Shown here piece after piece: positions 1-64,000 of a stretch of DNA of 64,000 nucleotides. A model generated the notes under the pieces. It saw only the letters and a list, made by a program, of their open reading frames with translations, was not told where the DNA came from and made no database searches. The DNA comes from Devosia sp. Root413D1 (lineage in GTDB: Bacteria; Pseudomonadota; Alphaproteobacteria; Rhizobiales; Devosiaceae). Positions within the stretch are counted from its first letter, which is position 1. Every line of letters starts with the position of its first letter. A program made the translations under genes and the position numbers. The stretch is taken from assembly GCF_001425235.1 (NCBI RefSeq), contig NZ_LMEA01000012.1:348391-412390 (forward strand). The letters run 5' to 3'.

Positions 1-887
<887 letters not shown>

Positions 888-895
<8 letters not shown>

Positions 896-1178
896 GTGGG
901 TGCCCCTTGACCGCGGCCGAGATGGAGACCGGGCCCGTATCGTCCGCGTCAGGCTCGGGACCGTCCGGGGGCGGGATATGTACGGCGACGTTGAAGCCGA
1001 TGAGGCCGATCAGCATGACGAGGACGGAGTACTGGTGGAGGAATTCGACCCAGGGCTGGCACAGGAACAGTATCCCCAGCAGCATGAAGGCCATCGAACC
1101 GGGTTCAAGGATACGGGCGTTGAAGCGTCGAAACGCCTGCTTCTTGTCGCGCTCAGCCTTGGTTTCTTCAGGCGTCAT
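888..1178 (-). CDS. Small two-helix membrane protein in the ABC operon
   Basis: A 96-residue protein of unknown function. A charged, cytosolic-looking N-terminus (about residues 1-26) is followed by two hydrophobic segments at about 27-44 and 49-68, then an acidic, proline-rich tail. It overlaps the upstream permease by 4 bp (ATGA) and the downstream ATPase by 8 bp, so it is translationally embedded in the operon. I infer an accessory subunit of the transporter because it sits between permease and ATPase, but I recognise no family. Confidence 0.8.
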
Positions 1179-2134
1179 TTGCGGATCGCTCCGAAGCTCA
1201 TGCCGCGCAGCAAGTGGTTGCGCAGGAGGAAGGTGAAGATCGCGACCGGGATCAGGAACAGCACCGTACCGGCAGCGATGACGGTCCAGTCCTGCAGACC
1301 CGTGCCGATCTGGCTGGGAATGAAGGGAGGCGCCGTCTGCGCCCGGCGATTGGTGAGGATGAGCGCGAAAGCGTACTCGTTCCAGGCCGTGATGAAGCAG
1401 AATACTGCGGTGGCAGCGATGCCCGTGGCGGCCTCGGGCAGGACGATCTTGAAGAAAGCCTGCATGCGCGTGTAGCCGTCGACCAGAGCAGCCTCTTCAT
1501 ACTCCTTGGGGATCTCGTCCATGAACCCCTTCATCAGCCAGACCGCAAACGACACGTTGAACGCGGTATAGAGAATGATCAGTCCGACATGGGTGTCGTT
1601 GAGACCGACCGCTCGATACATCAGGAACATCGGGATAGCGACCACGATGGGTGGCAGCATGCGCGTCGAGAGGATGAAGAACAGGAGGTCGGCCTCGCCC
1701 TTCACCCGGAAGCGCGAGAAGCCATAGGCGGTGATCGTGCCCATCGACACCGCAAGGATGGTCGAGGTTATGGCGATGATCAGCGAGTTGATGAATCGAT
1801 CCGGATAGGCGGAAAAGACGACGTCGCCCTTACCGTCGCGGGCGAGACGTTCGCCGCCGTCGAGAACCAGCCGCTCCCACCAGGGCGCCGCCTCATAGAC
1901 CTCGGGTGCGACGGGCGCGGTCAATTGGGCCCGCTTGGTGAAGAGCTTCACGAAAGGCGTGATCTGGGGCTCGAAGAGCACCGAGGGCGGCACCGACGTG
2001 GCCTGCACGAGCGGCTTGAAGGCCGTCGTCGTGATCCAGTAGATCGGGGACAGGAAGATCAGCGTGACGACGATCACGACAGCGATCGCAATGCGGTTGC
2101 CCAGTCGTCCGGAGCGCGTTGAAACGACAGCCAT
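1175..2134 (-). CDS. ABC transporter permease, MalG-like
   Basis: Inner-membrane subunit of the carbohydrate importer, 319 residues, with the six-helix layout of the MalG class. The EAA loop that contacts the ATPase is visible as EYEEAALVDGYTRMQAFFKI around residues 212-231. A periplasmic stretch of roughly 75 residues follows the first helix and is longer than in simple MalG proteins. It starts one base after the stop of the other permease, so the two are almost certainly co-translated. Confidence 0.93.
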   Translation of the reverse strand: MAVVSTRSGRLGNRIAIAVVIVVTLIFLSPIYWITTTAFKPLVQATSVPPSVLFEPQITPFVKLFTKRAQLTAPVAPEVYEAAPWWERLVLDGGERLARDGKGDVVFSAYPDRFINSLIIAITSTILAVSMGTITAYGFSRFRVKGEADLLFFILSTRMLPPIVVAIPMFLMYRAVGLNDTHVGLIILYTAFNVSFAVWLMKGFMDEIPKEYEEAALVDGYTRMQAFFKIVLPEAATGIAATAVFCFITAWNEYAFALILTNRRAQTAPPFIPSQIGTGLQDWTVIAAGTVLFLIPVAIFTFLLRNHLLRGMSFGAIRK

Positions 2135-2135
2135 T

Positions 2136-3029
2136 CTAGCGCTCCTTGGCCTTGTTGAGGTACTTCACGTAGATGTTGGTAATGCACAGCACCATGATCA
2201 GCACGATGTAGGCGAGCGCCGAGGCCGGCCCCGTCTGCCACTGCGCGAACGCCATCTTGTAGAGGCGCGACGAGATCAGTTCCGCCTGCGGCTGGCCGGT
2301 CATCACGAAGGCGATGTCGAAGGTCTTGAACGCCTCCATGGTGCGGAAGATGACGGCGATCAGCAGGATCGGCGCGACCAGTGGGAGCGTGACCCGAAAG
2401 AAGGTGTAGAGCTTGCTGGCGCGGTCGATCGAGGCGGCTTCGTAAAGATGCTTGGGCACCGCGCTGAGACCAGCGAGCGAGAGCAGCATGACGAAGGGCG
2501 ACCACATCCAGATATCGGTGATGGCGACAGCGTAAAGCGCAAGGTTCGCGTCGGTGAGCCAGGCGGTTTTGCCCAGGCCCAGCGCGTAGTTCAGGATACC
2601 CCAGGACGGATCGTAAATGAGCTTCCAGAACAGCCCCACCACGACCGGCGAGAGCATCATGGGCAAGAGCAGCAGAGTGGTCAGCAGCCCCTTGCCGGGG
2701 ATCGGCCGATTGAGCAGCAGCGCCAGCCCGAAGCCGACGACGAACTGGCCGCTCACCGAGACGATGACATACCAGAGCGTAGTGGCGAAGCTCCGCCAGA
2801 TCACCGGATCGGCCAGGATGTCGGCGTAGTTCTGGAGGCCGACGAAATTGGCGGCGTCTTTACTCGATGCACGGAAATCGGTGAACGAGAAGCCCAGCGA
2901 ATAGAGCAGCGGGAAGACGTTGAAAATGATGAGGAACGCGACCGTCGGGATGACGAAAAGGTTCCTGATGGTGATGTCGCTCCAGCCACGCGTAGCCGCT
3001 CGCGAAGTCGGGCTGAGCGTCGTCATCAT
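2136..3029 (-). CDS. ABC transporter permease, MalF-like
   Basis: Second membrane subunit of the importer, about 297 residues from the ATG at 3029. An adjacent ATG at 3026 and a TTG at 3038 are alternative starts, and none has a clear Shine-Dalgarno sequence. Hydrophobic segments fit a six-helix permease of the MalF/UgpA class. The EAA motif (LYEAASIDRASKLYTFFRV) lies near residues 185-203. Transcribed from the binding-protein promoter upstream, with a hairpin in the gap between the two genes. Confidence 0.92.
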   Translation of the reverse strand: MMTTLSPTSRAATRGWSDITIRNLFVIPTVAFLIIFNVFPLLYSLGFSFTDFRASSKDAANFVGLQNYADILADPVIWRSFATTLWYVIVSVSGQFVVGFGLALLLNRPIPGKGLLTTLLLLPMMLSPVVVGLFWKLIYDPSWGILNYALGLGKTAWLTDANLALYAVAITDIWMWSPFVMLLSLAGLSAVPKHLYEAASIDRASKLYTFFRVTLPLVAPILLIAVIFRTMEAFKTFDIAFVMTGQPQAELISSRLYKMAFAQWQTGPASALAYIVLIMVLCITNIYVKYLNKAKER

Positions 3030-3064
3030 GGTCGTCAATGCATGATCCCCCGATTAGAAATTGG

Positions 3065-3093
3065 CCCGGAGAGGAGGTTCTCCCCTCCCCGGG
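3065..3093 (-). other. Hairpin between binding-protein and permease genes
   Basis: An imperfect GC-rich inverted repeat (CCCGGAGAGGAGG paired with CCCCTCCCCGGG, short loop) fills the 78-base gap after the binding-protein stop. No long T-run follows, so it is a poor terminator. In other binding-protein operons such hairpins protect the 5' message and lower downstream expression; that role here is inferred from position. Confidence 0.55.
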
Positions 3094-3107
3094 TCGCAGT
3101 CGTTGGG

Positions 3108-4421
3108 TTACTCGGCCGGGTAGCCGGCAGCCTTGAGGCTTTCGACCCAGGTCGCGGCGAGCTTGTCGAGCGCCTCCTGAGCGGTGCCATTGCCGTTCAC
3201 GACATAGTCGTAGAAGCCCTGCTGGCCCTCGTCGAGCAGCTCGGCGTATTCGGGCAGTGCCCAGAAGTCACGAACCTTGAACATGGTCTCGAAGAACGCC
3301 TTGTTGTAAGGCGTCGCGTTCTGGAACTCGTCCGACTCGAGGATGGCCGCAGCAGCGGTATAACCGCCCAGTTCGGCCCACTTCTTCTGGGTCTCGTCCT
3401 TGACCAGCCACTCGAGGAACTTCATCGCCTCGTCCTTGTTCTGGCTGTAGGAGACCAGCGAAATCCCCTGGCCGCCCAGAGCGGCGAAGTCGTCACCACG
3501 CGGGCCGGGCGGGTTCGCAAAGAAACCCATATTCTTGGCCTGCGGATTGGTCGCCTCATTGAGCAGCGACGGGAAGAACGCGAAGAAGTTCATCCCCATC
3601 GCTACCTGGCCCTGCGCGATTGCCGTGTTCACTTCGGCAAAGAAGGCGTTGCCCCAGCCCGGAGGGCCGTAGGTATAGAGCTTCTTGTAGTCCTCGAGGC
3701 CCTCGGCCGACTCCTTCGAGTTCAGCAGACCTGTGACCTTGTAGTTGGCGTAGTCACCGAGCGATCCGCCATACGAGAAGATGAATGTCTCGGCACCCAT
3801 GGTGATGGCGTCGCCCGGGACCTGCGTATAGACGGCAGCGCCGTAGCGATTTTCGGCCGGACGGTGGAAGAACTCGGCGATATCGACGAGTTGCTTGAGG
3901 TCCTTCGGCACGCCGAGATCGTAGCCGTACTTGGCTTTGAAGTTCGCCATCTCGGTCGGATCTTCGAACCAATCCTTGCGATAGGCCCAGCCAACGGCGT
4001 CGCCTTCGAGCGGCACCGACCAGTAGGTACCCGAGCCACCCGGGTACTCCGAGTAGAACTGCATGGTGGCCGGAGCCATTGTGGTAGTGAGGTTGTGAGT
4101 TTTGACGAACTCGGTGAGGTCGACATAGTGGCCGCCGGTCGAGCCGGCACCCAGCCACTGGCTGTCGCCAACGACGAGGTCATAGGCGGAACCCTGGGCG
4201 TTGAATTCGGTGAACGCCTTGGTCTGGAAATCGGGCCACGGCACAGTCTCGACGGTGACGGTGACGCCGGTCTCTGCCTGGTAGGCATTGACCAGTTCCT
4301 GCAGGTAGTTGGCCGGATCCCATTCGGCCCAGAGTATCGTCAGTTCCTGCGCAAGCACAGACGTGCTCGACGCAAGCATCAGGCCCAAACCGGCCAGCAT
4401 GCCCTTGGTAGCAGTGCGCAT
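3108..4421 (-). CDS. ABC transporter substrate-binding protein, sugar family
   Basis: Periplasmic solute-binding protein (family 1 type), 437 residues from the ATG at 4421. That start is preceded by GAGGGAGGACCATA, a strong ribosome site, and opens directly into a signal peptide cleaved near VLAQ-E at residue 24. The frame stays open for 80 further codons to a GTG at 4661, which also has a strong AAGGAGGAGG site, but an 80-residue extension would bury the signal peptide. The body has the alternating lobe pattern of extracellular sugar-binding proteins. First gene of the importer operon; ligand unknown. Confidence 0.93.
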   Translation of the reverse strand: MRTATKGMLAGLGLMLASSTSVLAQELTILWAEWDPANYLQELVNAYQAETGVTVTVETVPWPDFQTKAFTEFNAQGSAYDLVVGDSQWLGAGSTGGHYVDLTEFVKTHNLTTTMAPATMQFYSEYPGGSGTYWSVPLEGDAVGWAYRKDWFEDPTEMANFKAKYGYDLGVPKDLKQLVDIAEFFHRPAENRYGAAVYTQVPGDAITMGAETFIFSYGGSLGDYANYKVTGLLNSKESAEGLEDYKKLYTYGPPGWGNAFFAEVNTAIAQGQVAMGMNFFAFFPSLLNEATNPQAKNMGFFANPPGPRGDDFAALGGQGISLVSYSQNKDEAMKFLEWLVKDETQKKWAELGGYTAAAAILESDEFQNATPYNKAFFETMFKVRDFWALPEYAELLDEGQQGFYDYVVNGNGTAQEALDKLAATWVESLKAAGYPAE

Positions 4422-4789
4422 TATGGTCCTCCCTCTAGCGCTTCCGACGGCCGGCAGATGCGGCACCAGCCGAAGCCCCTCCTCCTTGCCGGGGGCCTTC
4501 ACAGCAGCGAACCGGCCAAAAGCTCTCCCAAGCTTCGGCGGCCGGTCGTTCTCTCGCGACGTGCGGGAAACAATGTCCCTCATCGCCGGGACCAGCAGCA
4601 GCGACCTCTCCCAAGGCCTCCCGCGGTCACCGGCTGCGGCGCCCCTCAGCGCCCGTCGCACTTGATCCTCCTCCTTGATCGACGTGCGTCAGAACTACAA
4701 ATTCAACGTTTTGCCAGCCTCGTCAAGCTAACATGCTAGCATTTATGCAAGTCGAGGCCCAGTTTAGGAAAATAGTTTCCCATGCCGGA
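4422..4789. other. 368-bp intergenic region: promoter and long leader of the ABC operon
   Basis: This is the only gap over 300 bases. The part near 4680-4789 is AT-richer and holds a promoter and a palindrome facing the ABC operon. The rest (4422-4660) is GC-rich, is open in the binding-protein frame, and would be a leader of about 270 nt. I see no independent gene in it. Confidence 0.6.
4698..4742 (-). promoter_or_regulatory. Putative promoter and operator of the ABC operon
   Basis: On the minus strand TTGACG (4721-4726) and AATTTG (4698-4703) are spaced by 17 bp, giving a good -35 and a weak -10. Just upstream of the -35 lies the perfect 10-bp palindrome ATGCTAGCAT (4733-4742), extended by a GCTAAC half-site overlapping its flank. 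An operator beside the -35 fits LacI, GntR or TetR control; which regulator binds is not known. Confidence 0.45.
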
Positions 4790-5422
4790 TCAGGCGGCGG
4801 ACTCCGCGACCGCGGCACGAACTAGCGCGGCGGCCGCCCAGGTCGCGACCTCGGTAGTTTCTTCGAACTCAAGCCCCCACAAGTCTTTGAGAACAATAAG
4901 AACTTCCAGACCGTAGACCAATGACAGCGCCTTTGCGAGTCGTTGGAACTTGGCCTCGGGCAATTTATTCTTGAGTGGCGCTATCGCCATTTGCAACAGC
5001 TCGACGCGATGGCCGCGCTTGAATGGCGGCTCGGCCCCAAGGGTGCCGGCACGACGCTGCGCCCACTGCTCGAGCGACAACTTGAGCGCCGCCTTGAAGG
5101 TCGCCTCGAATTCCGCAACCCGCGGCATAGTGAGCGCCAGGAGGTCGAGGACGCGGGTCTCGGGATCGTCGCTGGCGCTCTGCCAGTTGAGGATCGGCCC
5201 CAGCCCCTCATCGACTACGGCGTGGACCAAAGCCGCCTGGCTGGGGAAATAGCGATAGGCCGTGGCGCGCGACACCTCTGCGGCTTCGGCGACATCGCTG
5301 ACCGAGGGCGTCTGGCCCTGCTGCATCAGCGCGATGGCGGTTTCGAGCATGAGTTTACGGGTGCGCGCCCTGGCGCCTTTCGGCTCGGAAACCTGCTGCT
5401 CGTCGGGCTGTGAGACGTCCAT
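4790..5422 (-). CDS. TetR/AcrR-family transcriptional regulator
   Basis: DNA-binding regulator, 210 residues from the ATG at 5422. The N-terminal helix-turn-helix (about residues 22-65) contains the family pattern ATAYRYFPSQAALVHAVVDE. The C-terminal ligand domain is not assignable to a known effector. The frame extends upstream to 5497, but the promoter placement favours the 5422 start. It is divergent from the UPF0261/TIM-barrel/cupin genes and upstream of the ABC operon on the same strand, so it may control either or both. Confidence 0.9.
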   Translation of the reverse strand: MDVSQPDEQQVSEPKGARARTRKLMLETAIALMQQGQTPSVSDVAEAAEVSRATAYRYFPSQAALVHAVVDEGLGPILNWQSASDDPETRVLDLLALTMPRVAEFEATFKAALKLSLEQWAQRRAGTLGAEPPFKRGHRVELLQMAIAPLKNKLPEAKFQRLAKALSLVYGLEVLIVLKDLWGLEFEETTEVATWAAAALVRAAVAESAA

Positions 5423-5427
5423 ATCGA

Positions 5428-5457
5428 AATGATACGCACATCTCAAAATGCTTTGCA
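5428..5457 (-). promoter_or_regulatory. Promoter of the tetR gene; message probably leaderless
   Basis: On the minus strand TTGCAA and TATCAT are separated by 18 bp, and the ATG of the TetR gene follows the -10 by only six bases. No Shine-Dalgarno sequence precedes that ATG. This spacing puts transcription start at or within a few bases of the start codon, as in leaderless regulator messages. Confidence 0.5.
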
Positions 5458-5534
5458 ATGGCGGCGGGCCTCTGCCATGACATGGCGGCGAGAACACCGG
5501 CGGGGGTCACCCGAACGGTGTCGGGAGGGGTGCG

Positions 5535-6722
5535 ATGAAGCGCATCTATGTGGTCGGCACCGCCGACACCAAAGGCGAGGAACTGGCCTTCCTCGCCGAG
5601 AAAATCCGAGCGCTCGGCGCCGATCCGCTGGTGGTCGATGTGGGCATCCGCGCGCCGACCATTCCACCGGAAGTCGGGGCAGCGGAGGTGGCGAAGTTCG
5701 GACCACCCGGGCTGCTCGAGGGCACCGACCGCGGTGTTGCCGTGGCCGGCATGGCAGCGGCCTTCGCGCAATTTGTCATAACACGTGATGACATCGCTGG
5801 AATGGTCGGCATCGGCGGCGGCGGAGGCACCTCGATCGTCACAGCAGGGATGCGGAAACTGCCGATTGGCCTGCCTAAAGTGATGGTCTCCACCCTCGCC
5901 TCGGGCGATGTCGGGCCCTATGTCGGGGTCAGCGATATCGTGATGATGCCGTCGGTGACCGACCTCGCCGGGCTCAACCGGATATCGCGTGTTATCCTCT
6001 CCAATGCGGCGCTCGCCGTGGTGGCAATGAGCGCCAACCCGACGATGGTGGAGCCGGCGACCAAGCTGGCGGTCGGGCTCACCATGTTCGGGGTGACGAC
6101 ACCGGCGGTCACCCAGATCGTCGAACTGTTGACCGGGGCCGTTGAACCCTTGGTCTTCCATGCCACCGGCACCGGCGGCAAGACCATGGAAATGCTGGTC
6201 GATTCCGGCCTGGTCGGCGCCTTGATCGACGTCACGACAACCGAGGTCTGCGACTACCTGCTGGGCGGCGTGCTGCCGGCGGGGCCGGAACGGCTCGACT
6301 GCCTGTCGCGGCGGCCGGTGCCCTATGTCGGCTCGGTCGGAGCCTGCGACATGGTCAACTTCTGGGCGCCCGAGACCGTGCCGCCGCACTATGCCGACCG
6401 CCTGTTCTACGCGCACAATGCCAATGTGACGCTGATGCGTACCAGTGCCGACGAGTGCCGGGCGATCGGGGAATGGATCGGTGGCAAGCTCAACGCCGCG
6501 GTCGGGCCGGTGCGCTTCCTCTTGCCGCTACGGGGCGTCTCGGCGCTCGATGTCGAGGGCGGTGCGTTCCGCGACGCGGAGGCCGATGCCGAGCTGTTCG
6601 AAGCCATCGAGCGGACGGTGCAGTGGAGCGGCGACCGGCAGCTGATCCGGCTCGACTGCCACATCAACGACCCTAGTTTTGCCGAGGCCGCGATGCGCGC
6701 CTTTCACGAAATCACCTCATAA
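5535..6722 (+). CDS. UPF0261 / Tm-1-like ATP-binding family protein
   Basis: A 395-residue cytosolic protein that opens with the family pattern [17 protein letters not shown] and has a glycine-rich loop GIGGGGGTS near residues 94-102. The family (UPF0261) matches the N-terminal part of the tomato virus-resistance protein Tm-1. Its biochemical role in bacteria is not established. A strong ribosome site (GGGAGGGG) precedes the ATG. The next gene encodes the TIM-barrel domain that forms the C-terminal part of Tm-1, so the two probably act together. Confidence 0.9.
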
Positions 6723-6741
6723 TAACCTCTTGGGAGACAGC

Positions 6742-7578
6742 ATGGCTGCCATCGCGCGCGCCGAAATCCTCAGAAAATTCCACGACATGGTGGCTCGCGG
6801 GCAGCCGATCGTGGGCGGCGGGGCCGGCACCGGCATTTCGGCCAAGGCCGAAGAAGCCGGCGGCATCGACCTGATCATCATCTACAATTCGGGGCGCTAT
6901 CGCATGGCCGGGCGCGGCTCGGCCGCAGGGCTGCTGGCCTATGGCAACGCCAACGAGATCGTCAAGGACATGGCGCGCGAGGTGCTGCCGGTGGTGAAGC
7001 GCACCCCGGTGCTGGCGGGGGTGAACGGCACCGATCCGTTCGTCCTGATGCCGCAGTTCCTCGCCGAGCTCAAAGCCATGGGGTTCTCCGGGGTGCAGAA
7101 CTTTCCCACCATCGGGCTGTTCGACGGGGTGATGCGGGTCAGCTTCGAGGAGACCGGCATGGGCTATGGCCTCGAGGTCGAGATGATCGCCGAGGCGCAC
7201 AAGCTGGACCTCCTCACCACACCCTATGTGTTCAACCCCGACGAAGCGGTGGCGATGACCAGGGCCGGCGCCGACATCATCGTCGCGCATATGGGGGTGA
7301 CGACCGGCGGCGCCATCGGCGCGACGGCGGCGAAATCGCTGGAACAATGTGCTGGGGAGATCGAGGCGATTGCCGCGGCGGCGCGAGGGGTTAGGGATAA
7401 CGTCATCGTCCTCTGCCATGGCGGACCGATCTCGATGCCTGACGACGCGAAGTTCATCCTCGACCGGGTGAAGGGGTGCCACGGCTTTTACGGGGCGAGC
7501 TCGATGGAGCGGCTGCCGGTGGAAGTGGCGATCAAGCGCCAAGTCGAGAGCTTCAAGGGGTTGCGGACGGGGGCTTAG
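6742..7578 (+). CDS. PEP hydrolase-like TIM-barrel protein (Tm-1 C-terminal-domain homologue)
   Basis: A 278-residue predicted TIM-barrel enzyme of the phosphoenolpyruvate hydrolase-like family. Start chosen at 6742 after TGGGAG; the frame is open further upstream but runs into the preceding gene. Conserved-looking stretches are [18 protein letters not shown] near residues 23-40, [12 protein letters not shown] and [11 protein letters not shown]. It follows the UPF0261 gene after 19 bases. Plant Tm-1 fuses the two domains in one chain, which supports a joint function; the reaction is unknown. Confidence 0.88.
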
Positions 7579-7600
7579 TCGACCGTTCGAGCGCGAGGCG

Positions 7601-7733
7601 CCCCCACCCTAGCTTTGCCAAGGCCCGTTGGGCCTGGCGGCGCTACCCTCCCCGCAAGGGGGAGGGAGAACGTGGGGCACCGGAGGCGCAGTCGGCTCCC
7701 TCCCCCGTTGCGGGGAGGGATCGAGGGTGGGGG
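7601..7733. repeat. Nested GC-rich palindromic repeat (CCCTCCCCGC family)
   Basis: Outer arms CCCCCACCCT (7601-7610) and AGGGTGGGGG (7724-7733) enclose inner arms at 7646-7668 and 7696-7719. The inner arms are reverse complements except for one extra base. Each inner arm is itself a small palindrome around GCAA. It lies between the TIM-barrel gene and the cupin. The same type occurs at 20810-20915, with related elements at 22868-22959 and 23980-24062. Confidence 0.85.
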
Positions 7734-7760
7734 GTGCAGAGCCCCAATGTGGAGAAAACA

Positions 7761-8171
7761 ATGGCCGAGAACAATTTTGTCTACCCGCGCGATGTCAGCG
7801 CATTCGGGTTCGACTGGGGACAGCTGGCGCTGACGGTGGCGCCGGAGGTGAATGGGGCGAAGCGGTTTTCCGGCGGGGTGGTGGATTTGCCGCCGGGCCA
7901 GGGGCACAGCCGGCACAACCATCCGGGGGCCGAAGAGATCATTTTCGTGATCTCGGGCGAGGGCGAGCAGATGGTCGAGACGCCCGAAGGCGTGCCGGTG
8001 GTGCAGAAGGTCGGACCGGGCTGCACGGTGTTCGTGCCGGAGGACCGATTCCACTCGACGCTCAATACCGGGACGGGCCCGATGCAGCTGTTCGTGGTCT
8101 ATTCGCCGGCCGGACCGGAGCTGGCCTTACGTGATCTGCCGGATTTTCGGCTCATCTCGAAAGCAGAGTGA
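7761..8171 (+). CDS. Cupin-domain protein
   Basis: A 136-residue single-domain cupin, probably a small metal-dependent enzyme or sugar-binding protein. The first cupin motif is visible as GHSRHNHPGAEEIIFVISG around residues 49-67 with the expected two His and one Glu. The second motif (PEDRFHSTLNTG) contributes the last His near residue 99. The ATG at 7761 follows GGAGAAAACA. It may share the operon with the two genes upstream, though a 182-bp palindromic gap intervenes. Substrate unknown. Confidence 0.88.
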   Translation: MAENNFVYPRDVSAFGFDWGQLALTVAPEVNGAKRFSGGVVDLPPGQGHSRHNHPGAEEIIFVISGEGEQMVETPEGVPVVQKVGPGCTVFVPEDRFHSTLNTGTGPMQLFVVYSPAGPELALRDLPDFRLISKAE

Positions 8172-8250
8172 GCTTACGTTTCCACTTCCAAGTAACAACT
8201 CCACGCTTTACCCTGAGACAGGGCGCGGTGACTCCGCCTAGGAAGCGGAA

Positions 8251-10014
8251 ATGGAACATGTTTTGTCGCGCCGCCTGGCGGCGGTGTTGTGTGCGGACGT
8301 AGCGGGATACAGCGCCCTGATTGGCGCTGACGAATCCGGCACCGTCGCTGCGCTGAAGGGACACCAGACTGCCGTGCTCCAGCTGCTGCAGCGGCATGGC
8401 GGGCGGGTGGTCGACCTTGCCGGCGACGGCATCGTCGCCGAGTTCTCCAGCACAGTCTCAGCCGTTGAAGCCGCCGTCGCCATGCAGGCGCTGATGGCCG
8501 AGCGCAATGCCGACGTGCCGGCCAACAAGCGGCTGATCTTCCGCGTCGGCGTCAACCAGGGCGATGTGGTGCACGATGATTCCCACATCTATGGCGACGG
8601 TATCAACGTCGCGGCGCGGCTGCAGCAGATCGGCGAGCCCGGCGGTGTCTATGTTTCGGGCAAGGTGTTCGAGGAGGTCCGCGACCGGATGAAGACCGGG
8701 TTCCGCGACCTCGGCGAGCGCGAGCTGAAGAATATCGCCCGGCCGGTGCGGGTGTTCGAGGTGGTGACCGGGGTCGGCCGAAGTACCAGATCGCCGGAGT
8801 TCGGTCCTGTAACGCCGCGGCGGCCGACGGTCGCCGTACTGCCGTTCGACAATATGGGCGGCGACAGCGAGCAGGAATATTTCGCCGACGGGGTGGTCGA
8901 GGACATCATCACCGCGCTGAGCCGGTTCCGCGATTTCGCGGTAGTCGCCCGCAATTCGAGCTTCGTCTACAAGGGCCGCGCCGTCGACGTGCGGCAGGTG
9001 GGGCGCGAATTGGGGGTGCGCTACGTGCTCGAGGGCAGCGTGCGGCGAGCCCGCGACCGGCTGCGCATCACCGCGCAGCTGGTGGACGCAATGACCGGCG
9101 CCCACCTCTGGGCTGACAAGTTCGACGGCAAGCTCGACGACGTGTTCGAGTTCCAGGATCAGATCACCCTCAAGGTCGCCTCGGTGGCTGAGCCGACGAT
9201 CCGCTGGGCCGAGATCGAGCGCTCGCGGCGGGAGCGGCCGGACAGTGTCGAGGCCTATGACCTCTATCTGCGCGCCCTGCCGATGCACCTGTCGCAGACC
9301 CGCGACGCCAATGCCGAGGCGATCGCCCTGCTGCTCAAAGCCATCGAGCTCGAGCCGAACAACCCGACCTTCCTCGTCTATGCGGGCAACGCCATGCTGC
9401 ACCGCTCGACCATGGGCTGGCCGGCAATCGGCACCGACGACACGGCGCATGGCATCGAGCTGGTGGAGCGGGCGCTGGCCAATGCGCGCGACGACGCGGT
9501 GGCACTGTCGCTCAGCTCGATGATGCTGATCCATAACCTGCGCGATTACGACCGCGGGCTGATGCTGACGCAGCGGGCGGTGGAGGCCAACCCCAACAAC
9601 CTGACGGTGATGATCTTTGCCGGGATCACGCACCTGCATATCGGCAATGTCGATGATGCGATCGCCTTCAGCGAACACGCGATCCGGCTCAGCCCCAGCC
9701 TCGATGGGGCGCATTGGCCACTGACGGCGATCTCGCACGCGCAGATGATCAAGGAGAACTACGAGGAGGCGCTGGTCTGGGCCAAGCGTTCGGTTTCGGC
9801 CAACCCGAGCTTCGTGTGCACCTACTGGATGCTGGTCGCCGCCAATGCGCATCTGGGACGGATGGACGAAGCCAAGCGCCACCTCCTGACGCTGCGTCGG
9901 CTGTCGCCGGGCGTCACCATCGCCCAGGTCTGGGCGGCGCAGCCGCAGAAGGATGCCTCGCGGACCAAAGCGATCCTCGATGGGCTACGGCTTGCCGGCG
10001 TCGCCGAGCAATAA
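8251..10014 (+). CDS. Class III nucleotide cyclase / TolB-like / TPR protein
   Basis: A 587-residue protein of a type common in rhizobia. Residues 1-170 form an adenylate/guanylate cyclase catalytic domain, with CADVAGYS and LAGDG carrying the two metal-binding Asp and IYGDGINVAARLQ carrying the Asn and Arg of the active site. Residues 188-320 resemble the TolB N-terminal domain (PTVAVLPFDNMGGDSEQEYF). The remainder is TPR-like helical repeats. No signal peptide or membrane span. Probably a soluble cAMP-forming sensor, with the input signal unknown. SD AGGAAG precedes the ATG. Confidence 0.9.
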   Translation: MEHVLSRRLAAVLCADVAGYSALIGADESGTVAALKGHQTAVLQLLQRHGGRVVDLAGDGIVAEFSSTVSAVEAAVAMQALMAERNADVPANKRLIFRVGVNQGDVVHDDSHIYGDGINVAARLQQIGEPGGVYVSGKVFEEVRDRMKTGFRDLGERELKNIARPVRVFEVVTGVGRSTRSPEFGPVTPRRPTVAVLPFDNMGGDSEQEYFADGVVEDIITALSRFRDFAVVARNSSFVYKGRAVDVRQVGRELGVRYVLEGSVRRARDRLRITAQLVDAMTGAHLWADKFDGKLDDVFEFQDQITLKVASVAEPTIRWAEIERSRRERPDSVEAYDLYLRALPMHLSQTRDANAEAIALLLKAIELEPNNPTFLVYAGNAMLHRSTMGWPAIGTDDTAHGIELVERALANARDDAVALSLSSMMLIHNLRDYDRGLMLTQRAVEANPNNLTVMIFAGITHLHIGNVDDAIAFSEHAIRLSPSLDGAHWPLTAISHAQMIKENYEEALVWAKRSVSANPSFVCTYWMLVAANAHLGRMDEAKRHLLTLRRLSPGVTIAQVWAAQPQKDASRTKAILDGLRLAGVAEQ

Positions 10015-10091
10015 TCGCTTCGCACCAGGACGGCCCGACATACGGTCACAATAGGTTCATATGGAACGGGCACCCCTCCCCCGAGCTATCC

Positions 10092-11027
10092 ATGGGTGCA
10101 CCGATGAACGATCACGAAGCCAAGACCCCGGCCGAACTCGAGCGGATCAAGCAGGCGATCGCCGACGATTTCGACGAAGAGCTGGAAATGCAGATGGAAG
10201 ACGACCGGCTCGATGAGCTGGTCGCCGAGGGGATGTCCGGCCCGGCCGATGATACGATCGACCGCAAGGTGTATTTCCGCGAGCTGTTCCGGCTGCAGCA
10301 CGAGCTGGTGAAGCTGCAGGATTGGGTGGCCTACAAGAAGCTCAAGATGGTGGTGCTGTTCGAAGGCCGCGACTCGGCCGGCAAGGGCGGCGCCATCAAG
10401 CGGGTGACGCAACGGCTCAACCCGCGCGTGGCGCGGGTGGTGGCGCTGCCGGCGCCGACCGAGCGCGAGCGGCACCAGTGGTATTTCCAGCGCTACGTGC
10501 CGCATCTGCCGACGGCAGGCGAAATGGTGCTGTTCGACCGCTCCTGGTACAACCGTGCCGGCGTCGAGCGAGTGATGGGGTTCTGCACGCCGGACGAGCT
10601 CGAAGAGTTCTTCCGCACCGTGCCGGAGTTCGAGCGCATGCTGGTTCGCTCGGGCATCATCCTCGTCAAATACTGGTTCTCGATCACCGACGAGGAGCAG
10701 GAATTCCGCTTCAAAATGCGGCTGCACGATCCGCTGAAGCAGTGGAAACTCAGCCCCATGGACCTCGAAAGCCGGGTGCACTGGGAAGAGTACACCAAGG
10801 CCAAGGAAGAGATGTTCGACCGCACCCACACCGAGGAAGCGCCCTGGTGGGTGGTACAGGCGGTGGACAAGAAGCGGGCGCGGCTCAACTGCATTGCGCA
10901 TCTCTTGAGCCAGGTGAACTACGAGGACGTGCCCAAGCAGGACGTGCAGCTGCCCGACCGGGTGCGGCACGCCGACTACGTGCGCCACGCGGTGAAACCG
11001 GAGCTCTATGTGCCGGAGGCTTACTGA
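10092..11027 (+). CDS. ppk2: Polyphosphate kinase 2 family protein
   Basis: Transfers phosphate between polyphosphate and a nucleotide, typically polyphosphate-driven phosphorylation of a nucleoside diphosphate. About 311 residues from ATG 10092; a second ATG at 10104 is equally possible. The Walker A-like loop FEGRDSAGKGGAIKRV and the lid/Walker B region FDRSWYNRAGVERVMGFC are both present, giving a single-domain (class I type) enzyme. The acidic N-terminal 40 residues are likely flexible. It stands alone, 77 bases after the cyclase gene. Confidence 0.93.
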   Translation: MGAPMNDHEAKTPAELERIKQAIADDFDEELEMQMEDDRLDELVAEGMSGPADDTIDRKVYFRELFRLQHELVKLQDWVAYKKLKMVVLFEGRDSAGKGGAIKRVTQRLNPRVARVVALPAPTERERHQWYFQRYVPHLPTAGEMVLFDRSWYNRAGVERVMGFCTPDELEEFFRTVPEFERMLVRSGIILVKYWFSITDEEQEFRFKMRLHDPLKQWKLSPMDLESRVHWEEYTKAKEEMFDRTHTEEAPWWVVQAVDKKRARLNCIAHLLSQVNYEDVPKQDVQLPDRVRHADYVRHAVKPELYVPEAY

Positions 11028-11144
11028 GCGAGGCTACCCCGCGCCCTAACCCTTCCGTGAGGTCGCAAGAATATCGCCTACACCCCTTTGAGCTGAGATG
11101 CCCCGCTTCATTGTGGGGCAGAGGCCAATCGCTTGACGTGGCTG

Positions 11145-11366
11145 CTAGCTCATCTCTTTGCCATACGCCGCGTAGAATGCGGCCGCGAGGGTCTCGAACC
11201 TGACACTCTGATAGGTTTCCGGCAGGTGATAGGTGATTTTGCCCGGATGCCACTGAATCTTGAGTAGCTTGCGGTCGAGAGTCAGATAGGCGATCGGCGG
11301 GAACAGAAATTCCATGCCGATGCCGATGACGTCGAAGTTCGGCTCCCGGATGAATTCCGGTTCCAT
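11145..11366 (-). CDS. Small hypothetical protein
   Basis: A 73-residue protein with no family I recognise. Start 11366 is chosen because GGAGG sits six bases upstream; an in-frame ATG at 11378 precedes that site. The sequence mixes aromatic and hydrophobic residues (GMEFLFPPIAYLTLDRKLLK), has no signal peptide, and shows the usual coding bias. It faces away from sthA and overlaps no other gene. Confidence 0.6.
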   Translation of the reverse strand: MEPEFIREPNFDVIGIGMEFLFPPIAYLTLDRKLLKIQWHPGKITYHLPETYQSVRFETLAAAFYAAYGKEMS

Positions 11367-11410
11367 CGAAACCTCCATTCACGTTGCCTGCGTCCAGGGT
11401 CAATTGGCGG

Positions 11411-11431
11411 GCATCCCGTCATTCGGGATGC
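11411..11431. other. Perfect 8-bp stem-loop upstream of sthA
   Basis: GCATCCCG (11411-11418), loop TCATT, CGGGATGC (11424-11431). No T-run on either side, so probably not an intrinsic terminator. It lies in the divergent region between the small hypothetical gene and sthA, where it could be a protein-binding site or an RNA structure. Confidence 0.5.
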
Positions 11432-11594
11432 TCAAATCGAACCGACAGTTTGCTTATGATCGTACAGTCTCCCCCGCGCCACAATCTCGGACCTCGTATT
11501 GAGGGCAGAAAGCGCGGTGCATTCCCGCCATGCAGCCTTTGCCATGTGAGCTTCATCTGCCGCGTGCAACAGTCAGTCTCGGGGGACAGCACAC

Positions 11595-12995
11595 ATGGAC
11601 ACTTTCGATCTGATCGTCATCGGCTCGGGTCCGGCCGGGCGGCGGGCGGCTATTCAGGCGGCCAAGCTCGGCAAGGCGGTGCTGGTGGTGGAGAACCGGC
11701 TGCGGGTCGGCGGGGTGTCGGTGCACACCGGCACGATCCCGTCGAAGACGCTGCGTGAAACGGTGCTCAACCTCTCGGGCTGGCGCGAGCGCGGCTTTTA
11801 CGGGCTCGCCTACCGGGTGAAGAAGGAAATCGAGGGCAAGGATCTCGGGGCGCGGCTGCGGATGACGCTCGACCACGAGATCGACGTGCTGGAGCACCAG
11901 TTTGCCCGCAACGGGGTGCGGACGGTGGCCGGGCGGGCCCGCTTCGTCAGCCCGCAGCGGATCGCCATCAAGAACGGCAGCGAGGGCGAAAGCGAATACG
12001 AAGCCGAGCGTTTCGTCATCGCGGTCGGCACGGCGCCGTACCGGCCCAAGCACATCCCGTTCAACCAGGCCAACGTGTTCGACAGCGACGACGTGGCGTC
12101 GGACCCCAAGGTGCCCAGGAGCCTGACGGTGGTGGGCGCCGGGGTGATCGGCATCGAGTATGCGACGATCTTTTCGGCGCTCGACGTGCCGGTGACGCTG
12201 GTAGAACCGCGCGAGAATTTCCTCGAGTTCATCGACCGCGAGATCATCGACGAGTTCGTGCACGAGCTGAGGAAGCGCGGCATGCAGTTGCGCCTTGGTG
12301 TGAAGGTGGAAAAGGTCGAGGTCGACGCCGCCGGCTTTGCCGTGAGCTCGCTGAGCGACGGGCGGCAGATCCGCACCGAGGCGCTGCTCTACTGCGCCGG
12401 CCGGGTCGGCGCGACGGCGGCGCTGGAGCTCGAGGCCTGCGGGCTGACCGCCGACGAGCGTGGACGGCTGACCGTGGACCCGCGGACCTTCCAGACCGCG
12501 GTGCCGCACATCTATGCGGCAGGCGATGTGATCGGCTTTCCCTCGCTCGCCTCCACCTCGATGGAACAGGGGCGGATCGCCGCCTGCCATGCGTTCGGCG
12601 CGCCGATGCCCCCTGCCCCCGAATATTTCCCCTACGGCATCTACGCGGTGCCGGAGATCTCGACGGTCGGGCTGACCGAGCAGCAGCTCAAGGCCAAGGG
12701 CGTCCCCTATGAGTGCGGCGTAGCGCGGTTCCGCGAGACCTCGCGCGGGCACATCATGGGGCTGCAATCGGGGATGATGAAGCTGCTATTCTCGCTCGAC
12801 GATCGCAAGCTCATGGGCTGCCACATCATCGGCGAAGGGGCGACCGAGCTGGTGCATATCGGCCAGGCGGTGCTGAACCTGGGCGGTACGGTCGACTATT
12901 TTGTCGAGAACACCTTCAACTACCCGACCCTCGCCGAAGCCTACAAGATCGCGGCGCTCGATGCGTTCAACCGGATGCCGGGGCGAGCGCACTAA
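11595..12995 (+). CDS. sthA: Soluble pyridine nucleotide transhydrogenase
   Basis: Cytosolic flavoprotein that transfers hydride between NADPH and NAD+. 466 residues, the normal length. The N-terminal FAD site is VIGSGPAGRRAAIQAAKLG and the central NAD(P) site is VVGAGVIGIEYATIF. The related lipoamide dehydrogenases carry a CxxxxC redox pair after GG; here the stretch is GGVSVHTGTIPSKTLRE with no cysteines, the hallmark of SthA. The C-terminal dimerisation domain ends normally. SD GGGGGA lies eight bases before the ATG. Apparently monocistronic. Confidence 0.93.
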   Translation: MDTFDLIVIGSGPAGRRAAIQAAKLGKAVLVVENRLRVGGVSVHTGTIPSKTLRETVLNLSGWRERGFYGLAYRVKKEIEGKDLGARLRMTLDHEIDVLEHQFARNGVRTVAGRARFVSPQRIAIKNGSEGESEYEAERFVIAVGTAPYRPKHIPFNQANVFDSDDVASDPKVPRSLTVVGAGVIGIEYATIFSALDVPVTLVEPRENFLEFIDREIIDEFVHELRKRGMQLRLGVKVEKVEVDAAGFAVSSLSDGRQIRTEALLYCAGRVGATAALELEACGLTADERGRLTVDPRTFQTAVPHIYAAGDVIGFPSLASTSMEQGRIAACHAFGAPMPPAPEYFPYGIYAVPEISTVGLTEQQLKAKGVPYECGVARFRETSRGHIMGLQSGMMKLLFSLDDRKLMGCHIIGEGATELVHIGQAVLNLGGTVDYFVENTFNYPTLAEAYKIAALDAFNRMPGRAH

Positions 12996-13012
12996 CGTGC
13001 AGTGTGCTTGGC

Positions 13013-13143
13013 GCCCCTCACCCTGGCCCTCTCCCCAGGGGGGCGAGGGGACGCACTTTGCACCGGCAGTGCCACATCGCCCCCTCGCCCCTTTGGGGAG
13101 AGGGTGGCGGATGAGGCCGAAGGCCTCACCGCGGGGTGAGGGG
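13013..13143. repeat. Palindromic repeat, CCCTCTCCCC family, copy 1
   Basis: Outer arms CCCCTCACCC and GGGGTGAGGGG enclose inner GC-rich arms and a distinctive core (ACGCACTTTGCACCGGCAG then a few bases later CCACATCGCCCCCTC). The same core, almost base for base, recurs at 62216-62320. It follows the sthA stop and may form a stable RNA hairpin at the 3' end of that message. Confidence 0.85.
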
Positions 13144-13223
13144 TAGCCAAGCGCTCGATTCCCAAAATGTCGAATCCCCCAAGGCCGGCTCGACCATCCC
13201 TGTGACAAGCACAGGAGATGGAC

Positions 13224-13523
13224 ATGGACTGGACGCGTATGGGCATGCAGTGGCCCGAAGACGAGGCCGTCGAGCGGCTGGCGGCCCAACGGGCCTGGGC
13301 ATTGGGCATCGGGACCAGGATCGAGCGCGGCGATGACGAGTTACGGCATCTGGCCGCCTTGAAGCAGGCTGAAGCGAGGGGTAAGGGTCGTGCCTCAATT
13401 TTCGCGAAGGTTTTCCAATGGCTCAGGGCAACACCCCTATCGATCCGGTCAAACTCGACAAGCTCGCGGAAGTCGCGATCAAGGTGGGGCTCCAGCTGCA
13501 GCCCGGGCAGGACCTGGTCCTGA
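13224..13523 (+). CDS. Possible small protein overlapping the M29 aminopeptidase start
   Basis: An ATG at 13224 is preceded by AGGAG and opens a 99-codon frame. The first 55-60 codons show strong G/C preference in third positions, as in real genes here, and encode a charged helical sequence. After that the frame runs out of its biased region and overlaps the aminopeptidase gene by 106 bases. It may be a small gene that lost its own stop, or an upstream frame that couples translation. I recognise no family. Confidence 0.4.
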   Translation: MDWTRMGMQWPEDEAVERLAAQRAWALGIGTRIERGDDELRHLAALKQAEARGKGRASIFAKVFQWLRATPLSIRSNSTSSRKSRSRWGSSCSPGRTWS

Positions 13524-14662
13524 CGGCGCCCATGGCGGCGTTGCCACTGGTGCGCAAGATCACCGAGCACGCCTACAAGGCCGGCGCCGGCATCGTGCAG
13601 CCGATCTTTTCGGACGAGGAGATCACCCTCAACCGCTATCGGCACGCCGCGGACGCGAGCTTCGACAAGGCACCGGGCTGGCTGTTCGAGGGCATGGCCA
13701 AGGCGTTCGACGGCAATGCGGCGCGGCTCGCCATTTCGGGCGACAACCCGATGATGCTGGCGGGCGAAGATCCGGCCAAGGTAGCGCGCGCCAACCGCGC
13801 GACCTCGATGGCCTATAAGCCGGCGCTGGAGAAGATCACTGGCTTCGACATCAACTGGAACATCGTCTCCTACCCCAATGCCAGCTGGGCCCGGCTGGTC
13901 TTCCCCAACGATCCCGAAGAGGTGGCGGTGAAGAAGCTCGCCGACGCGATCTTTGCGGCGAGCCGGGTCGATGTCGAGGATCCGATCGGCGCCTGGAAGG
14001 CGCATAATGCCAAGCTTAAGGAGCGCTGGACCTGGCTCAACGGCCAGCAGTTCGCCTCGCTGCACTATGTCGGCCCGGGCACCGACCTCACGATTGGCCT
14101 TGCAGATGAGCACCGCTGGAAGGGCGGCGCGTCGGAGGCCAAGAACGGCATCACCTGCAACCCGAACATCCCCACAGAGGAAGTGTTCACCACCCCGCAC
14201 AGCCAGCGCGTCGAGGGCTATGTCCGCTCGACCAAGCCGCTCAGCCATAACGGTACGCTGATCGCCGATATCGAGGTGAAGTTCGAGGGTGGGCGGATCG
14301 TCGAAGCCAAGGCTTCGAAGGGCGAGGCCGTGCTGCAGAAGGTGCTCGACACCGACGAGGGCTCGCGCCGGCTGGGCGAAGTGGCGCTGGTACCGCACTC
14401 GTCGCCGATTTCGAAGAGCGGCGTGCTGTTCTACAATACGCTGTTCGATGAAAATGCCGCGAGCCACATCGCGCTCGGCCAGTGCTACGCCGACTGCTTC
14501 ATCAACGGCACCAAGATGAGCCAGGACGAGATCGCCAAGCGCGGCGGCAACAAGAGCCTGATCCACATCGACTGGATGATCGGTTCGGACAAGATCGATA
14601 TCGACGGCCTCAAGGCCGACGGCTCGAAGGTGCCGGTGATGCGCAAGGGCGAGTGGGCCTGA
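13418..14662 (+). CDS. M29-family aminopeptidase
   Basis: A 414-residue metallo-aminopeptidase of the M29 (AmpS/AmpT) family, cytosolic, removing N-terminal residues with a two-metal site. Motifs characteristic of the family are NPNIPTEEVFTTP (metal-binding Glu pair, near residue 250), ASHIALGQ (His) and HIDWMIGS (His and Asp near residue 385). Length is normal. SD AAGG is seven bases before the ATG. Not obviously in an operon apart from the possible small gene it overlaps. Confidence 0.92.
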   Translation: MAQGNTPIDPVKLDKLAEVAIKVGLQLQPGQDLVLTAPMAALPLVRKITEHAYKAGAGIVQPIFSDEEITLNRYRHAADASFDKAPGWLFEGMAKAFDGNAARLAISGDNPMMLAGEDPAKVARANRATSMAYKPALEKITGFDINWNIVSYPNASWARLVFPNDPEEVAVKKLADAIFAASRVDVEDPIGAWKAHNAKLKERWTWLNGQQFASLHYVGPGTDLTIGLADEHRWKGGASEAKNGITCNPNIPTEEVFTTPHSQRVEGYVRSTKPLSHNGTLIADIEVKFEGGRIVEAKASKGEAVLQKVLDTDEGSRRLGEVALVPHSSPISKSGVLFYNTLFDENAASHIALGQCYADCFINGTKMSQDEIAKRGGNKSLIHIDWMIGSDKIDIDGLKADGSKVPVMRKGEWA

Positions 14663-14720
14663 TCGAGAGGGATCGCTGGTCCGCGTTCAGCGAACCTTAA
14701 CCACCGGCGCAGTTGTCATC

Positions 14721-14744
14721 ACGGCGGCGAGCATTCGCCGCCGT
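14721..14744. other. Perfect 10-bp stem-loop downstream of the aminopeptidase
   Basis: ACGGCGGCGA, loop GCAT, TCGCCGCCGT. It lies 58 bases after the stop and 66 bases before the next gene. No T-run follows. It could act as a transcript-end hairpin. Confidence 0.5.
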
Positions 14745-14810
14745 CTCACACATGCGATTAATGTTTTGGCGCGTTCGGCTGCGTAGCATCCTCGTGAGGC
14801 TGAGGATCGC

Positions 14811-17306
14811 ATGCGCAACACAGGCACCGTGTCGAGGGGCACACCGCCGGCTGAGGCTGCCGCAGAGACGCTGCGGCAGATCGGCAGCGCGACCGGCATT
14901 TCTGTGTGGACCTGGCACGCGCTGACCGACCGGGTCTACCATTCGGCCACCACCATTCGCGGCGAAGCGCTCGACCAGGGCGTACCGCTCGCGGCGACAC
15001 TGGCAAAGCTGCATGCCTCGGATCGGGCGCGCGTCCGCCGCCGGATGCATGCAGCAGTGCGCAGCGGGAAATCCGGCGCCTTCCGTTTCCGCAGCCTGCC
15101 GGTCGGCGGGACGGCCCGCGAATACAGCGCGGCGCACTATCCGCTCGGGCCGAACGAAGTGCAGGTGATCGTGCAGGACGTGACCCGCACGACGCTGGCC
15201 GAGCGGGCGCTGCGCGAGAGCGAAGACCATTACCGCACCGCCGTCGACCTCAACCCGGAAGTGATGTGGCTCGCCGACCCCGAGGGCAACATCATCGAGT
15301 TCGGGCCGCGCTGGCTCGAGATGGTCGACCTCAACACCGAAGAGACGCTGGGCCAGGGCTGGGCGAGCGTCGTGCACCCCGACGACCTCGAACCGACCAT
15401 TGCCGACTGGACCCGATCGCTCGAAAGCGGCGAGCCGCTCGACATCACCTATCGCATCCGGCTGAAGAGCGGCGTCTATCGCTGGATGCGGGCGCGGGCG
15501 GCGGCGCGCCGCGACAAGCTCGGACAGATCGTCCGCTGGTACGGCACGCTCGAGGATATCCATGACCGCCGGGTGGCGGAGGCGGCGCTGCGCGAAAGCG
15601 AGGAGTTCGCTCGCTCGATCCTCGAGGCGAGCACGATGGCGATCGAGGTGCTGGATGGTGCGGGCCGACTGATCTTCATGAACGGTCCCGGCGTCCGCAT
15701 CATGGAGGTCGATGACTTCGAGGCGATCCGGGGGGTGCCGTTCGAGCAGTTCTGGCCTGAGGACCAGCGCGCGACGATCCGCGCGGCGATCGCTGCAGCA
15801 CAGCAGGGCGAGACGGTGCGCCACACGCTGTTCGGGCCGACAGCCAAGGGCAAGGCGCGCTGGTGGGACCTCAGCGTGTCGCCGATCCTGGGCGCCGGTG
15901 GCGAGGTGGCGCGGCTCCTGGCGCTGTCGCGCGATGTGACCGAAGCCAAGCAGAATGAGGCCGAGGTGGTGGCCGGGGCGAAGCGGCTCGAATATCTGGC
16001 GCGGCACGACACGCTGACGGGCCTGCCCAACCGCATGCAGTTCCAGGAGGGAATGGATGCAGCGCTGCTGACGCTGAGGGCCGGCGGGACGCTGGCGGTG
16101 CTGTCGATCGACCTCGACGACTTCAAGCTGGTGAATGATACGCTGGGGCATCTGGCCGGCGACGTGCTGCTGCGCGAGGTGGCCGGGCGGCTCAACCGCT
16201 GCGCCGGCAAGCGCGACCTGGTGGCACGGCTCGGTGGCGACGAGTTCGCGCTGCTGATGCCGGTGGAGCGCCCCGAGGATGCGGCGATCACGGCCCAGGC
16301 CATCCTCGCGGCGCTGGCCATCCCATTCGAGATCGACGGTGAAACGGTGAGCATCGGCGCCAGTATCGGCATTGCCGTCGCGCCGCGCGACGGGCTCAGC
16401 ACCGAGAGCCTCCTGCAATTTGCCGACGTGGCGCTCTACCGGGTGAAGAGCGACAAGGGGCGCGATTTCCGCTTCTTCGAGCCGGCCATGGATCAGGCGC
16501 TGCGTGAGCGGCGCGAAATGAAGCGCGACCTGTCGCTGGCGCTGGGCCGGGGCGAGCTGCGGGTGGTGTACCAGCCGCAGATCGATATCGGCAGCAACCG
16601 GCTGGTCGGCTTCGAGGCGCTGCTGCGCTGGGAGTGTGCGGCGCATGGCGTGGTGTCGCCAATGGTGTTCATTCCGCTGGCCGAGGAAAGCGGACTGATC
16701 GATGCGATCGGCGCCTTCGTGTTGCGCGAGGCCTGTGCCGAGGCGACGCATTGGCCTGAGGCGCTGTCGCTGGCGGTGAACCTGTCGCCGGCACAGTTCC
16801 GCAACCGCGCCGTGGTGCGCACCGTCACCGATGCGCTGGCGGAGACCGGCTTTGCGCCGGGGCGGCTGGAACTCGAGATCACCGAGTCGGTGCTGTTCGA
16901 CGAGAGCGCCGAGGCGCTGGCCTCGCTCGAGGAACTGCACCGGATGGGCATCAGGGTAGCGCTCGACGATTTCGGCACCGGCTATTCGTCGCTGAGCTAT
17001 CTCAGGCGCTTCGCCTTCGACAAGATCAAGATCGACCGCAGCTTCGTCGCCGATCTGCCGGGGGCAGAGGACTCGGCGGCGATCGTCCGTGCCATTATCG
17101 GGCTCGGCCGCTCGCTGAAGACGCGGGTGACGGCCGAAGGCGTCGAGAGCTGGGAGCAGTTGCTGATGCTCAGGGCCGAAGGCTGCAACGAGGCGCAGGG
17201 CTACCTGTTCAGCCCGCCGCTGCCGCAGGCCGAAGCGCGGGCGCTGGCAAAGGCTGGGCTTGTCGCCTCACGCTCGGCGAGCGAACGCCGGCAACGCCAC
17301 GGCTGA
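14811..17306 (+). CDS. PAS-GGDEF-EAL cyclic-di-GMP signalling protein
   Basis: An 831-residue cytosolic protein with three PAS-like regions (about residues 25-120, 135-255 and 262-385), a GGDEF domain (about 390-555) and an EAL domain (about 565-815). The GGDEF core LGGDEF and the EAL core FEALLRW, NLSP and DDFGTGYSSL are intact, so both cyclase and phosphodiesterase activities are possible. No membrane span is visible, so it senses an internal signal. A PAS-only protein follows 72 bases later and may be a partner. SD GAGG before the ATG. Confidence 0.93.
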   Translation: MRNTGTVSRGTPPAEAAAETLRQIGSATGISVWTWHALTDRVYHSATTIRGEALDQGVPLAATLAKLHASDRARVRRRMHAAVRSGKSGAFRFRSLPVGGTAREYSAAHYPLGPNEVQVIVQDVTRTTLAERALRESEDHYRTAVDLNPEVMWLADPEGNIIEFGPRWLEMVDLNTEETLGQGWASVVHPDDLEPTIADWTRSLESGEPLDITYRIRLKSGVYRWMRARAAARRDKLGQIVRWYGTLEDIHDRRVAEAALRESEEFARSILEASTMAIEVLDGAGRLIFMNGPGVRIMEVDDFEAIRGVPFEQFWPEDQRATIRAAIAAAQQGETVRHTLFGPTAKGKARWWDLSVSPILGAGGEVARLLALSRDVTEAKQNEAEVVAGAKRLEYLARHDTLTGLPNRMQFQEGMDAALLTLRAGGTLAVLSIDLDDFKLVNDTLGHLAGDVLLREVAGRLNRCAGKRDLVARLGGDEFALLMPVERPEDAAITAQAILAALAIPFEIDGETVSIGASIGIAVAPRDGLSTESLLQFADVALYRVKSDKGRDFRFFEPAMDQALRERREMKRDLSLALGRGELRVVYQPQIDIGSNRLVGFEALLRWECAAHGVVSPMVFIPLAEESGLIDAIGAFVLREACAEATHWPEALSLAVNLSPAQFRNRAVVRTVTDALAETGFAPGRLELEITESVLFDESAEALASLEELHRMGIRVALDDFGTGYSSLSYLRRFAFDKIKIDRSFVADLPGAEDSAAIVRAIIGLGRSLKTRVTAEGVESWEQLLMLRAEGCNEAQGYLFSPPLPQAEARALAKAGLVASRSASERRQRHG

Positions 17307-17378
17307 TACACACCAATACTTAACCGGGCTGCGGCTAGCGTTCCCGCCAGCTCCCTTCCTGCCCCGTCACGGACCCCG

Positions 17379-18263
17379 ATGTTCGACAAGCAGTTGATCG
17401 CCACGCCGTCGGAATCACTGGCCCAGGTGGAGCCGACTCCGGCGCTCACCGATGCCGACCGCGCCCTGCAGCTCTACGAGCTGCATGAGGGCTATGGGCA
17501 GTGGAAGGTGATCTTTCCTGGCACCGTGGTGCTGTCGGCGCGCGTAGCGGAAATCTATGGCCTTGGGCCGGATAGCCCGGTGCCGCTGCAGGATCTGGTG
17601 AAGCTCTATGTCGCCGAGGATCGCGGCAAGCTGCTGACGCTGATCGCGCAGGCGCTGCAGGACCGGCGCGGCTTCCGCTGCCGGTTGCGGATCGAGCGAC
17701 GCGACGGCGGCGTGCGGATGATCGAGTCGATCGCCGATCTCAGGGTGCGCGACGGACGGGTGATCGAACTGTTCGGCGCCAGCCGCGACGTGACCGCGGA
17801 GATGGAGCGCGAGCTGCAGGTGCAGGGTCGGCTGAAGCTGGTACAGGACCTCGTCGGCGACATGCCGGCGCCGATTGCGGTGCTGGACGATAGGCTCCGG
17901 GTGCTCGACTGCTCGCTGTACTGGCTCAAGGCTCACCGTTTCGTCGAGCGGCGCGAGGTGATCGGCAAGACCATCGGCCAGCTGTTTCCCGAGACGCCGC
18001 CCGAGCAGATCGCCGAGTACGAGGCGGCGCTGCGAGGGCAAACGGTGAAGACGCGCCGGAGTTTCGCCAGCCCGACCAGCGGCGCGGCGACCCAGTTCGC
18101 GACGGTGCTGACGCCCTGGTATGTGGCCGACCGCAAGGTGGGCGGCATAACGGTGGTTGTCGGCTGGTCGGAAATCGCCACCACCAAACGCGCGGCGCCC
18201 GCGGCAGCGCCGGTCGAGGATTTCGACGGCTCGCTGCTCGACATGCTGAAGAACGTCAGCTGA
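17379..18263 (+). CDS. PAS-domain protein without an output domain
   Basis: A 294-residue protein with two PAS-like folds, about residues 35-140 (ending with the PAC pattern VIELFGASRDVTAEME) and about 155-270. There is no kinase, cyclase or DNA-binding domain. It lies directly downstream of the PAS-GGDEF-EAL gene in the same direction, so a role as sensor partner for that protein is inferred. No signal peptide. Confidence 0.8.
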   Translation: MFDKQLIATPSESLAQVEPTPALTDADRALQLYELHEGYGQWKVIFPGTVVLSARVAEIYGLGPDSPVPLQDLVKLYVAEDRGKLLTLIAQALQDRRGFRCRLRIERRDGGVRMIESIADLRVRDGRVIELFGASRDVTAEMERELQVQGRLKLVQDLVGDMPAPIAVLDDRLRVLDCSLYWLKAHRFVERREVIGKTIGQLFPETPPEQIAEYEAALRGQTVKTRRSFASPTSGAATQFATVLTPWYVADRKVGGITVVVGWSEIATTKRAAPAAAPVEDFDGSLLDMLKNVS

Positions 18264-18339
18264 GGCGAGGCGCCTCGGCCGCGCGCGCCTGGACCGAGGG
18301 CGCCTTGCATCCACGTCGCTTTTCTCCGATTGAAGCGGC

Positions 18340-20784
18340 ATGAGTTCGCCGCCCCTCCCGATCGATGAGGCCGTGCCCCGGCTGCTGGCCGCGCTGGCGG
18401 CCGGCCCCTATGCCGTGCTGGTGGCGCCGCCGGGCGCGGGCAAGACGACGCGCGTACCACTGGCGCTGCTCGAGGCGGCGTGGCGCGGCGATGGCAAGAT
18501 CGTCATGCTGGAGCCGCGGCGGCTGGCGGCACGGGCAGCGGCGCGGCGGATGGCGCAAACGCTCGACGACGAGGTCGGCGGGGTGGTCGGCTATCGCGTC
18601 AGGCTCGATGCCAAGATCAGCAGGCGGACGCGTATCGAGGTAGTGACCGAGGGGGTGTTCACCCGGATGATCCTCGACGATCCGGAGCTCACCGGCATCG
18701 CCGCGGTGCTGTTCGACGAATTCCATGAGCGCAGCCTCGATGCCGATCTCGGCCTCGCGCTGGCGCTCGATGCAGCGGCGCTGCGCGATGACCTGCGCGT
18801 ATTGGTGATGTCGGCGACGATCGATGGGGCGCGGGTGGCGGAGCTGCTCGACGGGGCGCCGGTGGTGGTCTCCGAAGGGCGGGCGTTTCCGGTGGAGACG
18901 ATCTGGCGCGACCGCGATCCGCTGATGAAGCTCGAGGACCAGGTGACCAGCGTGGTGCTCGAGGCGCTGCGCGACCAGCCGGGCTCGGCGCTGGTGTTCC
19001 TGCCCGGGCAGGCGGAGATCGGACGGGTGGCGGAGCGGCTGGCGGGGCGCGTCCCCGCTGATGTCGATATTGCGCCGCTTTATGGGCAACTGACGCCGGA
19101 GGAGCAGGATCGCGCCGTGCAGCCGGCCCGGCCCGGGCGGCGCAAGGTGGTGCTGGCGACCTCGATCGCCGAGACTTCGCTGACCATCGAGGGGGTGCGG
19201 ATCGTCGTCGACAGTGGCCTCAGGCGCGCTCCTGCCTACGAGCCGGCGACCGGCCTGTCGGTGCTCGAAACGCGAAAAGTATCGCGGGCCTCGGCCGACC
19301 AGCGGCGCGGACGCGCCGGGCGCATCGAGCCGGGGGTGTGCTACCGGCTGTGGGGCGAAGGCCAGAACGCGGCGCTGCTGGCGTTCGACGCACCGGAAAT
19401 GCTGGAGGCGGACCTTTCGGGACTGGCGCTCGATCTCGCCGGCTGGGGTGTGAGCGATCCGACCCAGCTCAAATTCCTCGATCCACCGCCAGGACCGGCA
19501 TGGAGCGAGGCGACAAGCCTGCTCAAGGGGCTCGAGGCGCTGGACGACAGCGGGCGCATCACCGTCGAGGGCAAGGCGCTGGCGCGGCTGCCACTGCACC
19601 CACGGCTGGGGCACATGATCCACCGCGCGGCGGAAGAGGATGATGCGCTGACGGCAGCGCAACTGGCAGTGCTGCTCGGCGAGCGTGGGCTTGGCGGTGA
19701 CGGCCCTGACTTGACGCACCGGCTCGAACGCTTCGGGCGCGAGCGCGGCAAGCGGGCCGATGAGGCGCATGGGCTGGCGCGGCGCTGGGCCGGAATGGTC
19801 GGCAACACGGGTTCGGGCGGCGAGGTTGGACGCCACCTGGCCCGAGCCTATCCGGACCGGGTGGCGCAGCAGGCCGGCGCCCGCGGACGATTCCGGCTGG
19901 CCAATGGACGGCAGGCGAGCCTCGAGGAAACGGACGCACTGGCGAATGCGCCCTACCTGGTGGTGACCGACATCACCGGGGCGGCGGCGACCGGGCGGAT
20001 CCGGGCGGCAGCGGCAGTCGAGCGGGCGACGATCGAGGAATTGTTCGCCGGCGAGATTGTCGACGAGGTGGCGATGGCGTTCGACCGCGGCTCGCGCAGT
20101 GTGCGGGCGCGGCGGTTGCGGCGGCTCGGCGCATTGCGGCTCGACGAGGCGCCGGTGGCGATAACCGATCTACAGCAGGCAGCGGCGGCGCTGGCAGAGG
20201 GCATCGCCGGGCTCGGGGTTGGCGTGCTGCCATGGAGCAAAGAGCAGCAGGCGCTGCGGGCGCGGGCGAGCTACCTCCGCGCGACGCTGGGCGAGGCGTG
20301 GCCGGATCTCTCCGATACGGGCCTCGCGGCCGACATGGCCTGGCTGGTGCCGGCCATCACCGGCAAGACGGCGCTGAGCGAGATCGGAGCGGACGACCTG
20401 GGCGGAGCGCTCGAGGGGCTGTTGCCCTGGGCGCGGCGGCAGGAGATCGAGCGGCTGCTGCCCTCGCATTTCGACGCGCCCTCGGGCTCGCACCTGCCGA
20501 TCGATTATGGCGCAGAGAACGGGCCGGCGCTGGAGGTGCGGGTGCAGGAACTGTTCGGTCTCGACCGGCACCCGAGCGTCGCCGGTGGCAAGGTGCCGCT
20601 GCTGCTGGTGCTGCTCTCGCCGGCGCACCGGCCGATCCAGACGACACGCGACCTGCCCGGCTTCTGGCGCGGCAGCTGGAAGGACGTGGCCAAGGACCTG
20701 AAGGGCCGCTACCCGCGGCACTATTGGCCGGAGAACCCACTGGAGGCGGCGGCTACGGCACGGGCCAAGCCGCGGGGGACGTGA
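18340..20784 (+). CDS. hrpB: ATP-dependent helicase HrpB
   Basis: A DEAH-type RNA helicase of the HrpB family, 814 residues, close to the usual length. Motifs in order are Walker A APPGAGKTT near residue 29, DEFH in place of DEAH near 126, SAT near 157, FLPGQAEI near 223, and QRRGRAGR near 322. The family-specific HrpB C-terminal region is complete. Function in bacteria is poorly defined. Convergent with recQ across a long palindrome. Confidence 0.94.
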   Translation: MSSPPLPIDEAVPRLLAALAAGPYAVLVAPPGAGKTTRVPLALLEAAWRGDGKIVMLEPRRLAARAAARRMAQTLDDEVGGVVGYRVRLDAKISRRTRIEVVTEGVFTRMILDDPELTGIAAVLFDEFHERSLDADLGLALALDAAALRDDLRVLVMSATIDGARVAELLDGAPVVVSEGRAFPVETIWRDRDPLMKLEDQVTSVVLEALRDQPGSALVFLPGQAEIGRVAERLAGRVPADVDIAPLYGQLTPEEQDRAVQPARPGRRKVVLATSIAETSLTIEGVRIVVDSGLRRAPAYEPATGLSVLETRKVSRASADQRRGRAGRIEPGVCYRLWGEGQNAALLAFDAPEMLEADLSGLALDLAGWGVSDPTQLKFLDPPPGPAWSEATSLLKGLEALDDSGRITVEGKALARLPLHPRLGHMIHRAAEEDDALTAAQLAVLLGERGLGGDGPDLTHRLERFGRERGKRADEAHGLARRWAGMVGNTGSGGEVGRHLARAYPDRVAQQAGARGRFRLANGRQASLEETDALANAPYLVVTDITGAAATGRIRAAAAVERATIEELFAGEIVDEVAMAFDRGSRSVRARRLRRLGALRLDEAPVAITDLQQAAAALAEGIAGLGVGVLPWSKEQQALRARASYLRATLGEAWPDLSDTGLAADMAWLVPAITGKTALSEIGADDLGGALEGLLPWARRQEIERLLPSHFDAPSGSHLPIDYGAENGPALEVRVQELFGLDRHPSVAGGKVPLLLVLLSPAHRPIQTTRDLPGFWRGSWKDVAKDLKGRYPRHYWPENPLEAAATARAKPRGT

Positions 20785-20809
20785 GCCCTTCCAGAAGCCG
20801 GTGGTTGTG

Positions 20810-20915
20810 GACCCCCACCCCTGTCCCCTCCCCGCAAGGGGGAGGGAGACCAAAACACCGGCGTCAGTGGGAGCGTCTCCCTCCCCCTTGCGGGGAGGGG
20901 ACAGGGGTGGGGGTC
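20810..20915. repeat. Perfect inverted repeat with 41-bp arms between hrpB and recQ
   Basis: Arms at 20810-20850 and 20875-20915 are exact reverse complements over 41 bases around a 24-base spacer. The arms contain the CCCCTCCCCGCAAGGGGGAG unit also seen at 7646-7719. It sits between two convergent genes and could form a bidirectional transcript-ending hairpin or a DNA cruciform. Confidence 0.95.
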
Positions 20916-20930
20916 AGCCCGCACCGGACC

Positions 20931-22757
20931 CTATGCCGGCCCCGCTGCCCGCAGCACCGCGAGAAACTCCGCCCCATAGCGCTTGAGTTTGCTCTCCCCG
21001 ATGCCATTGATGGTGCCGAGCTCGGCCATGGTCTGTGGCCGTTCCAGCGCCATGGCGCGAAGGGTGGTATCGTGGAAGACCACGTAGGGCGGGACGCCCT
21101 GCGACTTGGCGAGGGCGGCGCGTTCGGAGCGCAAAGCTTCGAACAGCGATTGCGCGGCCGGCGGCAACTGGACGGCGTTCTGCAGCGCGCGGCGGGTCTC
21201 GGTGGCCTTGCGCGGACGGTCGCGGCGCAGGGTGATCTTGCGCTCGCCCTTGAACACTTCGCGCGAGCCCTCGCCGAGGTGCAGGGCGCCGAAGGAATGG
21301 TCGACAGTGATCAGACCCATGGCGGTGAGCTGACGGATGACCGATTGCCAGGAGCGCTGGTCGAGATCCTTGCCCTGCCCGAACACCGGCTGGTCCTGGT
21401 GGCTGAACTGGGTGACCTTGTCGGTCACCTTGCCCAGGAGCACGTCGACGATGTGCCCGGCGCCGAAGCGCTGGCCGGTGCGGTAGACGCAGGCCAGCGC
21501 CTTGATGGCAGCGTCGGAGCCATCCCAGGTTTCAACCGGCACGAGGCAGGTATCGCAGTTGTTGCAGTTGCCGGGGTGCGGCTCGCCGAAATGCGCGAGG
21601 ATAGCCTTGCGGCGGCATTCCGGGGTTTCGCAGACGGCGAGCAGCGCCGTGAGCTTCAGCCGCTCGACGCGCTTCACCTCATCGGGGGCGCTGCCCTCGT
21701 CGATCATGCGGCGGCGCTGCGCCACGTCGGCCATGCCGTAGCACATCCAGGCCTCGGCCGGCAGGCCGTCGCGTCCGGCGCGGCCGGTCTCCTGGTAATA
21801 GGCCTCGATGGACGACGGCAGGTCCATGTGAGCGACATAGCGCACGTCGGGCTTGTCGATACCCATGCCGAAGGCCACGGTGGCGACGAGGCAGAGCGAC
21901 TCTTCCTTGAGGAAGGCATCCTGGTTGGCGGCCCGGTCGCGGGCGTTCATGCCGGCATGATAGGCGAGCGCACGGATCCCCTGCTTGTTCAGCCATTCGG
22001 TGGTCGCGTCGACCTTGGCGCGGCTCAGGCAATAGACGATGCCGGAATTGCCGGTGTGGCGGGCAAGGAAGCTTTTCAACTGCGCCCGGGCATTGTCGCG
22101 CTCGACGATCGCGTAGCTGATATTGGGCCGGTCGAAGCTGGTGGTGAAGATGCGCGCGTCGCTGAGGCCGAGCCGCTCGACGATATCGTCGCGGGTGGTG
22201 GGGTCGGCAGTAGCGGTGAGTGCGATGCGCGGCACCCCGGGATAGTCGGCGGCGATCGAGGCGAGCTCGCGATACTCGGGGCGGAAATCGTGGCCCCACT
22301 GGCTGACGCAATGCGCCTCATCGATGGCGATGAGCGAGATCTCGACGCCCTGCATCATCGACTTGAAGCCGGGGAGCACCAGGCGCTCCGGCGCAACGTA
22401 GAGCAGGTCGAGCTTGCCGGATTTGAGATCGCGGAAGGTGCGTGAGGAGTCTTCGGACGAAACCGAGGAGTTGAGCGTTGCAGCGTTGACGCCGGCCTGC
22501 TTCAGCGCCTCGACCTGATCGCGCATCAGGGCGATGAGCGGCGAGACGACGATGCCGACGCCCTTCCGGGCCAGCGCCGGAACCTGAAAGCACATCGACT
22601 TGCCGGCGCCGGTCGGGAACAACACCACCGCGTCGCCGCCGCCAGTGACGTGGCGGACAACATCCTCCTGCTGGCCGCGAAAACTCTGGTGCCCGAAGAC
22701 GGTGCGCAGGATTTCGGCGGGGTCGCGAGCTGGCGTGTCGAAGAGCGACTCAAGCAT
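20931..22757 (-). CDS. recQ: ATP-dependent DNA helicase RecQ
   Basis: A 3'-5' DNA helicase for recombination repair. Start set at 22757, giving 608 residues, the usual RecQ length; the frame is open for 33 more codons upstream into unrelated sequence. Walker A is FPTGAGKS, the DEAH box is [18 protein letters not shown], and the zinc-binding region shows CETPEC and CNNCDTC. An HRDC domain fills the last 75 residues. No clear Shine-Dalgarno at this ATG. Confidence 0.94.
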
Positions 22758-22867
22758 GGCGGCATAGAGCCAAGCGCCGGGGTGCGGGGTCAAGGGTGTT
22801 GAATGCCGCGCTTGCGGCGCACCCCCTCCGAGCTGCGCTAGTTCGCTATCGCTCACAAGCTTCGCTT

Positions 22868-22959
22868 GCCTCCCCCATCAAGGGGGAGGTGGGGGCCGGC
22901 GAGTGGGCGGGGATGGTGCCTCACTCACCGGCGGGCACCTCCCCCTTGATGGGGGAGGC
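22868..22959. repeat. Perfect inverted repeat with 24-bp arms
   Basis: GCCTCCCCCATCAAGGGGGA plus four bases (22868-22891) is the exact reverse complement of 22936-22959 across a 44-base spacer. The spacer flanks are also partly complementary (GCCGGCGAGTG against CACTCACCGGC). It lies between the recQ start and the stop of the hydrolase gene. Confidence 0.92.
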
Positions 22960-23005
22960 TGGGAGGGGGTGGGGCCGACCCGTCGATCTGGCCCACCCTG
23001 TACCG

Positions 23006-23902
23006 TTACTTCGCGTCGATGAACGCCAGCGCCGTCTCGACCAGCTTGGGCGAGTTCATCATGGTGTAGTGGGTGACGCCGGGGAGGATGGCGAGGCGGT
23101 TCTGGTTCATGCCGGAGCCATCCCACAGCGCATCCTGCAGGCCGCCGCCGAGCAGCTCGAAGAACTTCGCGACATGGCTGGTGCGGACGGCATCCCAATC
23201 ACCATAAACCAGCTGGGTCGGAACCTTGAGGTTGGGGACGTCGGCCGAGAAGTCGTAGTCCTTGCCCATATACTGCATCTGGTCGAGCAGCTTGGGAAAG
23301 TTCACCTCGGGGTCGGGGTTCACCGCGGCAAAGCCCTGATAGAGCGGCGACGGCTTCAGCATCTCGAACTGGCTGGCATTGAGCCCGCGCATCCCCTGCT
23401 GGTTGTAATCGTGCCAGCCGGAGAAAGCGAAGGGGGCCGAGGCGATCACCAGCTTGTTGATCAGCTCGGGATGCGCCAGCGCCAGGCGCAGGCCGATGGT
23501 GCCGCCCATCGAATAGCCGACGACGTCGACCTTCTCGAGCCCCAGCGATTTGATCACTTCGGCGACGTCGCCAGCCATGTTGTCGAAGCTCATCGGCCGG
23601 TCGAGCGGGCCGGTGTGGCCGTGGCCCTGGGCTTCGACGGCGATCACCTGACGGGAGGCGGCGAGGCCGGAGAGCACCGGACCGAAGTTGTCGATGGTCA
23701 TCAGGCCGCCATGCAGCAGGACGAGCGGCGCGCCCTCGCCATAGGTGGCGTAGTAGACCTTGCCGCCGGTGACGGGGACATAGCCGGACGTGGTTGCGGT
23801 GAGCATGGGAGCAGTTCCTTCTTGAGCGGTTGCAGTGAGGACCGGCAGGGCGGAAGCAAAGCCGGTGAGAATGGCGAGGGCAAGGACGGTACGACGTAGC
23901 AT
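23006..23902 (-). CDS. Secreted alpha/beta hydrolase
   Basis: A 298-residue alpha/beta-fold hydrolase with a signal peptide (MLRRTVLALAILTGFASALP, cleavage near TATAQ-E at 27), so periplasmic. The nucleophile elbow is GYSMGG (Ser near 131), the acid is probably Asp in YGDWDAVR (near 236), and the catalytic His is in GVTHYTMM (near 277). Substrate unknown. Flanked on both sides by GC-rich palindromic elements, so probably transcribed alone. Confidence 0.88.
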   Translation of the reverse strand: MLRRTVLALAILTGFASALPVLTATAQEGTAPMLTATTSGYVPVTGGKVYYATYGEGAPLVLLHGGLMTIDNFGPVLSGLAASRQVIAVEAQGHGHTGPLDRPMSFDNMAGDVAEVIKSLGLEKVDVVGYSMGGTIGLRLALAHPELINKLVIASAPFAFSGWHDYNQQGMRGLNASQFEMLKPSPLYQGFAAVNPDPEVNFPKLLDQMQYMGKDYDFSADVPNLKVPTQLVYGDWDAVRTSHVAKFFELLGGGLQDALWDGSGMNQNRLAILPGVTHYTMMNSPKLVETALAFIDAK

Positions 23903-23979
23903 GGGAAGTCTCCGTGGTTGGATATGGCTCCGCCGGTCCCGCGGGGTAGCGGGTTGGTGGAGGTGATGATTGAGGGTTT

Positions 23980-24062
23980 GGCCGCCCCCTCCACCAGCTT
24001 CGCTGGTCCCCCCGCGGTGAGGGCGTTTGCCCTCATCCAGACCCCGCCACGCGGGGGAGGAT
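23980..24062. repeat. Degenerate palindromic repeat upstream of the hydrolase
   Basis: CCCCCTCC followed by CCAGCTTCGCTGG (itself a palindrome), then CCCCGCGG and, after a spacer, CGCGGGGGAGG. The outer arms are only partly complementary. It resembles a decayed member of the CCTCCCCC family found at 22868-22959. Confidence 0.55.
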
Positions 24063-24083
24063 TGGAGAGGCCGGTGCTTGCGG

Positions 24084-24518
24084 CTAGGTGGTCAGCATTT
24101 CGATGGCCTTCTGCACGCGGCGGAGGCGGGTTTCGGGGGCTTTGGCGCCTTCGATGGCGGTGACGTGGGCCTTCTTGTGGCTGGGGGCGAGCTTGGTCCA
24201 GGCCGCCAGCGCGACGGGATCGGCATCGAGGGCGGCCTGCAGGTCGCCCGGGGCCTCGACGATGCGAGGCTGATCGTCGAGGGTCAGTTCGACCTCGTGC
24301 GTCTCGTTGCCTTTGACCCCGGTGATGCCGCGGATCTCGGCGCTGACGCCGACCAGCAGGTATTCACCCATGGTGGCCACTTTGCTGCGCCAGGTGTGGC
24401 CGGCGAGGCTAACGACGACCAGCGGGTTCTTGCCGCCATTGAGCGCATCGCGCACCTGAGGCGGCACGATGATGCCGGTATTGTTGCCGGACAAGAGGAT
24501 GGTGGTCACGAATTTCAT
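24084..24518 (-). CDS. YdeI/OmpD-associated family protein with DUF1905
   Basis: A 144-residue cytosolic protein. Residues 1-95 fit the DUF1905 beta-barrel domain and the C-terminal 45 residues fit the short YdeI-linked helical tail ending in a basic region (ETRLRRVQKAIEM). Start at 24518 overlaps the stop of the SRPBCC gene by 4 bp (ATGA), so the two are translationally coupled. Function of the family is unknown; it often accompanies ArsR and SRPBCC genes. Confidence 0.85.
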   Translation of the reverse strand: MKFVTTILLSGNNTGIIVPPQVRDALNGGKNPLVVVSLAGHTWRSKVATMGEYLLVGVSAEIRGITGVKGNETHEVELTLDDQPRIVEAPGDLQAALDADPVALAAWTKLAPSHKKAHVTAIEGAKAPETRLRRVQKAIEMLTT

Positions 24519-25012
24519 CTCGTTGCTCCAGTCGTGAGGTGGGCGGCGAGCTTGTCGAAGCTCTCCAGCACACCTTCGCGGAAGCCGCGGCGGACGACGG
24601 CGTCCTTGTTGGCGGCGGTATCGAAATAGGCGTCGAGCGTCAGCCGGGTGCGGCCGTTGCCGAGGTCGATGAGGGTGATGACCCGCAGAAAACTCGGCGG
24701 CGGGTTGTGACCGAAGGCTTCCGCCTCGAGCTGGCGGTTGCGGTAGACGATGCGTTCGGGCGGGCTCACCTCGATGAACTCGCTGTCGGCCGGGTAGTCC
24801 TTGCCATCGGGGCCGCGCATCACGTGATACCAGCGGCCGCCGGGGCGAAGGTCGAGCTCCACCACCGGGTTGGTGAAGCCCTTCGGACCCCACCACTGGC
24901 TCAGGTGGTACGGATCGGCGAACATCATCCAGACCAGGTCGCGCGGGGCATCGAATTCGCGTTCGATCTCGAGGCGACGGTCGCTGGGGATGCTGGTGGG
25001 GTCGGAGAGCAT
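24515..25012 (-). CDS. SRPBCC (AHSA1-like) domain protein
   Basis: A 165-residue START/AHSA1-like hydrophobic-ligand-binding protein. The typical opening REFDAPRDLVWMMFADP, the WWGPKGFTNPVVELDLRPGG stretch and the C-terminal helix are all visible. Ligand unknown. It follows the second SRPBCC gene after 3 bases and overlaps the YdeI-like gene, so this is a compact operon downstream of an ArsR regulator. Confidence 0.88.
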   Translation of the reverse strand: MLSDPTSIPSDRRLEIEREFDAPRDLVWMMFADPYHLSQWWGPKGFTNPVVELDLRPGGRWYHVMRGPDGKDYPADSEFIEVSPPERIVYRNRQLEAEAFGHNPPPSFLRVITLIDLGNGRTRLTLDAYFDTAANKDAVVRRGFREGVLESFDKLAAHLTTGATR

Positions 25013-25015
25013 GGT

Positions 25016-25504
25016 TCAGGCTTCTTGAGTGAGGTCGGCGAGCAGTTGGTCCATGATGGCGAAGCCGTGGCGCATGCCCTTCTCCATCCCGGAGGCGACC
25101 ATGCCGTCGCGATCGGCAACGCTGTCGTAGTTCGAGACTGACCGGTAGTGCGTGACGGCGCCGTCTTCCTCGAAGGTGTGAGTCTCGACCAGGGTCTTGC
25201 CGATGAACATGTTCTCCATGCCAAAGGTCCAGACGAACTTCTCGGGCTCGTTCACCTCGCGGTACTCGCCGATGAAGATGTAGACCTTGTCGCCATCGTG
25301 GGACTCAATGCGCCACTTGCCGCCGGGGCGGACATCGAGCGCGGTGATGATGGCCTTCTGGCCTTCATTGCCCCACCAGCGGGCCACGTGTTCAGGCTGG
25401 GTCATGACCTTCCACACCAGGGCGCGTGGGGCGGCGAAAGTGCGGGTGGCGATGACGATGGGTTCGTTCGCCGGGGCTTCGATCTTCAGGTCGTCGAGCG
25501 GCAT
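25016..25504 (-). CDS. SRPBCC domain protein with an ArsR-tail remnant in frame upstream
   Basis: A 162-residue SRPBCC protein from ATG 25504, which has AAGGAG six bases upstream. The same frame stays open for 60 codons further, to 25684. That extension is not SRPBCC: it contains YWRYWAESLDRLDAYLKQL, closely matching the C-terminal tail of the neighbouring ArsR (YRRFWDESLDRLGDYLAEL). The simplest reading is a duplicated arsR-SRPBCC pair that lost the DNA-binding part of the second arsR. A 222-residue fused product cannot be excluded. Confidence 0.85.
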   Translation of the reverse strand: MPLDDLKIEAPANEPIVIATRTFAAPRALVWKVMTQPEHVARWWGNEGQKAIITALDVRPGGKWRIESHDGDKVYIFIGEYREVNEPEKFVWTFGMENMFIGKTLVETHTFEEDGAVTHYRSVSNYDSVADRDGMVASGMEKGMRHGFAIMDQLLADLTQEA

Positions 25505-25684
25505 TTTCAGCTCCTTGAGTTGCTTGAGGTAGGCGTCGAGGCGATCGAGGCTTTCGGCCCAATACCGCCAGTAAAGTACGAACCAGTGTTCCGTTCCGGC
25601 GCTTTGCCCTTGCCGTTGGCGCAAGGCTTCGCCGTCGCGCTGTCGGCGGTAGTCCGAGAGCGCTATGACCTTGGGTCGCTGCAT
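25505..25684 (-). pseudogene. Remnant of an arsR 3' end
   Basis: Sixty codons in frame with the SRPBCC gene. Residues 38-56 of this frame align with the last helix of the intact ArsR protein 30 bases upstream, but no helix-turn-helix is present and no ribosome site precedes its ATG. It looks like the tail of a second arsR left after tandem duplication and deletion. Confidence 0.6.
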
Positions 25685-25712
25685 TGGGTTTCAGCCCAAG
25701 CGGGCTACCGGA

Positions 25713-26057
25713 TCAGTTCCGGGAGCCGCCGGGGTCTCCCTTCTGCAGTTCGGCCAGGTAATCGCCGAGGCGATCGAGGCTCTCGTCCCAGAAGCGGCGG
25801 TAGTTCTCGACCCAGTCCGCGACCTCGGCCATCGGGGCGGCCTCGAGCCGGCACGGACGCCATTGGGCTTCCTTGCCGCGGGAGATCAGCCCGGCCTTCT
25901 CGAGCACCTTGAGGTGCTTGGAGACGGCGGCCATCGACATGTCGTAGGGCTCGGCCAGTTCGCTGACCGTGGCCTCGCCGAGCGCCAGCCGGGCCAGGAT
26001 GCCGCGACGGGTGGGGTCGGCGAGGGCAGAAAGCGTGGTGGACAGGTGGTCGGTCAT
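25713..26057 (-). CDS. ArsR-family transcriptional regulator
   Basis: A 114-residue winged-helix regulator. The helix-turn-helix reads VSELAEPYDMSMAAVSKHLK around residues 31-50. There is no cysteine at all, so it is not a metal sensor of the classic CxC type; it belongs to the ArsR group paired with SRPBCC genes. The C-terminal tail YRRFWDESLDRLGDYLAEL is typical of that group. It heads the SRPBCC/SRPBCC/YdeI run and probably controls it. Confidence 0.9.
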   Translation of the reverse strand: MTDHLSTTLSALADPTRRGILARLALGEATVSELAEPYDMSMAAVSKHLKVLEKAGLISRGKEAQWRPCRLEAAPMAEVADWVENYRRFWDESLDRLGDYLAELQKGDPGGSRN

Positions 26058-26072
26058 TTCGGTCTCTTGGGG

Positions 26073-26882
26073 TCAGGCAGCGGCGCGCGCGGTATCGGCG
26101 CCGGAGAAGAAGTCGATCAGCACGGGAGCGACGAGCTCGGCCGCCGCGTCGTGGCTCTGGCCCGGCAGCGAAGCGAAGCGGGCGCCGGGGATAGTTTCGC
26201 GGGCGAGGCGGACCGGTTCCTTGAGCTGCCTGAAGGTCTTGTCGCCGCTCATGATGATGGTCGGGACGCGGATCGAGCGGGCCGCCTCGGTGGGGAAACC
26301 GTAGCCTTCCATCACCGCGGTATCGTGCGGCAGGCTGAGGGCATTGTGCAGCATCGCCTTCCAGTGCGGGTTGAGCCGCATCATCGGCATCATGATCGAG
26401 GGCATGCCGATCATCTTGACCATGAAGTACTTGGCAAGGTCGGGCCGGCGGTCCTGGGCGGCGAGACGCTCGACTTCGACCTGGTAGCCACGCGGCATCG
26501 GCCTGCCGCCGGGGACATCGGTGAAGGGCGGCTCGAAGATGGCGAGCCGATCGACCGGCAGGCCGCGGGCGGCGGCGAACAGTGCGATCGCACCACCGGA
26601 CGAGGTGCCGTAGAGACTGGCCGAGCCGCCGGCGATGTCGATCAGCGCGGCGAGGTCCTCGTACTCGCGGTCGGGCGAATAATCGGTCGAGACATCGCTG
26701 TCGCCGCGGCTGCGCCGATCATAGTTGTAGACGGTGAAGTGCGGGGCGAGCAGCGGCGCCAGCTTGGGCATCGGGCCCATATTGCGGCCGCACCAGGCGC
26801 CGTCGATCAGGATGACGGCCGGGCCGGAGCCGCGCACGTCGTAGGCGATTTTCGTGCCGTCGCGAGAGGTGAAGGTGTTCAT
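26073..26882 (-). CDS. Alpha/beta hydrolase
   Basis: A 269-residue cytosolic alpha/beta-fold protein. The oxyanion segment is LIDGAWCGRN, unusual compared with the common HG motif; the nucleophile elbow is GTSSGG near residue 93; His in GQSHDAAAE near 245 is the likely base. No signal peptide. It lies between two SRPBCC genes in a same-strand series, five bases after the upstream one. Substrate unknown. Confidence 0.85.
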   Translation of the reverse strand: MNTFTSRDGTKIAYDVRGSGPAVILIDGAWCGRNMGPMPKLAPLLAPHFTVYNYDRRSRGDSDVSTDYSPDREYEDLAALIDIAGGSASLYGTSSGGAIALFAAARGLPVDRLAIFEPPFTDVPGGRPMPRGYQVEVERLAAQDRRPDLAKYFMVKMIGMPSIMMPMMRLNPHWKAMLHNALSLPHDTAVMEGYGFPTEAARSIRVPTIIMSGDKTFRQLKEPVRLARETIPGARFASLPGQSHDAAAELVAPVLIDFFSGADTARAAA

Positions 26883-26887
26883 GGCGG

Positions 26888-27436
26888 TTACTCCTGCTGG
26901 AACGCCGCGGTGGCGCGGAGGGTGAAGAGGTAGAGGTCGAGCTTGTCGCTGCCCTCGCTGACGGTGGTGGCGAAGCCCTGCTTGACGGCCTGGTCGCGGG
27001 CGAGCAGCGAGGTGAAGCGGACGGTGACATGGACGCTGGTGAGGCGGCCCGTCTGGGTGAGGGTCAGCTCGGTGACCATCTCGGCGGGCGGCAGCTCGTC
27101 GCCGAAGCGGTAGCCCTCGGGGGCATCGCGCCAGACCAGCCGCTCGACCGGTGAAATCTCAAGGTAGGCGCTGGTATAGCCGTACTCGTGGCCGGCGCCG
27201 AAGCGCATCACCTGGCGCCAGGCGCCGCCGACGCGCAGGTCGACCTCGCTCACCGGATTGGTGGCGCCTTTCGGGCCCCAGAAATGCACCAGGTGGCGCG
27301 GCTCGGTGTAGCAGCGCCAGACCAGGCTGCGCGGTGCCTCGAAGCTGCGGGCGATGAGGATGACAGGATCGTTCGCCGGCGTGGTGACGGCGGAGGTCTT
27401 GGTCGGCGCAGTGCCGGTGAGTTCGACGCAGTCCAT
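26888..27436 (-). CDS. SRPBCC (AHSA1-like) domain protein
   Basis: A 182-residue SRPBCC protein, third of this fold in the cluster. The pattern RSFEAPRSLVWRCYTEP and FWGPKGATNPVSEVDLRVGG matches the other two copies, indicating paralogy. An N-terminal 25-residue extension precedes the domain. It is the first gene of the series from the strong promoter at 27468-27496 and is probably co-transcribed with the hydrolase and ArsR genes. Confidence 0.88.
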   Translation of the reverse strand: MDCVELTGTAPTKTSAVTTPANDPVILIARSFEAPRSLVWRCYTEPRHLVHFWGPKGATNPVSEVDLRVGGAWRQVMRFGAGHEYGYTSAYLEISPVERLVWRDAPEGYRFGDELPPAEMVTELTLTQTGRLTSVHVTVRFTSLLARDQAVKQGFATTVSEGSDKLDLYLFTLRATAAFQQE

Positions 27437-27467
27437 TGCTCAACCCTCAAGTTGATAACTTACTGGT

Positions 27468-27506
27468 TGAATACACCTCGCAATGATGGTTGTCAACCGA
27501 TCGGTT
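27468..27506 (-). promoter_or_regulatory. Strong promoter with palindromic operator for the SRPBCC/hydrolase/ArsR series
   Basis: On the minus strand TTGACA (27491-27496) and TATTCA (27468-27473) are spaced by exactly 17 bp. The perfect 12-bp palindrome AACCGATCGGTT (27495-27506) overlaps the upstream edge of the -35. A repressor there would block transcription; the cluster's own ArsR is the obvious candidate. Confidence 0.65.
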
Positions 27507-27516
27507 AAGGAAAGTT

Positions 27517-28107
27517 TCAGGCGGGGAGAAGCGCCGCGGACAGCAGCTTGATCGAGCGCAGGCGGTTGTCCGGATCGGTCGGGCCCATCTGCACTGCATC
27601 GGGGAAGCGCAGCTCGAGCTCGAGCTTGCCATCGGCAGGCGCTGGGAGCGGCAGTGAGAACTGCTGCGGGGTGGGCGCATTGAGCGAGACGGTATCGAGC
27701 AGCGTGCCGTCGGCAACGATCTCGACGCGCTGCGGGACAGTCGCGCCCCCTTTCTGGATCGCGACCATCGATAGCTGCAGGGTCAGCGCCGTGGCGGGCT
27801 CGGCATAGGCGAAGCGCAAGCGGGCGCTGGTGCCGACGGCATGGTTGCCGTCGCCGGTCGGACCCTCAAGACCGCAGACCCGGATCAGCTTGGCGGCGTC
27901 CTTGTCCTCAGGGGTGAAGCGGACGGTCGTGCCAAGGGTGTAGCTGCCACTGACCGGCTGGTTGAGGCAGGTGGTCGTCTTGTCGAGGTAGTAGGCGCGG
28001 TAGTCGGGCGGCACGTTGGGGTGCAGCATGAGCCAGACCACGCCGAGTTCGAACAGCGCGACGAGACCGACGAGGATGTAGGCGGCGAGGCGAAGCGGAT
28101 TAGACAA
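27517..28107 (-). CDS. Hypothetical protein with one N-terminal membrane helix
   Basis: A 196-residue protein with a single hydrophobic segment at residues 7-28 and a beta-rich outer domain of about 165 residues containing two cysteines. The only upstream start in range is TTG at 28107, overlapping the stop of the mannosyltransferase gene by 8 bp, so translation is probably coupled. I do not recognise the family. Its position suggests an accessory or product-binding role for the mannosyltransferase. Confidence 0.65.
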   Translation of the reverse strand: MSNPLRLAAYILVGLVALFELGVVWLMLHPNVPPDYRAYYLDKTTTCLNQPVSGSYTLGTTVRFTPEDKDAAKLIRVCGLEGPTGDGNHAVGTSARLRFAYAEPATALTLQLSMVAIQKGGATVPQRVEIVADGTLLDTVSLNAPTPQQFSLPLPAPADGKLELELRFPDAVQMGPTDPDNRLRSIKLLSAALLPA

Positions 28108-29260
28108 GGCTCAGATACCCCGTCAGCCAGCCGATGGTGGTGAAATAGCCGCCGGCGAGCAGGCCGAGCAGCGCCACGGCGAAGAGCCAGCGGCGGCTGG
28201 CCAGGAGTTCGGTGAGCATCAGCGGCATCGGCGCCAGCGCCGCGGTGAAGCGGAGCACCGAAGCCATGCCGGCGAACAGCGGCAGGGTCAGGCAGATCAG
28301 CGAATAGACCGCCATGCCGTAGCGCTTTCGCACCAGCAGCACGATCGACAGCGCATAGCCGACCAGCACCGCTACGGCGAGCTGCTGCGGCGGCGTCGGC
28401 ATCCACCCTTCTCGCGGGAAGCTGGTGAGGGCGTTCCAGACGAACACCAACGGGTTGCCCGTCGGACGGGACCAGGCGCGTTGCACATGGCTGAAGGCCA
28501 GGGCGTCGCCGATGTGGAAGTGGAGGTAGGCCATGTAGGCGAAGAGGCCGAGCGGCGCGATGAACAGCGCCAGCAGCTGCTCGGGACGCTTCAGCACGGC
28601 CGGGATGAAATCGCGCCAGCTGCCGCCATTGGCGCGGTGGGCCTGCCAGATCGCGATCAGGATGGCGAAGACGATGAACACCCCGACGATACGGGTGGCC
28701 GAGAGCAGTGCGGCGAACAGGCCGGCCAGCAGGAACTGCTTGTTCTGCAGCGCCGCGAAGACGCAGAGGCTGAGGAACAGGAACAGCACCTCGGTATAGA
28801 AGGTGGTGAGCCAGATCGAGAACGGGCCGGCCAGGAGGAAGGCCGAGAACAGCGTGTAGGCGCGCAGGTCCTTGCCGAGCAGCGGCCAGGCGACGCGGGC
28901 CGAGGCGACACACAGAAGGATCGAGAGGCCGGTGGCAGCGACGATGGTCTGCAGGCCCGTCAGCGTGCGGACGATGGCGACGAGGATTGGGTAGAGCGGG
29001 AAGAAGGCCCAGTTGCCGGCGTTGATCATTGTCGGCACCGGGAACGGATCGTAGCCGGTCTGCGACAGCTTCACGTACCAGGAGCAATCCCACCGGCACA
29101 TGCCCTGCGCGAAATTGGCGATCGAGGCATCCGGGACAGTGGCGGCAAAGGCCAGGTAGCGGATGGCGAGCCCGGCAATGGCCAGAGCCAGCGGGATCAG
29201 GATCAGGACGACGCCAAGCGGCAGGGTTCGTGGGGGACGCAGTGCGACAGCGTCGCTCAT
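28100..29260 (-). CDS. PIG-V-like mannosyltransferase, integral membrane
   Basis: A 386-residue multi-pass protein (about 9-10 hydrophobic segments) resembling the GPI mannosyltransferase PIG-V family. The lumenal-loop pattern CRWDCSWYVKLSQTGYD near residues 53-69 matches the conserved WD..WY..I...GY signature, with the Asp as likely catalytic base. Such enzymes use polyprenyl-phosphate sugars. Start 29260 is chosen over 29323 because the extra 21 residues are not membrane-like. Acceptor unknown; divergent from opgG. Confidence 0.83.
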   Translation of the reverse strand: MSDAVALRPPRTLPLGVVLILIPLALAIAGLAIRYLAFAATVPDASIANFAQGMCRWDCSWYVKLSQTGYDPFPVPTMINAGNWAFFPLYPILVAIVRTLTGLQTIVAATGLSILLCVASARVAWPLLGKDLRAYTLFSAFLLAGPFSIWLTTFYTEVLFLFLSLCVFAALQNKQFLLAGLFAALLSATRIVGVFIVFAILIAIWQAHRANGGSWRDFIPAVLKRPEQLLALFIAPLGLFAYMAYLHFHIGDALAFSHVQRAWSRPTGNPLVFVWNALTSFPREGWMPTPPQQLAVAVLVGYALSIVLLVRKRYGMAVYSLICLTLPLFAGMASVLRFTAALAPMPLMLTELLASRRWLFAVALLGLLAGGYFTTIGWLTGYLSLV

Positions 29261-29418
29261 TGATGCATTCCGGGTGCGGAAACGGCCAGAACTCGTAACG
29301 CATTGCGGCGAAATCATATCCATTCCGCCGGTGCATAGCTCCTATGCGACAACTTTCGGCGCTCAACGGCGTTGCGGAATTCGTGTTTGGTATCCCGATC
29401 CCTCCATAGCGATAGTGC

Positions 29419-31014
29419 ATGTTTTCTGTTTCTCACCATCGGCTCGATCGGCGAGCCTTTCTCCGGGCTGCTGCCGCAATGGCGGCGCTCCTCTCCACCA
29501 CCTCCCTCACCCGTGTCGCCTTCGCTCAGGAGAGCGAGACGGAAGCGTTTGACTATGACGTGCTGACCGAGCGGATGCGCTTAATGGCGGCGGAGCCGTT
29601 CAACCCGGCCGTGCCGGAATTGCCCAAGCTGTTCGCCGGCCTCGACTATGACGGCTACCGCAAGATCCAGTTCGACGCGCAGCACGCGCGCTGGCTCGAC
29701 AACAATTCGGGCTTCCAAGTGCACGCCTTCCCGATGGGCTGGCTGTTCAAGGAGCCGGTGGGGGTGTTCGAGGTGGTCGACGGCCAGGCATCGCCGTTCG
29801 GCTTCTCCAACGCCGATTTCATGTTCTACGACCAGGCGATGGGCCAGGAAGCGGCGGCCGAGGCGTTCCCCGGGATCGCCGGCGTGCGCATCAATTACCC
29901 CGTCAACGTTGCCGACAAGATGGACGAGCTGGTCTCGTTCCTCGGCTCGAGCTACTTCCGGGCGCTGGGGCGGAACAACATCTACGGCCTCAGCGCCCGC
30001 GGCCTCGCGATCAACTCGTGGCAAGCGGGACCGGAAGAGTTCCCACGCTTTTCGGCGTTCTGGCTGGAGCGCCCGAGCGAGGGCAAGCCGCTGGTCGCCT
30101 ATGCGAGCCTCGAGGGCCCGAGCGTCACCGGCGCCTATCGCTTTGAAATCACTCCGGCGAGCGACAGCGCGCAGGAGACGGCGATCGACATCACGGCGCG
30201 GCTGTTCTTCCGCGCCGATATCGGCGAGATCGGCATCGCGCCGCTCACCTCGATGTTCCTGTTCGCCGAGACCAACCGCTCGAGCTTCGACGACTACCGG
30301 CCGCAGGTGCATGACAGCAACGGGCTGATCGTCGAACGCGATGGCGGCGAGGTGTTCTGGCGGCCGCTCAACAATACGCCGCAACTGGGCAACTCGTACC
30401 TGTGGGAGAACAACCCGCGGGCCTTCGGGCTGTACCAGCGCGATCGCAGTTTCGAGACCTACCAGGATGCCGGCGCCCATTACGAGCGGCGGCCGTCGGC
30501 TCGGGTCGAGCCGGTCGGCGACTGGGGCCAGGGCAATGTGCGGCTGATCGAGGCGCCGTCGCGGCTCGAGGCCGAGGACAATATCGTGGCGTTCTGGGTG
30601 CCGTCCGAGCCGATCAAGGCCGGCGACGCACGCGAGTTCCGCTACCGGCTGATCTGGGGCGACCTGTTGCCCAAGGACGATGCGCCGCTGGCGCATGTGG
30701 TGGAAACTAGGGCCGGCCAGGGCGGCGTGTCGGGCGTTGCCAATGACGCGAAGCTCAGAAAGTTCGTCATCGACTTCGCCGGCGGCGAACTGACGGCCAT
30801 GCCGACCGAGGCCAAGCTCGATGTCGTCGCGACGGCAAGTTCGGGCGAGATCACTTCGACGGCGCTGTCGAAGGTCGACGCCAACGGCGTGTGGCGGCTG
30901 GCGCTCGATGTGATGATCGAGGGCAGCGAGCCGGTCGAGCTCAAGGCCAATATCGTCAGCACCGGCCGGACGATCAGCGAAACCTGGCTCTATCAGTGGA
31001 GGGCACTGGCATGA
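29419..31014 (+). CDS. opgG: Periplasmic glucan biosynthesis protein OpgG/OpgD
   Basis: A 531-residue periplasmic protein of the MdoG family, acting in synthesis of osmoregulated periplasmic glucans. The N-terminus carries a Tat-type signal (DRRAFLRAAAAMAALLS) with cleavage near VAFAQ-E. In E. coli OpgD is Tat-exported and OpgG is Sec-exported, so the exact paralogue is uncertain. Family stretches such as FPMGWLFKEPVGVFEV and GDWGQGNVRLIEAPS are present. It is followed in operon order by a small gene, opgH and opgC. Confidence 0.9.
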   Translation: MFSVSHHRLDRRAFLRAAAAMAALLSTTSLTRVAFAQESETEAFDYDVLTERMRLMAAEPFNPAVPELPKLFAGLDYDGYRKIQFDAQHARWLDNNSGFQVHAFPMGWLFKEPVGVFEVVDGQASPFGFSNADFMFYDQAMGQEAAAEAFPGIAGVRINYPVNVADKMDELVSFLGSSYFRALGRNNIYGLSARGLAINSWQAGPEEFPRFSAFWLERPSEGKPLVAYASLEGPSVTGAYRFEITPASDSAQETAIDITARLFFRADIGEIGIAPLTSMFLFAETNRSSFDDYRPQVHDSNGLIVERDGGEVFWRPLNNTPQLGNSYLWENNPRAFGLYQRDRSFETYQDAGAHYERRPSARVEPVGDWGQGNVRLIEAPSRLEAEDNIVAFWVPSEPIKAGDAREFRYRLIWGDLLPKDDAPLAHVVETRAGQGGVSGVANDAKLRKFVIDFAGGELTAMPTEAKLDVVATASSGEITSTALSKVDANGVWRLALDVMIEGSEPVELKANIVSTGRTISETWLYQWRALA

Positions 31015-31154
31015 AGCACGACCGTTCCGACGTTTTCTCGGGCGCGCTTCCCGATGCTCCGCTGGCCATGCCCAAACAGGTGCTGGAGCGGCGGCGCAGC
31101 TCACTGTTGCTGACGTTGCGGGCCGCCTTCGCCGCCGCGTTGCCGCGGTTCTGA
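31011..31154 (+). CDS. Small protein resembling the N-terminal tail of OpgH
   Basis: A 47-residue frame whose ATG overlaps the opgG stop (ATGA), so translation is coupled. It contains LPDAPLAMPKQVLERRR, similar in style to the PLAMP-type segment near the N-terminus of alphaproteobacterial OpgH proteins. The OpgH frame itself starts 100 bases downstream, after an inserted palindromic element, and lacks such a tail. It may be a detached OpgH N-terminus or a small accessory protein. Confidence 0.55.
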   Translation: MKHDRSDVFSGALPDAPLAMPKQVLERRRSSLLLTLRAAFAAALPRF

Positions 31155-31164
31155 CGGTTTTGAC

Positions 31165-31217
31165 TTGTCGCGCGTTCGAGCCGGAAAAGTCTCACAACTT
31201 TTCCTGAACGCGCTCCA
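31165..31217. repeat. Rhizobial-type intergenic palindromic element, copy 1
   Basis: The element runs from TTGTCGCGCG to ACGCGCTCCA and contains the imperfect palindrome CCGGAAAAGT-N5-AACTTTTCC flanked by further complementary bases. A second copy lies at 35367-35418 with about 80-85 percent identity by eye. It separates the small gene from opgH. Confidence 0.8.
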
Positions 31218-31253
31218 GGAGCCTCACCCATGCCGACCACAGGGCCCCGATAG

Positions 31254-32996
31254 ATGGCGAAAGCCCACCTGACCCGAGCCCTGGCTCTGGGCGCAGCAGC
31301 GCTCTTGAGCCTTGGCGGCGGCTGGCTGTACATGCGCTTCATCGGCAATGACGGCACCAGCCCGCTCGACGTGCTGCGCACGACGCTGTTCACGCTGGTC
31401 GGATTCTGGCTGGTGTGGGGTGGTGTTGCCGGGGTGCTGGGGATCCTCGCGCCACCCAGGCGGGTTACGGGCAGCGCCGGACGACCGCTCGGCATGACGG
31501 CGATCCTGATGCCGGTCTACAACGAGGATGCGGCGGCAAGCTTTTCGCGCGTCGCAGCGATGAACCGCAGCATCGTCAACCTGGGGCTCGCCGACCGCTT
31601 CCATTTCGCCATCCTGTCGGACAGCAACCGAGAGGAAGTGGCCGCAGAGGAGATCGTCTGGTTCGAGCAGCTGCTGAGTGAACCGATGGCCGAAGGCCGG
31701 GTGTTCTATCGCCGGCGCGAGCGGAATATCGGCAAGAAGGCCGGCAATATCGAAGATTTCATCTCGCGCTCGGGCGGTGCCTACGACTATGCGCTGATCC
31801 TCGATGCCGACAGCCTGATGGATGGCGCGACGATCGCCGCGATGGCCAGGCGCATGGATGACGATCCGCGGCTCGGATTGCTGCAGACGGTGCCCGAGGT
31901 GATCCACGCCCATAGCCTGTTCGGCCGGGTGATGCAGTTCTCGGCGGCCTATCTCTCCCCCTATTTCGCCCGCGGCACGGCGCTGATGCAGGGCGAGGAA
32001 GGGCCATACTGGGGCCACAACGCCATCGTGCGGGTGCCGGCCTTCGCCGCGAGCTGCGGGTTGCCGGTGCTGTCGGGCAAGCCGCCGCATGGCGGGCACA
32101 TCCTCAGCCACGACTATGTCGAGGCGGCGCTGTTGTCGCGCGCCGGCTGGAAGGTCGAGGTCGACCCGTATCTGGGCGGTTCCTATGAGGAGGGCCCGGA
32201 AAACCTGATCGAGTATGCCAAGCGCGACCGGCGTTGGTGCCAGGGCAACCTGCAGCACCGGCGGGTGCTGGGCGCGCCGGACCTGAAAGTCTGGAGCCGC
32301 TTCACCTTCATCCAGGGCATCATGGCCTATGCCGCCTCGCCACTGTGGCTCGCGCTCATGGCGGCCAGCATTCTCGCGGCGGCGCTGCCGAGCAAATACT
32401 GGTGGCGCGACAATGAGACCGGCATCTGGGTGCTGGCCGTCGCGGTTGGCGTGGCGCTGCTGTTGCCGAAATTCCTGATCCTCGTGCGCTCGACGCTGGG
32501 CGGTCGCAACCGTGGCTTCGGCGGAACGATCCGGGCGGCGCTGTCGGTGGTCGCCGAGATCGTCATCTCGACGCTCCTGGCGCCGATCATGCTGTGCTTC
32601 CAGAGCAAGGCGGTGATCGAGATCCTGTTCGGGCTCGACGGCGGCTGGCCGGCGACCAATCGCGACGAAGGCCGGGTGAGCCTTTCGACGGCGTTCGCGG
32701 CGAGCTGGTGGGTGATGGTGGCGGGCGCCGCGGTGCTGGCAATCTCGACCGCCTTCGCCAGCGACCTGGTGCCCTGGCTGCTGCCGGTGGCGCTGCCGGC
32801 GATCGGCGCGCCGCTGTTGATCGCGGCCACCTCGCACGGCATCGCCAGCGGGCGGAAGCCGATCCTCTTCACCACCACCAGCGAGAGCGCCCCCGCGCCG
32901 ATCATTGTCGAGCAGCAGCGGATCTTCCTCAGTTGGACGCAGCCGGGCCCTGCCCTCGCCGAGCCCATTGCCGGAACGGCCACCGTCCATGCCTGA
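31254..32996 (+). CDS. opgH: Glucan glucosyltransferase OpgH (MdoH)
   Basis: Inner-membrane glycosyltransferase (GT2 type) that makes and exports the beta-glucan backbone from UDP-glucose. 580 residues, shorter than the gammaproteobacterial form because it lacks a long N-terminal tail. Two N-terminal helices precede the catalytic domain with VYNED near residue 88, DADS near 182, and RDRRWCQGN near 327. Four or more helices follow. The codon immediately before its ATG is TAG, in frame with a better-placed ATG at 31230. It overlaps opgC by 8 bp. Confidence 0.92.
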   Translation: MAKAHLTRALALGAAALLSLGGGWLYMRFIGNDGTSPLDVLRTTLFTLVGFWLVWGGVAGVLGILAPPRRVTGSAGRPLGMTAILMPVYNEDAAASFSRVAAMNRSIVNLGLADRFHFAILSDSNREEVAAEEIVWFEQLLSEPMAEGRVFYRRRERNIGKKAGNIEDFISRSGGAYDYALILDADSLMDGATIAAMARRMDDDPRLGLLQTVPEVIHAHSLFGRVMQFSAAYLSPYFARGTALMQGEEGPYWGHNAIVRVPAFAASCGLPVLSGKPPHGGHILSHDYVEAALLSRAGWKVEVDPYLGGSYEEGPENLIEYAKRDRRWCQGNLQHRRVLGAPDLKVWSRFTFIQGIMAYAASPLWLALMAASILAAALPSKYWWRDNETGIWVLAVAVGVALLLPKFLILVRSTLGGRNRGFGGTIRAALSVVAEIVISTLLAPIMLCFQSKAVIEILFGLDGGWPATNRDEGRVSLSTAFAASWWVMVAGAAVLAISTAFASDLVPWLLPVALPAIGAPLLIAATSHGIASGRKPILFTTTSESAPAPIIVEQQRIFLSWTQPGPALAEPIAGTATVHA

Positions 32997-34212
32997 GACC
33001 CTCGCCACGCTGAAGCGCGCTCCGCTCATGGAGCGCCTCAAGGCCTTTGCCGGCTTCGCCGTGACCGACGAGCGGGCGACACCGCGCGCTGGGCGCGATG
33101 CGCGGCTCGACATGTTCCGCGGGCTGGCGCTGGTGATGATCTTCATCAACCACGTGCCGGGGACCTTTTACGAGACCCTGACCAGCCGGAATTTCGGTTT
33201 CTCGGATGCCGCCGAGGCGTTCGTGTTCATGTCGGGGCTCGCCGCCGGCCTCGCCTATTCCGGACGTTTCGTCAGCGGCCCGCTGTGGCCGGCGATCGCC
33301 AAGGTGTGGGCGCGGGCGCGGCAGCTCTATTTCGTGCACCTGAGCATCACCATGATCGCGCTTGCCATTTTCGCCGGCGCGGCGTGGTGGTTCGGGCTCG
33401 ACGAGGTGCTGGAAAAGAACAACATCGCGCCGATCTTCGGCTTCCCGCTGCAGACGATGATCGGGCTGCCGCTGCTGACGCACCAGCTGGGCTATCTCAA
33501 CATCCTGCCGCTTTACATGACGCTGCTGCTGGCGACGCCGCTGGTGATTGCACTGGGCTTGCGCTGGCCGGTGCAGACGATGCTCGGCTCGATCCTCGTC
33601 TGGGCGGTTGCCGGCCAGTTCCGGCTCAACCTGCCGAACTTCCCGACGCAGGGCGGCTGGTTCTTCAATCCGTTCTCCTGGCAGATCCTGTTCGTCATCG
33701 GCCTGCTGTCGGGCATGGCGATGAAGCAGGGGCGGCGGTTTGTGCCGAAAAGCCCGGTGCTGTTCGGGTTGGCCGCAGCGTTCCTGTTATTCGTGCTGCT
33801 GTGGGTGAAGGTTCCGCCGCTCGGCGATCTCGGCCGGCAGGGGCTTAGTTTGCTCAGCAAGCTCGGGCTGCCGTTCTACGTCACCTGGTTCGACAAGACC
33901 TTCCTCGCCCTGCCCCGACTGCTGCATGCGCTGGCGCTGTTCTATGTCGTCGCCTCGCTTGGCGTGATGTACCGGATCGCCGAGTCGCCGCTCATGACGC
34001 CGCTGCGGCTGATGGGGCGGCAGGGGCTGGCGGTATTTGCGACAGGGACGGTGCTGAGCCTGTTGCTGCAGGCGGTAAAGACCGGCGTCGGGGGCGGCCT
34101 GCTGCTCGATACGCTGCTGCTCGGCAGCGGCCTGCTGCTCCTGGTCGGGCTCGCCTATGTGCTGACGCGCACACAGGAAATGACGCGCGCCGCGACCCGC
34201 CCGGCGGGTTGA
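32989..34212 (+). CDS. opgC: OpgC-like membrane acyltransferase
   Basis: A 407-residue integral membrane protein with about ten helices, of the OpgC family that adds succinyl groups to periplasmic glucans. The opening RLDMFRGLALVMIFINHVPG (residues 36-55), with Asp, Arg and His, is the conserved active-site region of this group. Start at 32989 overlaps the opgH stop by 8 bp, which supports glucan modification as its role. Confidence 0.9.
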   Translation: MPETLATLKRAPLMERLKAFAGFAVTDERATPRAGRDARLDMFRGLALVMIFINHVPGTFYETLTSRNFGFSDAAEAFVFMSGLAAGLAYSGRFVSGPLWPAIAKVWARARQLYFVHLSITMIALAIFAGAAWWFGLDEVLEKNNIAPIFGFPLQTMIGLPLLTHQLGYLNILPLYMTLLLATPLVIALGLRWPVQTMLGSILVWAVAGQFRLNLPNFPTQGGWFFNPFSWQILFVIGLLSGMAMKQGRRFVPKSPVLFGLAAAFLLFVLLWVKVPPLGDLGRQGLSLLSKLGLPFYVTWFDKTFLALPRLLHALALFYVVASLGVMYRIAESPLMTPLRLMGRQGLAVFATGTVLSLLLQAVKTGVGGGLLLDTLLLGSGLLLLVGLAYVLTRTQEMTRAATRPAG

Positions 34213-34340
34213 CACAACTCTCACATTTCAGAGAGCGGCCACAGCTGATGCAACCTTGCGCCTTGCTGCATGGCTACGGCTGGGACTAGCCTGCTGATCG
34301 AGGGAGGGGATGGCCTGTACTCGAGCGCGGGAGCGTTTTG

Positions 34341-35354
34341 GTGACCCGACGGCGACCACTCTATAGCCGGTCACAGAGGCCGCGGAACACGGCCGGTTCC
34401 GCTTGGGTGGCGCGCGACGGTGTCAGTCCGGTCTATCTCGATGATCCCCAAGAGACTACCCAACCGACATTGCGGTTTCGTGTCAGTCAGTGGTGGAGTG
34501 CGCTCTACCAGCGGCACCAGGGCCCGGTGCTGGTGGGCGCCGGAGCGCTGGTGACGCTTGCGCTGATCGGCGCCTATGATCTCGTCGCCCCCGACCCGCA
34601 GCGGATCAGCGACTGGCAGTTCATGACCGCGGTCAACAAGGTGGTGGACGAGCGGCCGCGCGGACCCTCGATCGAGTCGGTAGCCTATGCGACGGTGATC
34701 AAGTCGGTGGTGCGGGTCGACGGCTACGAAGACAGCACCGACGACCCGTCGGTCGCCAAGCCCGAGGGCCAGGCCGAGATCCCTGCCGAAGGCAAGGTGG
34801 AAGAGGATTTCCACGAACGGTTCACGGCGGTCGGCACCGGCGTCGTCATCGACGACCAGGGCACCATCCTCACCAACCTCCATGTGGCGGGGGCTGCCAA
34901 GAAGCTGCGGGTACAGTTCTGGGATGGCAGCGAATCCGAGGCGATGATCATCGGGGCACGGCCGGAGAGCGACCTGGCGATCATCCGGCCGCTGAACCTG
35001 CCCAACGAACTCGAGCCCGCGACGCTGGCGACCAGCGCCGGCCTCAACCCGGGCGACGAGGTGGTGGCAGTCGGCTTCCCGTTCGGCATCGGCCCGTCGG
35101 CTTCGGCCGGCGTCGTGTCGGGGCTCGGGCGGGCGCTGGCTGAGAACGGCGAGCCCAAGCTGCAGAACCTCATTCAGTTCGATGCGGCGGCCAACCCGGG
35201 TAACTCGGGCGGACCGCTGGTCAATGGCGACGGCGAGGTGGTGGGGATCGTCACCGCCATTCTCAACCCATCCGGACTTCGCACTTTTGCCGGCATCGGC
35301 TTTGCCGTGCCGATCGAAAACGCCGCCGCGGCGGCAGGAGAAAACCCGCTCTAG
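34341..35354 (+). CDS. Membrane-anchored S1C trypsin-like serine protease (DegP/HtrA-like, no PDZ)
   Basis: A 337-residue protease. GTG start at 34341 follows GGGAG by seven bases; a TTG lies directly before it. A proline- and arginine-rich cytosolic N-terminus of about 50 residues precedes one membrane helix (about 57-76), so the catalytic domain faces the periplasm. The triad is visible as NLHVAG (His near 179), ESDLAIIR (Asp near 212) and PGNSGGPL (Ser near 286). No PDZ domain follows; the protein ends soon after the protease fold. Confidence 0.9.
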   Translation: MTRRRPLYSRSQRPRNTAGSAWVARDGVSPVYLDDPQETTQPTLRFRVSQWWSALYQRHQGPVLVGAGALVTLALIGAYDLVAPDPQRISDWQFMTAVNKVVDERPRGPSIESVAYATVIKSVVRVDGYEDSTDDPSVAKPEGQAEIPAEGKVEEDFHERFTAVGTGVVIDDQGTILTNLHVAGAAKKLRVQFWDGSESEAMIIGARPESDLAIIRPLNLPNELEPATLATSAGLNPGDEVVAVGFPFGIGPSASAGVVSGLGRALAENGEPKLQNLIQFDAAANPGNSGGPLVNGDGEVVGIVTAILNPSGLRTFAGIGFAVPIENAAAAAGENPL

Positions 35355-35366
35355 TTCAGTTGTTTT

Positions 35367-35418
35367 TTGTCGCGCGGTCGAACCGCAAAAGTCTGCAACT
35401 TTTGCTGACCACGCTCCA
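35367..35418. repeat. Rhizobial-type intergenic palindromic element, copy 2
   Basis: The element runs TTGTCGCGCGGTCGAACCGC through AACTTTTGCTGACCACGCTCCA and contains CGCAAAAGT-N4-AACTTTTGC. It is homologous to 31165-31217. As there, it sits between a stop codon and the start of a downstream gene in the same direction. Confidence 0.8.
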
Positions 35419-35438
35419 CCCGAACCCCGACGGAGAAA

Positions 35439-36458
35439 ATGGTCGACACATCGAAAGACTCCGGCACCGCCGCCGCTTCACTGATGGAGCAGGTGCTGTA
35501 CGAGGTGAAGAAAGTCGTGGTCGGGCAGGACCATTTCCTCGAACGGGTGCTGGTGGCGCTGCTCGCCAAGGGGCACCTGCTGGTCGAAGGCGTGCCGGGG
35601 CTGGCCAAGACGCTGACCGTCAACACGCTGGCCGACGTGATCCAGGGCAAGTTCAAGCGGGTGCAGTTCACCCCCGACCTGGTGCCGTCGGATCTGGTCG
35701 GCACCCGCATCTACAACCAGAAGACTGGCGACTTCTCGACCACGCTGGGCCCGGTATTCTGCAACCTGTTGCTGGCCGACGAAATCAACCGCGCCCCCGC
35801 CAAGGTGCAGAGCGCCCTGCTAGAGGTGATGCAGGAGCGCCAGGTCACTATCGCCGGCGAGACACACAAGGTGCCCAACCCGTTCGTCGTCATGGCGACA
35901 CAAAACCCGATCGAGACCGAGGGCACCTATCCGCTGCCCGAGGCGCAGGTCGACCGGTTCATGATGAAGGTCCTCGTCGGCTATCCGAGCGAAGAGGAGG
36001 AATTCGTCATCGTCTCGCGCGTCACCGGCCTCATGCAGGCGGTGACGCGAGTGGCGACCACCGAGCAACTGGTGGCCCTGCAGGCCAAGTGCCACAGCCT
36101 GTTCGTCGACCCCTCGCTGATCCAGTTCGCGGTCAAGGTGGTGAGCGCCACCCGCAACCCGGCGGCGGCCGGGCTCGGCGACATGCAACGCTTCCTGACC
36201 TATGGCGCGAGCCCGCGCGCCTCGATCAACATGATCGAAGCGGGGCGGGCGCTGGCGTTCCTGCGTGGCCGCGAATACGTGCTGCCTGAGGACGTGCTCG
36301 ATGTCACCCCGGACGTGCTGCGGCACAGGATCGTCCTCTCCTACGAGGCGATCTCGGAATCGATCACGCCCGACCAGATCATCGGCCAGGTCCTCAAGGC
36401 CATTCCCGCTCCCGAAAAACCCCTGGAGGCGCATGTCCGCATCGCCGCAGCAGGCTGA
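35439..36458 (+). CDS. MoxR-family AAA ATPase
   Basis: A 339-residue AAA+ chaperone-like ATPase. Walker A is GVPGLAKT near residue 51, Walker B is LLADEINRAP near 110, sensor 1 is ATQNP near 152, and the MoxR arginine-finger region EAQVDRFMMKV follows. It heads a MoxR-DUF58-VWA unit; such units are thought to assemble or activate partner protein complexes through the VWA protein. Overlaps the DUF58 gene by 26 bp. Confidence 0.92.
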   Translation: MVDTSKDSGTAAASLMEQVLYEVKKVVVGQDHFLERVLVALLAKGHLLVEGVPGLAKTLTVNTLADVIQGKFKRVQFTPDLVPSDLVGTRIYNQKTGDFSTTLGPVFCNLLLADEINRAPAKVQSALLEVMQERQVTIAGETHKVPNPFVVMATQNPIETEGTYPLPEAQVDRFMMKVLVGYPSEEEEFVIVSRVTGLMQAVTRVATTEQLVALQAKCHSLFVDPSLIQFAVKVVSATRNPAAAGLGDMQRFLTYGASPRASINMIEAGRALAFLRGREYVLPEDVLDVTPDVLRHRIVLSYEAISESITPDQIIGQVLKAIPAPEKPLEAHVRIAAAG

Positions 36459-37365
36459 AAAGCTCCTCGGTCGCCTCGAGTGGACAGTGATCCGCAAACT
36501 CGACGGGTTGCTGCAGGGGGATTATCGCACGCTGTTCCGCGGCTTCGGGCTCGATTTCGCCGACCTGCGCGAATACCAGACCTATGACGACGTCCGGCAT
36601 ATCGACTGGAACGTCACGGCGCGCACCCAGGTGCCGCATGTCAGGATCTACAACGAGGACCGCGACGTCACCGCCTGGTTCCTGCTCGACCTCAGCCCAT
36701 CGGTGGATTTCGGCTCCGACCAGGTGACCAAGCGACAGATGCTCACCGAGTTCGCGGCGGTGCTGACGCGGCTGTTGACCCGGCAGGGCAACAAGGTTGG
36801 GGCGATCCTGTTCAACGGGCAATCGGACTATGTGATCCCGCCGCACACAGGTCGGCGGCATGTGCTGCACCTGATCGACAAGGTGCTGGCCAACCCGCGG
36901 CTGCTGCGCTCGCCCGAAACCGATCTCAACGCCTTTATCGGCCGGGCGATGTCGGTGATGCGGCGGCGCTCGATTGTCTTCGTGGTCTCCGATTTTATCT
37001 CGCAGCCGGGCTGGGAGCGCGGGCTGTTCCGGTTGAGCCAGCGGCATGAGGCGGTGGCGGTGCGGCTGCTCGATCCGCTCGACATGGCGCTGCCCGATGT
37101 CGGCATGCTGCTGTTCCAGGATGCGGAAACCGGCGAGCAACTGTTCGTTGACACGGTGGACAAGGGGTTCCGCCGGCGCTTCGTCGCCGCGGCGGCCGCC
37201 AATGAGGAGGCCCAGATGGAAGCCTTCGCGGCGGCGGGGCTCGACGTGCTGGAACTTTCGACTTCGGACGACCTGGTCGATGCGGTGCTGCGCTTTTCAC
37301 ATATGCGCAAGGTGCAGTCGCGGCTGGGTGGTGGTGGCAATCTGCCCGCGATGGCGGGCGCCTAG
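36433..37365 (+). CDS. DUF58 domain protein
   Basis: A 310-residue cytosolic protein of the DUF58 family. ATG 36433 is preceded by GGAGG and lies inside the end of the moxR gene. The family signature DFADLREYQTYDDVRHIDWN lies near residues 36-55, and a VWA-like fold with FLLDLSPSVDFG follows near 84. It is the constant partner of MoxR ATPases. Confidence 0.9.
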   Translation: MSASPQQAEKLLGRLEWTVIRKLDGLLQGDYRTLFRGFGLDFADLREYQTYDDVRHIDWNVTARTQVPHVRIYNEDRDVTAWFLLDLSPSVDFGSDQVTKRQMLTEFAAVLTRLLTRQGNKVGAILFNGQSDYVIPPHTGRRHVLHLIDKVLANPRLLRSPETDLNAFIGRAMSVMRRRSIVFVVSDFISQPGWERGLFRLSQRHEAVAVRLLDPLDMALPDVGMLLFQDAETGEQLFVDTVDKGFRRRFVAAAAANEEAQMEAFAAAGLDVLELSTSDDLVDAVLRFSHMRKVQSRLGGGGNLPAMAGA

Positions 37366-37413
37366 GCCCCGACCCCATGGCGGGGGTGGGACGGTTTTGA
37401 CGGTGGTGACGCG

Positions 37414-38502
37414 ATGACCTTCATCTGGATGGACATGCTCTGGCTGCTGCTCCTGGTGCCGCTGCTGATCGGCGCCTATGTCTGGATGCTGCGGCGCCGG
37501 AAGAGGGCGGCGTTGCGCTACGCCAACCTCGCCATCGTCAAGCAGGCGATGGGCAAGGGCGTCGGCTGGCGCCGACATGTGCCCCCTCTGCTGCTGCTGG
37601 CAGCGCTCACGGTGCTGATCGTTGCCGTGGCCCGGCCGGCCGCGGTGGTGGAGCTGGCTTCGTCGCGGGCGACAGTGATCCTCTCGATGGATGTGTCGGG
37701 CTCGATGCGGGCCCGCGACGTCGAGCCATCGCGCATCGTCGCGGCGCAGGAGGCGGCCAAGGAGTTCATCCGCAAGCAGCCCGCCGACGTGCAGGTCGGC
37801 ATCGTTGCCTTTGCCTCGGCGGCGGTGCTGGTGCAGGCGCCGACCATCGACCGCGAGGCGCTGTACCAGGCGATCAACAGTTTTGATCTGAGGCGGGGCA
37901 CCGCGGTGGGCTCCGGGGTGCTGGTGGCGCTGGCCACCATCTTCCCCGACCAGAACTTTGACCTCGACGGCAGCGGCAACCAGCGCGACCAGTTGGGGCT
38001 GCCGAGCTTCGGCGGCGAACGCTTCGGCGCGACCAGCGGCGCCGACGGGCTGCTGAGCGGGACAGCGACGGAGCCGCCGGCCAAGCATATGCCGGTCGAA
38101 CCCGGCTCGTACGAAAGCGCGGTGGTGATCCTCCTCACTGACGGCGCAACCACCACGGGCCCTGACCCGGTCGCCGCCGGCCGGCTGGCCGGCGACTATG
38201 GGGTCAAGGTGTTCACCGTGGGGTTCGGCTCGGCCTCGGGCGACGTGGTGGATTTCGGCGGCCGCTCGATGCGAGCGCAGCTCGATGCGACGACGCTGCA
38301 AGCAATCGCCGACGCCACGGAGGGCGAGTATTACGAGGCGACCAGCGCCTCCGACCTCGCCGGGGTCTACGACTCGCTCTCCACCCGGCTGATCAGCGAG
38401 AAGAAACTGACCGAGATCGCCTTCGTCTTCGCCGGGGTTGGCGCGCTGCTGGCCATGGCCGCCGCGGCGCTGTCGATGCTGTGGTTCGGGCGGATCGCCT
38501 GA
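37414..38502 (+). CDS. Membrane VWA-domain protein, BatA-like
   Basis: A 362-residue protein with two N-terminal hydrophobic segments (about 7-27 and 55-72), a von Willebrand A domain and a C-terminal helix (about 334-355). The MIDAS metal site shows DVSGS near residue 94, with the further Thr and Asp in RRGTAVGSG and LLTDGAT. An insertion of about 45 residues with low complexity separates parts of the fold. Last gene of the MoxR unit. Confidence 0.9.
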   Translation: MTFIWMDMLWLLLLVPLLIGAYVWMLRRRKRAALRYANLAIVKQAMGKGVGWRRHVPPLLLLAALTVLIVAVARPAAVVELASSRATVILSMDVSGSMRARDVEPSRIVAAQEAAKEFIRKQPADVQVGIVAFASAAVLVQAPTIDREALYQAINSFDLRRGTAVGSGVLVALATIFPDQNFDLDGSGNQRDQLGLPSFGGERFGATSGADGLLSGTATEPPAKHMPVEPGSYESAVVILLTDGATTTGPDPVAAGRLAGDYGVKVFTVGFGSASGDVVDFGGRSMRAQLDATTLQAIADATEGEYYEATSASDLAGVYDSLSTRLISEKKLTEIAFVFAGVGALLAMAAAALSMLWFGRIA

Positions 38503-38607
38503 GGCACGGCAGCGCTGCCAGCGGCCCACCAGACTGGGTGTCATCGCAGCGAAGGCAACTGGGCCGGCGCTCTAATCGGTAGACGTCACCGCCCCGGCCG
38601 TGCCGGA

Positions 38608-39653
38608 CTATGGGGCCGCCTCTCCAAAGCCGACAACCTCCTGTAACAGCGCAGACGCCAGCCTCAGGCTGGCGCCAGTGCTGACGAGCAGGGCCGGCAG
38701 GGTCAGCCATTCCAGAGTCCAGGCGGCGCCAGACCGTTCGTTCTCGTGCAGCATCGCGTGGGTGAGCGTGCCGGAGAGACCGGCGGTGTGGTGCGCCAGC
38801 GCCACCAGCAATTCGGCCTTCACTGGATTGTTCTTGTGCGACATCGCTGACGACGTACCGCCCGCAGCGAGGGTTACCGCGCCGACCTCGCTCTGCGCCA
38901 TCAGCGCGAGGTCAGTGCCGATCTTTCCCAGCGTTCCAGCGAGCATTGCTACCCGCGCGCCGAGGCCGATCAGCCGATCTCGCACCGTGTGCCAGCACGG
39001 TGCGGCGCCGAGGTCGAGGCGGCTTGCCAGCGCTTCGGCAACGCGGTCGCCCTGCCCCTCAAAGCTGGATCGATTGCCGATCGGACCGCCGAGCTGGACA
39101 ACGAGCAGATCCGGGGACAGTGCGGCAAGTGTCGCCCGGTGCCGCGCCAACGCCTCGTCCCAACTGCGGAGCTTGTCGGCTACGGTGAACGGCAACGCGG
39201 CCTGCATCCGCGTGTGTGCCATCACGGCGGTGGCACCGTGTTGCTCGACGAGGCTTGCGAGTTGCATCCTAACTGTGTCGATACGGCTTTGCAGCACCGG
39301 CAGAATATCCCGGAGCTGCAGCACGAGGGCAGTGTCGATCGCGTCCTGGCTGGTCGCGCCCCAATGCAACGCTGGCCGGCTTGACGCCGGGAGGGCGGCG
39401 CGAAGCTGTGACAGCAGCGCCGGCACCACCACGCCATCCCGCGCCATTCCCGCCAGCAGCCCGGGCCAGTCGGGGACGAACTGCTCCACAGCCAGCGCGA
39501 TCTCCTGGGCCGCAACCTCATCGATCAGGCCGGCCTCCGCCTCAGACTGCGCCAAGGCAACCTCGAAGCGCAGGATTGCCGTGAGCTGCACCTCGTCCGA
39601 CAGCAGCGCCTCGAGCTCCGGATCGCCCGCCAATGCCCCGAGCAGCCGAGACA

Positions 39654-39654
<1 letters not shown>
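38608..39654 (-). CDS. pcaB: 3-carboxy-cis,cis-muconate cycloisomerase
   Basis: Converts 3-carboxy-cis,cis-muconate to 4-carboxymuconolactone in the protocatechuate branch. 348 residues, of the fumarase/aspartase fold, with the superfamily signature GTSSAMSHKNNPVKAE near residue 265. It is somewhat shorter than many PcaB proteins, at the C-terminal end. Start 39654 overlaps the pcaF stop by one base (TGATG). Last gene of the long TRAP-pca operon. Confidence 0.92.
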
Positions 39655-40859
<1,205 letters not shown>

Positions 40860-40860
40860 C

Positions 40861-41529
40861 TCACAGCTCCGGGGTGACGAGGTCGCCGACATTGGCGGTA
40901 ACAAGCAGTTCGGCGCCGGTCACCGCCTGTAACTCGTCGATGCTCATCCCGGCCAGCTTCTCGCGCAATACGAAACGCCCAGCTTCGATGTCGATGACGG
41001 CAAGGCTGCTATAGACCCGCGTCACGCAGCCGACGCCGGTCAGCGGCAGACTGCAGCGCTTGACCAGCTTGGGCCGGCCATCCTTGGTGACATGGTCAGT
41101 GATCACCGCCACGCGCTTGGCTCCATGCACCAAGTCCATCGCGCCACCGACCGCCGGCACTCCCTTCGGGCCGGTCGACCAGTTGGCGAGATCGCCGTTC
41201 TCGGCCACCTCGTAGGTACCGAGGATGGCCACGTCGAGATGGCCGCCGCGCACCATGGCAAAGCTATCGGCGTGGTGGAAGAAGGCGGCGCCCGGCCGCA
41301 GCGTCACAGCCTTCTTGCCGGCATTGATCAGGTCCCAGTCTTCCTCGCCCTCGGCCGGGCTCTCGCCGAAGTTGAGGATGCCGTTCTCGGTGTGGAAAAT
41401 CGCCTGCCGGCCCGGCGGCTGGAACTTCGCCACCATTTCGGGAAAGCCGATGCCGAGATTGACATAGGCGCCGTCCTCGATGTCCTGCGCTGCCCGCCAG
41501 GCGATCTGGGCGTTGGAAAGCTTGCTCAT
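40861..41529 (-). CDS. pcaJ: 3-oxoadipate CoA-transferase subunit B
   Basis: Beta subunit of the enzyme that moves CoA from succinyl-CoA to 3-oxoadipate. 222 residues. The catalytic Glu lies in FHTENGILNFGESP near residue 48. It overlaps pcaI by 4 bp, as expected for subunits made in equal amounts. Confidence 0.95.
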   Translation of the reverse strand: MSKLSNAQIAWRAAQDIEDGAYVNLGIGFPEMVAKFQPPGRQAIFHTENGILNFGESPAEGEEDWDLINAGKKAVTLRPGAAFFHHADSFAMVRGGHLDVAILGTYEVAENGDLANWSTGPKGVPAVGGAMDLVHGAKRVAVITDHVTKDGRPKLVKRCSLPLTGVGCVTRVYSSLAVIDIEAGRFVLREKLAGMSIDELQAVTGAELLVTANVGDLVTPEL

Positions 41530-42248
41530 TGGTAGGCTGCTCCGACGCGGATCAGCGCCTCTTCCTGTTGCGGGGCGGGAACGACGACCACCCGCGTGAC
41601 GAAGATGCCGGGGGTGATCACCTGCTCGGGGTCGATTTCGCCGGGCGCCACCACCTCGCTTGCCTGGACGATGGTGAGCCTCGCCGCTGCCGCCATCAGG
41701 GGCGAGAAGTTCCGCGCCGCCTTGCGGTAGGTGAGGTTGCCCATGGTGTCGGCACGCTCGGCCTTGAGCAGCGCCGCGTCGGCCTTCAGCCAGCGCTCCT
41801 CGACATACATCCGACCCTCGAACTCGGCAGTCGGCTTGCCTGCTGCGAGGTCGGTGCCGAAACTGGTCGGGGTATAGAACGCCGGAATGCCGGCGCCACC
41901 GGCCCGGATGCGCTCGGCCAGCGTGCCCTGCGGCACCAGCTCCAGGGCGATCTCGCCGGCCAGATACTTCTCGGTGAAGGCGCGCGGGTCGGACGAACGC
42001 GGAAACGAGCAGACCATCTTGCTGACCATCCCGGCATCGATCATTGCGGCGATGCCGATGCGGCCATTGCCGGCATTGTTGTTGATGAGCGTGAGGTTGC
42101 CGGGCCTGCCGGTCGCCTTGAAGCGGTCGATCAGGGCGTGGATCAGCTCGATCGGCGCCCCGGCCCCGCCGAAGCCGCCGATCATCAGCGTCATGCCATC
42201 GTCAATGCCGGCGATGGCCGCGGCGAGATCGGGAACCGTCTTGTCCAT
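41526..42248 (-). CDS. pcaI: 3-oxoadipate CoA-transferase subunit A
   Basis: Alpha subunit partner of PcaJ, 240 residues. The glycine-rich CoA-binding segment is MIGGFGGAGAPIELIHAL near residues 22-39. Start 42248 chosen over an upstream in-frame start because the preceding 22 codons overlap pcaG and are not conserved-looking. Confidence 0.95.
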   Translation of the reverse strand: MDKTVPDLAAAIAGIDDGMTLMIGGFGGAGAPIELIHALIDRFKATGRPGNLTLINNNAGNGRIGIAAMIDAGMVSKMVCSFPRSSDPRAFTEKYLAGEIALELVPQGTLAERIRAGGAGIPAFYTPTSFGTDLAAGKPTAEFEGRMYVEERWLKADAALLKAERADTMGNLTYRKAARNFSPLMAAAARLTIVQASEVVAPGEIDPEQVITPGIFVTRVVVVPAPQQEEALIRVGAAYQ

Positions 42249-42258
42249 GGCAAAAGTC

Positions 42259-42840
42259 CTAGAAGTCGAAGAACACCGTCTCACCCTCGCCCTGCAGACG
42301 AATGGCAAGATCATAGCGGGCTCGGCCGTCGACCTCCGATCGCCTGGCGATCAGCGTTTGGCGCCGGCGCGGGTCCATGATGCGGCTGAGCACCGGGTCA
42401 ACCGCATTGGCGGCTGTCTCATCGTCGAAATAGAGCCGCGTCTGCAGCCCCATATTGATGCCGCGCGCTACGATCCACAACGAGACATGTGGCGCCATCG
42501 GCTGGCCGTCGGGACCGATGACCCGACCGGGCTTCACCGTATCAAACGCGAACGCCCCTGCCCCGTCGCAAGCGGCGCGCCCCCAGCCCTGCCGATGCAC
42601 GCCGTCGCTGTCGGCCTGCCAGAGTTCGACGACCGCATCACCGAGCGGCGCACCGGACCCGTCATGGATCGACGCGGCAATGGTGACGCGCGGACCATCA
42701 CCGGCGGCGATCGGTCCCGAGCCGAGGTCGGGCCGGTTCGGGCCACCTATCCCCTCGAGGCTGGGCGTCATCCCGATGTGCACATAGGGGCCGGCCGTCT
42801 GCGACGGGCTCTCCTTGAGCGGCGGCAGCCGGTTGAGCAT
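42259..42840 (-). CDS. pcaG: Protocatechuate 3,4-dioxygenase alpha subunit
   Basis: Non-catalytic-iron subunit of the ring-cleaving dioxygenase, 193 residues. The opening ESPSQTAGPYVHIG and the central VELWQADSDGVH are typical of PcaG. It overlaps pcaH by one base (TAATG), fitting a stoichiometric alpha-beta complex. Confidence 0.95.
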   Translation of the reverse strand: MLNRLPPLKESPSQTAGPYVHIGMTPSLEGIGGPNRPDLGSGPIAAGDGPRVTIAASIHDGSGAPLGDAVVELWQADSDGVHRQGWGRAACDGAGAFAFDTVKPGRVIGPDGQPMAPHVSLWIVARGINMGLQTRLYFDDETAANAVDPVLSRIMDPRRRQTLIARRSEVDGRARYDLAIRLQGEGETVFFDF

Positions 42841-43586
42841 TAGTTGCCCTCCATCCGGTTCTCGAACAGCGTGGAGCGGCGCCCTCGCAGCACGATGTCG
42901 AAGCGGTAGGCCAGGGCGTCCATCGGCGTGGTGTTGTGCCGGTCCAACCGGGCGATCAACTGCTCCACCGCAACGCGATCCGGGATCGCCAGCGCAATCG
43001 GATCCTGCCAGATCATCGGGTCGCCCTCGAAATACATCTGGGTGATCAGCCGCTGCGCGTAGGCGTGGCCGAACACCGAGAAATGGATATGTGCCGGCCG
43101 CCAGTCATTGCCGCCATTCGGCCATGGGTAGGCGCCCGGCTTGATGGTGCGGAAGTGATAGTAGCCGTCATCGTCGGTGATGGCGCGGCCGCAGCCGCCG
43201 AAATTGGGGTCGAGCGCCGCGACATAGCCCTCGCGCTTATGCCGGTAGCGGCCGCCGGCATTGGCCTGCCAGAATTCCACCAGCGTGCCGCGCACCGGCC
43301 GGGCGTTCTCGTCAAGCACCTGGCCGTAGACGATCAGGCGCTGCCCGATCGCCTCACCCCCGTCCTGGCTGAAATTGCGGATCAGATCATTGTCGAGCGG
43401 CTGGATGATGCCGTGCCCGAAGGTCGGGCCGGTGAGTTCGGATTTCGTTTGCCCCAGCGCCAGCAGCGCCTGTCTGGGCGCCCGCAGTGTCGTGCTCTTG
43501 TAGCCCGGGGTGTCCGCTGGTGGATGCCAGGCGCGGTCGCGCTGGTAGAGTTGGCCTTCGTCACCATAAGGCGGGACGATGCTCAT
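42840..43586 (-). CDS. pcaH: Protocatechuate 3,4-dioxygenase beta subunit
   Basis: Iron-bearing subunit that cleaves protocatechuate between its hydroxyls. 248 residues from ATG 43586. The four ferric ligands are visible: Tyr114 (GGRYRH), Tyr153 (PGAYPW), His166 and His168 (PAHIHF). Start overlaps the pcaC stop by 4 bp. Confidence 0.96.
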
Positions 43587-43954
43587 GGCCGCGTCTCCAG
43601 TTCTCGCTTGGCGATGCGAAATGCCCGGTTGGCAGCCGGCACTCCGGCATAAACGGCCACGTGCAGGAGCGCCTCCTTGATGTCGTCGGGCGTCGCGCCG
43701 GTGTTGACGGTGGCGCGCACGTGCATCGCCACCTCCTCGTCGTGGCCGAGCGCGGCGAGCAGCGCGATGGTGACCAGCGAGCGCTCGCGTTTCGTCAGCC
43801 CCGGGCGCGCCCACACAGAGCCCCAGGCGCCCTCGGTGATGAAGGCCTGGAAATCGGCGTCGAACGGCGTCTTCGCCGCTTCGGCACGGTCCACATGGGC
43901 GTCGCCCAGCACGGCGCGGCGGGTCTGCATGCCGATGTCGAACGGGTCAGGCAT
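43583..43954 (-). CDS. pcaC: 4-carboxymuconolactone decarboxylase
   Basis: Converts 4-carboxymuconolactone to 3-oxoadipate enol-lactone. 123 residues, single AhpD-like domain; residues such as [23 protein letters not shown] are typical without redox cysteines. Overlaps pcaD by 8 bp. Not fused to PcaD as it is in some bacteria. Confidence 0.93.
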
Positions 43955-44741
43955 GGCCAACCTCCAGGAGATAGTCGCGAATGAGCCCGGCCACGCGCTG
44001 CGGCTGGTCGATACACGACAGGTGGCCGGCATCTTCGATGGCGGCAAAGTGCACGGCGCGCAGACGCTCCGCCATGGCGCGCACAAGTTCGACCGGGGTC
44101 GACTGGTCGGCAGCGCCGGCGAGTACCAGTGTCGGCTGCTTGATATCGCCGATCTCGGCGGTGAGGTCGGCATCGCGCAGCGCGGCGCAGGTGCCGAGAT
44201 AGCCCGCTTTGGGCGTGCGGAGCAGCAGGTTGCGCCAGCCTTCTATCTCGGCCGCGCGGCCGGCGCGCAGCGCGTCGGGGAACCAGCGCTGCATCACGCT
44301 ATCGGCGATGGCGTCGAGTCCGTCGGCCTCGATCGCCCCAATGCGGCCCGACCACAAGGCCGCGTCGCCGATCTTCGTCGCCGTGTCGCAAAGGACAAGG
44401 CCGGTGATCCGCCGGGGATGATCGAGGGCGAAACGCTGGGCGATCAACCCGCCGACGGAAATACCGACCAGCGCGAAGCGGTCGATCTCCAATGTGTCGA
44501 CCAGTTCGCGCAGATCGGCGGCGAGTTCGGCGATACTGTAGGGACCGGGCGGTACGCTCGACAGGCCGTGTCCCCGCTTGTCGTAGTTGACCAGCCGGTA
44601 GTCCGGCGCCAGCTCGTCGACCACCGCATCCCAGATGCGGATGTCGGTACCGAGCGAGTTGCAGAAGACGATCGGCAGGCCGCGCGGCTGGCCGCTGAGC
44701 CGATAGTGGACGGTGCCGAAGCTGGCGGCGGCGAAGGCCAT
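43947..44741 (-). CDS. pcaD: 3-oxoadipate enol-lactonase
   Basis: Alpha/beta hydrolase that opens the enol-lactone to 3-oxoadipate. 264 residues. Nucleophile Ser in GISVGG near residue 94, acid in GAADQSTP near 213, and His in DAGHLSCID near 242. Lies one base after the aroQ stop. Confidence 0.94.
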   Translation of the reverse strand: MAFAAASFGTVHYRLSGQPRGLPIVFCNSLGTDIRIWDAVVDELAPDYRLVNYDKRGHGLSSVPPGPYSIAELAADLRELVDTLEIDRFALVGISVGGLIAQRFALDHPRRITGLVLCDTATKIGDAALWSGRIGAIEADGLDAIADSVMQRWFPDALRAGRAAEIEGWRNLLLRTPKAGYLGTCAALRDADLTAEIGDIKQPTLVLAGAADQSTPVELVRAMAERLRAVHFAAIEDAGHLSCIDQPQRVAGLIRDYLLEVGHA

Positions 44742-44742
44742 C

Positions 44743-45174
44743 TCAGGCCGCCAGCCGCGCCAACAGCGCCTTCACCGCAATGGGGTATCCGGCTGCCCCG
44801 AACCCGGCCATCACCGAGGTCGCGACCATCGATACATAGGAGCGGTGATAGATCGGTTCGCGCCGATGGATGTTGGAGATGTGGAGCTCGATGATCGGAC
44901 CATCGAACTGCTTCAGCGCATCGAGCAGCGCCAGCGAGGTGAAGGTGAAAGCCGCCGGGTTGATGATGATCCCTGCCCCTTCGTCGATCGCTTCATGCAC
45001 CAGCTCGATCAGCCTCTCCTCGCTGTTGGTCTGGTGGAAGGCGACTGGCGTCGCCCCCGCCGCCTCGCGGCACATCGCCTCCACCTCCGCCAGCGTGGTC
45101 GTGCCGTAGATTTCCGGCTCGCGTTTTCCCAGCCGGTTGAGGTTAGGACCGTTGAGGACATAGATCGGCTTCAT
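44743..45174 (-). CDS. aroQ: Type II 3-dehydroquinate dehydratase
   Basis: Interconverts dehydroquinate and dehydroshikimate; here probably the catabolic enzyme because it sits between the TRAP transporter and pca genes. 143 residues. The lid NGPNLNRLGKREPEIYG with Arg and the base Tyr, and the acid His in LHISN, are present. In the substrate-loop NPAAFTFTS a Phe stands where most type II enzymes have His (THTS), an unusual change. Start overlaps the dctM stop by 4 bp. Confidence 0.92.
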   Translation of the reverse strand: MKPIYVLNGPNLNRLGKREPEIYGTTTLAEVEAMCREAAGATPVAFHQTNSEERLIELVHEAIDEGAGIIINPAAFTFTSLALLDALKQFDGPIIELHISNIHRREPIYHRSYVSMVATSVMAGFGAAGYPIAVKALLARLAA

Positions 45175-46481
45175 GGCGTGATACTCGGACTGACGTAACC
45201 GAACAGCTTGGGCAGCCACAGCACCGTGTCGGGCACGAAGGTGAAAACGAACAGCGCAATGATCAGGCCGACGAGGAACGGCGCCACATCCGCGACCAGC
45301 GCCCGCATCGGCGTATTGGCGATACGCGTCATGATGAACAGCAGCAGCCCATAGGGTGGTGTGATCAGCCCGAGCATGATGTTGACCACCACGACGACGC
45401 CGAAATGCACCATGTCGATGCCGAGCGCCTGCGCCGTGGGGATCAACACCGGGACGATAACGAGGAGGATCGTGGTCCCCTCGAGCACGCAGCCGATCAA
45501 CAGCAGCAGGATGTTGACGGCGATGAGGAACATCACCGGGTCAAGATCCCAGGCCAGCAGCGTGGCGCTGATGGTGCGCGGGATGTTCTCGATCGTGACC
45601 ACGTAATTGAAGACCAGTGCGCCGGCGATCAGCATGCCGATCGAGGCGGTGGTCTTGGCGCTGGTCAGTACCGAGCTGTAGAGGTCCGGCAGTTTGACCG
45701 CCCTATAGATGAACACCGAGACGATCAGGGCATAGAAGGCGGCGACGGCAGCCGCCTCGGTCGGCGTGGTGACGCCGCCATAAATTCCAAACATCAGCAC
45801 TGCCGGCATCAGCAGCACCGGCAGCGCCTGCCAGGTCATGCCCGGCAACTGCCGCAGCGGCACCGGCTCCTCGACCGGGAAATTCCTGATACGGGCAGTG
45901 ATGGCGACCTGCAGCATCATGACACCGGCCATCAGCAGCCCGGGCACCACGCCGCCGAGGAACAGGTAGCCGATCGAGGTGTCGGCAACGAGCGCATAGA
46001 GCACCATGGGAATGGAGGGCGGGATGATCGGCCCGATGACGGCGGTGACGGCGGTGAGCGCCGCGGCGTAGCTCGGCGTGTACTTGCCATCCTTGGTCAT
46101 CATGTACTGCATCATCTTGCCGGAACCGGCAGCGTCGGCGATGGCCGAACCGGACATGCCGGCGAAGACAATGGACTGCAGGATGTTCACCTGCGCCAGC
46201 CCGCCGCGGAAGCGCCCGACGACAGCATTGCACCAGTTGAGCAGACGCGTGGACAGACTGCCAGAATTCATGATCTCGGCCGCGAGGATGAAGAGCGGCA
46301 CCGCCAGCATGATGTAGTTGGTGTACATGCCGTTGAGCAGCTGCTCGGCGGCGATGCCCATGTCCTGGCCGCGCATCAGCAGGTAGAGGATCGAGCCGGT
46401 GATCATCGACACGCCCATGGGCAATCCCATGAAGGCCAGCACGGTGATGAGGCCGAGCGAAAGGGCGAAGGCGAGCGACAT
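45171..46481 (-). CDS. TRAP transporter large permease (DctM-like)
   Basis: A 436-residue integral membrane protein with about 12 hydrophobic segments, forming the ion-coupled transport subunit of a TRAP importer. Family stretches are GMSGSAIADAAGSGKMM near residues 108-124 and GPIIPPSIPMVLYA near 148. It is four bases after the small permease. The operon context suggests quinate, shikimate, dehydroshikimate or protocatechuate as substrate. Confidence 0.94.
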   Translation of the reverse strand: MSLAFALSLGLITVLAFMGLPMGVSMITGSILYLLMRGQDMGIAAEQLLNGMYTNYIMLAVPLFILAAEIMNSGSLSTRLLNWCNAVVGRFRGGLAQVNILQSIVFAGMSGSAIADAAGSGKMMQYMMTKDGKYTPSYAAALTAVTAVIGPIIPPSIPMVLYALVADTSIGYLFLGGVVPGLLMAGVMMLQVAITARIRNFPVEEPVPLRQLPGMTWQALPVLLMPAVLMFGIYGGVTTPTEAAAVAAFYALIVSVFIYRAVKLPDLYSSVLTSAKTTASIGMLIAGALVFNYVVTIENIPRTISATLLAWDLDPVMFLIAVNILLLLIGCVLEGTTILLVIVPVLIPTAQALGIDMVHFGVVVVVNIMLGLITPPYGLLLFIMTRIANTPMRALVADVAPFLVGLIIALFVFTFVPDTVLWLPKLFGYVSPSITP

Positions 46482-46485
46482 CGGC

Positions 46486-47001
46486 TCAGATCCCGGACTT
46501 GATTTTGGTGACGTCGATCGCGTCGTCCGGCCGGCCCCAAATCGCCTGGTAGCCCAGCCAGAGCTGGCGCACGATCATGGCGATCGCGAACAGGCCGTAG
46601 ATCGAATAGAGCCAGTCGAAACGGATCTTGAGGTAGGCGGTTTTTTCCACCTTCATGAAGCCGATGTAGTCGAGCACCGCCGGCAGCGAGATGGCAAAGA
46701 AGAACACCACCGTCACCGCGCAGATCACCACCATGGCACGACGGGTGCGCTCGCTGACCGTCGAATAGAGCAGATCGAAGCGGATCTCCTCATGGTCCCG
46801 CACCACGAAAGCGGTGCCGAACAGCACCAGCCACACCCACATGATGACGCTGATCTCGTGGGTCCAGCCGATGGGGAAATTCAGCAGGTATCGGAAGATA
46901 ATCTGCACGATGAAGACGACGAACATCGTCGCCAGCATTGCTGCGAGCAGGTTCTCCGCGCGGGCATGCAGCCAGGCGCCGATCCGCGTGAGTGAGGCCA
47001 T
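46486..47001 (-). CDS. TRAP transporter small permease (DctQ-like)
   Basis: A 171-residue protein with four hydrophobic segments (about 19-37, 52-68, 91-110, 128-150), the standard layout for the small TRAP subunit. IGWTHEISVIMWVWLVLFG is family-typical. ATG 47001 was chosen because a frame reaching further upstream is unrelated to the family and overlaps the binding-protein gene. Confidence 0.92.
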   Translation of the reverse strand: MASLTRIGAWLHARAENLLAAMLATMFVVFIVQIIFRYLLNFPIGWTHEISVIMWVWLVLFGTAFVVRDHEEIRFDLLYSTVSERTRRAMVVICAVTVVFFFAISLPAVLDYIGFMKVEKTAYLKIRFDWLYSIYGLFAIAMIVRQLWLGYQAIWGRPDDAIDVTKIKSGI

Positions 47002-47057
47002 CTGCCGCTCCGGACAAAAGGATGGGCAGCGCCACGAGGCGCCGCCCATGTAAAGCA

Positions 47058-48047
47058 CTAGAGCGCGTTGATCTTGTCGAGCGCGCCTTCGGGCCAGCTC
47101 TTGGCGAGCTCGGACTCGAGGTAGAGCTTCTGCGCATTGGCGCGGAAGGCGTCGACGTCGGGCGTGTGGATCTTGAGGTCGTCGGTCTCGAACTTCTTCA
47201 AGAGCTCTGCCTCGCGCTCGACGTGCTTGGCCTGGCTGAAATCGATCGCCGCCGTGGCTGCCGCCTGCAGGGCATCCTGGTCGGCCGGCGCCAGCTTGTC
47301 CCAGGCCGCCTTCGAAATGACCAGCAGGTCGTAGCCGACGAGGTGGGAGGTGAGGACGATCTGCTTCATCACCTCGTAGAACTTCATGTTCTCGACATTG
47401 GGCAGCGGATTGTCCTGCCCGTCGATCGCCCCGGTCTGCAGGCCCGTATAGACCTCGGCATAGGCCATCGGCGTCGGATTGGCGCCCAGCGCCGCGCCGA
47501 GGAACTGCCAGGCATCGCCACCCGGCATGCGCAGCTTCACGCCGGCCATGTCGGCGGGGGTCTGGATTTCCTTGTCGATGCGCAGGCCTACCTGGCGAAT
47601 GCCGAAATAGGTCGGTCCGAGGATGCGAATACCGAGCTGGTCTTCGGCCATCTTCTTGAACTCGGCACCCAGCTCGCTGTCGAAGAACTTGCGCAGGTGC
47701 TCGGCGTCGCGGAACAGGTAGCCCGAGGTCAGCAGCGACCAGGCCGGGATCTGGTTGGAGACGTCCTGCGGCGCGATATTGCCCATTTCTAGGTTGCCGC
47801 GCTGCAGCGCTACCAGCTCGGTGCCCTGCTTGAACAGGTTGCCGCCGTAATAGGGCTCGAGCGTCGCGAACCCAGCCACTCCCTCGCCGAACTGCTTCAT
47901 CATCTCGGCGCGGATATCCTGCTCCGAGAACACTGCCGAGAAACGCAGCACCGGCTTGTCCTGTGCCAGCACCGGTGTCATCGCGGTGACTGCCAGAAGC
48001 GCTACGGCGCCGAACAGGGTTGCTCGCCGTTGAATACGGAAAGTCAT
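47058..48047 (-). CDS. TRAP transporter substrate-binding protein (DctP-like)
   Basis: Periplasmic binding protein of the importer, 329 residues. The GGAGG ribosome site is six bases before ATG 48047, which is preferred over the ATG at 48053 that abuts it. Signal peptide cleaves near TPVLAQ-D. The family Arg that salt-bridges a carboxylate ligand probably lies in GVKLRMPGG near residue 171. First gene of a twelve-gene run to pcaB. Confidence 0.93.
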   Translation of the reverse strand: MTFRIQRRATLFGAVALLAVTAMTPVLAQDKPVLRFSAVFSEQDIRAEMMKQFGEGVAGFATLEPYYGGNLFKQGTELVALQRGNLEMGNIAPQDVSNQIPAWSLLTSGYLFRDAEHLRKFFDSELGAEFKKMAEDQLGIRILGPTYFGIRQVGLRIDKEIQTPADMAGVKLRMPGGDAWQFLGAALGANPTPMAYAEVYTGLQTGAIDGQDNPLPNVENMKFYEVMKQIVLTSHLVGYDLLVISKAAWDKLAPADQDALQAAATAAIDFSQAKHVEREAELLKKFETDDLKIHTPDVDAFRANAQKLYLESELAKSWPEGALDKINAL

Positions 48048-48171
48048 GTCCATCCTCCACTTGGGAACCTATCGGCCCCGCTACCCGCGTCGCGGGCAAT
48101 CCCTCGATCAACCCGCCTGAACGGGTACTCCCTCGCCTTCAGGATCTTGTTGTCCATCCAGCTTCAGTCAC

Positions 48172-48199
48172 TTTGTACGAAATGGTTCGTACATGTCAA
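48172..48199 (-). promoter_or_regulatory. Promoter and operator of the TRAP-pca operon
   Basis: On the minus strand TTGACA (48194-48199) and TACAAA (48172-48177) are spaced by 16 bp. The inverted repeat TGTACGAA-N4-TTCGTACA (48174-48193) has perfect 8-bp arms and fills the spacer and part of the -10. Any protein bound there would exclude RNA polymerase. Two related copies lie at 50079-50098 and 50864-50883. Confidence 0.8.
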
Positions 48200-48277
48200 T
48201 CGACGGCATTGCCTGTCGGCCGCTCGCCATCCGACTGGACACTGAACCTACGTCTTGTCATTCGTCAATATCCATTT

Positions 48278-48305
48278 TATCGGATGATCGTGGTATTATC
48301 CGATA
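48278..48305 (+). promoter_or_regulatory. Inverted repeat upstream of the GntR gene
   Basis: TATCGGAT (48278-48285) and ATCCGATA (48298-48305) are perfect inverted arms separated by 12 bases, ending 13 bases before the gntR start. TTGTCA (48255-48260) lies upstream at a plausible -35 spacing, so the first arm would overlap the -10. Probably the autoregulatory site of the GntR protein. Confidence 0.55.
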
Positions 48306-48318
48306 TCAAGAGGTGGGC

Positions 48319-48990
48319 ATGGACGACGCGGTTGCGGTGGACAGCATTGGCGAGATGACCTTCCGGACCATCCGGAGCGACATCATCCATGGGGTGCTTC
48401 GCCCGGGCGACAAGCTGACGCTCGACCGGCTAAGGCAGCACTACGAAGTCAGCGTCGGCACGCTGCGCGAAGTGCTGACGCGGCTCGCCAGCGAAGCTTT
48501 CGTCGTTGCCGAGGGCCAGAAGGGCTTTGCCGTCGCGCCGGCCTCGGAAGCCGACCTGCGTGAACTGGGTGCCCTGCGCCTGCTGCTGGAGCACCACGCC
48601 CTGGCACTCTCGCTCGCCACTGGCGATCTCGAATGGGAGGGCCGTGTCGTTGCGGCGCACCATAAGCTGGCAGCCATTGAAAAGCGGCTGCTCGCCGGCG
48701 AGAGCAGCCGCACCCCCGACTGGATCCGCTACGATCGCAGCTTCCACGAGTCGCTGATCTCAGCCTGCGGCTCACGCTCACTGATGGCGATGCACACCTC
48801 GGTGTTCGATCGCTTCGTGCGCTACCACATGCTGGCCGGCAGCTTCCGCGGCAAGCCGGTCGCCGACGATCATCTCGCTTTGCTCGAAGCCGCCCTCGCC
48901 CGCGACGGCAAGACCGCGCAGAGGCTGCTCGACGCGCACGTGAACAAAGGCATCGAGCATGTGGTCAGGAGCGGCGCGATCGGCCGGTAG
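48319..48990 (+). CDS. GntR-family (FCD/FadR-type) transcriptional regulator
   Basis: A 223-residue regulator from ATG 48319, which follows AGAGGTGGGC. The N-terminal winged helix is visible as LTLDRLRQHYEVSVGTLREVLTRL near residues 36-59. The C-terminal FCD domain carries metal-site-like residues, including RYDRSFHESLISACGS near 134. It is divergent from the TRAP-pca operon, whose control region it shares, but its own repeat differs from the operator there. Effector unknown. Confidence 0.9.
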   Translation: MDDAVAVDSIGEMTFRTIRSDIIHGVLRPGDKLTLDRLRQHYEVSVGTLREVLTRLASEAFVVAEGQKGFAVAPASEADLRELGALRLLLEHHALALSLATGDLEWEGRVVAAHHKLAAIEKRLLAGESSRTPDWIRYDRSFHESLISACGSRSLMAMHTSVFDRFVRYHMLAGSFRGKPVADDHLALLEAALARDGKTAQRLLDAHVNKGIEHVVRSGAIGR

Positions 48991-49052
48991 TGCCTCGCGG
49001 GCCGACCAAGGCCAGCCAGGAAGGCTTCAACGACCGTGCCCGAAGCAGAAAT

Positions 49053-49973
49053 TCAAGCCTCCGCCCGGAAATGCGCCATCATCGCAGCTCGATCAGGCGC
49101 AATCCCGGTGAACAGCTCGAAGGCCTTCACCGCCTGGTAGACCGCCATGCCGGTACCGCCCAGGGTGCGGCAGCCCAGCCGGCGCGCCGCCTGCAGCAGC
49201 GCCGTATCGGCCGGGAAGTAGATGATCTCGGCGACCCAGTGCGAGGCGCGCAGCAGTTCGCCTGGAAACGCCAGCCCCGGGTACTTGGCCATTCCCACCG
49301 GCGTGGTGTTGACCACTCCGCTAGCGCCCGCAAGCGCCAGCGCCGGATCGTCCGTTGCGTCGACCTCAGCGCCGAAGCGTTCGCCCAGCCGTTCGGCGAG
49401 GCCCCTGGCGCGACCGAGCTCGGTTTCGCAGAGCGTCAGCTTGCGCCCGCCCAGCGACAACAGTGCGTGCCCCACGGCCGCGCCGGCGCCCCCTGCCCCG
49501 AACTGCACGATAGCCTCCATCGGTGCGCCGGCGAGGCCCTCGCGAAAGCTCTCGGCAAAGCCCCAGCTGTCGGTGTTGTGGCCGGTGCGGCGGCCGGCCA
49601 TGAGTACCACGGTGTTCACCGCCCCGATCGCCGCGGCTTCCGGCGCCAGGTCGTCCAGCAACGGCAGCACGGCCTGCTTGAACGGGTGGGTGACGTTGAG
49701 GCCGGCAAAGCCAAGCGCCTCGGCCAGCTCGATCATCGCTCCGAGATCGTGATCGGCCAGCCCGAGCGTATCGAAATCGATCAGCACGTAGGTGTAGCCG
49801 ACGCCGAGGCGACGGCCCTCGAGCTCGTGCATGCGAGGAGTCTTGGAGGCCTGGATACCGCGTCCCAGCAGCCCGACGACGAATTGGCGACCACCCGCCG
49901 ATTGTGCCTTGCGGCGCGTCGCGACCAGGTCGCCCAGCTGCCTCCGGGCCTCGTCGACAACGGCTGAAATCAC
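49053..49973 (-). CDS. aroE: Quinate/shikimate dehydrogenase (AroE family)
   Basis: NAD(P)-dependent dehydrogenase linking shikimate to dehydroshikimate, and possibly quinate to dehydroquinate. GTG 49973 is preferred since GGAG lies six bases upstream; GTG 49985 is an alternative. The substrate motif reads ASKTPRMHE instead of the SxSP of biosynthetic AroE; a Thr there is reported for catabolic quinate-using members. Lys in NVTHPFKQ and the NAD(P) loop FGAGGAGAAVGHAL are present. Surrounded by catabolic genes, so degradation is the likely role. Confidence 0.9.
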   Translation of the reverse strand: MISAVVDEARRQLGDLVATRRKAQSAGGRQFVVGLLGRGIQASKTPRMHELEGRRLGVGYTYVLIDFDTLGLADHDLGAMIELAEALGFAGLNVTHPFKQAVLPLLDDLAPEAAAIGAVNTVVLMAGRRTGHNTDSWGFAESFREGLAGAPMEAIVQFGAGGAGAAVGHALLSLGGRKLTLCETELGRARGLAERLGERFGAEVDATDDPALALAGASGVVNTTPVGMAKYPGLAFPGELLRASHWVAEIIYFPADTALLQAARRLGCRTLGGTGMAVYQAVKAFELFTGIAPDRAAMMAHFRAEA

Positions 49974-50026
49974 GTTCGTCTCCACCAGCCGCCCGGGCCC
50001 CGCCGCCCGGAGCGGACGTCACACCC

Positions 50027-50098
50027 TTGTCATTCGGCCCGCCCCACCGATAATGGTCTGGCTACGTACGCGCAGTGATGTACGAACTGGTTAGTTTA
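50027..50098 (+). promoter_or_regulatory. tetR promoter with second operator copy
   Basis: TTGTCA (50027-50032) and TAATGG (50051-50056) are spaced by 18 bp, facing the tetR gene. The site TGTACGAACTGGTTAGTTTA (50079-50098) has one perfect half (TGTACGAA) and one degraded half. It lies just downstream of the expected transcription start and between tetR and the divergent aroE gene, so it could affect both. Confidence 0.6.
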
Positions 50099-50137
50099 GT
50101 CAATCTCTCCGTCGGGAGGGACGGAGGAACGGCTTAC

Positions 50138-50815
50138 ATGGCGCCCAAGGCCGCAAAACCCGAGGCTCAGAGCGGGGTCCGCACCCAGGACCCCGAGGGC
50201 ACGCGGCACAACATCATCGAAGTCGCCTCGGAGGAGTTCGCCCTCAACGGCCTGTCCGGCGCCCGAATCGACGAGATCGCGGCACGCACCCGGTCGTCCA
50301 AGCGGATGATCTATTATTACTTCGGCGACAAGGAAGGCCTCTACCTGGCGGTGCTGGAGAACGCCTATCGCAAGGTTCGCGAGGGCGAGGCCAAGCTCGA
50401 CATCGGCGGGCTGTCGCCGCTAGATGCGCTGCGCCGGCTGGTGGAATTCACCTTCGAGCATCACCACAAGCATGAGGATTTCATCCGCATGGTGATGATC
50501 GAGAACATCCACCATGCCGAGTACCTGGAGAAATCCAAAGTCATCCGGCAGCTCAACGTCACCGCCATCGGGACCATCGAGACGATCTATGAGCGCGGTG
50601 TGGCCGAGGGGTTGTTTCGCGCCGGGCTCGACCCGATCGAATTGCATTGGCAGATCAGTGCGCTGTGCTTCTTCAACGTTTCCAATCGAGCGACGTTCTC
50701 CAAGCTCTTCGGCCGTGACCTGAGCACTTCCAAAGCCCAGGCCGTATTGAAGCGCAACTCGGTGGACATGGTGCTTCGATACATCGTCCGCCCGGAGAAA
50801 CTGCCGACCGAATAG
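50138..50815 (+). CDS. TetR-family regulator of quinate/shikimate genes (inferred)
   Basis: A 225-residue regulator. ATG 50138 follows GGAGG by ten bases. The N-terminal helix-turn-helix spans about residues 24-70 with ARIDEIAARTRSSKRMIYYY. The C-terminal part (about 85-215) is a ligand-binding domain without known effector. It lies between aroE and quiC, and operator-like repeats occur upstream of itself, quiC and the TRAP-pca operon. I infer that it represses all three and is released by a pathway intermediate. Confidence 0.88.
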   Translation: MAPKAAKPEAQSGVRTQDPEGTRHNIIEVASEEFALNGLSGARIDEIAARTRSSKRMIYYYFGDKEGLYLAVLENAYRKVREGEAKLDIGGLSPLDALRRLVEFTFEHHHKHEDFIRMVMIENIHHAEYLEKSKVIRQLNVTAIGTIETIYERGVAEGLFRAGLDPIELHWQISALCFFNVSNRATFSKLFGRDLSTSKAQAVLKRNSVDMVLRYIVRPEKLPTE

Positions 50816-50831
50816 CCATGCGGGCGGTAAC

Positions 50832-50883
50832 TTGACCGCAACCCGATCAGTCTCTACCGATTATGTACGAACTAGTTCGTTTA
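50832..50883 (+). promoter_or_regulatory. quiC promoter with third operator copy
   Basis: TTGACC (50832-50837) with TACCGA 17 bp downstream is a plausible promoter. Next comes TGTACGAA-CTAG-TTCGTTTA (50864-50883), with six of eight arm positions paired, immediately before the quiC ribosome site. A repressor there would block the start region. Confidence 0.7.
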
Positions 50884-50895
50884 TTGGAGGAGACG

Positions 50896-52782
50896 ATGCG
50901 GACCTCGATTGCCACGGTCTCGATCAGTGGCGAGCTCCCCGACAAGCTTGCTGCCATCGCGGCTGCCGGCTTTGACGGGGTCGAGATCTTCGAGAACGAC
51001 TTCCTCGCCTTCGACGGCAGCCCGGCAGACGTCGGCCGGATGGTGCGCGACCACGGCCTCGAGATCTGCCTGTTCCAGCCGTTCCGCGACTTCGAGGGTA
51101 TGCCGCCATCGCACCGGCAACGCACCTTCGATCGCGCCGAGCGCAAGTTCGACGTCATGCAGGAGCTCGGAACGGACCTGCTGCTTGTCTGCTCCAATGT
51201 CTCGACCTTGGCGCTGGGCGGCATCGACCGGGCGGCCGACGACTTTCGTGAGCTGGGGGAACGTGCCGGCAGGCGCGGGCTGCGCGTCGGTTATGAGGCG
51301 CTGGCCTGGGGCAAGCACATCAACGACCACCGCGATGCCTGGGAAATCGTGCGGCGAGCCAACCATCCCAATATCGGCCTCGTGCTCGACAGCTTCCACA
51401 GCCTGTCCCGCCGCATCGAGATCAACTCGATCCGCTCGATCCCCAGGGAGAAGCTGTTCATCGTTCAACTGGCCGATGCGCCGCAGATCGACATGGACCT
51501 GCTGTACTGGAGCCGCCACTTCCGCAACATGCCCGGCGAAGGGGATCTGCCGGTGGCCGAGTTCACCGCGGCCGTGGTCGATACCGGCTATAACGGCTAC
51601 TTCTCGCTGGAGATCTTCAACGATCAGTTTCGTGGGGGTTCGCCGCGATCGATCGCTGCAGACGGTCACCGCTCCCTCATTTACCTCGGCGATCGAGTGC
51701 GCCGCTCGACCGGGTCGGAGACGTTGCAGCTCGAGCCGATACCCGACCGCATCGAGGTCAAGGGCGTCGCTTTCGTCGAATTCTCAGCCGATGCGGCCGA
51801 TGCCCTCAACCTCGGCGCACTGCTGACCACGCTGGGCTTCACGAGGATCGCCGAGCACCGCTCCAAGCAGGTGACCCTCTACCAGCAGGGCGAGATCCGG
51901 ATCATCATAAATACCGAGGGTTCCGGCTATGCGCACACCGCCTTCAAGTTGCACGGAACGTCGGCCTATGCACTGGCCCTCATCGTCGACGACGCCAGCG
52001 CGGCCATGGCCCGGGCGCTTGCCCTGGGCGCCGAGCAATTCCAGCAAGCCGTAGCGCCAGATGAACTCGAGATCCCGGCCATCCGCGGGATCGGCGAAAG
52101 CCTGCTCTATCTCGTCGATGGCACCAGCAAGCTGGGCCGGTTTCAGCAGATCGATTTCGAACCAGCCGGTCTCGATTTCGAGGAACTGCCGCGACCAGCC
52201 GGCCTCAACAGCATCGACCACCTGGCGCAAACCGTTCCCTATGACCAGATGCCGACCTGGCTGCTGTTCTACAGCTCGATCTTCCTGGCCGACAAAACCC
52301 CGATGGTGGATATCGTCGACCCTTCGGGGGTCGTCCGCAGCCAGGTGATCGAGAATAGCTCGGGGGCGCTCCGCATCACCATGAACGGCGCCGAAAACAG
52401 TGCGACCCTCGCTGGCCACTTCCTCGCCGACAAGCTCGGCTCAGCCATCCAGCACATCGCCTTCGCAACGAGCGACATCTTCGCCAGCGCCGCCGCTCTC
52501 GACAGCAACGGCTTCCGCTCGCTGCAGATCTCGCCGAACTACTACGACGACGTGGAAGCCCGCTTCGGCCTCGAACCTGAGTTCACCGACCGGCTGCGCA
52601 AGCACAACATCCTCTACGACCGCGATGAGTGGGGCGAGTACCTGCAGCTCTACAGCACCACCTTCGGCCAGGGCTTTTTCTTCGAAGTGGTGGAGCGCCG
52701 TGGCTACCGCGGCTACGGCGCCGCCAACGCCATCTTCCGGATCGCCGCGCTGAAGAAGGCTATCCGCCGGCTTGCCAGCTAG
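50896..52782 (+). CDS. quiC: 3-dehydroshikimate dehydratase with C-terminal HPPD-like domain
   Basis: Converts 3-dehydroshikimate to protocatechuate, the link from quinate/shikimate to the pca pathway. 628 residues; ATG 50896 follows GGAGGAGACG. Residues 1-280 form a sugar-isomerase-like TIM barrel with the metal quartet Glu134, Asp165, Gln191 and Glu239. Residues 290-628 form a 4-hydroxyphenylpyruvate-dioxygenase-like domain with an intact ferrous site, His442, His520 and Glu597. This two-domain layout is that of QuiC1 from Pseudomonas. The role of the second domain is not settled. Confidence 0.94.
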   Translation: MRTSIATVSISGELPDKLAAIAAAGFDGVEIFENDFLAFDGSPADVGRMVRDHGLEICLFQPFRDFEGMPPSHRQRTFDRAERKFDVMQELGTDLLLVCSNVSTLALGGIDRAADDFRELGERAGRRGLRVGYEALAWGKHINDHRDAWEIVRRANHPNIGLVLDSFHSLSRRIEINSIRSIPREKLFIVQLADAPQIDMDLLYWSRHFRNMPGEGDLPVAEFTAAVVDTGYNGYFSLEIFNDQFRGGSPRSIAADGHRSLIYLGDRVRRSTGSETLQLEPIPDRIEVKGVAFVEFSADAADALNLGALLTTLGFTRIAEHRSKQVTLYQQGEIRIIINTEGSGYAHTAFKLHGTSAYALALIVDDASAAMARALALGAEQFQQAVAPDELEIPAIRGIGESLLYLVDGTSKLGRFQQIDFEPAGLDFEELPRPAGLNSIDHLAQTVPYDQMPTWLLFYSSIFLADKTPMVDIVDPSGVVRSQVIENSSGALRITMNGAENSATLAGHFLADKLGSAIQHIAFATSDIFASAAALDSNGFRSLQISPNYYDDVEARFGLEPEFTDRLRKHNILYDRDEWGEYLQLYSTTFGQGFFFEVVERRGYRGYGAANAIFRIAALKKAIRRLAS

Positions 52783-52919
52783 GGGGTCATCGCGCCGTTT
52801 CGCGCTGAATGTACTTTCGAGTGCCAGACTGGCGCGGCCGGCAAACCTCCCACGCGCCGGCGGGGAGACCCGACCGCTATGGCCCGCGCCCCCTCCCGTG
52901 ACCGGCGACATTGTGGCGC

Positions 52920-52953
52920 TTGCGCGTCAGCATAATTCTGATAATCACACTCA
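52920..52953 (+). promoter_or_regulatory. hemP promoter with IRO-box-like site
   Basis: TTGCGC (52920-52925) and TAATCA (52942-52947) are spaced by 16 bp. TGA-N9-TCA (52939-52953) covers the -10. TGA-N9-TCA is the core reported for the IRO box bound by the iron regulator RirA in rhizobia. The assignment rests on core match and on the iron-related genes downstream. Confidence 0.5.
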
Positions 52954-53014
52954 TGTTTTAAACGGACGGCAGGCGGTCGGGGTGACCAGGGTGCGACTTG
53001 AGGATTTAGAGGAC

Positions 53015-53182
53015 ATGACGGCGCTGCCGGAGGCGGCGGCCAAGACCGATGCGCCGGTCGGCGTGCCGAGCTTCACCACCGAGGAATTGTTCGGTGGCGC
53101 CACCGAGATCGGCATCGCGCACCAGGGCCTCACCTACCGGCTGCGGATCACGCGGCAGGGCAAACTCGTCCTCAACAAATAG
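53015..53182 (+). CDS. hemP: Hemin uptake protein HemP
   Basis: A 55-residue protein with the HemP core: FTTEELFGGATEIGIAHQG and YRLRITRQGKLVLNK at the C-terminus. ATG 53015 follows GAGG. HemP proteins are small, iron-regulated members of heme-uptake operons, and some are reported as activators of receptor expression. It is first in the run hemP, signal-peptide protein, exbB, exbD, tonB. Confidence 0.9.
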   Translation: MTALPEAAAKTDAPVGVPSFTTEELFGGATEIGIAHQGLTYRLRITRQGKLVLNK

Positions 53183-53190
53183 GAGCGCCC

Positions 53191-53616
53191 ATGCGCCTCA
53201 CCCATGCATTGCTGCTGGCGACGCTGTGCGCCACGCCGACCCTGGCCCAGGACGCCCCGGCGGCTCCCGGCCTGGCGCTGGAACTCAACGCGCTGACCCC
53301 GAGCGAAACCGGCTGTCGCGTCACCTTCCTCGCCACCAACAGGCTCGGCACCGAGCTCACCCGCTCGGCCTTCGAAATTGCGCTGTTCGGCGCCGGCGGC
53401 GGTATTGAGCGGTTGGTGTCGCTGGATTTCAAGGCGATGCCCGAGGGCAAGACCCGGGTGCTGCAGTTCGATATCGGCGAGCTCGGCTGCGACAAGGTGA
53501 GCCGGGTGCTGATCAATGACGTGGTGGCCTGCGAGGGCACGGGGCTCGATCCGAAGGTCTGCCTTAGTGGCCTCAGCACCGTGTCGCGCCTCGATGGCGT
53601 GGAGTTCGGCATCTGA
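53191..53616 (+). CDS. Periplasmic hypothetical protein in the heme/TonB operon
   Basis: A 141-residue protein with a signal peptide (LLLATLCATPTLAQ, cleavage near residue 19) and four cysteines in the mature part, consistent with two disulfides. ATG follows TAGGAGCGCCC. It shares one base with the exbB start (TGATG). I do not recognise a named family. The position suggests a periplasmic accessory of the Ton system. Confidence 0.8.
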   Translation: MRLTHALLLATLCATPTLAQDAPAAPGLALELNALTPSETGCRVTFLATNRLGTELTRSAFEIALFGAGGGIERLVSLDFKAMPEGKTRVLQFDIGELGCDKVSRVLINDVVACEGTGLDPKVCLSGLSTVSRLDGVEFGI

Positions 53617-54332
53617 TGGAAACGGTGATCGAAGCGGTGGAGCCGGTTGCGGCGGCGCACGACATGTCGATGTTCGCGCTGTTCATGCAGGCGGACTGGG
53701 TGGTGAAGTCGGTGATGCTGGGGCTGCTGTTCGCCTCGATCGCCTGCTGGGCGGTGATCTTCGCCAAGGCTGCCGCCTATGCCCGCGCCAGGCGCGAGAT
53801 GAAGGCATTCGACAAGATCTTCGCCTCGGGCGAGCCGCTGAACCAGATCTACGCCCGGCTGAAGGACGGCCCGCGCACCGGGCTCGGCGCGCTGTTCGCG
53901 GCGGCGATGGAAGAATGGAACGGCAGCCATGCCGACAATGCTGCCAATTCGGGCGGCCTGCAGGCGCGGCTCCGCATCGTGCTCGACACCACGGTGGCGG
54001 CCGAGAGCGAGAAGCTCGATCGCAGCCTGTCGCTGCTTGCGACAGTGGGGAGCGCGGCGCCGTTCGTCGGGCTGTTCGGCACGGTGTGGGGTATCATGAA
54101 TGCCTTCACTTCGATCGCCGCGGCGAAATCCACCAGCCTCGCCGTGGTGGCGCCCGGCATCGCCGAGGCGCTGTTCGCCACGGCGCTCGGGCTGCTCGCC
54201 GCCATTCCGGCGGTGATTGCCTACAACAAGCTCAGCGGCGACGCCGGGCGGCTGATCGGCCGGCTCGAGGCGTTCGCCGACCGGGTCTCGGTACTGCTGT
54301 CGCGGCAGCTCGATGCGCGGGGGAATGCCTGA
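53616..54332 (+). CDS. exbB: Ton-system proton-channel subunit ExbB
   Basis: Inner-membrane motor subunit that with ExbD energises TonB, 238 residues. Three helices are visible at about 26-45, 145-167 and 185-205, with the conserved AAPFVGLFGTVWGIMNAF and ATALGLLAAIPAVIAYN segments of the MotA/TolQ/ExbB family. Linkage to hemP and tonB rather than tolB/pal argues for ExbB over TolQ. Confidence 0.93.
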   Translation: METVIEAVEPVAAAHDMSMFALFMQADWVVKSVMLGLLFASIACWAVIFAKAAAYARARREMKAFDKIFASGEPLNQIYARLKDGPRTGLGALFAAAMEEWNGSHADNAANSGGLQARLRIVLDTTVAAESEKLDRSLSLLATVGSAAPFVGLFGTVWGIMNAFTSIAAAKSTSLAVVAPGIAEALFATALGLLAAIPAVIAYNKLSGDAGRLIGRLEAFADRVSVLLSRQLDARGNA

Positions 54333-54766
54333 TGAGCATGTCGCTGCAGAGTGCACGTGGGAAGCGCGGCCGACGTGGGGCGATCAGCGAGATCAACATG
54401 ACGCCGCTGGTCGACGTGATGCTGGTGCTGCTGATCGTCTTCATGGTGACGGCGCCGCTGCTGACCTCGGGTGTGCCGATCGACCTGCCGCAGAGCAACG
54501 CGCCGGAGATGAAGGTCGAGGGGACGAAGCCGCTCACCATCTCGGTGACGCCGGAAGGCCAGGTCTATCTCGGCGAAGACGAAATCTCGCTCGAGACGCT
54601 GCTGAGTTCAGTGGCGGCAGCGGCGGGCGACGCCGGCACGCAGCAACGGCTCTACATCCGGGGCGATGCGACCGCCGATTACGGGCTGATCATGCAGGTG
54701 ATGGGCGATTTGAGCCGCGCCGGCTATGCCCGCATCGGGCTGATCACGCAGCAGCGCGAACCGTAA
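54332..54766 (+). CDS. exbD: Ton-system subunit ExbD
   Basis: A 144-residue partner of ExbB with a single N-terminal helix holding the essential proton-carrying Asp in TPLVDVMLVLLIVFMV (near residue 28) and a periplasmic ExbD/TolR domain. ATG overlaps the exbB stop by one base. Confidence 0.93.
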   Translation: MSMSLQSARGKRGRRGAISEINMTPLVDVMLVLLIVFMVTAPLLTSGVPIDLPQSNAPEMKVEGTKPLTISVTPEGQVYLGEDEISLETLLSSVAAAAGDAGTQQRLYIRGDATADYGLIMQVMGDLSRAGYARIGLITQQREP

Positions 54767-54767
54767 G

Positions 54768-55910
54768 ATGAAGAAGGCCGCCCTCGCTTCTGCCAGCATC
54801 CATATCGGCCTGATCGCCGGGGCGTTCGTGTTCCTGAACCTCGAGCCTGCGATCGACGAAACGGCGGCGGAATCGGTGGCGGTCGAGATCATCTCGGTCG
54901 ACACGGCGACCAGCAATCCGACCGAGGAGATCAGCGAAGCGACCGAGACGCTGGTCTCGGCTGGTGCCGAGGTCGAGGCCGAAGAAGTACCGGAGACTGC
55001 CGAGGCCGAAATGGTCGAGGTGGCGGAGGCCCAACCGGCCAAGGCGGTCGAAGCCGTAGCGGCGCCGGTCGAGGTCGCCGAGATCACGCCGGCCGAGAGT
55101 GAGGAGATCGCCTCGGCCGAGGTGCTCACCGCGGCGGCGGATCCGATCGCGCCGGTTGAGGCGGCGATGCCGCAGCTGGTCGACGGCGCGGCGACGGTGG
55201 TTGCCGACAGCGTGGCGCCGTCGCCGTCCGATCCGCTCGAAGAGGTACGCACTGCGACCGTAGCTCAGCTGACGCCCGAGCCGGCAATGCAGCAGATCCC
55301 GCCGGCACTGGTGCAGCCGGTGGAGGTGGTGAAGCCGCTGGAGACGGCAAGCCTCGCCCCGGTGGTCGAAGACGAGTTGCGGGTGGCGCCGATCCCCAAG
55401 CCGCGCATCGTCCGCAAGCCGGTCGAGGCGAAAGCCGAGCCGGCGAAGGAACCGCCCAAGGACCAGCCGGCTGAAAAGCCGAAGCAGGTGAAAAAAACGG
55501 CCGAGAAAAAGCCGGAGAAGAAGAAGCCGTCGCAGCAGGCCAGCCTCGGCAACGGCGGCGCGGCCGAGGCCGATACCGCGGCAAAGAAATCCGGCGGTGG
55601 CGCCGGCAAGAAGAATGACGGCGGCAGCGCGGCGGCGAGCAAATACCCCGGCCTGGTGCAGGCCAAGGTCACCCGTGCCGCCAAGTACCCTTCGAAGGCG
55701 CGCGGCGATGCGGGCGAAGCTTTGGTGAGCTTTACCGTCGGCGCCAGTGGTACAGTGACGAAAGTCGCGCTCGCCCGCAGTTCGGGAAACGATGCGCTCG
55801 ACCATGCCGCGCTGGCGGCCGTCGACCGCGCCGCGCCCTTTCCCCCGATTCCCGAGGCAGCGGGACGATCGAGCTGGTCGTTCACCGTGCCGGTCTATTT
55901 CAAGAAGTGA
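54768..55910 (+). CDS. tonB: Energy transducer TonB
   Basis: A 380-residue TonB. One membrane helix (about 5-24), then an unusually long acidic, Glu/Ala-rich stretch (about 30-175), then a Lys/Pro-rich stretch (about 205-270), and a C-terminal TonB domain (about 295-380, YPSKARGDAGEALVSFTV). The acidic part makes it longer than the usual 240-280 residues. It follows exbD after one base. Confidence 0.92.
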   Translation: MKKAALASASIHIGLIAGAFVFLNLEPAIDETAAESVAVEIISVDTATSNPTEEISEATETLVSAGAEVEAEEVPETAEAEMVEVAEAQPAKAVEAVAAPVEVAEITPAESEEIASAEVLTAAADPIAPVEAAMPQLVDGAATVVADSVAPSPSDPLEEVRTATVAQLTPEPAMQQIPPALVQPVEVVKPLETASLAPVVEDELRVAPIPKPRIVRKPVEAKAEPAKEPPKDQPAEKPKQVKKTAEKKPEKKKPSQQASLGNGGAAEADTAAKKSGGGAGKKNDGGSAAASKYPGLVQAKVTRAAKYPSKARGDAGEALVSFTVGASGTVTKVALARSSGNDALDHAALAAVDRAAPFPPIPEAAGRSSWSFTVPVYFKK

Positions 55911-55918
55911 GTTCGCAG

Positions 55919-56716
55919 ATGACCGAAGACAAGAAGAAGGACGTGCTGCTCGAGACCACCGCCGATGCGGTGCGCGAGGCCAAGACGCTGATCCGCTCGG
56001 CGCGCTCGGGCTCGATCGCGACGATCGAGCCGGGGACCGGCTGGCCGATCGCCACCCGCGTCGGGGTCTCGACCGATTATGACGGCGCGCCGATCATCCT
56101 GATCTCGAAGCTGGCCGCCCATACCGGCGCCCTGCTCGCCGATCCGCGCTGCTCGCTGCTGATCGGCTATCCGGGCAAGGGCGACCCGCTGGCGCATGCC
56201 CGCGTCACCATCGCCGCAGAAGCGCGCGAAGTGGAGCGCGACAGCCAAGAGCACCAGCGGCTCGACACGCGCTACCTGATCCACCAGCAGAAGGCCAAGC
56301 TCTATTCGGGCCTCGGCGATTTCCGCTACTTCCGGCTGGAGCCGAAGAGTGCCTCGTATAATGGCGGGTTCGGCCGCGCCTATGCGCTGACCCGCGAGCA
56401 GCTCCTCAACGCCAACCCGGCCAATCCGGAGCTGGCGGCGAGCGAGCCGGATGCCATCGAGCACATGAACGACGACCACGGCGAGGCCGTCGGGCTTTAT
56501 GCCGAGCACTTCGCCAAGGCGGCCCCGGGCAACTGGCGGCTGATCGGCGTCGATGCCGAAGGCATGGACCTCGCCGATGGCGACGATATCCGCCGCATCT
56601 GGTTCGAGAGTGAACTCACCTCGTCCAAGGACATGCACACAACGCTGGTGAAGATGGCCGGCGAAGCGCGCCGAGCGCTCAATCGGCCGTTGAAGGACGC
56701 GAGGGTTGCGTCGTGA
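55919..56716 (+). CDS. HugZ-like heme-utilisation protein (split-barrel plus DUF2470)
   Basis: A 265-residue protein with an N-terminal FMN-binding-like split barrel (pyridoxamine phosphate oxidase fold, about 15-165) and a C-terminal DUF2470 domain marked by EHMNDDHGEAV near residue 185. This combination is that of HugZ, a heme-binding, heme-degrading enzyme. A GTG at 55907 overlapping the tonB stop is an alternative start. Its place between tonB and the receptor gene supports a role in freeing iron from heme. Confidence 0.87.
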   Translation: MTEDKKKDVLLETTADAVREAKTLIRSARSGSIATIEPGTGWPIATRVGVSTDYDGAPIILISKLAAHTGALLADPRCSLLIGYPGKGDPLAHARVTIAAEAREVERDSQEHQRLDTRYLIHQQKAKLYSGLGDFRYFRLEPKSASYNGGFGRAYALTREQLLNANPANPELAASEPDAIEHMNDDHGEAVGLYAEHFAKAAPGNWRLIGVDAEGMDLADGDDIRRIWFESELTSSKDMHTTLVKMAGEARRALNRPLKDARVAS

Positions 56717-57228
56717 AGGCTCTGATCTCCGCCGCGCTGCTGCTCATGGCGTCGCCGGCGCTGGCGCAACAGGCGGCGCTGCCGGGTGGCGCCTCGGCGC
56801 TGAACGAGGCGCATGGCAGCTGGACGGTGAACTGCGCGCTGGTCGAAGCGGGCAAGGACTGTGCCTTCTCGCAGACGGCGGGCAACCCGCAGACCGGCAG
56901 CGCGCTGGTGGCCGTCGAGCTGGCAGCCCCCACCGGCAACAAGGCCGAGGGCATGCTGCTGACGGCATTCGGGCTCAGGCTCGATGCCGGGGTGCAGCTC
57001 GGCATCGACGGCCAGCAACTGGGGCAGGCCCGGCCGTTCCTCACCTGCGTCGAGACCGGGTGCCTGGTGCCGCTCGATTTCGACGAGGTGGCGCTCAGCG
57101 CCATGAAGGTCGGCACGATGCTCGAAGTCACCGGGGTCAAGGTCGACGACGGACAGCCGGTCACCGTGACCCTGTCGCTCGCCGGCTTCACCGCTGCCTA
57201 CAACCGCACGGCGGAACTGGCGCAATAG
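56713..57228 (+). CDS. IalB-family periplasmic protein
   Basis: A 171-residue protein of the invasion-associated locus B family. Signal peptide ends near SPALAQ-Q at 19. The mature part has four Cys in two close pairs (NCALVEAGKDC and TCVETGC). GTG start overlaps the stop of the HugZ-like gene (GTGA). The family has a link to virulence in Bartonella, but its biochemical role is unknown; here it is part of a heme operon. Confidence 0.85.
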   Translation: MKALISAALLLMASPALAQQAALPGGASALNEAHGSWTVNCALVEAGKDCAFSQTAGNPQTGSALVAVELAAPTGNKAEGMLLTAFGLRLDAGVQLGIDGQQLGQARPFLTCVETGCLVPLDFDEVALSAMKVGTMLEVTGVKVDDGQPVTVTLSLAGFTAAYNRTAELAQ

Positions 57229-57252
57229 TCAAAGCGTCGCAGCGTTTAATCT

Positions 57253-57267
57253 TGACTCAGATACTCA
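57253..57267 (+). promoter_or_regulatory. IRO-box-like site upstream of the TonB-dependent receptor
   Basis: TGACTCAGATACTCA matches TGA-N9-TCA, the same core as at hemP, inside the AT-richer stretch TTGACTCAGATACTCATCTT that precedes TAATAG. It is 111 bases before the receptor ATG. Confidence 0.5.
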
Positions 57268-57378
57268 TCTTTAATAGAGCGTGAACACCGGCCCGTGGAG
57301 GGCCATGGAACAGCAAGCCAAGCGGCGTGCGGCGCGCCGACAGCCAGCCAACAACTTCGGTTTCATTCGGGGGCAGGC

Positions 57379-59688
57379 ATGTCTTATCGGCCGCATGTCG
57401 CGCGTGCACTGGCACGCGCGAATATCTCACCTTGGCATCTCATCGGCATCAGCGTCGCGGCGCTGCTCTGCGCGGTTCCGCAGCCGGTCGCGGCGCAGGA
57501 GCTGACCAATGCGCAGACCACCATCCTCAGGCGGATCACGGTGACCGCCGCGCGCGGCACCAAAAGCGTGCTGGATGTGCCGCAGAACGTCACCGTCATC
57601 GACGCCAAGACGCTGGAGCAGCATCAGGTCCGCGATACTCAGGACCTCGTTCGCTATGAGCCCGGCATTTCGGTGGATCGACAGACATCGATCACCAATC
57701 CCTTCAGCCAGCTGACCGGCTTCACGATCCGTGGCGTCAGCGGCAACCGCGTGCAGATGCTGGTCGACGGCAGCCGTATCCAGGAGCGGATCACCGATGG
57801 CAGCCGTGACTTCGTCGACCCCTGGAACATGAAGGCAGTCGAGCTGATCCGCGGGCCGAACTCAGTGTTGTGGGGTGCCGATGCGCTGGGCGGGACGGTG
57901 GCGTTCCGCACCCGCGACCCCTCCGACCTGCTGGACGGTCAGGACAAGCCCTGGGCGCTCGAAGTCAAGACGGCGTTCGACAGCTATGACAACAGCTTCC
58001 GCAAGCAGGTGACCGGAGCCTACGACTTTGGCAACGGGCTGCAGATCCTTGGCAGCTTCGGCCACATGTCGGCGACAGAAGCGCAACTCACCAAGGGCTA
58101 TGCAGACGGCGGCATCTGGGGGTGCCGGCGCGAAAGCATCTGGCCGTGCAACAAGCTGTTCCCGGCCGAGACCGACGCCTACAATAGTCTGTTCAAGGCG
58201 GTGTACACGCCGAACGACGCGCACACCTTCACCTTTACCGCCGAGGGACAGAGCCGCCGCACTGAGATCGATCAGAAGTTCGACTCGAGCGCCATCAGCT
58301 ACACTACCTCGACGAACGGGCCGGCTCGGCCGACCCCGGTGATCAACTACATCAGTGAATATTACGACAGGGTCCTCGACATGGACCGCACGCGGCTGGC
58401 CTTCGAGCACCAGTGGCAGGTCAACGCCGGGTGGCTCGACAGCGTCAAGTGGAACGTCTCCTACTCGCCGCAGCAGCGCAACACCACCAGCAACCAGTTG
58501 CGGACCTACCCAACCCGGACAGACCTGGTCTACCAGCTACGCGAATACGGTGAGACGTTCTACGAGGGCGATCTGCAGCTAACCTCCAGCTTCGACTGGG
58601 GCTGGTCGTCGCATCGGCTGACCTACGGTTTCGACGGTGACTACACCTTCAGCAACATCAACGGCGTCAACCGGACCGACAGCAACGGCATCCCGGGGAC
58701 ACCGTCGACCAGCATCAGCTTTCCTGATGTCGAGACGGTTCGTGCCGACCTCTACCTGCAGGACGAGATCGAGATGCTTGAGGGTCGGCTGACGCTGACG
58801 CCAGGCGTTCGCTTTGCCACATACAGCATCGACCCGACGGCGGACTCCTCGTTCCCGGGCCTACCGGGCTTCACGCCCGAAAAGATCGACAGCACGCGGT
58901 TGCTGAAGCGGATGGGCGGTATCTTCAAGCTGACCGACGAGTACTCGCTCTATGGCTCGTACGGCGAAGGCTTCAAGATGCCGACGGCGTCTCAGCTCTA
59001 CCAGGGCAGCAACTTCGGCAGCTCCATCCTCGTGCCCAATCCGACGCTGCGACCGGAGTCGGTGGTCAGCTACGAAGCAGGCGTGCGCGGCAACTTCGAG
59101 CGCGGCTACTTCAGCGTTGGCGGCTTCTACTCCGAGTACAAGGACTTCATCCGCGGCCTGCAGTTGAAGCCCGGTACGACCAACCAGTACTGGTCGGATA
59201 ACATCGACACCGTCCGCCTCGCGGGTATCGAAGCCTCGGCAGAGTTTGAGGTGTTCGAGAATCTCTTTGCCACCGGTTCGCTGACCTACACCACCGGTGT
59301 GCAGCAGGTGAGCGCCACGGCTCCGGAGACGGCCTTCGATGGCGCCGTGCCGCTCACCGTGGTTGCCGGCCTCCGCTACGAAATCCCCGACAATGGGCTC
59401 GAGTTCGAGGTTATCGGCACGTTCGCCGACGGCGTCAGGGAGCGCAGCGATCCCAATGCCTTTAAGCCCGCAGGCTACGCGGTATTCGACGCGTTCGCCA
59501 AGTGGCAGCCGCAGGAGAACATCGAGCTCACCGCCGGCATCCTCAATATCTTCGACACCCGCTACTTCCCCAATACGCTGACCAACTACAACAACACGGC
59601 TGGCATCGACACGGCGAACCAGAACCCGCTCGAACTGCAGGTTGCGCCGGGCCGGACCTTCAAGGTTGGGGCCAAGGTCACCTTCTAA
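57379..59688 (+). CDS. TonB-dependent heme-type outer-membrane receptor
   Basis: Outer-membrane receptor, 769 residues from ATG 57379 (GGGGGCAGG upstream). Signal peptide cleaves near PVAAQ-E; a plug domain (about 60-170) and 22-strand barrel follow, ending in F. The hemoglobin/heme receptor pair appears as EGFKMPTASQ and VPNPTLRPES (FRAP and NPNL-like), but no His lies between them, where many heme receptors have one. Genes around it are for heme use. Confidence 0.9.
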   Translation: MSYRPHVARALARANISPWHLIGISVAALLCAVPQPVAAQELTNAQTTILRRITVTAARGTKSVLDVPQNVTVIDAKTLEQHQVRDTQDLVRYEPGISVDRQTSITNPFSQLTGFTIRGVSGNRVQMLVDGSRIQERITDGSRDFVDPWNMKAVELIRGPNSVLWGADALGGTVAFRTRDPSDLLDGQDKPWALEVKTAFDSYDNSFRKQVTGAYDFGNGLQILGSFGHMSATEAQLTKGYADGGIWGCRRESIWPCNKLFPAETDAYNSLFKAVYTPNDAHTFTFTAEGQSRRTEIDQKFDSSAISYTTSTNGPARPTPVINYISEYYDRVLDMDRTRLAFEHQWQVNAGWLDSVKWNVSYSPQQRNTTSNQLRTYPTRTDLVYQLREYGETFYEGDLQLTSSFDWGWSSHRLTYGFDGDYTFSNINGVNRTDSNGIPGTPSTSISFPDVETVRADLYLQDEIEMLEGRLTLTPGVRFATYSIDPTADSSFPGLPGFTPEKIDSTRLLKRMGGIFKLTDEYSLYGSYGEGFKMPTASQLYQGSNFGSSILVPNPTLRPESVVSYEAGVRGNFERGYFSVGGFYSEYKDFIRGLQLKPGTTNQYWSDNIDTVRLAGIEASAEFEVFENLFATGSLTYTTGVQQVSATAPETAFDGAVPLTVVAGLRYEIPDNGLEFEVIGTFADGVRERSDPNAFKPAGYAVFDAFAKWQPQENIELTAGILNIFDTRYFPNTLTNYNNTAGIDTANQNPLELQVAPGRTFKVGAKVTF

Positions 59689-59701
59689 CCACACCTACTC
59701 C

Positions 59702-59737
59702 GCGGGAGGGCCTCGTCCATGGCTCTCCCGCTTTTTT
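59702..59737 (+). terminator. Intrinsic terminator after the receptor gene
   Basis: GCGGGAG (59702-59708) pairs with CTCCCGC (59725-59731), with extra GGCC/GGCT pairing inside, followed by TTTTTT. The hairpin lies 13 bases after the receptor stop. It also overlaps the first possible start of the next gene, which supports the later start there. Confidence 0.85.
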
Positions 59738-59757
59738 GTTATCCGGAGATCCTCGTC

Positions 59758-61467
59758 ATGACCCGCGTGCTTGGCCAGTTCTGGCGCCTTCTGGGGCTCT
59801 GCATCAGCGGGCGGGGCGGCAAGCTCGGGCTGGCACTGTTCGTTGCCGTCGTGGCGCTGAAGCTGCTGGGCGTCTACGCGACGCTGAGGATCATCTCCTG
59901 GACCAAGGATTTCTACTCGGCGCTGGAGGCGGTGGATGCCAAGGCGGCGCTCACGCAGATCGGAATTTTCGGCATCATCGTGCTGCTGAACTCGATCCGC
60001 GAACTTAGCTCGCAATATCTCAACAAGCTGGTGCTGATCCGCTGGCGCAGGTCGCTGACCGAGGCGGTGCGCGACCGCTGGCTGCGTGGCAAGGCCTATT
60101 GGCGGATGGCCGACGGCAGTGGGGTGGACAACCCCGACCAGCGCATCGCCGACGACTGCCGGCTGTTCGTCAGCGGCATGCTGAGCGAGGCGCTCGACCT
60201 CATCACCAATATCGTCGCCATCTTCTCCTACGTGGCGCTGCTCTGGCAGCTGTCGTCGTTTCCGCTGTCGTTGGCCTTCATCGGCATCGACTTCGAGATC
60301 CCGCGCTACATGCTGGTCGCGGCGTTCGTCTATGTCGGGCTCTGCTCGCTGCTGACCCATGTGCTCGGCAGCCCGCTGAAGGCGCTGTATGTCGAGCAGC
60401 AGCGGCGCGAAGCAGACTTCCGCTTTGCCCTCGCCCGGATGCGCTCCAATGTCGACGAGATCGCGCTGCTCAACGGCGAAGGCGCCGAGCGCCGTACGCT
60501 CGACCAGCGTTTTGGTGGGATCATCGGAAATTGGCGCCGACTGATCAATCGCGAGCTGATCCTCAGTTGCTTCACCTACCCCTACCAGCACACCGTGCTG
60601 CGCATTCCGCTGTTCGTGGCGTTGCCCGCCTTCCTCGCCGGCAGCGTCAATTTCGGCGGGCTGATGGAGGTGAGCACGGCGTTCTCGAGCGTCGTGACCA
60701 CGCTCTCGTGGTTCATCTTCTCGTATCGCGACCTTGCGGACCTCGTTGCGGCATCGTCCCGTCTCGACGGGTTCCTGCGCTCGACCGAGGGCAATGGCGG
60801 CGCAGCACCGGTGGTGCAGCCGGGAAACGGGCCGCTGCGCATCTCGGGGCTCAATCTGACGCTGCCGGATGGCCGGGCGCTGCTCGGCGTCGACAACCTC
60901 ACGGTCAATCGCGGTGAAGCGGTGTGGCTGGCGGGCGCCTCGGGACTGGGGAAGACCACTCTGGTCAAGGCAATCGCCGGGCTCTGGCCACATGCCAATG
61001 GCCGGATCGAGACACCCGCCGGCAGCATGCTGTTCCTGCCGCAGCGCACCTATGTGCCGATCGGCGACATCATGGAGGCCGTAGCCTATCCGGCGACCGC
61101 CGAGGCGTTCTCGCCCGAGGTGCGCAAGGCAGCGCTGGAGGCCGTGGGCCTCGGCAATCGGCTCGATGTGACGCTCGGCACCGGCGAGACCGGCACGGGT
61201 GGTCTGTCGGGTGGCGAGTTGCAGCGGCTGGCGCTGGCGCGGCTGCTGCTCCATCGGCCGGATTTCGCCTTCCTCGATGAAGCCACCAGCGCGCTCGACG
61301 TCGCCGCCGAGACCGAGCTCTTGGCGCTGCTGCGCAGCGAACTGCCCGACAGCGCTTTCATCCTCGTCGCCCATCGGAAGCCCCAGGGCCTCGGCACGCT
61401 CACCACCGTGGAACTGGGCGCCACTCCGGCTGCTCCGGCCACGCCTCTCGAACCCATACTTGCCTAA
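59758..61467 (+). CDS. Single-chain ABC transporter of the SbmA/BacA-like ABC_membrane_2 family, candidate heme importer
   Basis: A 569-residue fusion of an N-terminal membrane domain (about six helices, residues 1-320) and an ATPase domain. Walker A is GASGLGKTT near 396, the signature LSGGELQRL near 482, and Walker B FLDEATSALD near 503. The membrane part has the FYSALEAVDAKA and NPDQRIADD stretches typical of the YddA/Rv1819c/BacA-like group. Located between a heme receptor and a HemS-like gene, it is a candidate for inner-membrane uptake. Confidence 0.88.
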   Translation: MTRVLGQFWRLLGLCISGRGGKLGLALFVAVVALKLLGVYATLRIISWTKDFYSALEAVDAKAALTQIGIFGIIVLLNSIRELSSQYLNKLVLIRWRRSLTEAVRDRWLRGKAYWRMADGSGVDNPDQRIADDCRLFVSGMLSEALDLITNIVAIFSYVALLWQLSSFPLSLAFIGIDFEIPRYMLVAAFVYVGLCSLLTHVLGSPLKALYVEQQRREADFRFALARMRSNVDEIALLNGEGAERRTLDQRFGGIIGNWRRLINRELILSCFTYPYQHTVLRIPLFVALPAFLAGSVNFGGLMEVSTAFSSVVTTLSWFIFSYRDLADLVAASSRLDGFLRSTEGNGGAAPVVQPGNGPLRISGLNLTLPDGRALLGVDNLTVNRGEAVWLAGASGLGKTTLVKAIAGLWPHANGRIETPAGSMLFLPQRTYVPIGDIMEAVAYPATAEAFSPEVRKAALEAVGLGNRLDVTLGTGETGTGGLSGGELQRLALARLLLHRPDFAFLDEATSALDVAAETELLALLRSELPDSAFILVAHRKPQGLGTLTTVELGATPAAPATPLEPILA

Positions 61468-61478
61468 GGATCCCTGCA

Positions 61479-62195
61479 ATGCTCGACACGTTAGCCCCTT
61501 TGCCCACCACCCTGCCTCGTGCCCGCCTCGATGCCAGCGCCCGCGATGTGCTCCTTACCCTCCCCGCCATCGGCAGGCTGATGGTGACGGCGCGACACCT
61601 CGGCGCCACGCATGAGCGGATCGGCGCGGTCGAGAGCGTCAGCTTCGAGGACGGCTGGGCGGTGATCGGTGGGGCCGAGCACGAGAGCCGGATCGAACTG
61701 GCAAGTGTCGCCGAGATCATCGTCGACCGCACCAGCGTGATGAAGGACAAGGCCTATCCGCGCATCGACCTGAACCGCGCCGATGGCAGCTATATCTGTG
61801 GCATCGTCGGCTTCGACGGGATCGAGCCGTTCGATGCGGCTGTGGCGCCGCTCGGCATCGGCACTGCCATCGAAGCCAAGCCCGACACGCCCCCGGGTGA
61901 GCGCATCGAGGCGAACGAAACCGACCCCGGCCGGCTGCCGCTCGAGGATGCGCATGCGGCGCAAGCGCAGGTGGTGATCGGCTTCCGGCGCCCCGGCTTC
62001 CAGCAGTTCTGGCGCGGCACCATCGAGACGGTGAAGCCGGCAATGGGCTTCATCAACGTGATGCGCTCGGATTTCCACCTGCACCTCAAGGCGGGCGCGG
62101 TGGCCGAGTGGCACCGCGACTCGGTGACCGGCGAACGCGAGGCATTCAATGCCGACGGCGAGCCGCTGGGGCTGACGCTGCTGCGGGCGAACTAG
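61479..62195 (+). CDS. HemS/ChuX-like heme-handling protein, short form
   Basis: A 238-residue cytosolic protein. The stretch VMKDKAYPRIDLNRADGSYICGIVGFDGIEPF near residues 87-118 resembles one repeat of HemS/HmuS hemin-degrading proteins, which normally have two such repeats in about 340 residues; only one complete repeat plus a second partial one seem present. It follows the ABC gene after 11 bases. Probably binds or degrades imported heme. Confidence 0.8.
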   Translation: MLDTLAPLPTTLPRARLDASARDVLLTLPAIGRLMVTARHLGATHERIGAVESVSFEDGWAVIGGAEHESRIELASVAEIIVDRTSVMKDKAYPRIDLNRADGSYICGIVGFDGIEPFDAAVAPLGIGTAIEAKPDTPPGERIEANETDPGRLPLEDAHAAQAQVVIGFRRPGFQQFWRGTIETVKPAMGFINVMRSDFHLHLKAGAVAEWHRDSVTGEREAFNADGEPLGLTLLRAN

Positions 62196-62215
62196 ACCCC
62201 GCGCGTCATGAACTG

Positions 62216-62320
62216 CCCCTCACCCTAACCCTCTCCCCAGTGGGGAGAGGGGACGCACTTTGCACCGGCAGGGCCACATCGCCCCCTCTCCCCGCCGGGG
62301 AGAGGGTCGGGGTGAGGGGC
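62216..62320. repeat. Palindromic repeat, CCCTCTCCCC family, copy 2
   Basis: Outer arms CCCCTCACCC and GGGGTGAGGGG with inner arms CCCTCTCCCC and GGGGAGAGGG, and the core ACGCACTTTGCACCGGCAG followed by CCACATCGCCCCCTC shared with 13013-13143. It is 21 bases after the stop of the HemS-like gene. Confidence 0.88.
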
Positions 62321-62404
62321 AGACCCCCCTTAGCCCAAAGCGCAATTGCCGCTGCACCCGAGATATTATAATAGCATTGGCGCGGGGCTGGAGGAGTCGT
62401 GCCG

Positions 62405-63184
62405 ATGCAGGTGGAGTTGAACGGGCGGGTGGCCCTGGTCACCGGCGCGGCGGGCGCGATCGGCCGCGCCATCGCGCGGCGGCTGAGCGACAATGGCGCC
62501 AGCGTCGTGGTCGCCGACATCAACCGCGAGGGGGCCGAGGCCTATGCCGCGACGCTCCCCGGCGCGATGGCGGCGGTGATCGATATCTCGAGCCGCGACT
62601 CGGCGGAGGCCGGCGTGGCCGAGACCATCGCCCGCTATGGCCGGATCGACATCCTGGTCAATAATGCCGGGGTCAACAGCTTCGTGCACCGGGTGAACAT
62701 CGACAGGTTTCCGCTCGAGGAATGGGAACGCATCACCCACATCGACCTCGATGGCCTCTACCTGATGAGCCATGCGGCGCTGCAGCCGATGGTCAGGCAG
62801 GGCGAAGGCGGGCGGATCATCAATATTGCCTCGGTGGTGGGGTTGGCGGCGATGCGGCTGCAGAGCCCGTTCGTCGCGGCCAAGGCCGGCATCATCCACA
62901 TGACCCGCTCGATGGCGCTGGAACTGGGGCCGCAGGGCATCCTCACCAATGCCATCGCGCCGGGCTCGATCATGACCGAGGGAACGCGCTCGCTGTTCTA
63001 TGGCGCCGATGGCAAGTTCGCCGGACGCACCGCCGAGTTCATGCAGCATTTGCCGCTCGGACGCCCCGGCACCCCCGAGGAAATCGCCGAGGCGGTGCTG
63101 TTTCTGAGCTCACCCGGTGCCGGCTACATCAACGGCCAGGTACTGGCGGTCGATGGCGGCTGGACCGCCGGCTACATGATGTGA
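62405..63184 (+). CDS. Short-chain dehydrogenase with Phe at the catalytic Tyr position
   Basis: A 259-residue classical-type SDR from ATG 62405 (GAGGAG eight bases upstream). The NAD(P) loop TGAAGAIG and NNAG are intact. Catalytic Ser143 and Lys160 are present, but residue 156, where YxxxK has Tyr, is Phe (SPFVAAKAG). Spacing from Ser143 is the usual 13 residues, so this is a substitution, not a misalignment. Followed by a degenerate paralogue and an aldose-epimerase-like gene, suggesting sugar oxidation. Confidence 0.9.
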   Translation: MQVELNGRVALVTGAAGAIGRAIARRLSDNGASVVVADINREGAEAYAATLPGAMAAVIDISSRDSAEAGVAETIARYGRIDILVNNAGVNSFVHRVNIDRFPLEEWERITHIDLDGLYLMSHAALQPMVRQGEGGRIINIASVVGLAAMRLQSPFVAAKAGIIHMTRSMALELGPQGILTNAIAPGSIMTEGTRSLFYGADGKFAGRTAEFMQHLPLGRPGTPEEIAEAVLFLSSPGAGYINGQVLAVDGGWTAGYMM

Positions 63185-63192
63185 GGCCGGAC

Positions 63193-63765
63193 ATGCGGAT
63201 CGAACTCCAGAACACATTCGTTGAGTTGCGGGGTGAGCAGAACCCGGTTGCCATTGCGGTGCTCGATGCGCTGAGGAGCAATGGCGCAACGGTTGGCGCG
63301 GTGGCGCCGGTGCCGGATATCCTGATCGTGTCGCTGCCGCTGCTGCCGGTTGCCGGGTCCGATCCGGCGGCGCAGCTGCAGTCGGCAAGGGCCACCGGCG
63401 AGGCGATGTTCGCGCGTGGCAGTGGGCGCGTGCTGTTTCTCGTTTCTGCCGCGGCGGGGATGCCGATGCGGCGGCATGCCGAATTCTCGGTGGCAATGGC
63501 CGGGGTGCTGGCGACGGTGCGCACTATGGCGATGCAACTGGGGCCGAAGGTGCTGGTGAACGCCCTGGGCGTCGGCGCCATCGGCGAACCGCTGCTGGCG
63601 GGAGATGCGGCGATGCTCGGGCATGCGTCGGTGAAGCGGCCGGGATCGGTGGCCGAGGTTGCAGACACGGCGCTGTTCTTCTGCGACCCGCTCAACAGCT
63701 ACACCACGGGTCAGATGCTGTCGGTCGACGGGGGATGGAGTGCCGGCTATGGCCGCAATTTCTGA
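63193..63765 (+). CDS. Degenerate short SDR-like protein
   Basis: A 190-residue protein whose C-terminal half is clearly SDR-like (VNALGVGAIGEPLL, DGGWSAGYG). It lacks the TGxxxGxG cofactor loop (GEQNPVAIA stands there), and at the YxxxK position it has FSVAM, so Tyr is Phe and Lys is Met. It is shorter than a normal SDR by about 60 residues. Eight bases after the previous SDR; probably a non-catalytic partner. Confidence 0.8.
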   Translation: MRIELQNTFVELRGEQNPVAIAVLDALRSNGATVGAVAPVPDILIVSLPLLPVAGSDPAAQLQSARATGEAMFARGSGRVLFLVSAAAGMPMRRHAEFSVAMAGVLATVRTMAMQLGPKVLVNALGVGAIGEPLLAGDAAMLGHASVKRPGSVAEVADTALFFCDPLNSYTTGQMLSVDGGWSAGYGRNF

Positions 63766-64000
63766 GCATCTCGAACTCAGGACTGGGACGCTGGCAATCG
63801 ATCTCGCACCGGCGATCGGCGGCAGCATTGCGCGTTTTCGGATCGACGGCATCGATGTGATGCGGCCGCTCTCGGACGCCAACCGGCAGGCCGGCAACGT
63901 GCTGGGCGTCGCGTCCTTTCCGATGATCCCGTTCGCCAACCGGATCGGCGGCAATGCCTTCACGTTCGAAGGGCGGCGTTATGGCTTTGCCGCGAACAAC
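63749..64000 (+). CDS. Aldose 1-epimerase-like protein (3' end outside window)
   Basis: The 84 visible codons match the N-terminus of the galactose mutarotase family: GGSIARFRIDGIDVMRP, then FPMIPFANRIGGNAFTFEGR with the family Asn and Arg in NRI. ATG 63749 lies inside the end of the SDR-like gene (17-bp overlap), so the three genes are an operon. Its catalytic residues lie beyond the window. Confidence 0.85.
   Translation, partial: MAAISEHLELRTGTLAIDLAPAIGGSIARFRIDGIDVMRPLSDANRQAGNVLGVASFPMIPFANRIGGNAFTFEGRRYGFAANN

Follow-up and report, generated by a model that had tools for sequence, protein, structure and literature searches.

On balance, we read the genes at 53015-62195 of the window, the whole 64,000-nucleotide stretch of Devosia sp. 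Root413D1 DNA that was analysed, as a second heme-uptake route, complete in itself, whose transporter is an ABC protein of the FusD/YddA/Rv1819c type; heme is its presumed cargo and inward its presumed direction.

Gene content of the locus

The ORF list and the Pfam and NCBIfam scans placed nine named genes and orf141 consecutively on the plus strand, and all nine genes named by the first-pass annotation were found where it had put them.

53015..53182, +, hemP, hemin uptake protein (PF10636 53.7 bits; ATG at 53015)
53191..53616, +, orf141, 141 aa, signal-peptide-like start by inspection, without family match
53616..54332, +, exbB, TolQ/ExbB type (PF01618 119.8 bits; TIGR02796/TIGR02797)
54329..54766, +, exbD, TolR/ExbD type, start codon not fixed (PF02472 102.1 bits)
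54768..55910, +, tonB (PF03544 48.7 bits; TIGR01352 70.8 against 27.1)
55907..56716, +, HugZ-like gene, PNPOx split barrel plus DUF2470 (PF10615 61.8 bits, PF01243 49.7 bits)
56713..57228, +, ialB-like gene, signal peptide by inspection (PF06776 84.5 bits)
57379..59688, +, TonB-dependent receptor of the heme/hemoglobin family (TIGR01786, TIGR01785)
59719..61467, +, fused ABC, ABC_membrane_2 TMD plus NBD (PF06472, PF05992, PF00005; ATPase motifs)
61479..62195, +, HemS2, short two-repeat HemS (PF05171 37.9 bits, cut-off 24; predicted fold)

No periplasmic binding protein, FecCD permease, stand-alone ATPase or M16 protease was present among the ten proteins scanned, which upholds the earlier description of a locus lacking a binding protein, a BtuC-type permease and a separate ATPase and sets it apart from HmuTUV loci. 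No Pfam or NCBIfam match at E 0.01 was obtained for orf141, relatives of which occur in L016 and, adjacent to exbB, in L101 and L102, two loci of the hmuTUV type. The name exbB held at the level of the PF01618 family, but the protein passed the TolQ model TIGR02796 (264.7 against 221) and narrowly missed the ExbB model TIGR02797 (205.5 against 206.2). The label HugZ-like is likewise kept because of the PNPOx and DUF2470 architecture, while the protein encoded at 55907 falls far under the equivalog cut-offs for HugZ (49.3 of 240) and HutZ (43.9 of 225).

The receptor scored above the curated cut-offs of both TIGR01786 (330.1-330.3 against 323.75) and TIGR01785 (325.9-326.1 against 316.85); its ORF opens at 57295, and the ATG at 57379 yields a signal peptide by inspection. 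When this receptor and 33 of the 60 receptors linked to related ABC genes were scanned, 33 of the 34 matched both models below 1e-60. The L055 and L067 receptors, 21-22% identical to that of the window, also match these models.

Allowing up to 3 mismatches, the window contained no match to the Irr-box consensus. Across 52 upstream regions, two of them from the window and the others from 50 loci, the best matches to Irr, Fur and RirA-like iron-box consensus sequences were only slightly above those in shuffled sequences.

The fused ABC transporter

The fused ABC matched PF06472 (168.3 bits), PF05992 (72.8 bits) and PF00005 (65.5 bits), the first and the last above their cut-offs, and thus joins an ABC_membrane_2 TMD to ABC_tran, as transporters of the YddA/BclA/Rv1819c type do; Walker A, LSGG, Walker B/D-loop and H-loop are all present and the ATPase motifs intact. 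Its ORF begins at 59719, and the start codon is probably at 59758 (Met14), which is conserved in 30 of 32 rows. The earlier description as SbmA/BacA-like proved loose: the TMD is homologous to that of SbmA/BacA (SLiPT), as the PF05992 match indicates, but SbmA has no NBD whereas the window ABC carries one, and the SbmA equivalog model was failed (69.9 of 492), while another protein of the same genome (L099) passed it with 509.3. The nearest solved structure by sequence is 6tqe (Rv1819c; 443.7 bits), which is also closest to the predicted fold (TMq 0.78, rmsd 5.4), and the model predicts an exporter-type (type IV) fold. The protein belongs with the NBD-bearing YddA/FusD/Rv1819c-type transporters; a 2026 study still calls YddA-family ABC transporters 'of unknown function' (PMC13316013).

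A receptor adjoining a fused ABC_membrane_2-type ABC is common to the Fus/Ydd systems (fusABCD in Pectobacterium, yddA-yddB-pqqL in E. coli) and the window, where the two genes stand side by side. In the ABC tree, the heme-linked ABCs formed a clade of 56 rows (SH-aLRT 100), and five Fus-type ABCs from Pseudomonas and Yersinia grouped with it (SH-aLRT 97, 61 rows jointly). The tree was built without the fus and ydd genes themselves; L050, L079, L058, L082, L017, L046 and L048 were left out as cut, split or near-duplicate sequences, and L118 was also not included. Fus-type loci L073 and L078 encode an M16 protease and receptors without an NCBIfam match at 1e-20, whereas in window-type loci the place of these is taken by heme-class receptors together with HemS2, ChaN or proteins like HugZ. 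The ABC system was found from Alphaproteobacteria to Alcaligenaceae, with a split gene in an Endomicrobium MAG.

Comparison of 32 clade rows with 4 Fus-type rows revealed no clade-specific His in the ABC TMD; H214, its single conserved His, is equally conserved in the four Fus-type relatives. C147, R295 and P288 are among the positions kept in at least 29 of the 32 clade rows and absent from the Fus-type rows. No heme-ligand residue could be identified in the TMD, which counts against heme import.

Like Rv1819c, the Mycobacterium cobalamin importer of the YddA/BclA family whose deletion is reported to abolish corrinoid uptake (PMC3603451), the window ABC has TMD and NBD in one chain and no binding protein gene alongside. 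Unlike Rv1819c, it is linked to heme, and a link to cobalamin was found neither in the receptor class nor in riboswitches: there was no Rfam match in the window, L020, L024 or L039, and hence no cobalamin riboswitch in these four sources. Cobalamin as the cargo, by analogy with Rv1819c, is therefore disfavoured, short of strict exclusion.

HemS2 and other heme handlers

HemS2 has 238 aa, compared with about 354 aa for HmuS of the same genome, and its PF05171 match, although above the gathering score, covers residues 16-79 only. The best Foldseek matches of its model (pLDDT 94.6) were ChuS, PhuS and HemS over the whole length (TMq 0.72-0.76, rmsd 6.8-10.0), and the predicted structure is a shrunken two-repeat HemS fold; the Pfam score and the modelled double repeat both place the protein in the HemS family. 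Both repeats align with those of HemS/PhuS/ChuS and the folds are alike in the model, while HemS2 differs in having about two thirds of the length, a shortened linker and only partial recognition by PF05171. H45, H68, H200 and H202 are conserved in the alignment (55 rows, with the window's gene counted twice, as window and as L098). The axial heme ligand of Y. enterocolitica HemS is His196; the segment bearing it is missing from HemS2 in the profile alignment, and the linker contains no conserved His. This counts against heme import; another of the conserved His might act as the ligand instead.

Six genomes of family f15 encode HemS2-like proteins (179-194 bits) unlinked to any ABC match, and no receptor lies nearby at three of these loci (L111-L113). 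We treat them as a separate, orphan use, and the statement that HemS2 occurs only with this ABC is therefore limited to scores of at least 260 bits.

A hydrophobic N-terminus was found in 1 of 53 HemS2 proteins and 2 of 44 ChaN proteins, compared with 8 of 10 for the IalB control (hydropathy rule, script-guessed starts). HemS2 and ChaN are read as cytoplasmic because nearly all of them lack such an N-terminus.

Conservation and linkage

In the order survey, the ABC was present in 20 of 297 genomes (TMD match of at least 326 bits; next group at most 224). HemS2 (at least 260 bits) occurred in 19 of the 297, all among these 20, and in none of the 277 genomes without the ABC. The distance between HemS2 and the TMD match was -2 to 906 bases, so that the linkage was within 1 kb in 19 of 19, strong conservation on the point by which the first-pass annotation had proposed to judge its reading. 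Few signals in the analysis were as strong as this tie between the ABC and HemS2.

Within 7 kb of the ABC at 68 loci, we found a heme-cluster receptor at 60, HemS2 at 53 and ChaN, of a heme-binding family, at 44 (PF04187 checked in L020, L058 and L032), as well as the IalB cluster at 10. Two weak NBD-only matches, L084 and L085, had been removed before every locus count. The ABC is the sole inner-membrane transporter of the conserved gene set, which contains no protease; a FusA-type receptor and an M16 protease each formed a 5-locus cluster. Among 15 lower-scoring ABC relatives, some at short loci, one had a receptor nearby, as detected with a profile of this receptor class, HmuR and FusA.

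Coexistence with HmuTUV

Inner-membrane heme import in bacteria is described, in passages of PMC11442138, for binding-protein-dependent HmuTUV-type and promiscuous ABC transporters. The first-pass annotation had put the fused ABC in place of HmuTUV, which is true of the locus but not of the genome: contig C8 carries at 10.1-16.3 kb a full set of HmuV (NF010068 306.8 bits, cut-off 261), HmuU (FecCD 304 bits), HmuT (Peripla_BP_2) and two-domain HmuS with a heme receptor. Replacement of HmuTUV at the genome level is ruled out by this hmuSTUV set. The first-pass annotation had named a complete hmuTUV elsewhere, sufficient for heme use, as one of two findings that would speak against its reading, and a complete set is indeed present.

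Coexistence was also seen among 50 relatives with the ABC-HemS pair (53 HemS2 loci minus L017, L022 and L048): HmuV exceeded its cut-off in at least 43, and a divergent hmuTUV locus was present in 3 others. The 43 rest on HmuV, and HmuU was looked for in four of them (G300, G303, G318 and G334). The system therefore normally adds to HmuTUV. HmuV over the cut-off was also commoner with the ABC in the order survey (at least 14 of 20 versus at least 106 of 277, p = 0.008, uncorrected for kinship). HmuV was scored on 8 candidates per genome in one survey and on 41 in the 50 relatives, so that some may have been missed; the 20 order-survey genomes and the 50 locus-derived ones partly overlap, and many share their genus with others.

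In four genomes with the system HmuU was not found (best 168-206 bits versus at least 246.7 in eight others); two of the four are MAGs of unstated completeness. One of the four is Devosia limi (L032), with hemP-hmuS-exbB-exbD-tonB beside the ABC. In Hansschlegelia, a FecCD gene, accompanied by an ATPase gene, lies about 3 kb from the ABC and has HmuU as its best match among the references, weakly (164 bits).

A proposed route and its alternatives

In the second route that we favour, the receptor, powered by TonB-ExbBD, would carry heme or a compound bearing it through the outer membrane, and the fused ABC, presumably as a homodimer of type IV fold, would move it inward across the inner membrane with no dedicated binding protein, much as Rv1819c does for cobalamin. 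Cytoplasmic HemS2 would then take over the heme, a step that may also involve ChaN in many of the relatives and, in some, proteins like HugZ. The ABC would occupy the pathway position of HmuTUV/PhuTUV/BhuTUV, between heme receptor and HemS-type protein, usually working beside HmuTUV and maybe as the sole dedicated route in a few genomes. The first-pass proposal that the ABC moves heme or a heme product inward has gained backing from heme-class receptors, ChaN linkage and the four genomes in which HmuU was not found, and it is in this sense that we infer import. Against a second route, periplasmic heme already has one, because HmuTUV is present here and HmuTUV-type genes are present in 46 of the 50 relatives; dipeptide permeases, too, are able to carry heme.

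That coexistence would be accounted for if the ABC imports in the same pathway a cargo other than free heme, which is left to HmuTUV; we regard this as possible but clearly less probable. The cargo might be heme still bound to a peptide, a tetrapyrrole in modified form, or a non-heme portion set free from a hemoprotein. Peptide or cobalamin import is reported within the family (PMC13316013, PMC3603451), and the Fus-type relatives are accompanied by a receptor and by a protease of the M16 family, the cargo of FusD being, in the passages of PMC5095587 and PMC6793856, only hypothesised to be a released iron-sulphur cluster. A Cys pair kept in 55 of 57 rows of the receptor class and absent from this genome's HmuR also fits. 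However, a protease is absent from the conserved set, both HemS2 and ChaN belong to families that bind heme, and in the four genomes no HmuU was found that could import free heme.

Export, by which the ABC would relieve heme, porphyrin or breakdown-product stress from heme uptake, is improbable. It would agree with the predicted exporter-type fold, with co-occurrence with HmuTUV and with the report that YddA of E. coli, a member of this family, uses ATP to export drugs (PMC9728188), a report that also counts against heme import. However, the ABC has an outer-membrane importer and presumably cytoplasmic heme handlers as its tightly linked neighbours, a receptor was found at only 1 of the 15 lower-scoring relatives examined, and no outer-membrane efflux partner appeared among the identified recurrent clusters of the 68 loci; Rv1819c is reported to import (PMC3603451), and systems without HmuU would export without any importer. 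That HmuTUV, which does exist in this genome, performs all inner-membrane heme transport while the ABC is a broad peptide or drug transporter travelling with the receptor is very improbable, given HemS2 linked to the ABC in 19 of 19 and a heme-class receptor linkage kept even with receptors of another lineage (L055, L067).

Returning to the second heme route, the gene set was not found described among the best-ranked open-access matches, in their titles, abstract beginnings and passages. It is rather unlikely, though conceivable, that the ABC represents a new importer class, a one-chain exporter-fold homodimer without binding protein for a cargo that HmuTUV cannot take, such as peptide-bound heme or heme in a modified form; if true, this would explain why 46 of 50 genomes retain it alongside HmuTUV-type genes, why it can do without them in a few, and why it recurs from Alphaproteobacteria to Alcaligenaceae and, split, in an Endomicrobium MAG. 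The near-perfect genomic tie of this YddA-family clade to heme proteins offers a concrete substrate to test, for which Devosia limi, with no recognised HmuU, is a candidate organism. If the ABC carries heme, it would be a new way of bringing heme into the cell and possibly a second chemistry of heme import.

Gene content of the heme locus

The heme locus spans positions 53015-62195 of the window, with its genes tightly packed on one strand. The run described in the first-pass annotation, from hemP to a HemS-like gene and including a fused ABC transporter gene, was confirmed gene by gene, as follows.

53015-53182, hemP, the first gene of the run
53191-53616, orf141, after hemP, 141-aa product with a signal-peptide-like start
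53616-54766, ExbB/TolQ-type and ExbD/TolR-type genes
54768-55910, TonB-type gene
Between the TonB-type gene and ialB, a PNPOx + DUF2470 (HugZ-like) gene
Between the HugZ-like gene and the receptor gene, ialB
57379-59688, TonB-dependent receptor gene, passing both heme-receptor models (TIGR01785 and TIGR01786)
59719-61467, fused ABC transporter gene (ABC), 582 aa, with ABC_membrane_2 and ABC_tran domains
61479-62195, HemS-like gene (HemS2), 238-aa product

The Walker A, LSGG signature, Walker B/D-loop and H-loop are all present in the window ABC. In the closest relative found, the MAG Devosia sp. 66-14 (L016), the gene order is identical to that of the window and the ABC is 92% identical. At the 'exbB/exbD' pair (53616-54766), the TolQ/TolR models outscored ExbB/ExbD, and only TolQ exceeded its cut-off. 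No Pfam family matched orf141; its relatives adjoin exbB in a single genus, at two loci of divergent hmuTUV type (L101, 5149-5577, Labrys; L102, 6214-6642), and we regard it as a candidate for a periplasmic protein working with heme-linked TonB systems. Upstream of the heme locus (50075-52782) lie a TetR regulator and then a fusion of AP_endonuc_2 and Glyoxalase_5 domains (TIM-barrel plus HPPD-like), a layout which we take to be that of a QuiC-type 3-dehydroshikimate dehydratase.

Linkage of the ABC to a receptor and HemS2

A pattern scan for the ABC across 84,980 species, with one genome per species, returned 70 loci, of which 68 were counted after L084 and L085 had been excluded as weak matches to the ATPase domain only; L050, L075 and L079 were truncated at contig ends. 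The 7-kb surroundings of the ABC contained a receptor belonging to the heme-receptor cluster in 60/68 loci, HemS2 in 53/68 and a ChaN/Cofac_haem_bdg gene (PF04187) in 44/68. There was no ChaN gene in the window, and the sole PF04187 match of its genome lay on a different contig (L100, G000:C11:490897-491520). In the Pseudomonas and Yersinia loci, a FusA-like receptor cluster and an M16 protease cluster (five loci each) took the place of these genes, and both were Pfam-checked in L073 and L078.

Across 297 genomes of the order, transmembrane-domain scores for the ABC were bimodal, at least 326 bits in 20 genomes versus at most 224 bits. HemS2 scored at least 260 bits in 19/297 genomes, every one among the 20 with the ABC, and the distance between the two matches was -2 to 906 bases. 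The ABC-HemS linkage, for which a survey of related genomes had been proposed, is therefore conserved, with HemS2 near the ABC in 19/19 genomes. In the single ABC genome without HemS2 (G149), the receptor and the ABC are both present and ChaN is matched weakly (67 bits). Six genomes of family f15 had HemS2-like genes with lower scores (179-194 bits), unlinked to any ABC match; in three of their loci (L111, L112 and L113; 180-194 bits) no receptor was found near the gene, which stands alone. The 297-genome sample includes 12 further members of the window's family, none of which gave an ABC match, so the system is patchily distributed. Our genome samples, the order survey among them, share members and thus do not count as independent, and several of the genomes are MAGs. 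The HemS2 ORF of L018 (11854-13122) encodes 422 aa with a TsaD-like stretch at the C-terminus, reflecting a fusion or an assembly effect. The ABC is split into two ORFs in L058 (9998-11686) and L082 (6776-11772), as is the L082 receptor, through decay or sequencing error.

Relationship to the Fus/Ydd systems

A quick maximum-likelihood analysis of 77 ABC proteins (midpoint root; long-branch warning for L121, one L126 row and L078) placed the heme-linked ABCs in a single clade of 56 rows with an SH-aLRT support of 100. Together with five Fus-type ABCs they separated from 16 rows, namely 15 lower-scoring relatives and L075, with a support of 97; given the midpoint root and the long branches, this grouping holds relative to those 16 rows. 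A receptor was found at 1/15 of the lower-scoring loci, using a profile built from heme-class receptors, HmuR and FusA and with some loci being short, which makes linkage to a receptor look characteristic of the Fus-plus-heme group. Because the same pairing of a receptor with a fused ABC is already reported for fusABCD and yddA-yddB-pqqL (PMC5095587, PMC6793856), the heme-linked clade is a new form of a known arrangement. Carriage of an iron-sulphur cluster by FusD is put forward as a hypothesis in the same reports, and the YddA family was termed 'of unknown function' as late as 2026 (PMC13316013).

Features of the receptor, ABC and HemS2 proteins

We scanned the window receptor together with 33 of the 60 from the related loci. 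Of these 34, 33 matched both heme-receptor models with E-values below 1e-60, and the receptor of an Endomicrobium MAG did not (L058, 4.9e-55); not every receptor exceeded the curated cut-offs of both models, with L054 and L067 passing one each. The L055 and L067 receptors share 21-22% identity with the window receptor, are still assigned to the heme class and have HugZ-like genes nearby, indicating from sequence that the heme class is retained where the receptor lineage switched. A Cys pair (residues 249 and 257 of the window receptor, from the ATG at 57379) occurs in 55/57 receptors of this class and is absent from the HmuR of the genome; it possibly forms a disulfide-closed loop marking a different ligand.

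The ABC had been described as 'SbmA/BacA-like'; its identity as an ABC transporter held, but strictly speaking it does not belong to SbmA/BacA, and another protein of the genome (L099) does pass the SbmA model. The structure closest to the ABC model (pLDDT 87.7) was Rv1819c (6tqe, TMq 0.78), which was also the top PDB match by profile (443.7 bits). No heme-ligand residues were found in the ABC. For the HemS2 model (mean pLDDT 94.6), the nine best Foldseek matches were ChuS, PhuS and HemS entries (TMq 0.72-0.76, rmsd 6.8-10.0), and alignment with the HemS profile showed both repeats retained with a shorter linker. H45, H68, H200 and H202 were each conserved in 50-55 of 55 rows. When N-termini were classed by a simple hydropathy criterion, a hydrophobic one was absent from 52/53 HemS2 and 42/44 ChaN proteins, and present in 8/10 IalB. 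HemS2 and ChaN are therefore read as cytoplasmic.

Co-existence with HmuTUV

The first-pass annotation held that a complete hmuTUV elsewhere in the genome, if sufficient for heme use, would count against its reading; a search of the whole assembly (14 contigs totalling 5.85 Mb; completeness 100%, contamination 2.29%) did find such a set, which bears out the condition as to presence. Contig C8 carries a run of HmuV (NF010068, 306.8 bits against a cut-off of 261), HmuU (FecCD), HmuT (Peripla_BP_2), a two-domain HmuS (PF05171, 289.6 bits) and a heme receptor (TIGR01785, 385.9 bits). The window ABC system is distinct from this HmuTUV.

HmuV exceeded the cut-off in 120/297 genomes overall and in 14/20 with the ABC (Fisher p = 0.008, without kinship correction), counts that rest on the scoring of 8 HmuV candidates in each genome. 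It did so in 43/50 genomes reached through HemS2 loci, where HmuV was counted and HmuT and HmuU were checked in a minority, and a divergent hmuTUV locus was present in three of the seven others (Aureimonas altamirensis, Neomegalonema and Labrys). In four of the 50, the Devosia sp. 66-14 MAG, an uncultured Rhizobiales MAG (L018), Devosia limi (L032) and Hansschlegelia beijingensis (L072), HmuU was not found, the best FecCD match being 168-206 bits; HmuU scored at least 246.7 bits in each of the eight other genomes searched. The FecCD genes of those four were mostly nearer to the C11, C7 and C12 FecCD genes of the window's genome than to its HmuU. The exception was a Hansschlegelia FecCD gene that best matched HmuU, weakly (164 bits), with an ATPase gene alongside and about 3 kb from the ABC; the cargo of this pair could be heme or a siderophore. 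At L139 of this species (7995-10582), the ATPase and FecCD genes are followed by a receptor-like ORF. Devosia limi DSM 17137 has a hemP-hmuS-exbB-exbD-tonB set that is divergent from the adjoining receptor-ABC-HemS2-ChaN-IalB genes. Devosia riboflavina (L020/G300), by comparison, carries the ABC system as well as HmuTUV. Given HmuTUV in most carriers and no HmuU found in four, the system is usually an addition to HmuTUV and may in occasional cases operate by itself. In Aureimonas altamirensis, hemP-hmuT-hmuU-hmuV lie at L134 5037-7791; no PF05171 match was found in this genome at E 0.001, which may leave HemS2 as the sole protein of HemS type there.

A proposed inward route

Judging from gene content and analogy, the most likely route for heme or a heme compound would run from the receptor inward through the ABC to HemS2. 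The receptor, powered by TonB-ExbBD, would load the periplasm with the compound, the ABC, as the sole inner-membrane transporter of the conserved set, would perform the inward step, and HemS2, in many relatives together with ChaN, would receive the heme cargo. The inward direction is proposed on the basis of the inferred location of these partners and the precedent of Rv1819c, the deletion of which is reported to abolish corrinoid uptake (PMC3603451). It is challenged by the drug export reported for E. coli YddA (PMC9728188); uptake by YddA is, on the other hand, the reading favoured in a metabolomics study (PMC10971958). As for why this inward ABC route should be kept beside HmuTUV, the boldest answer would be that its cargo differs from that of HmuTUV.
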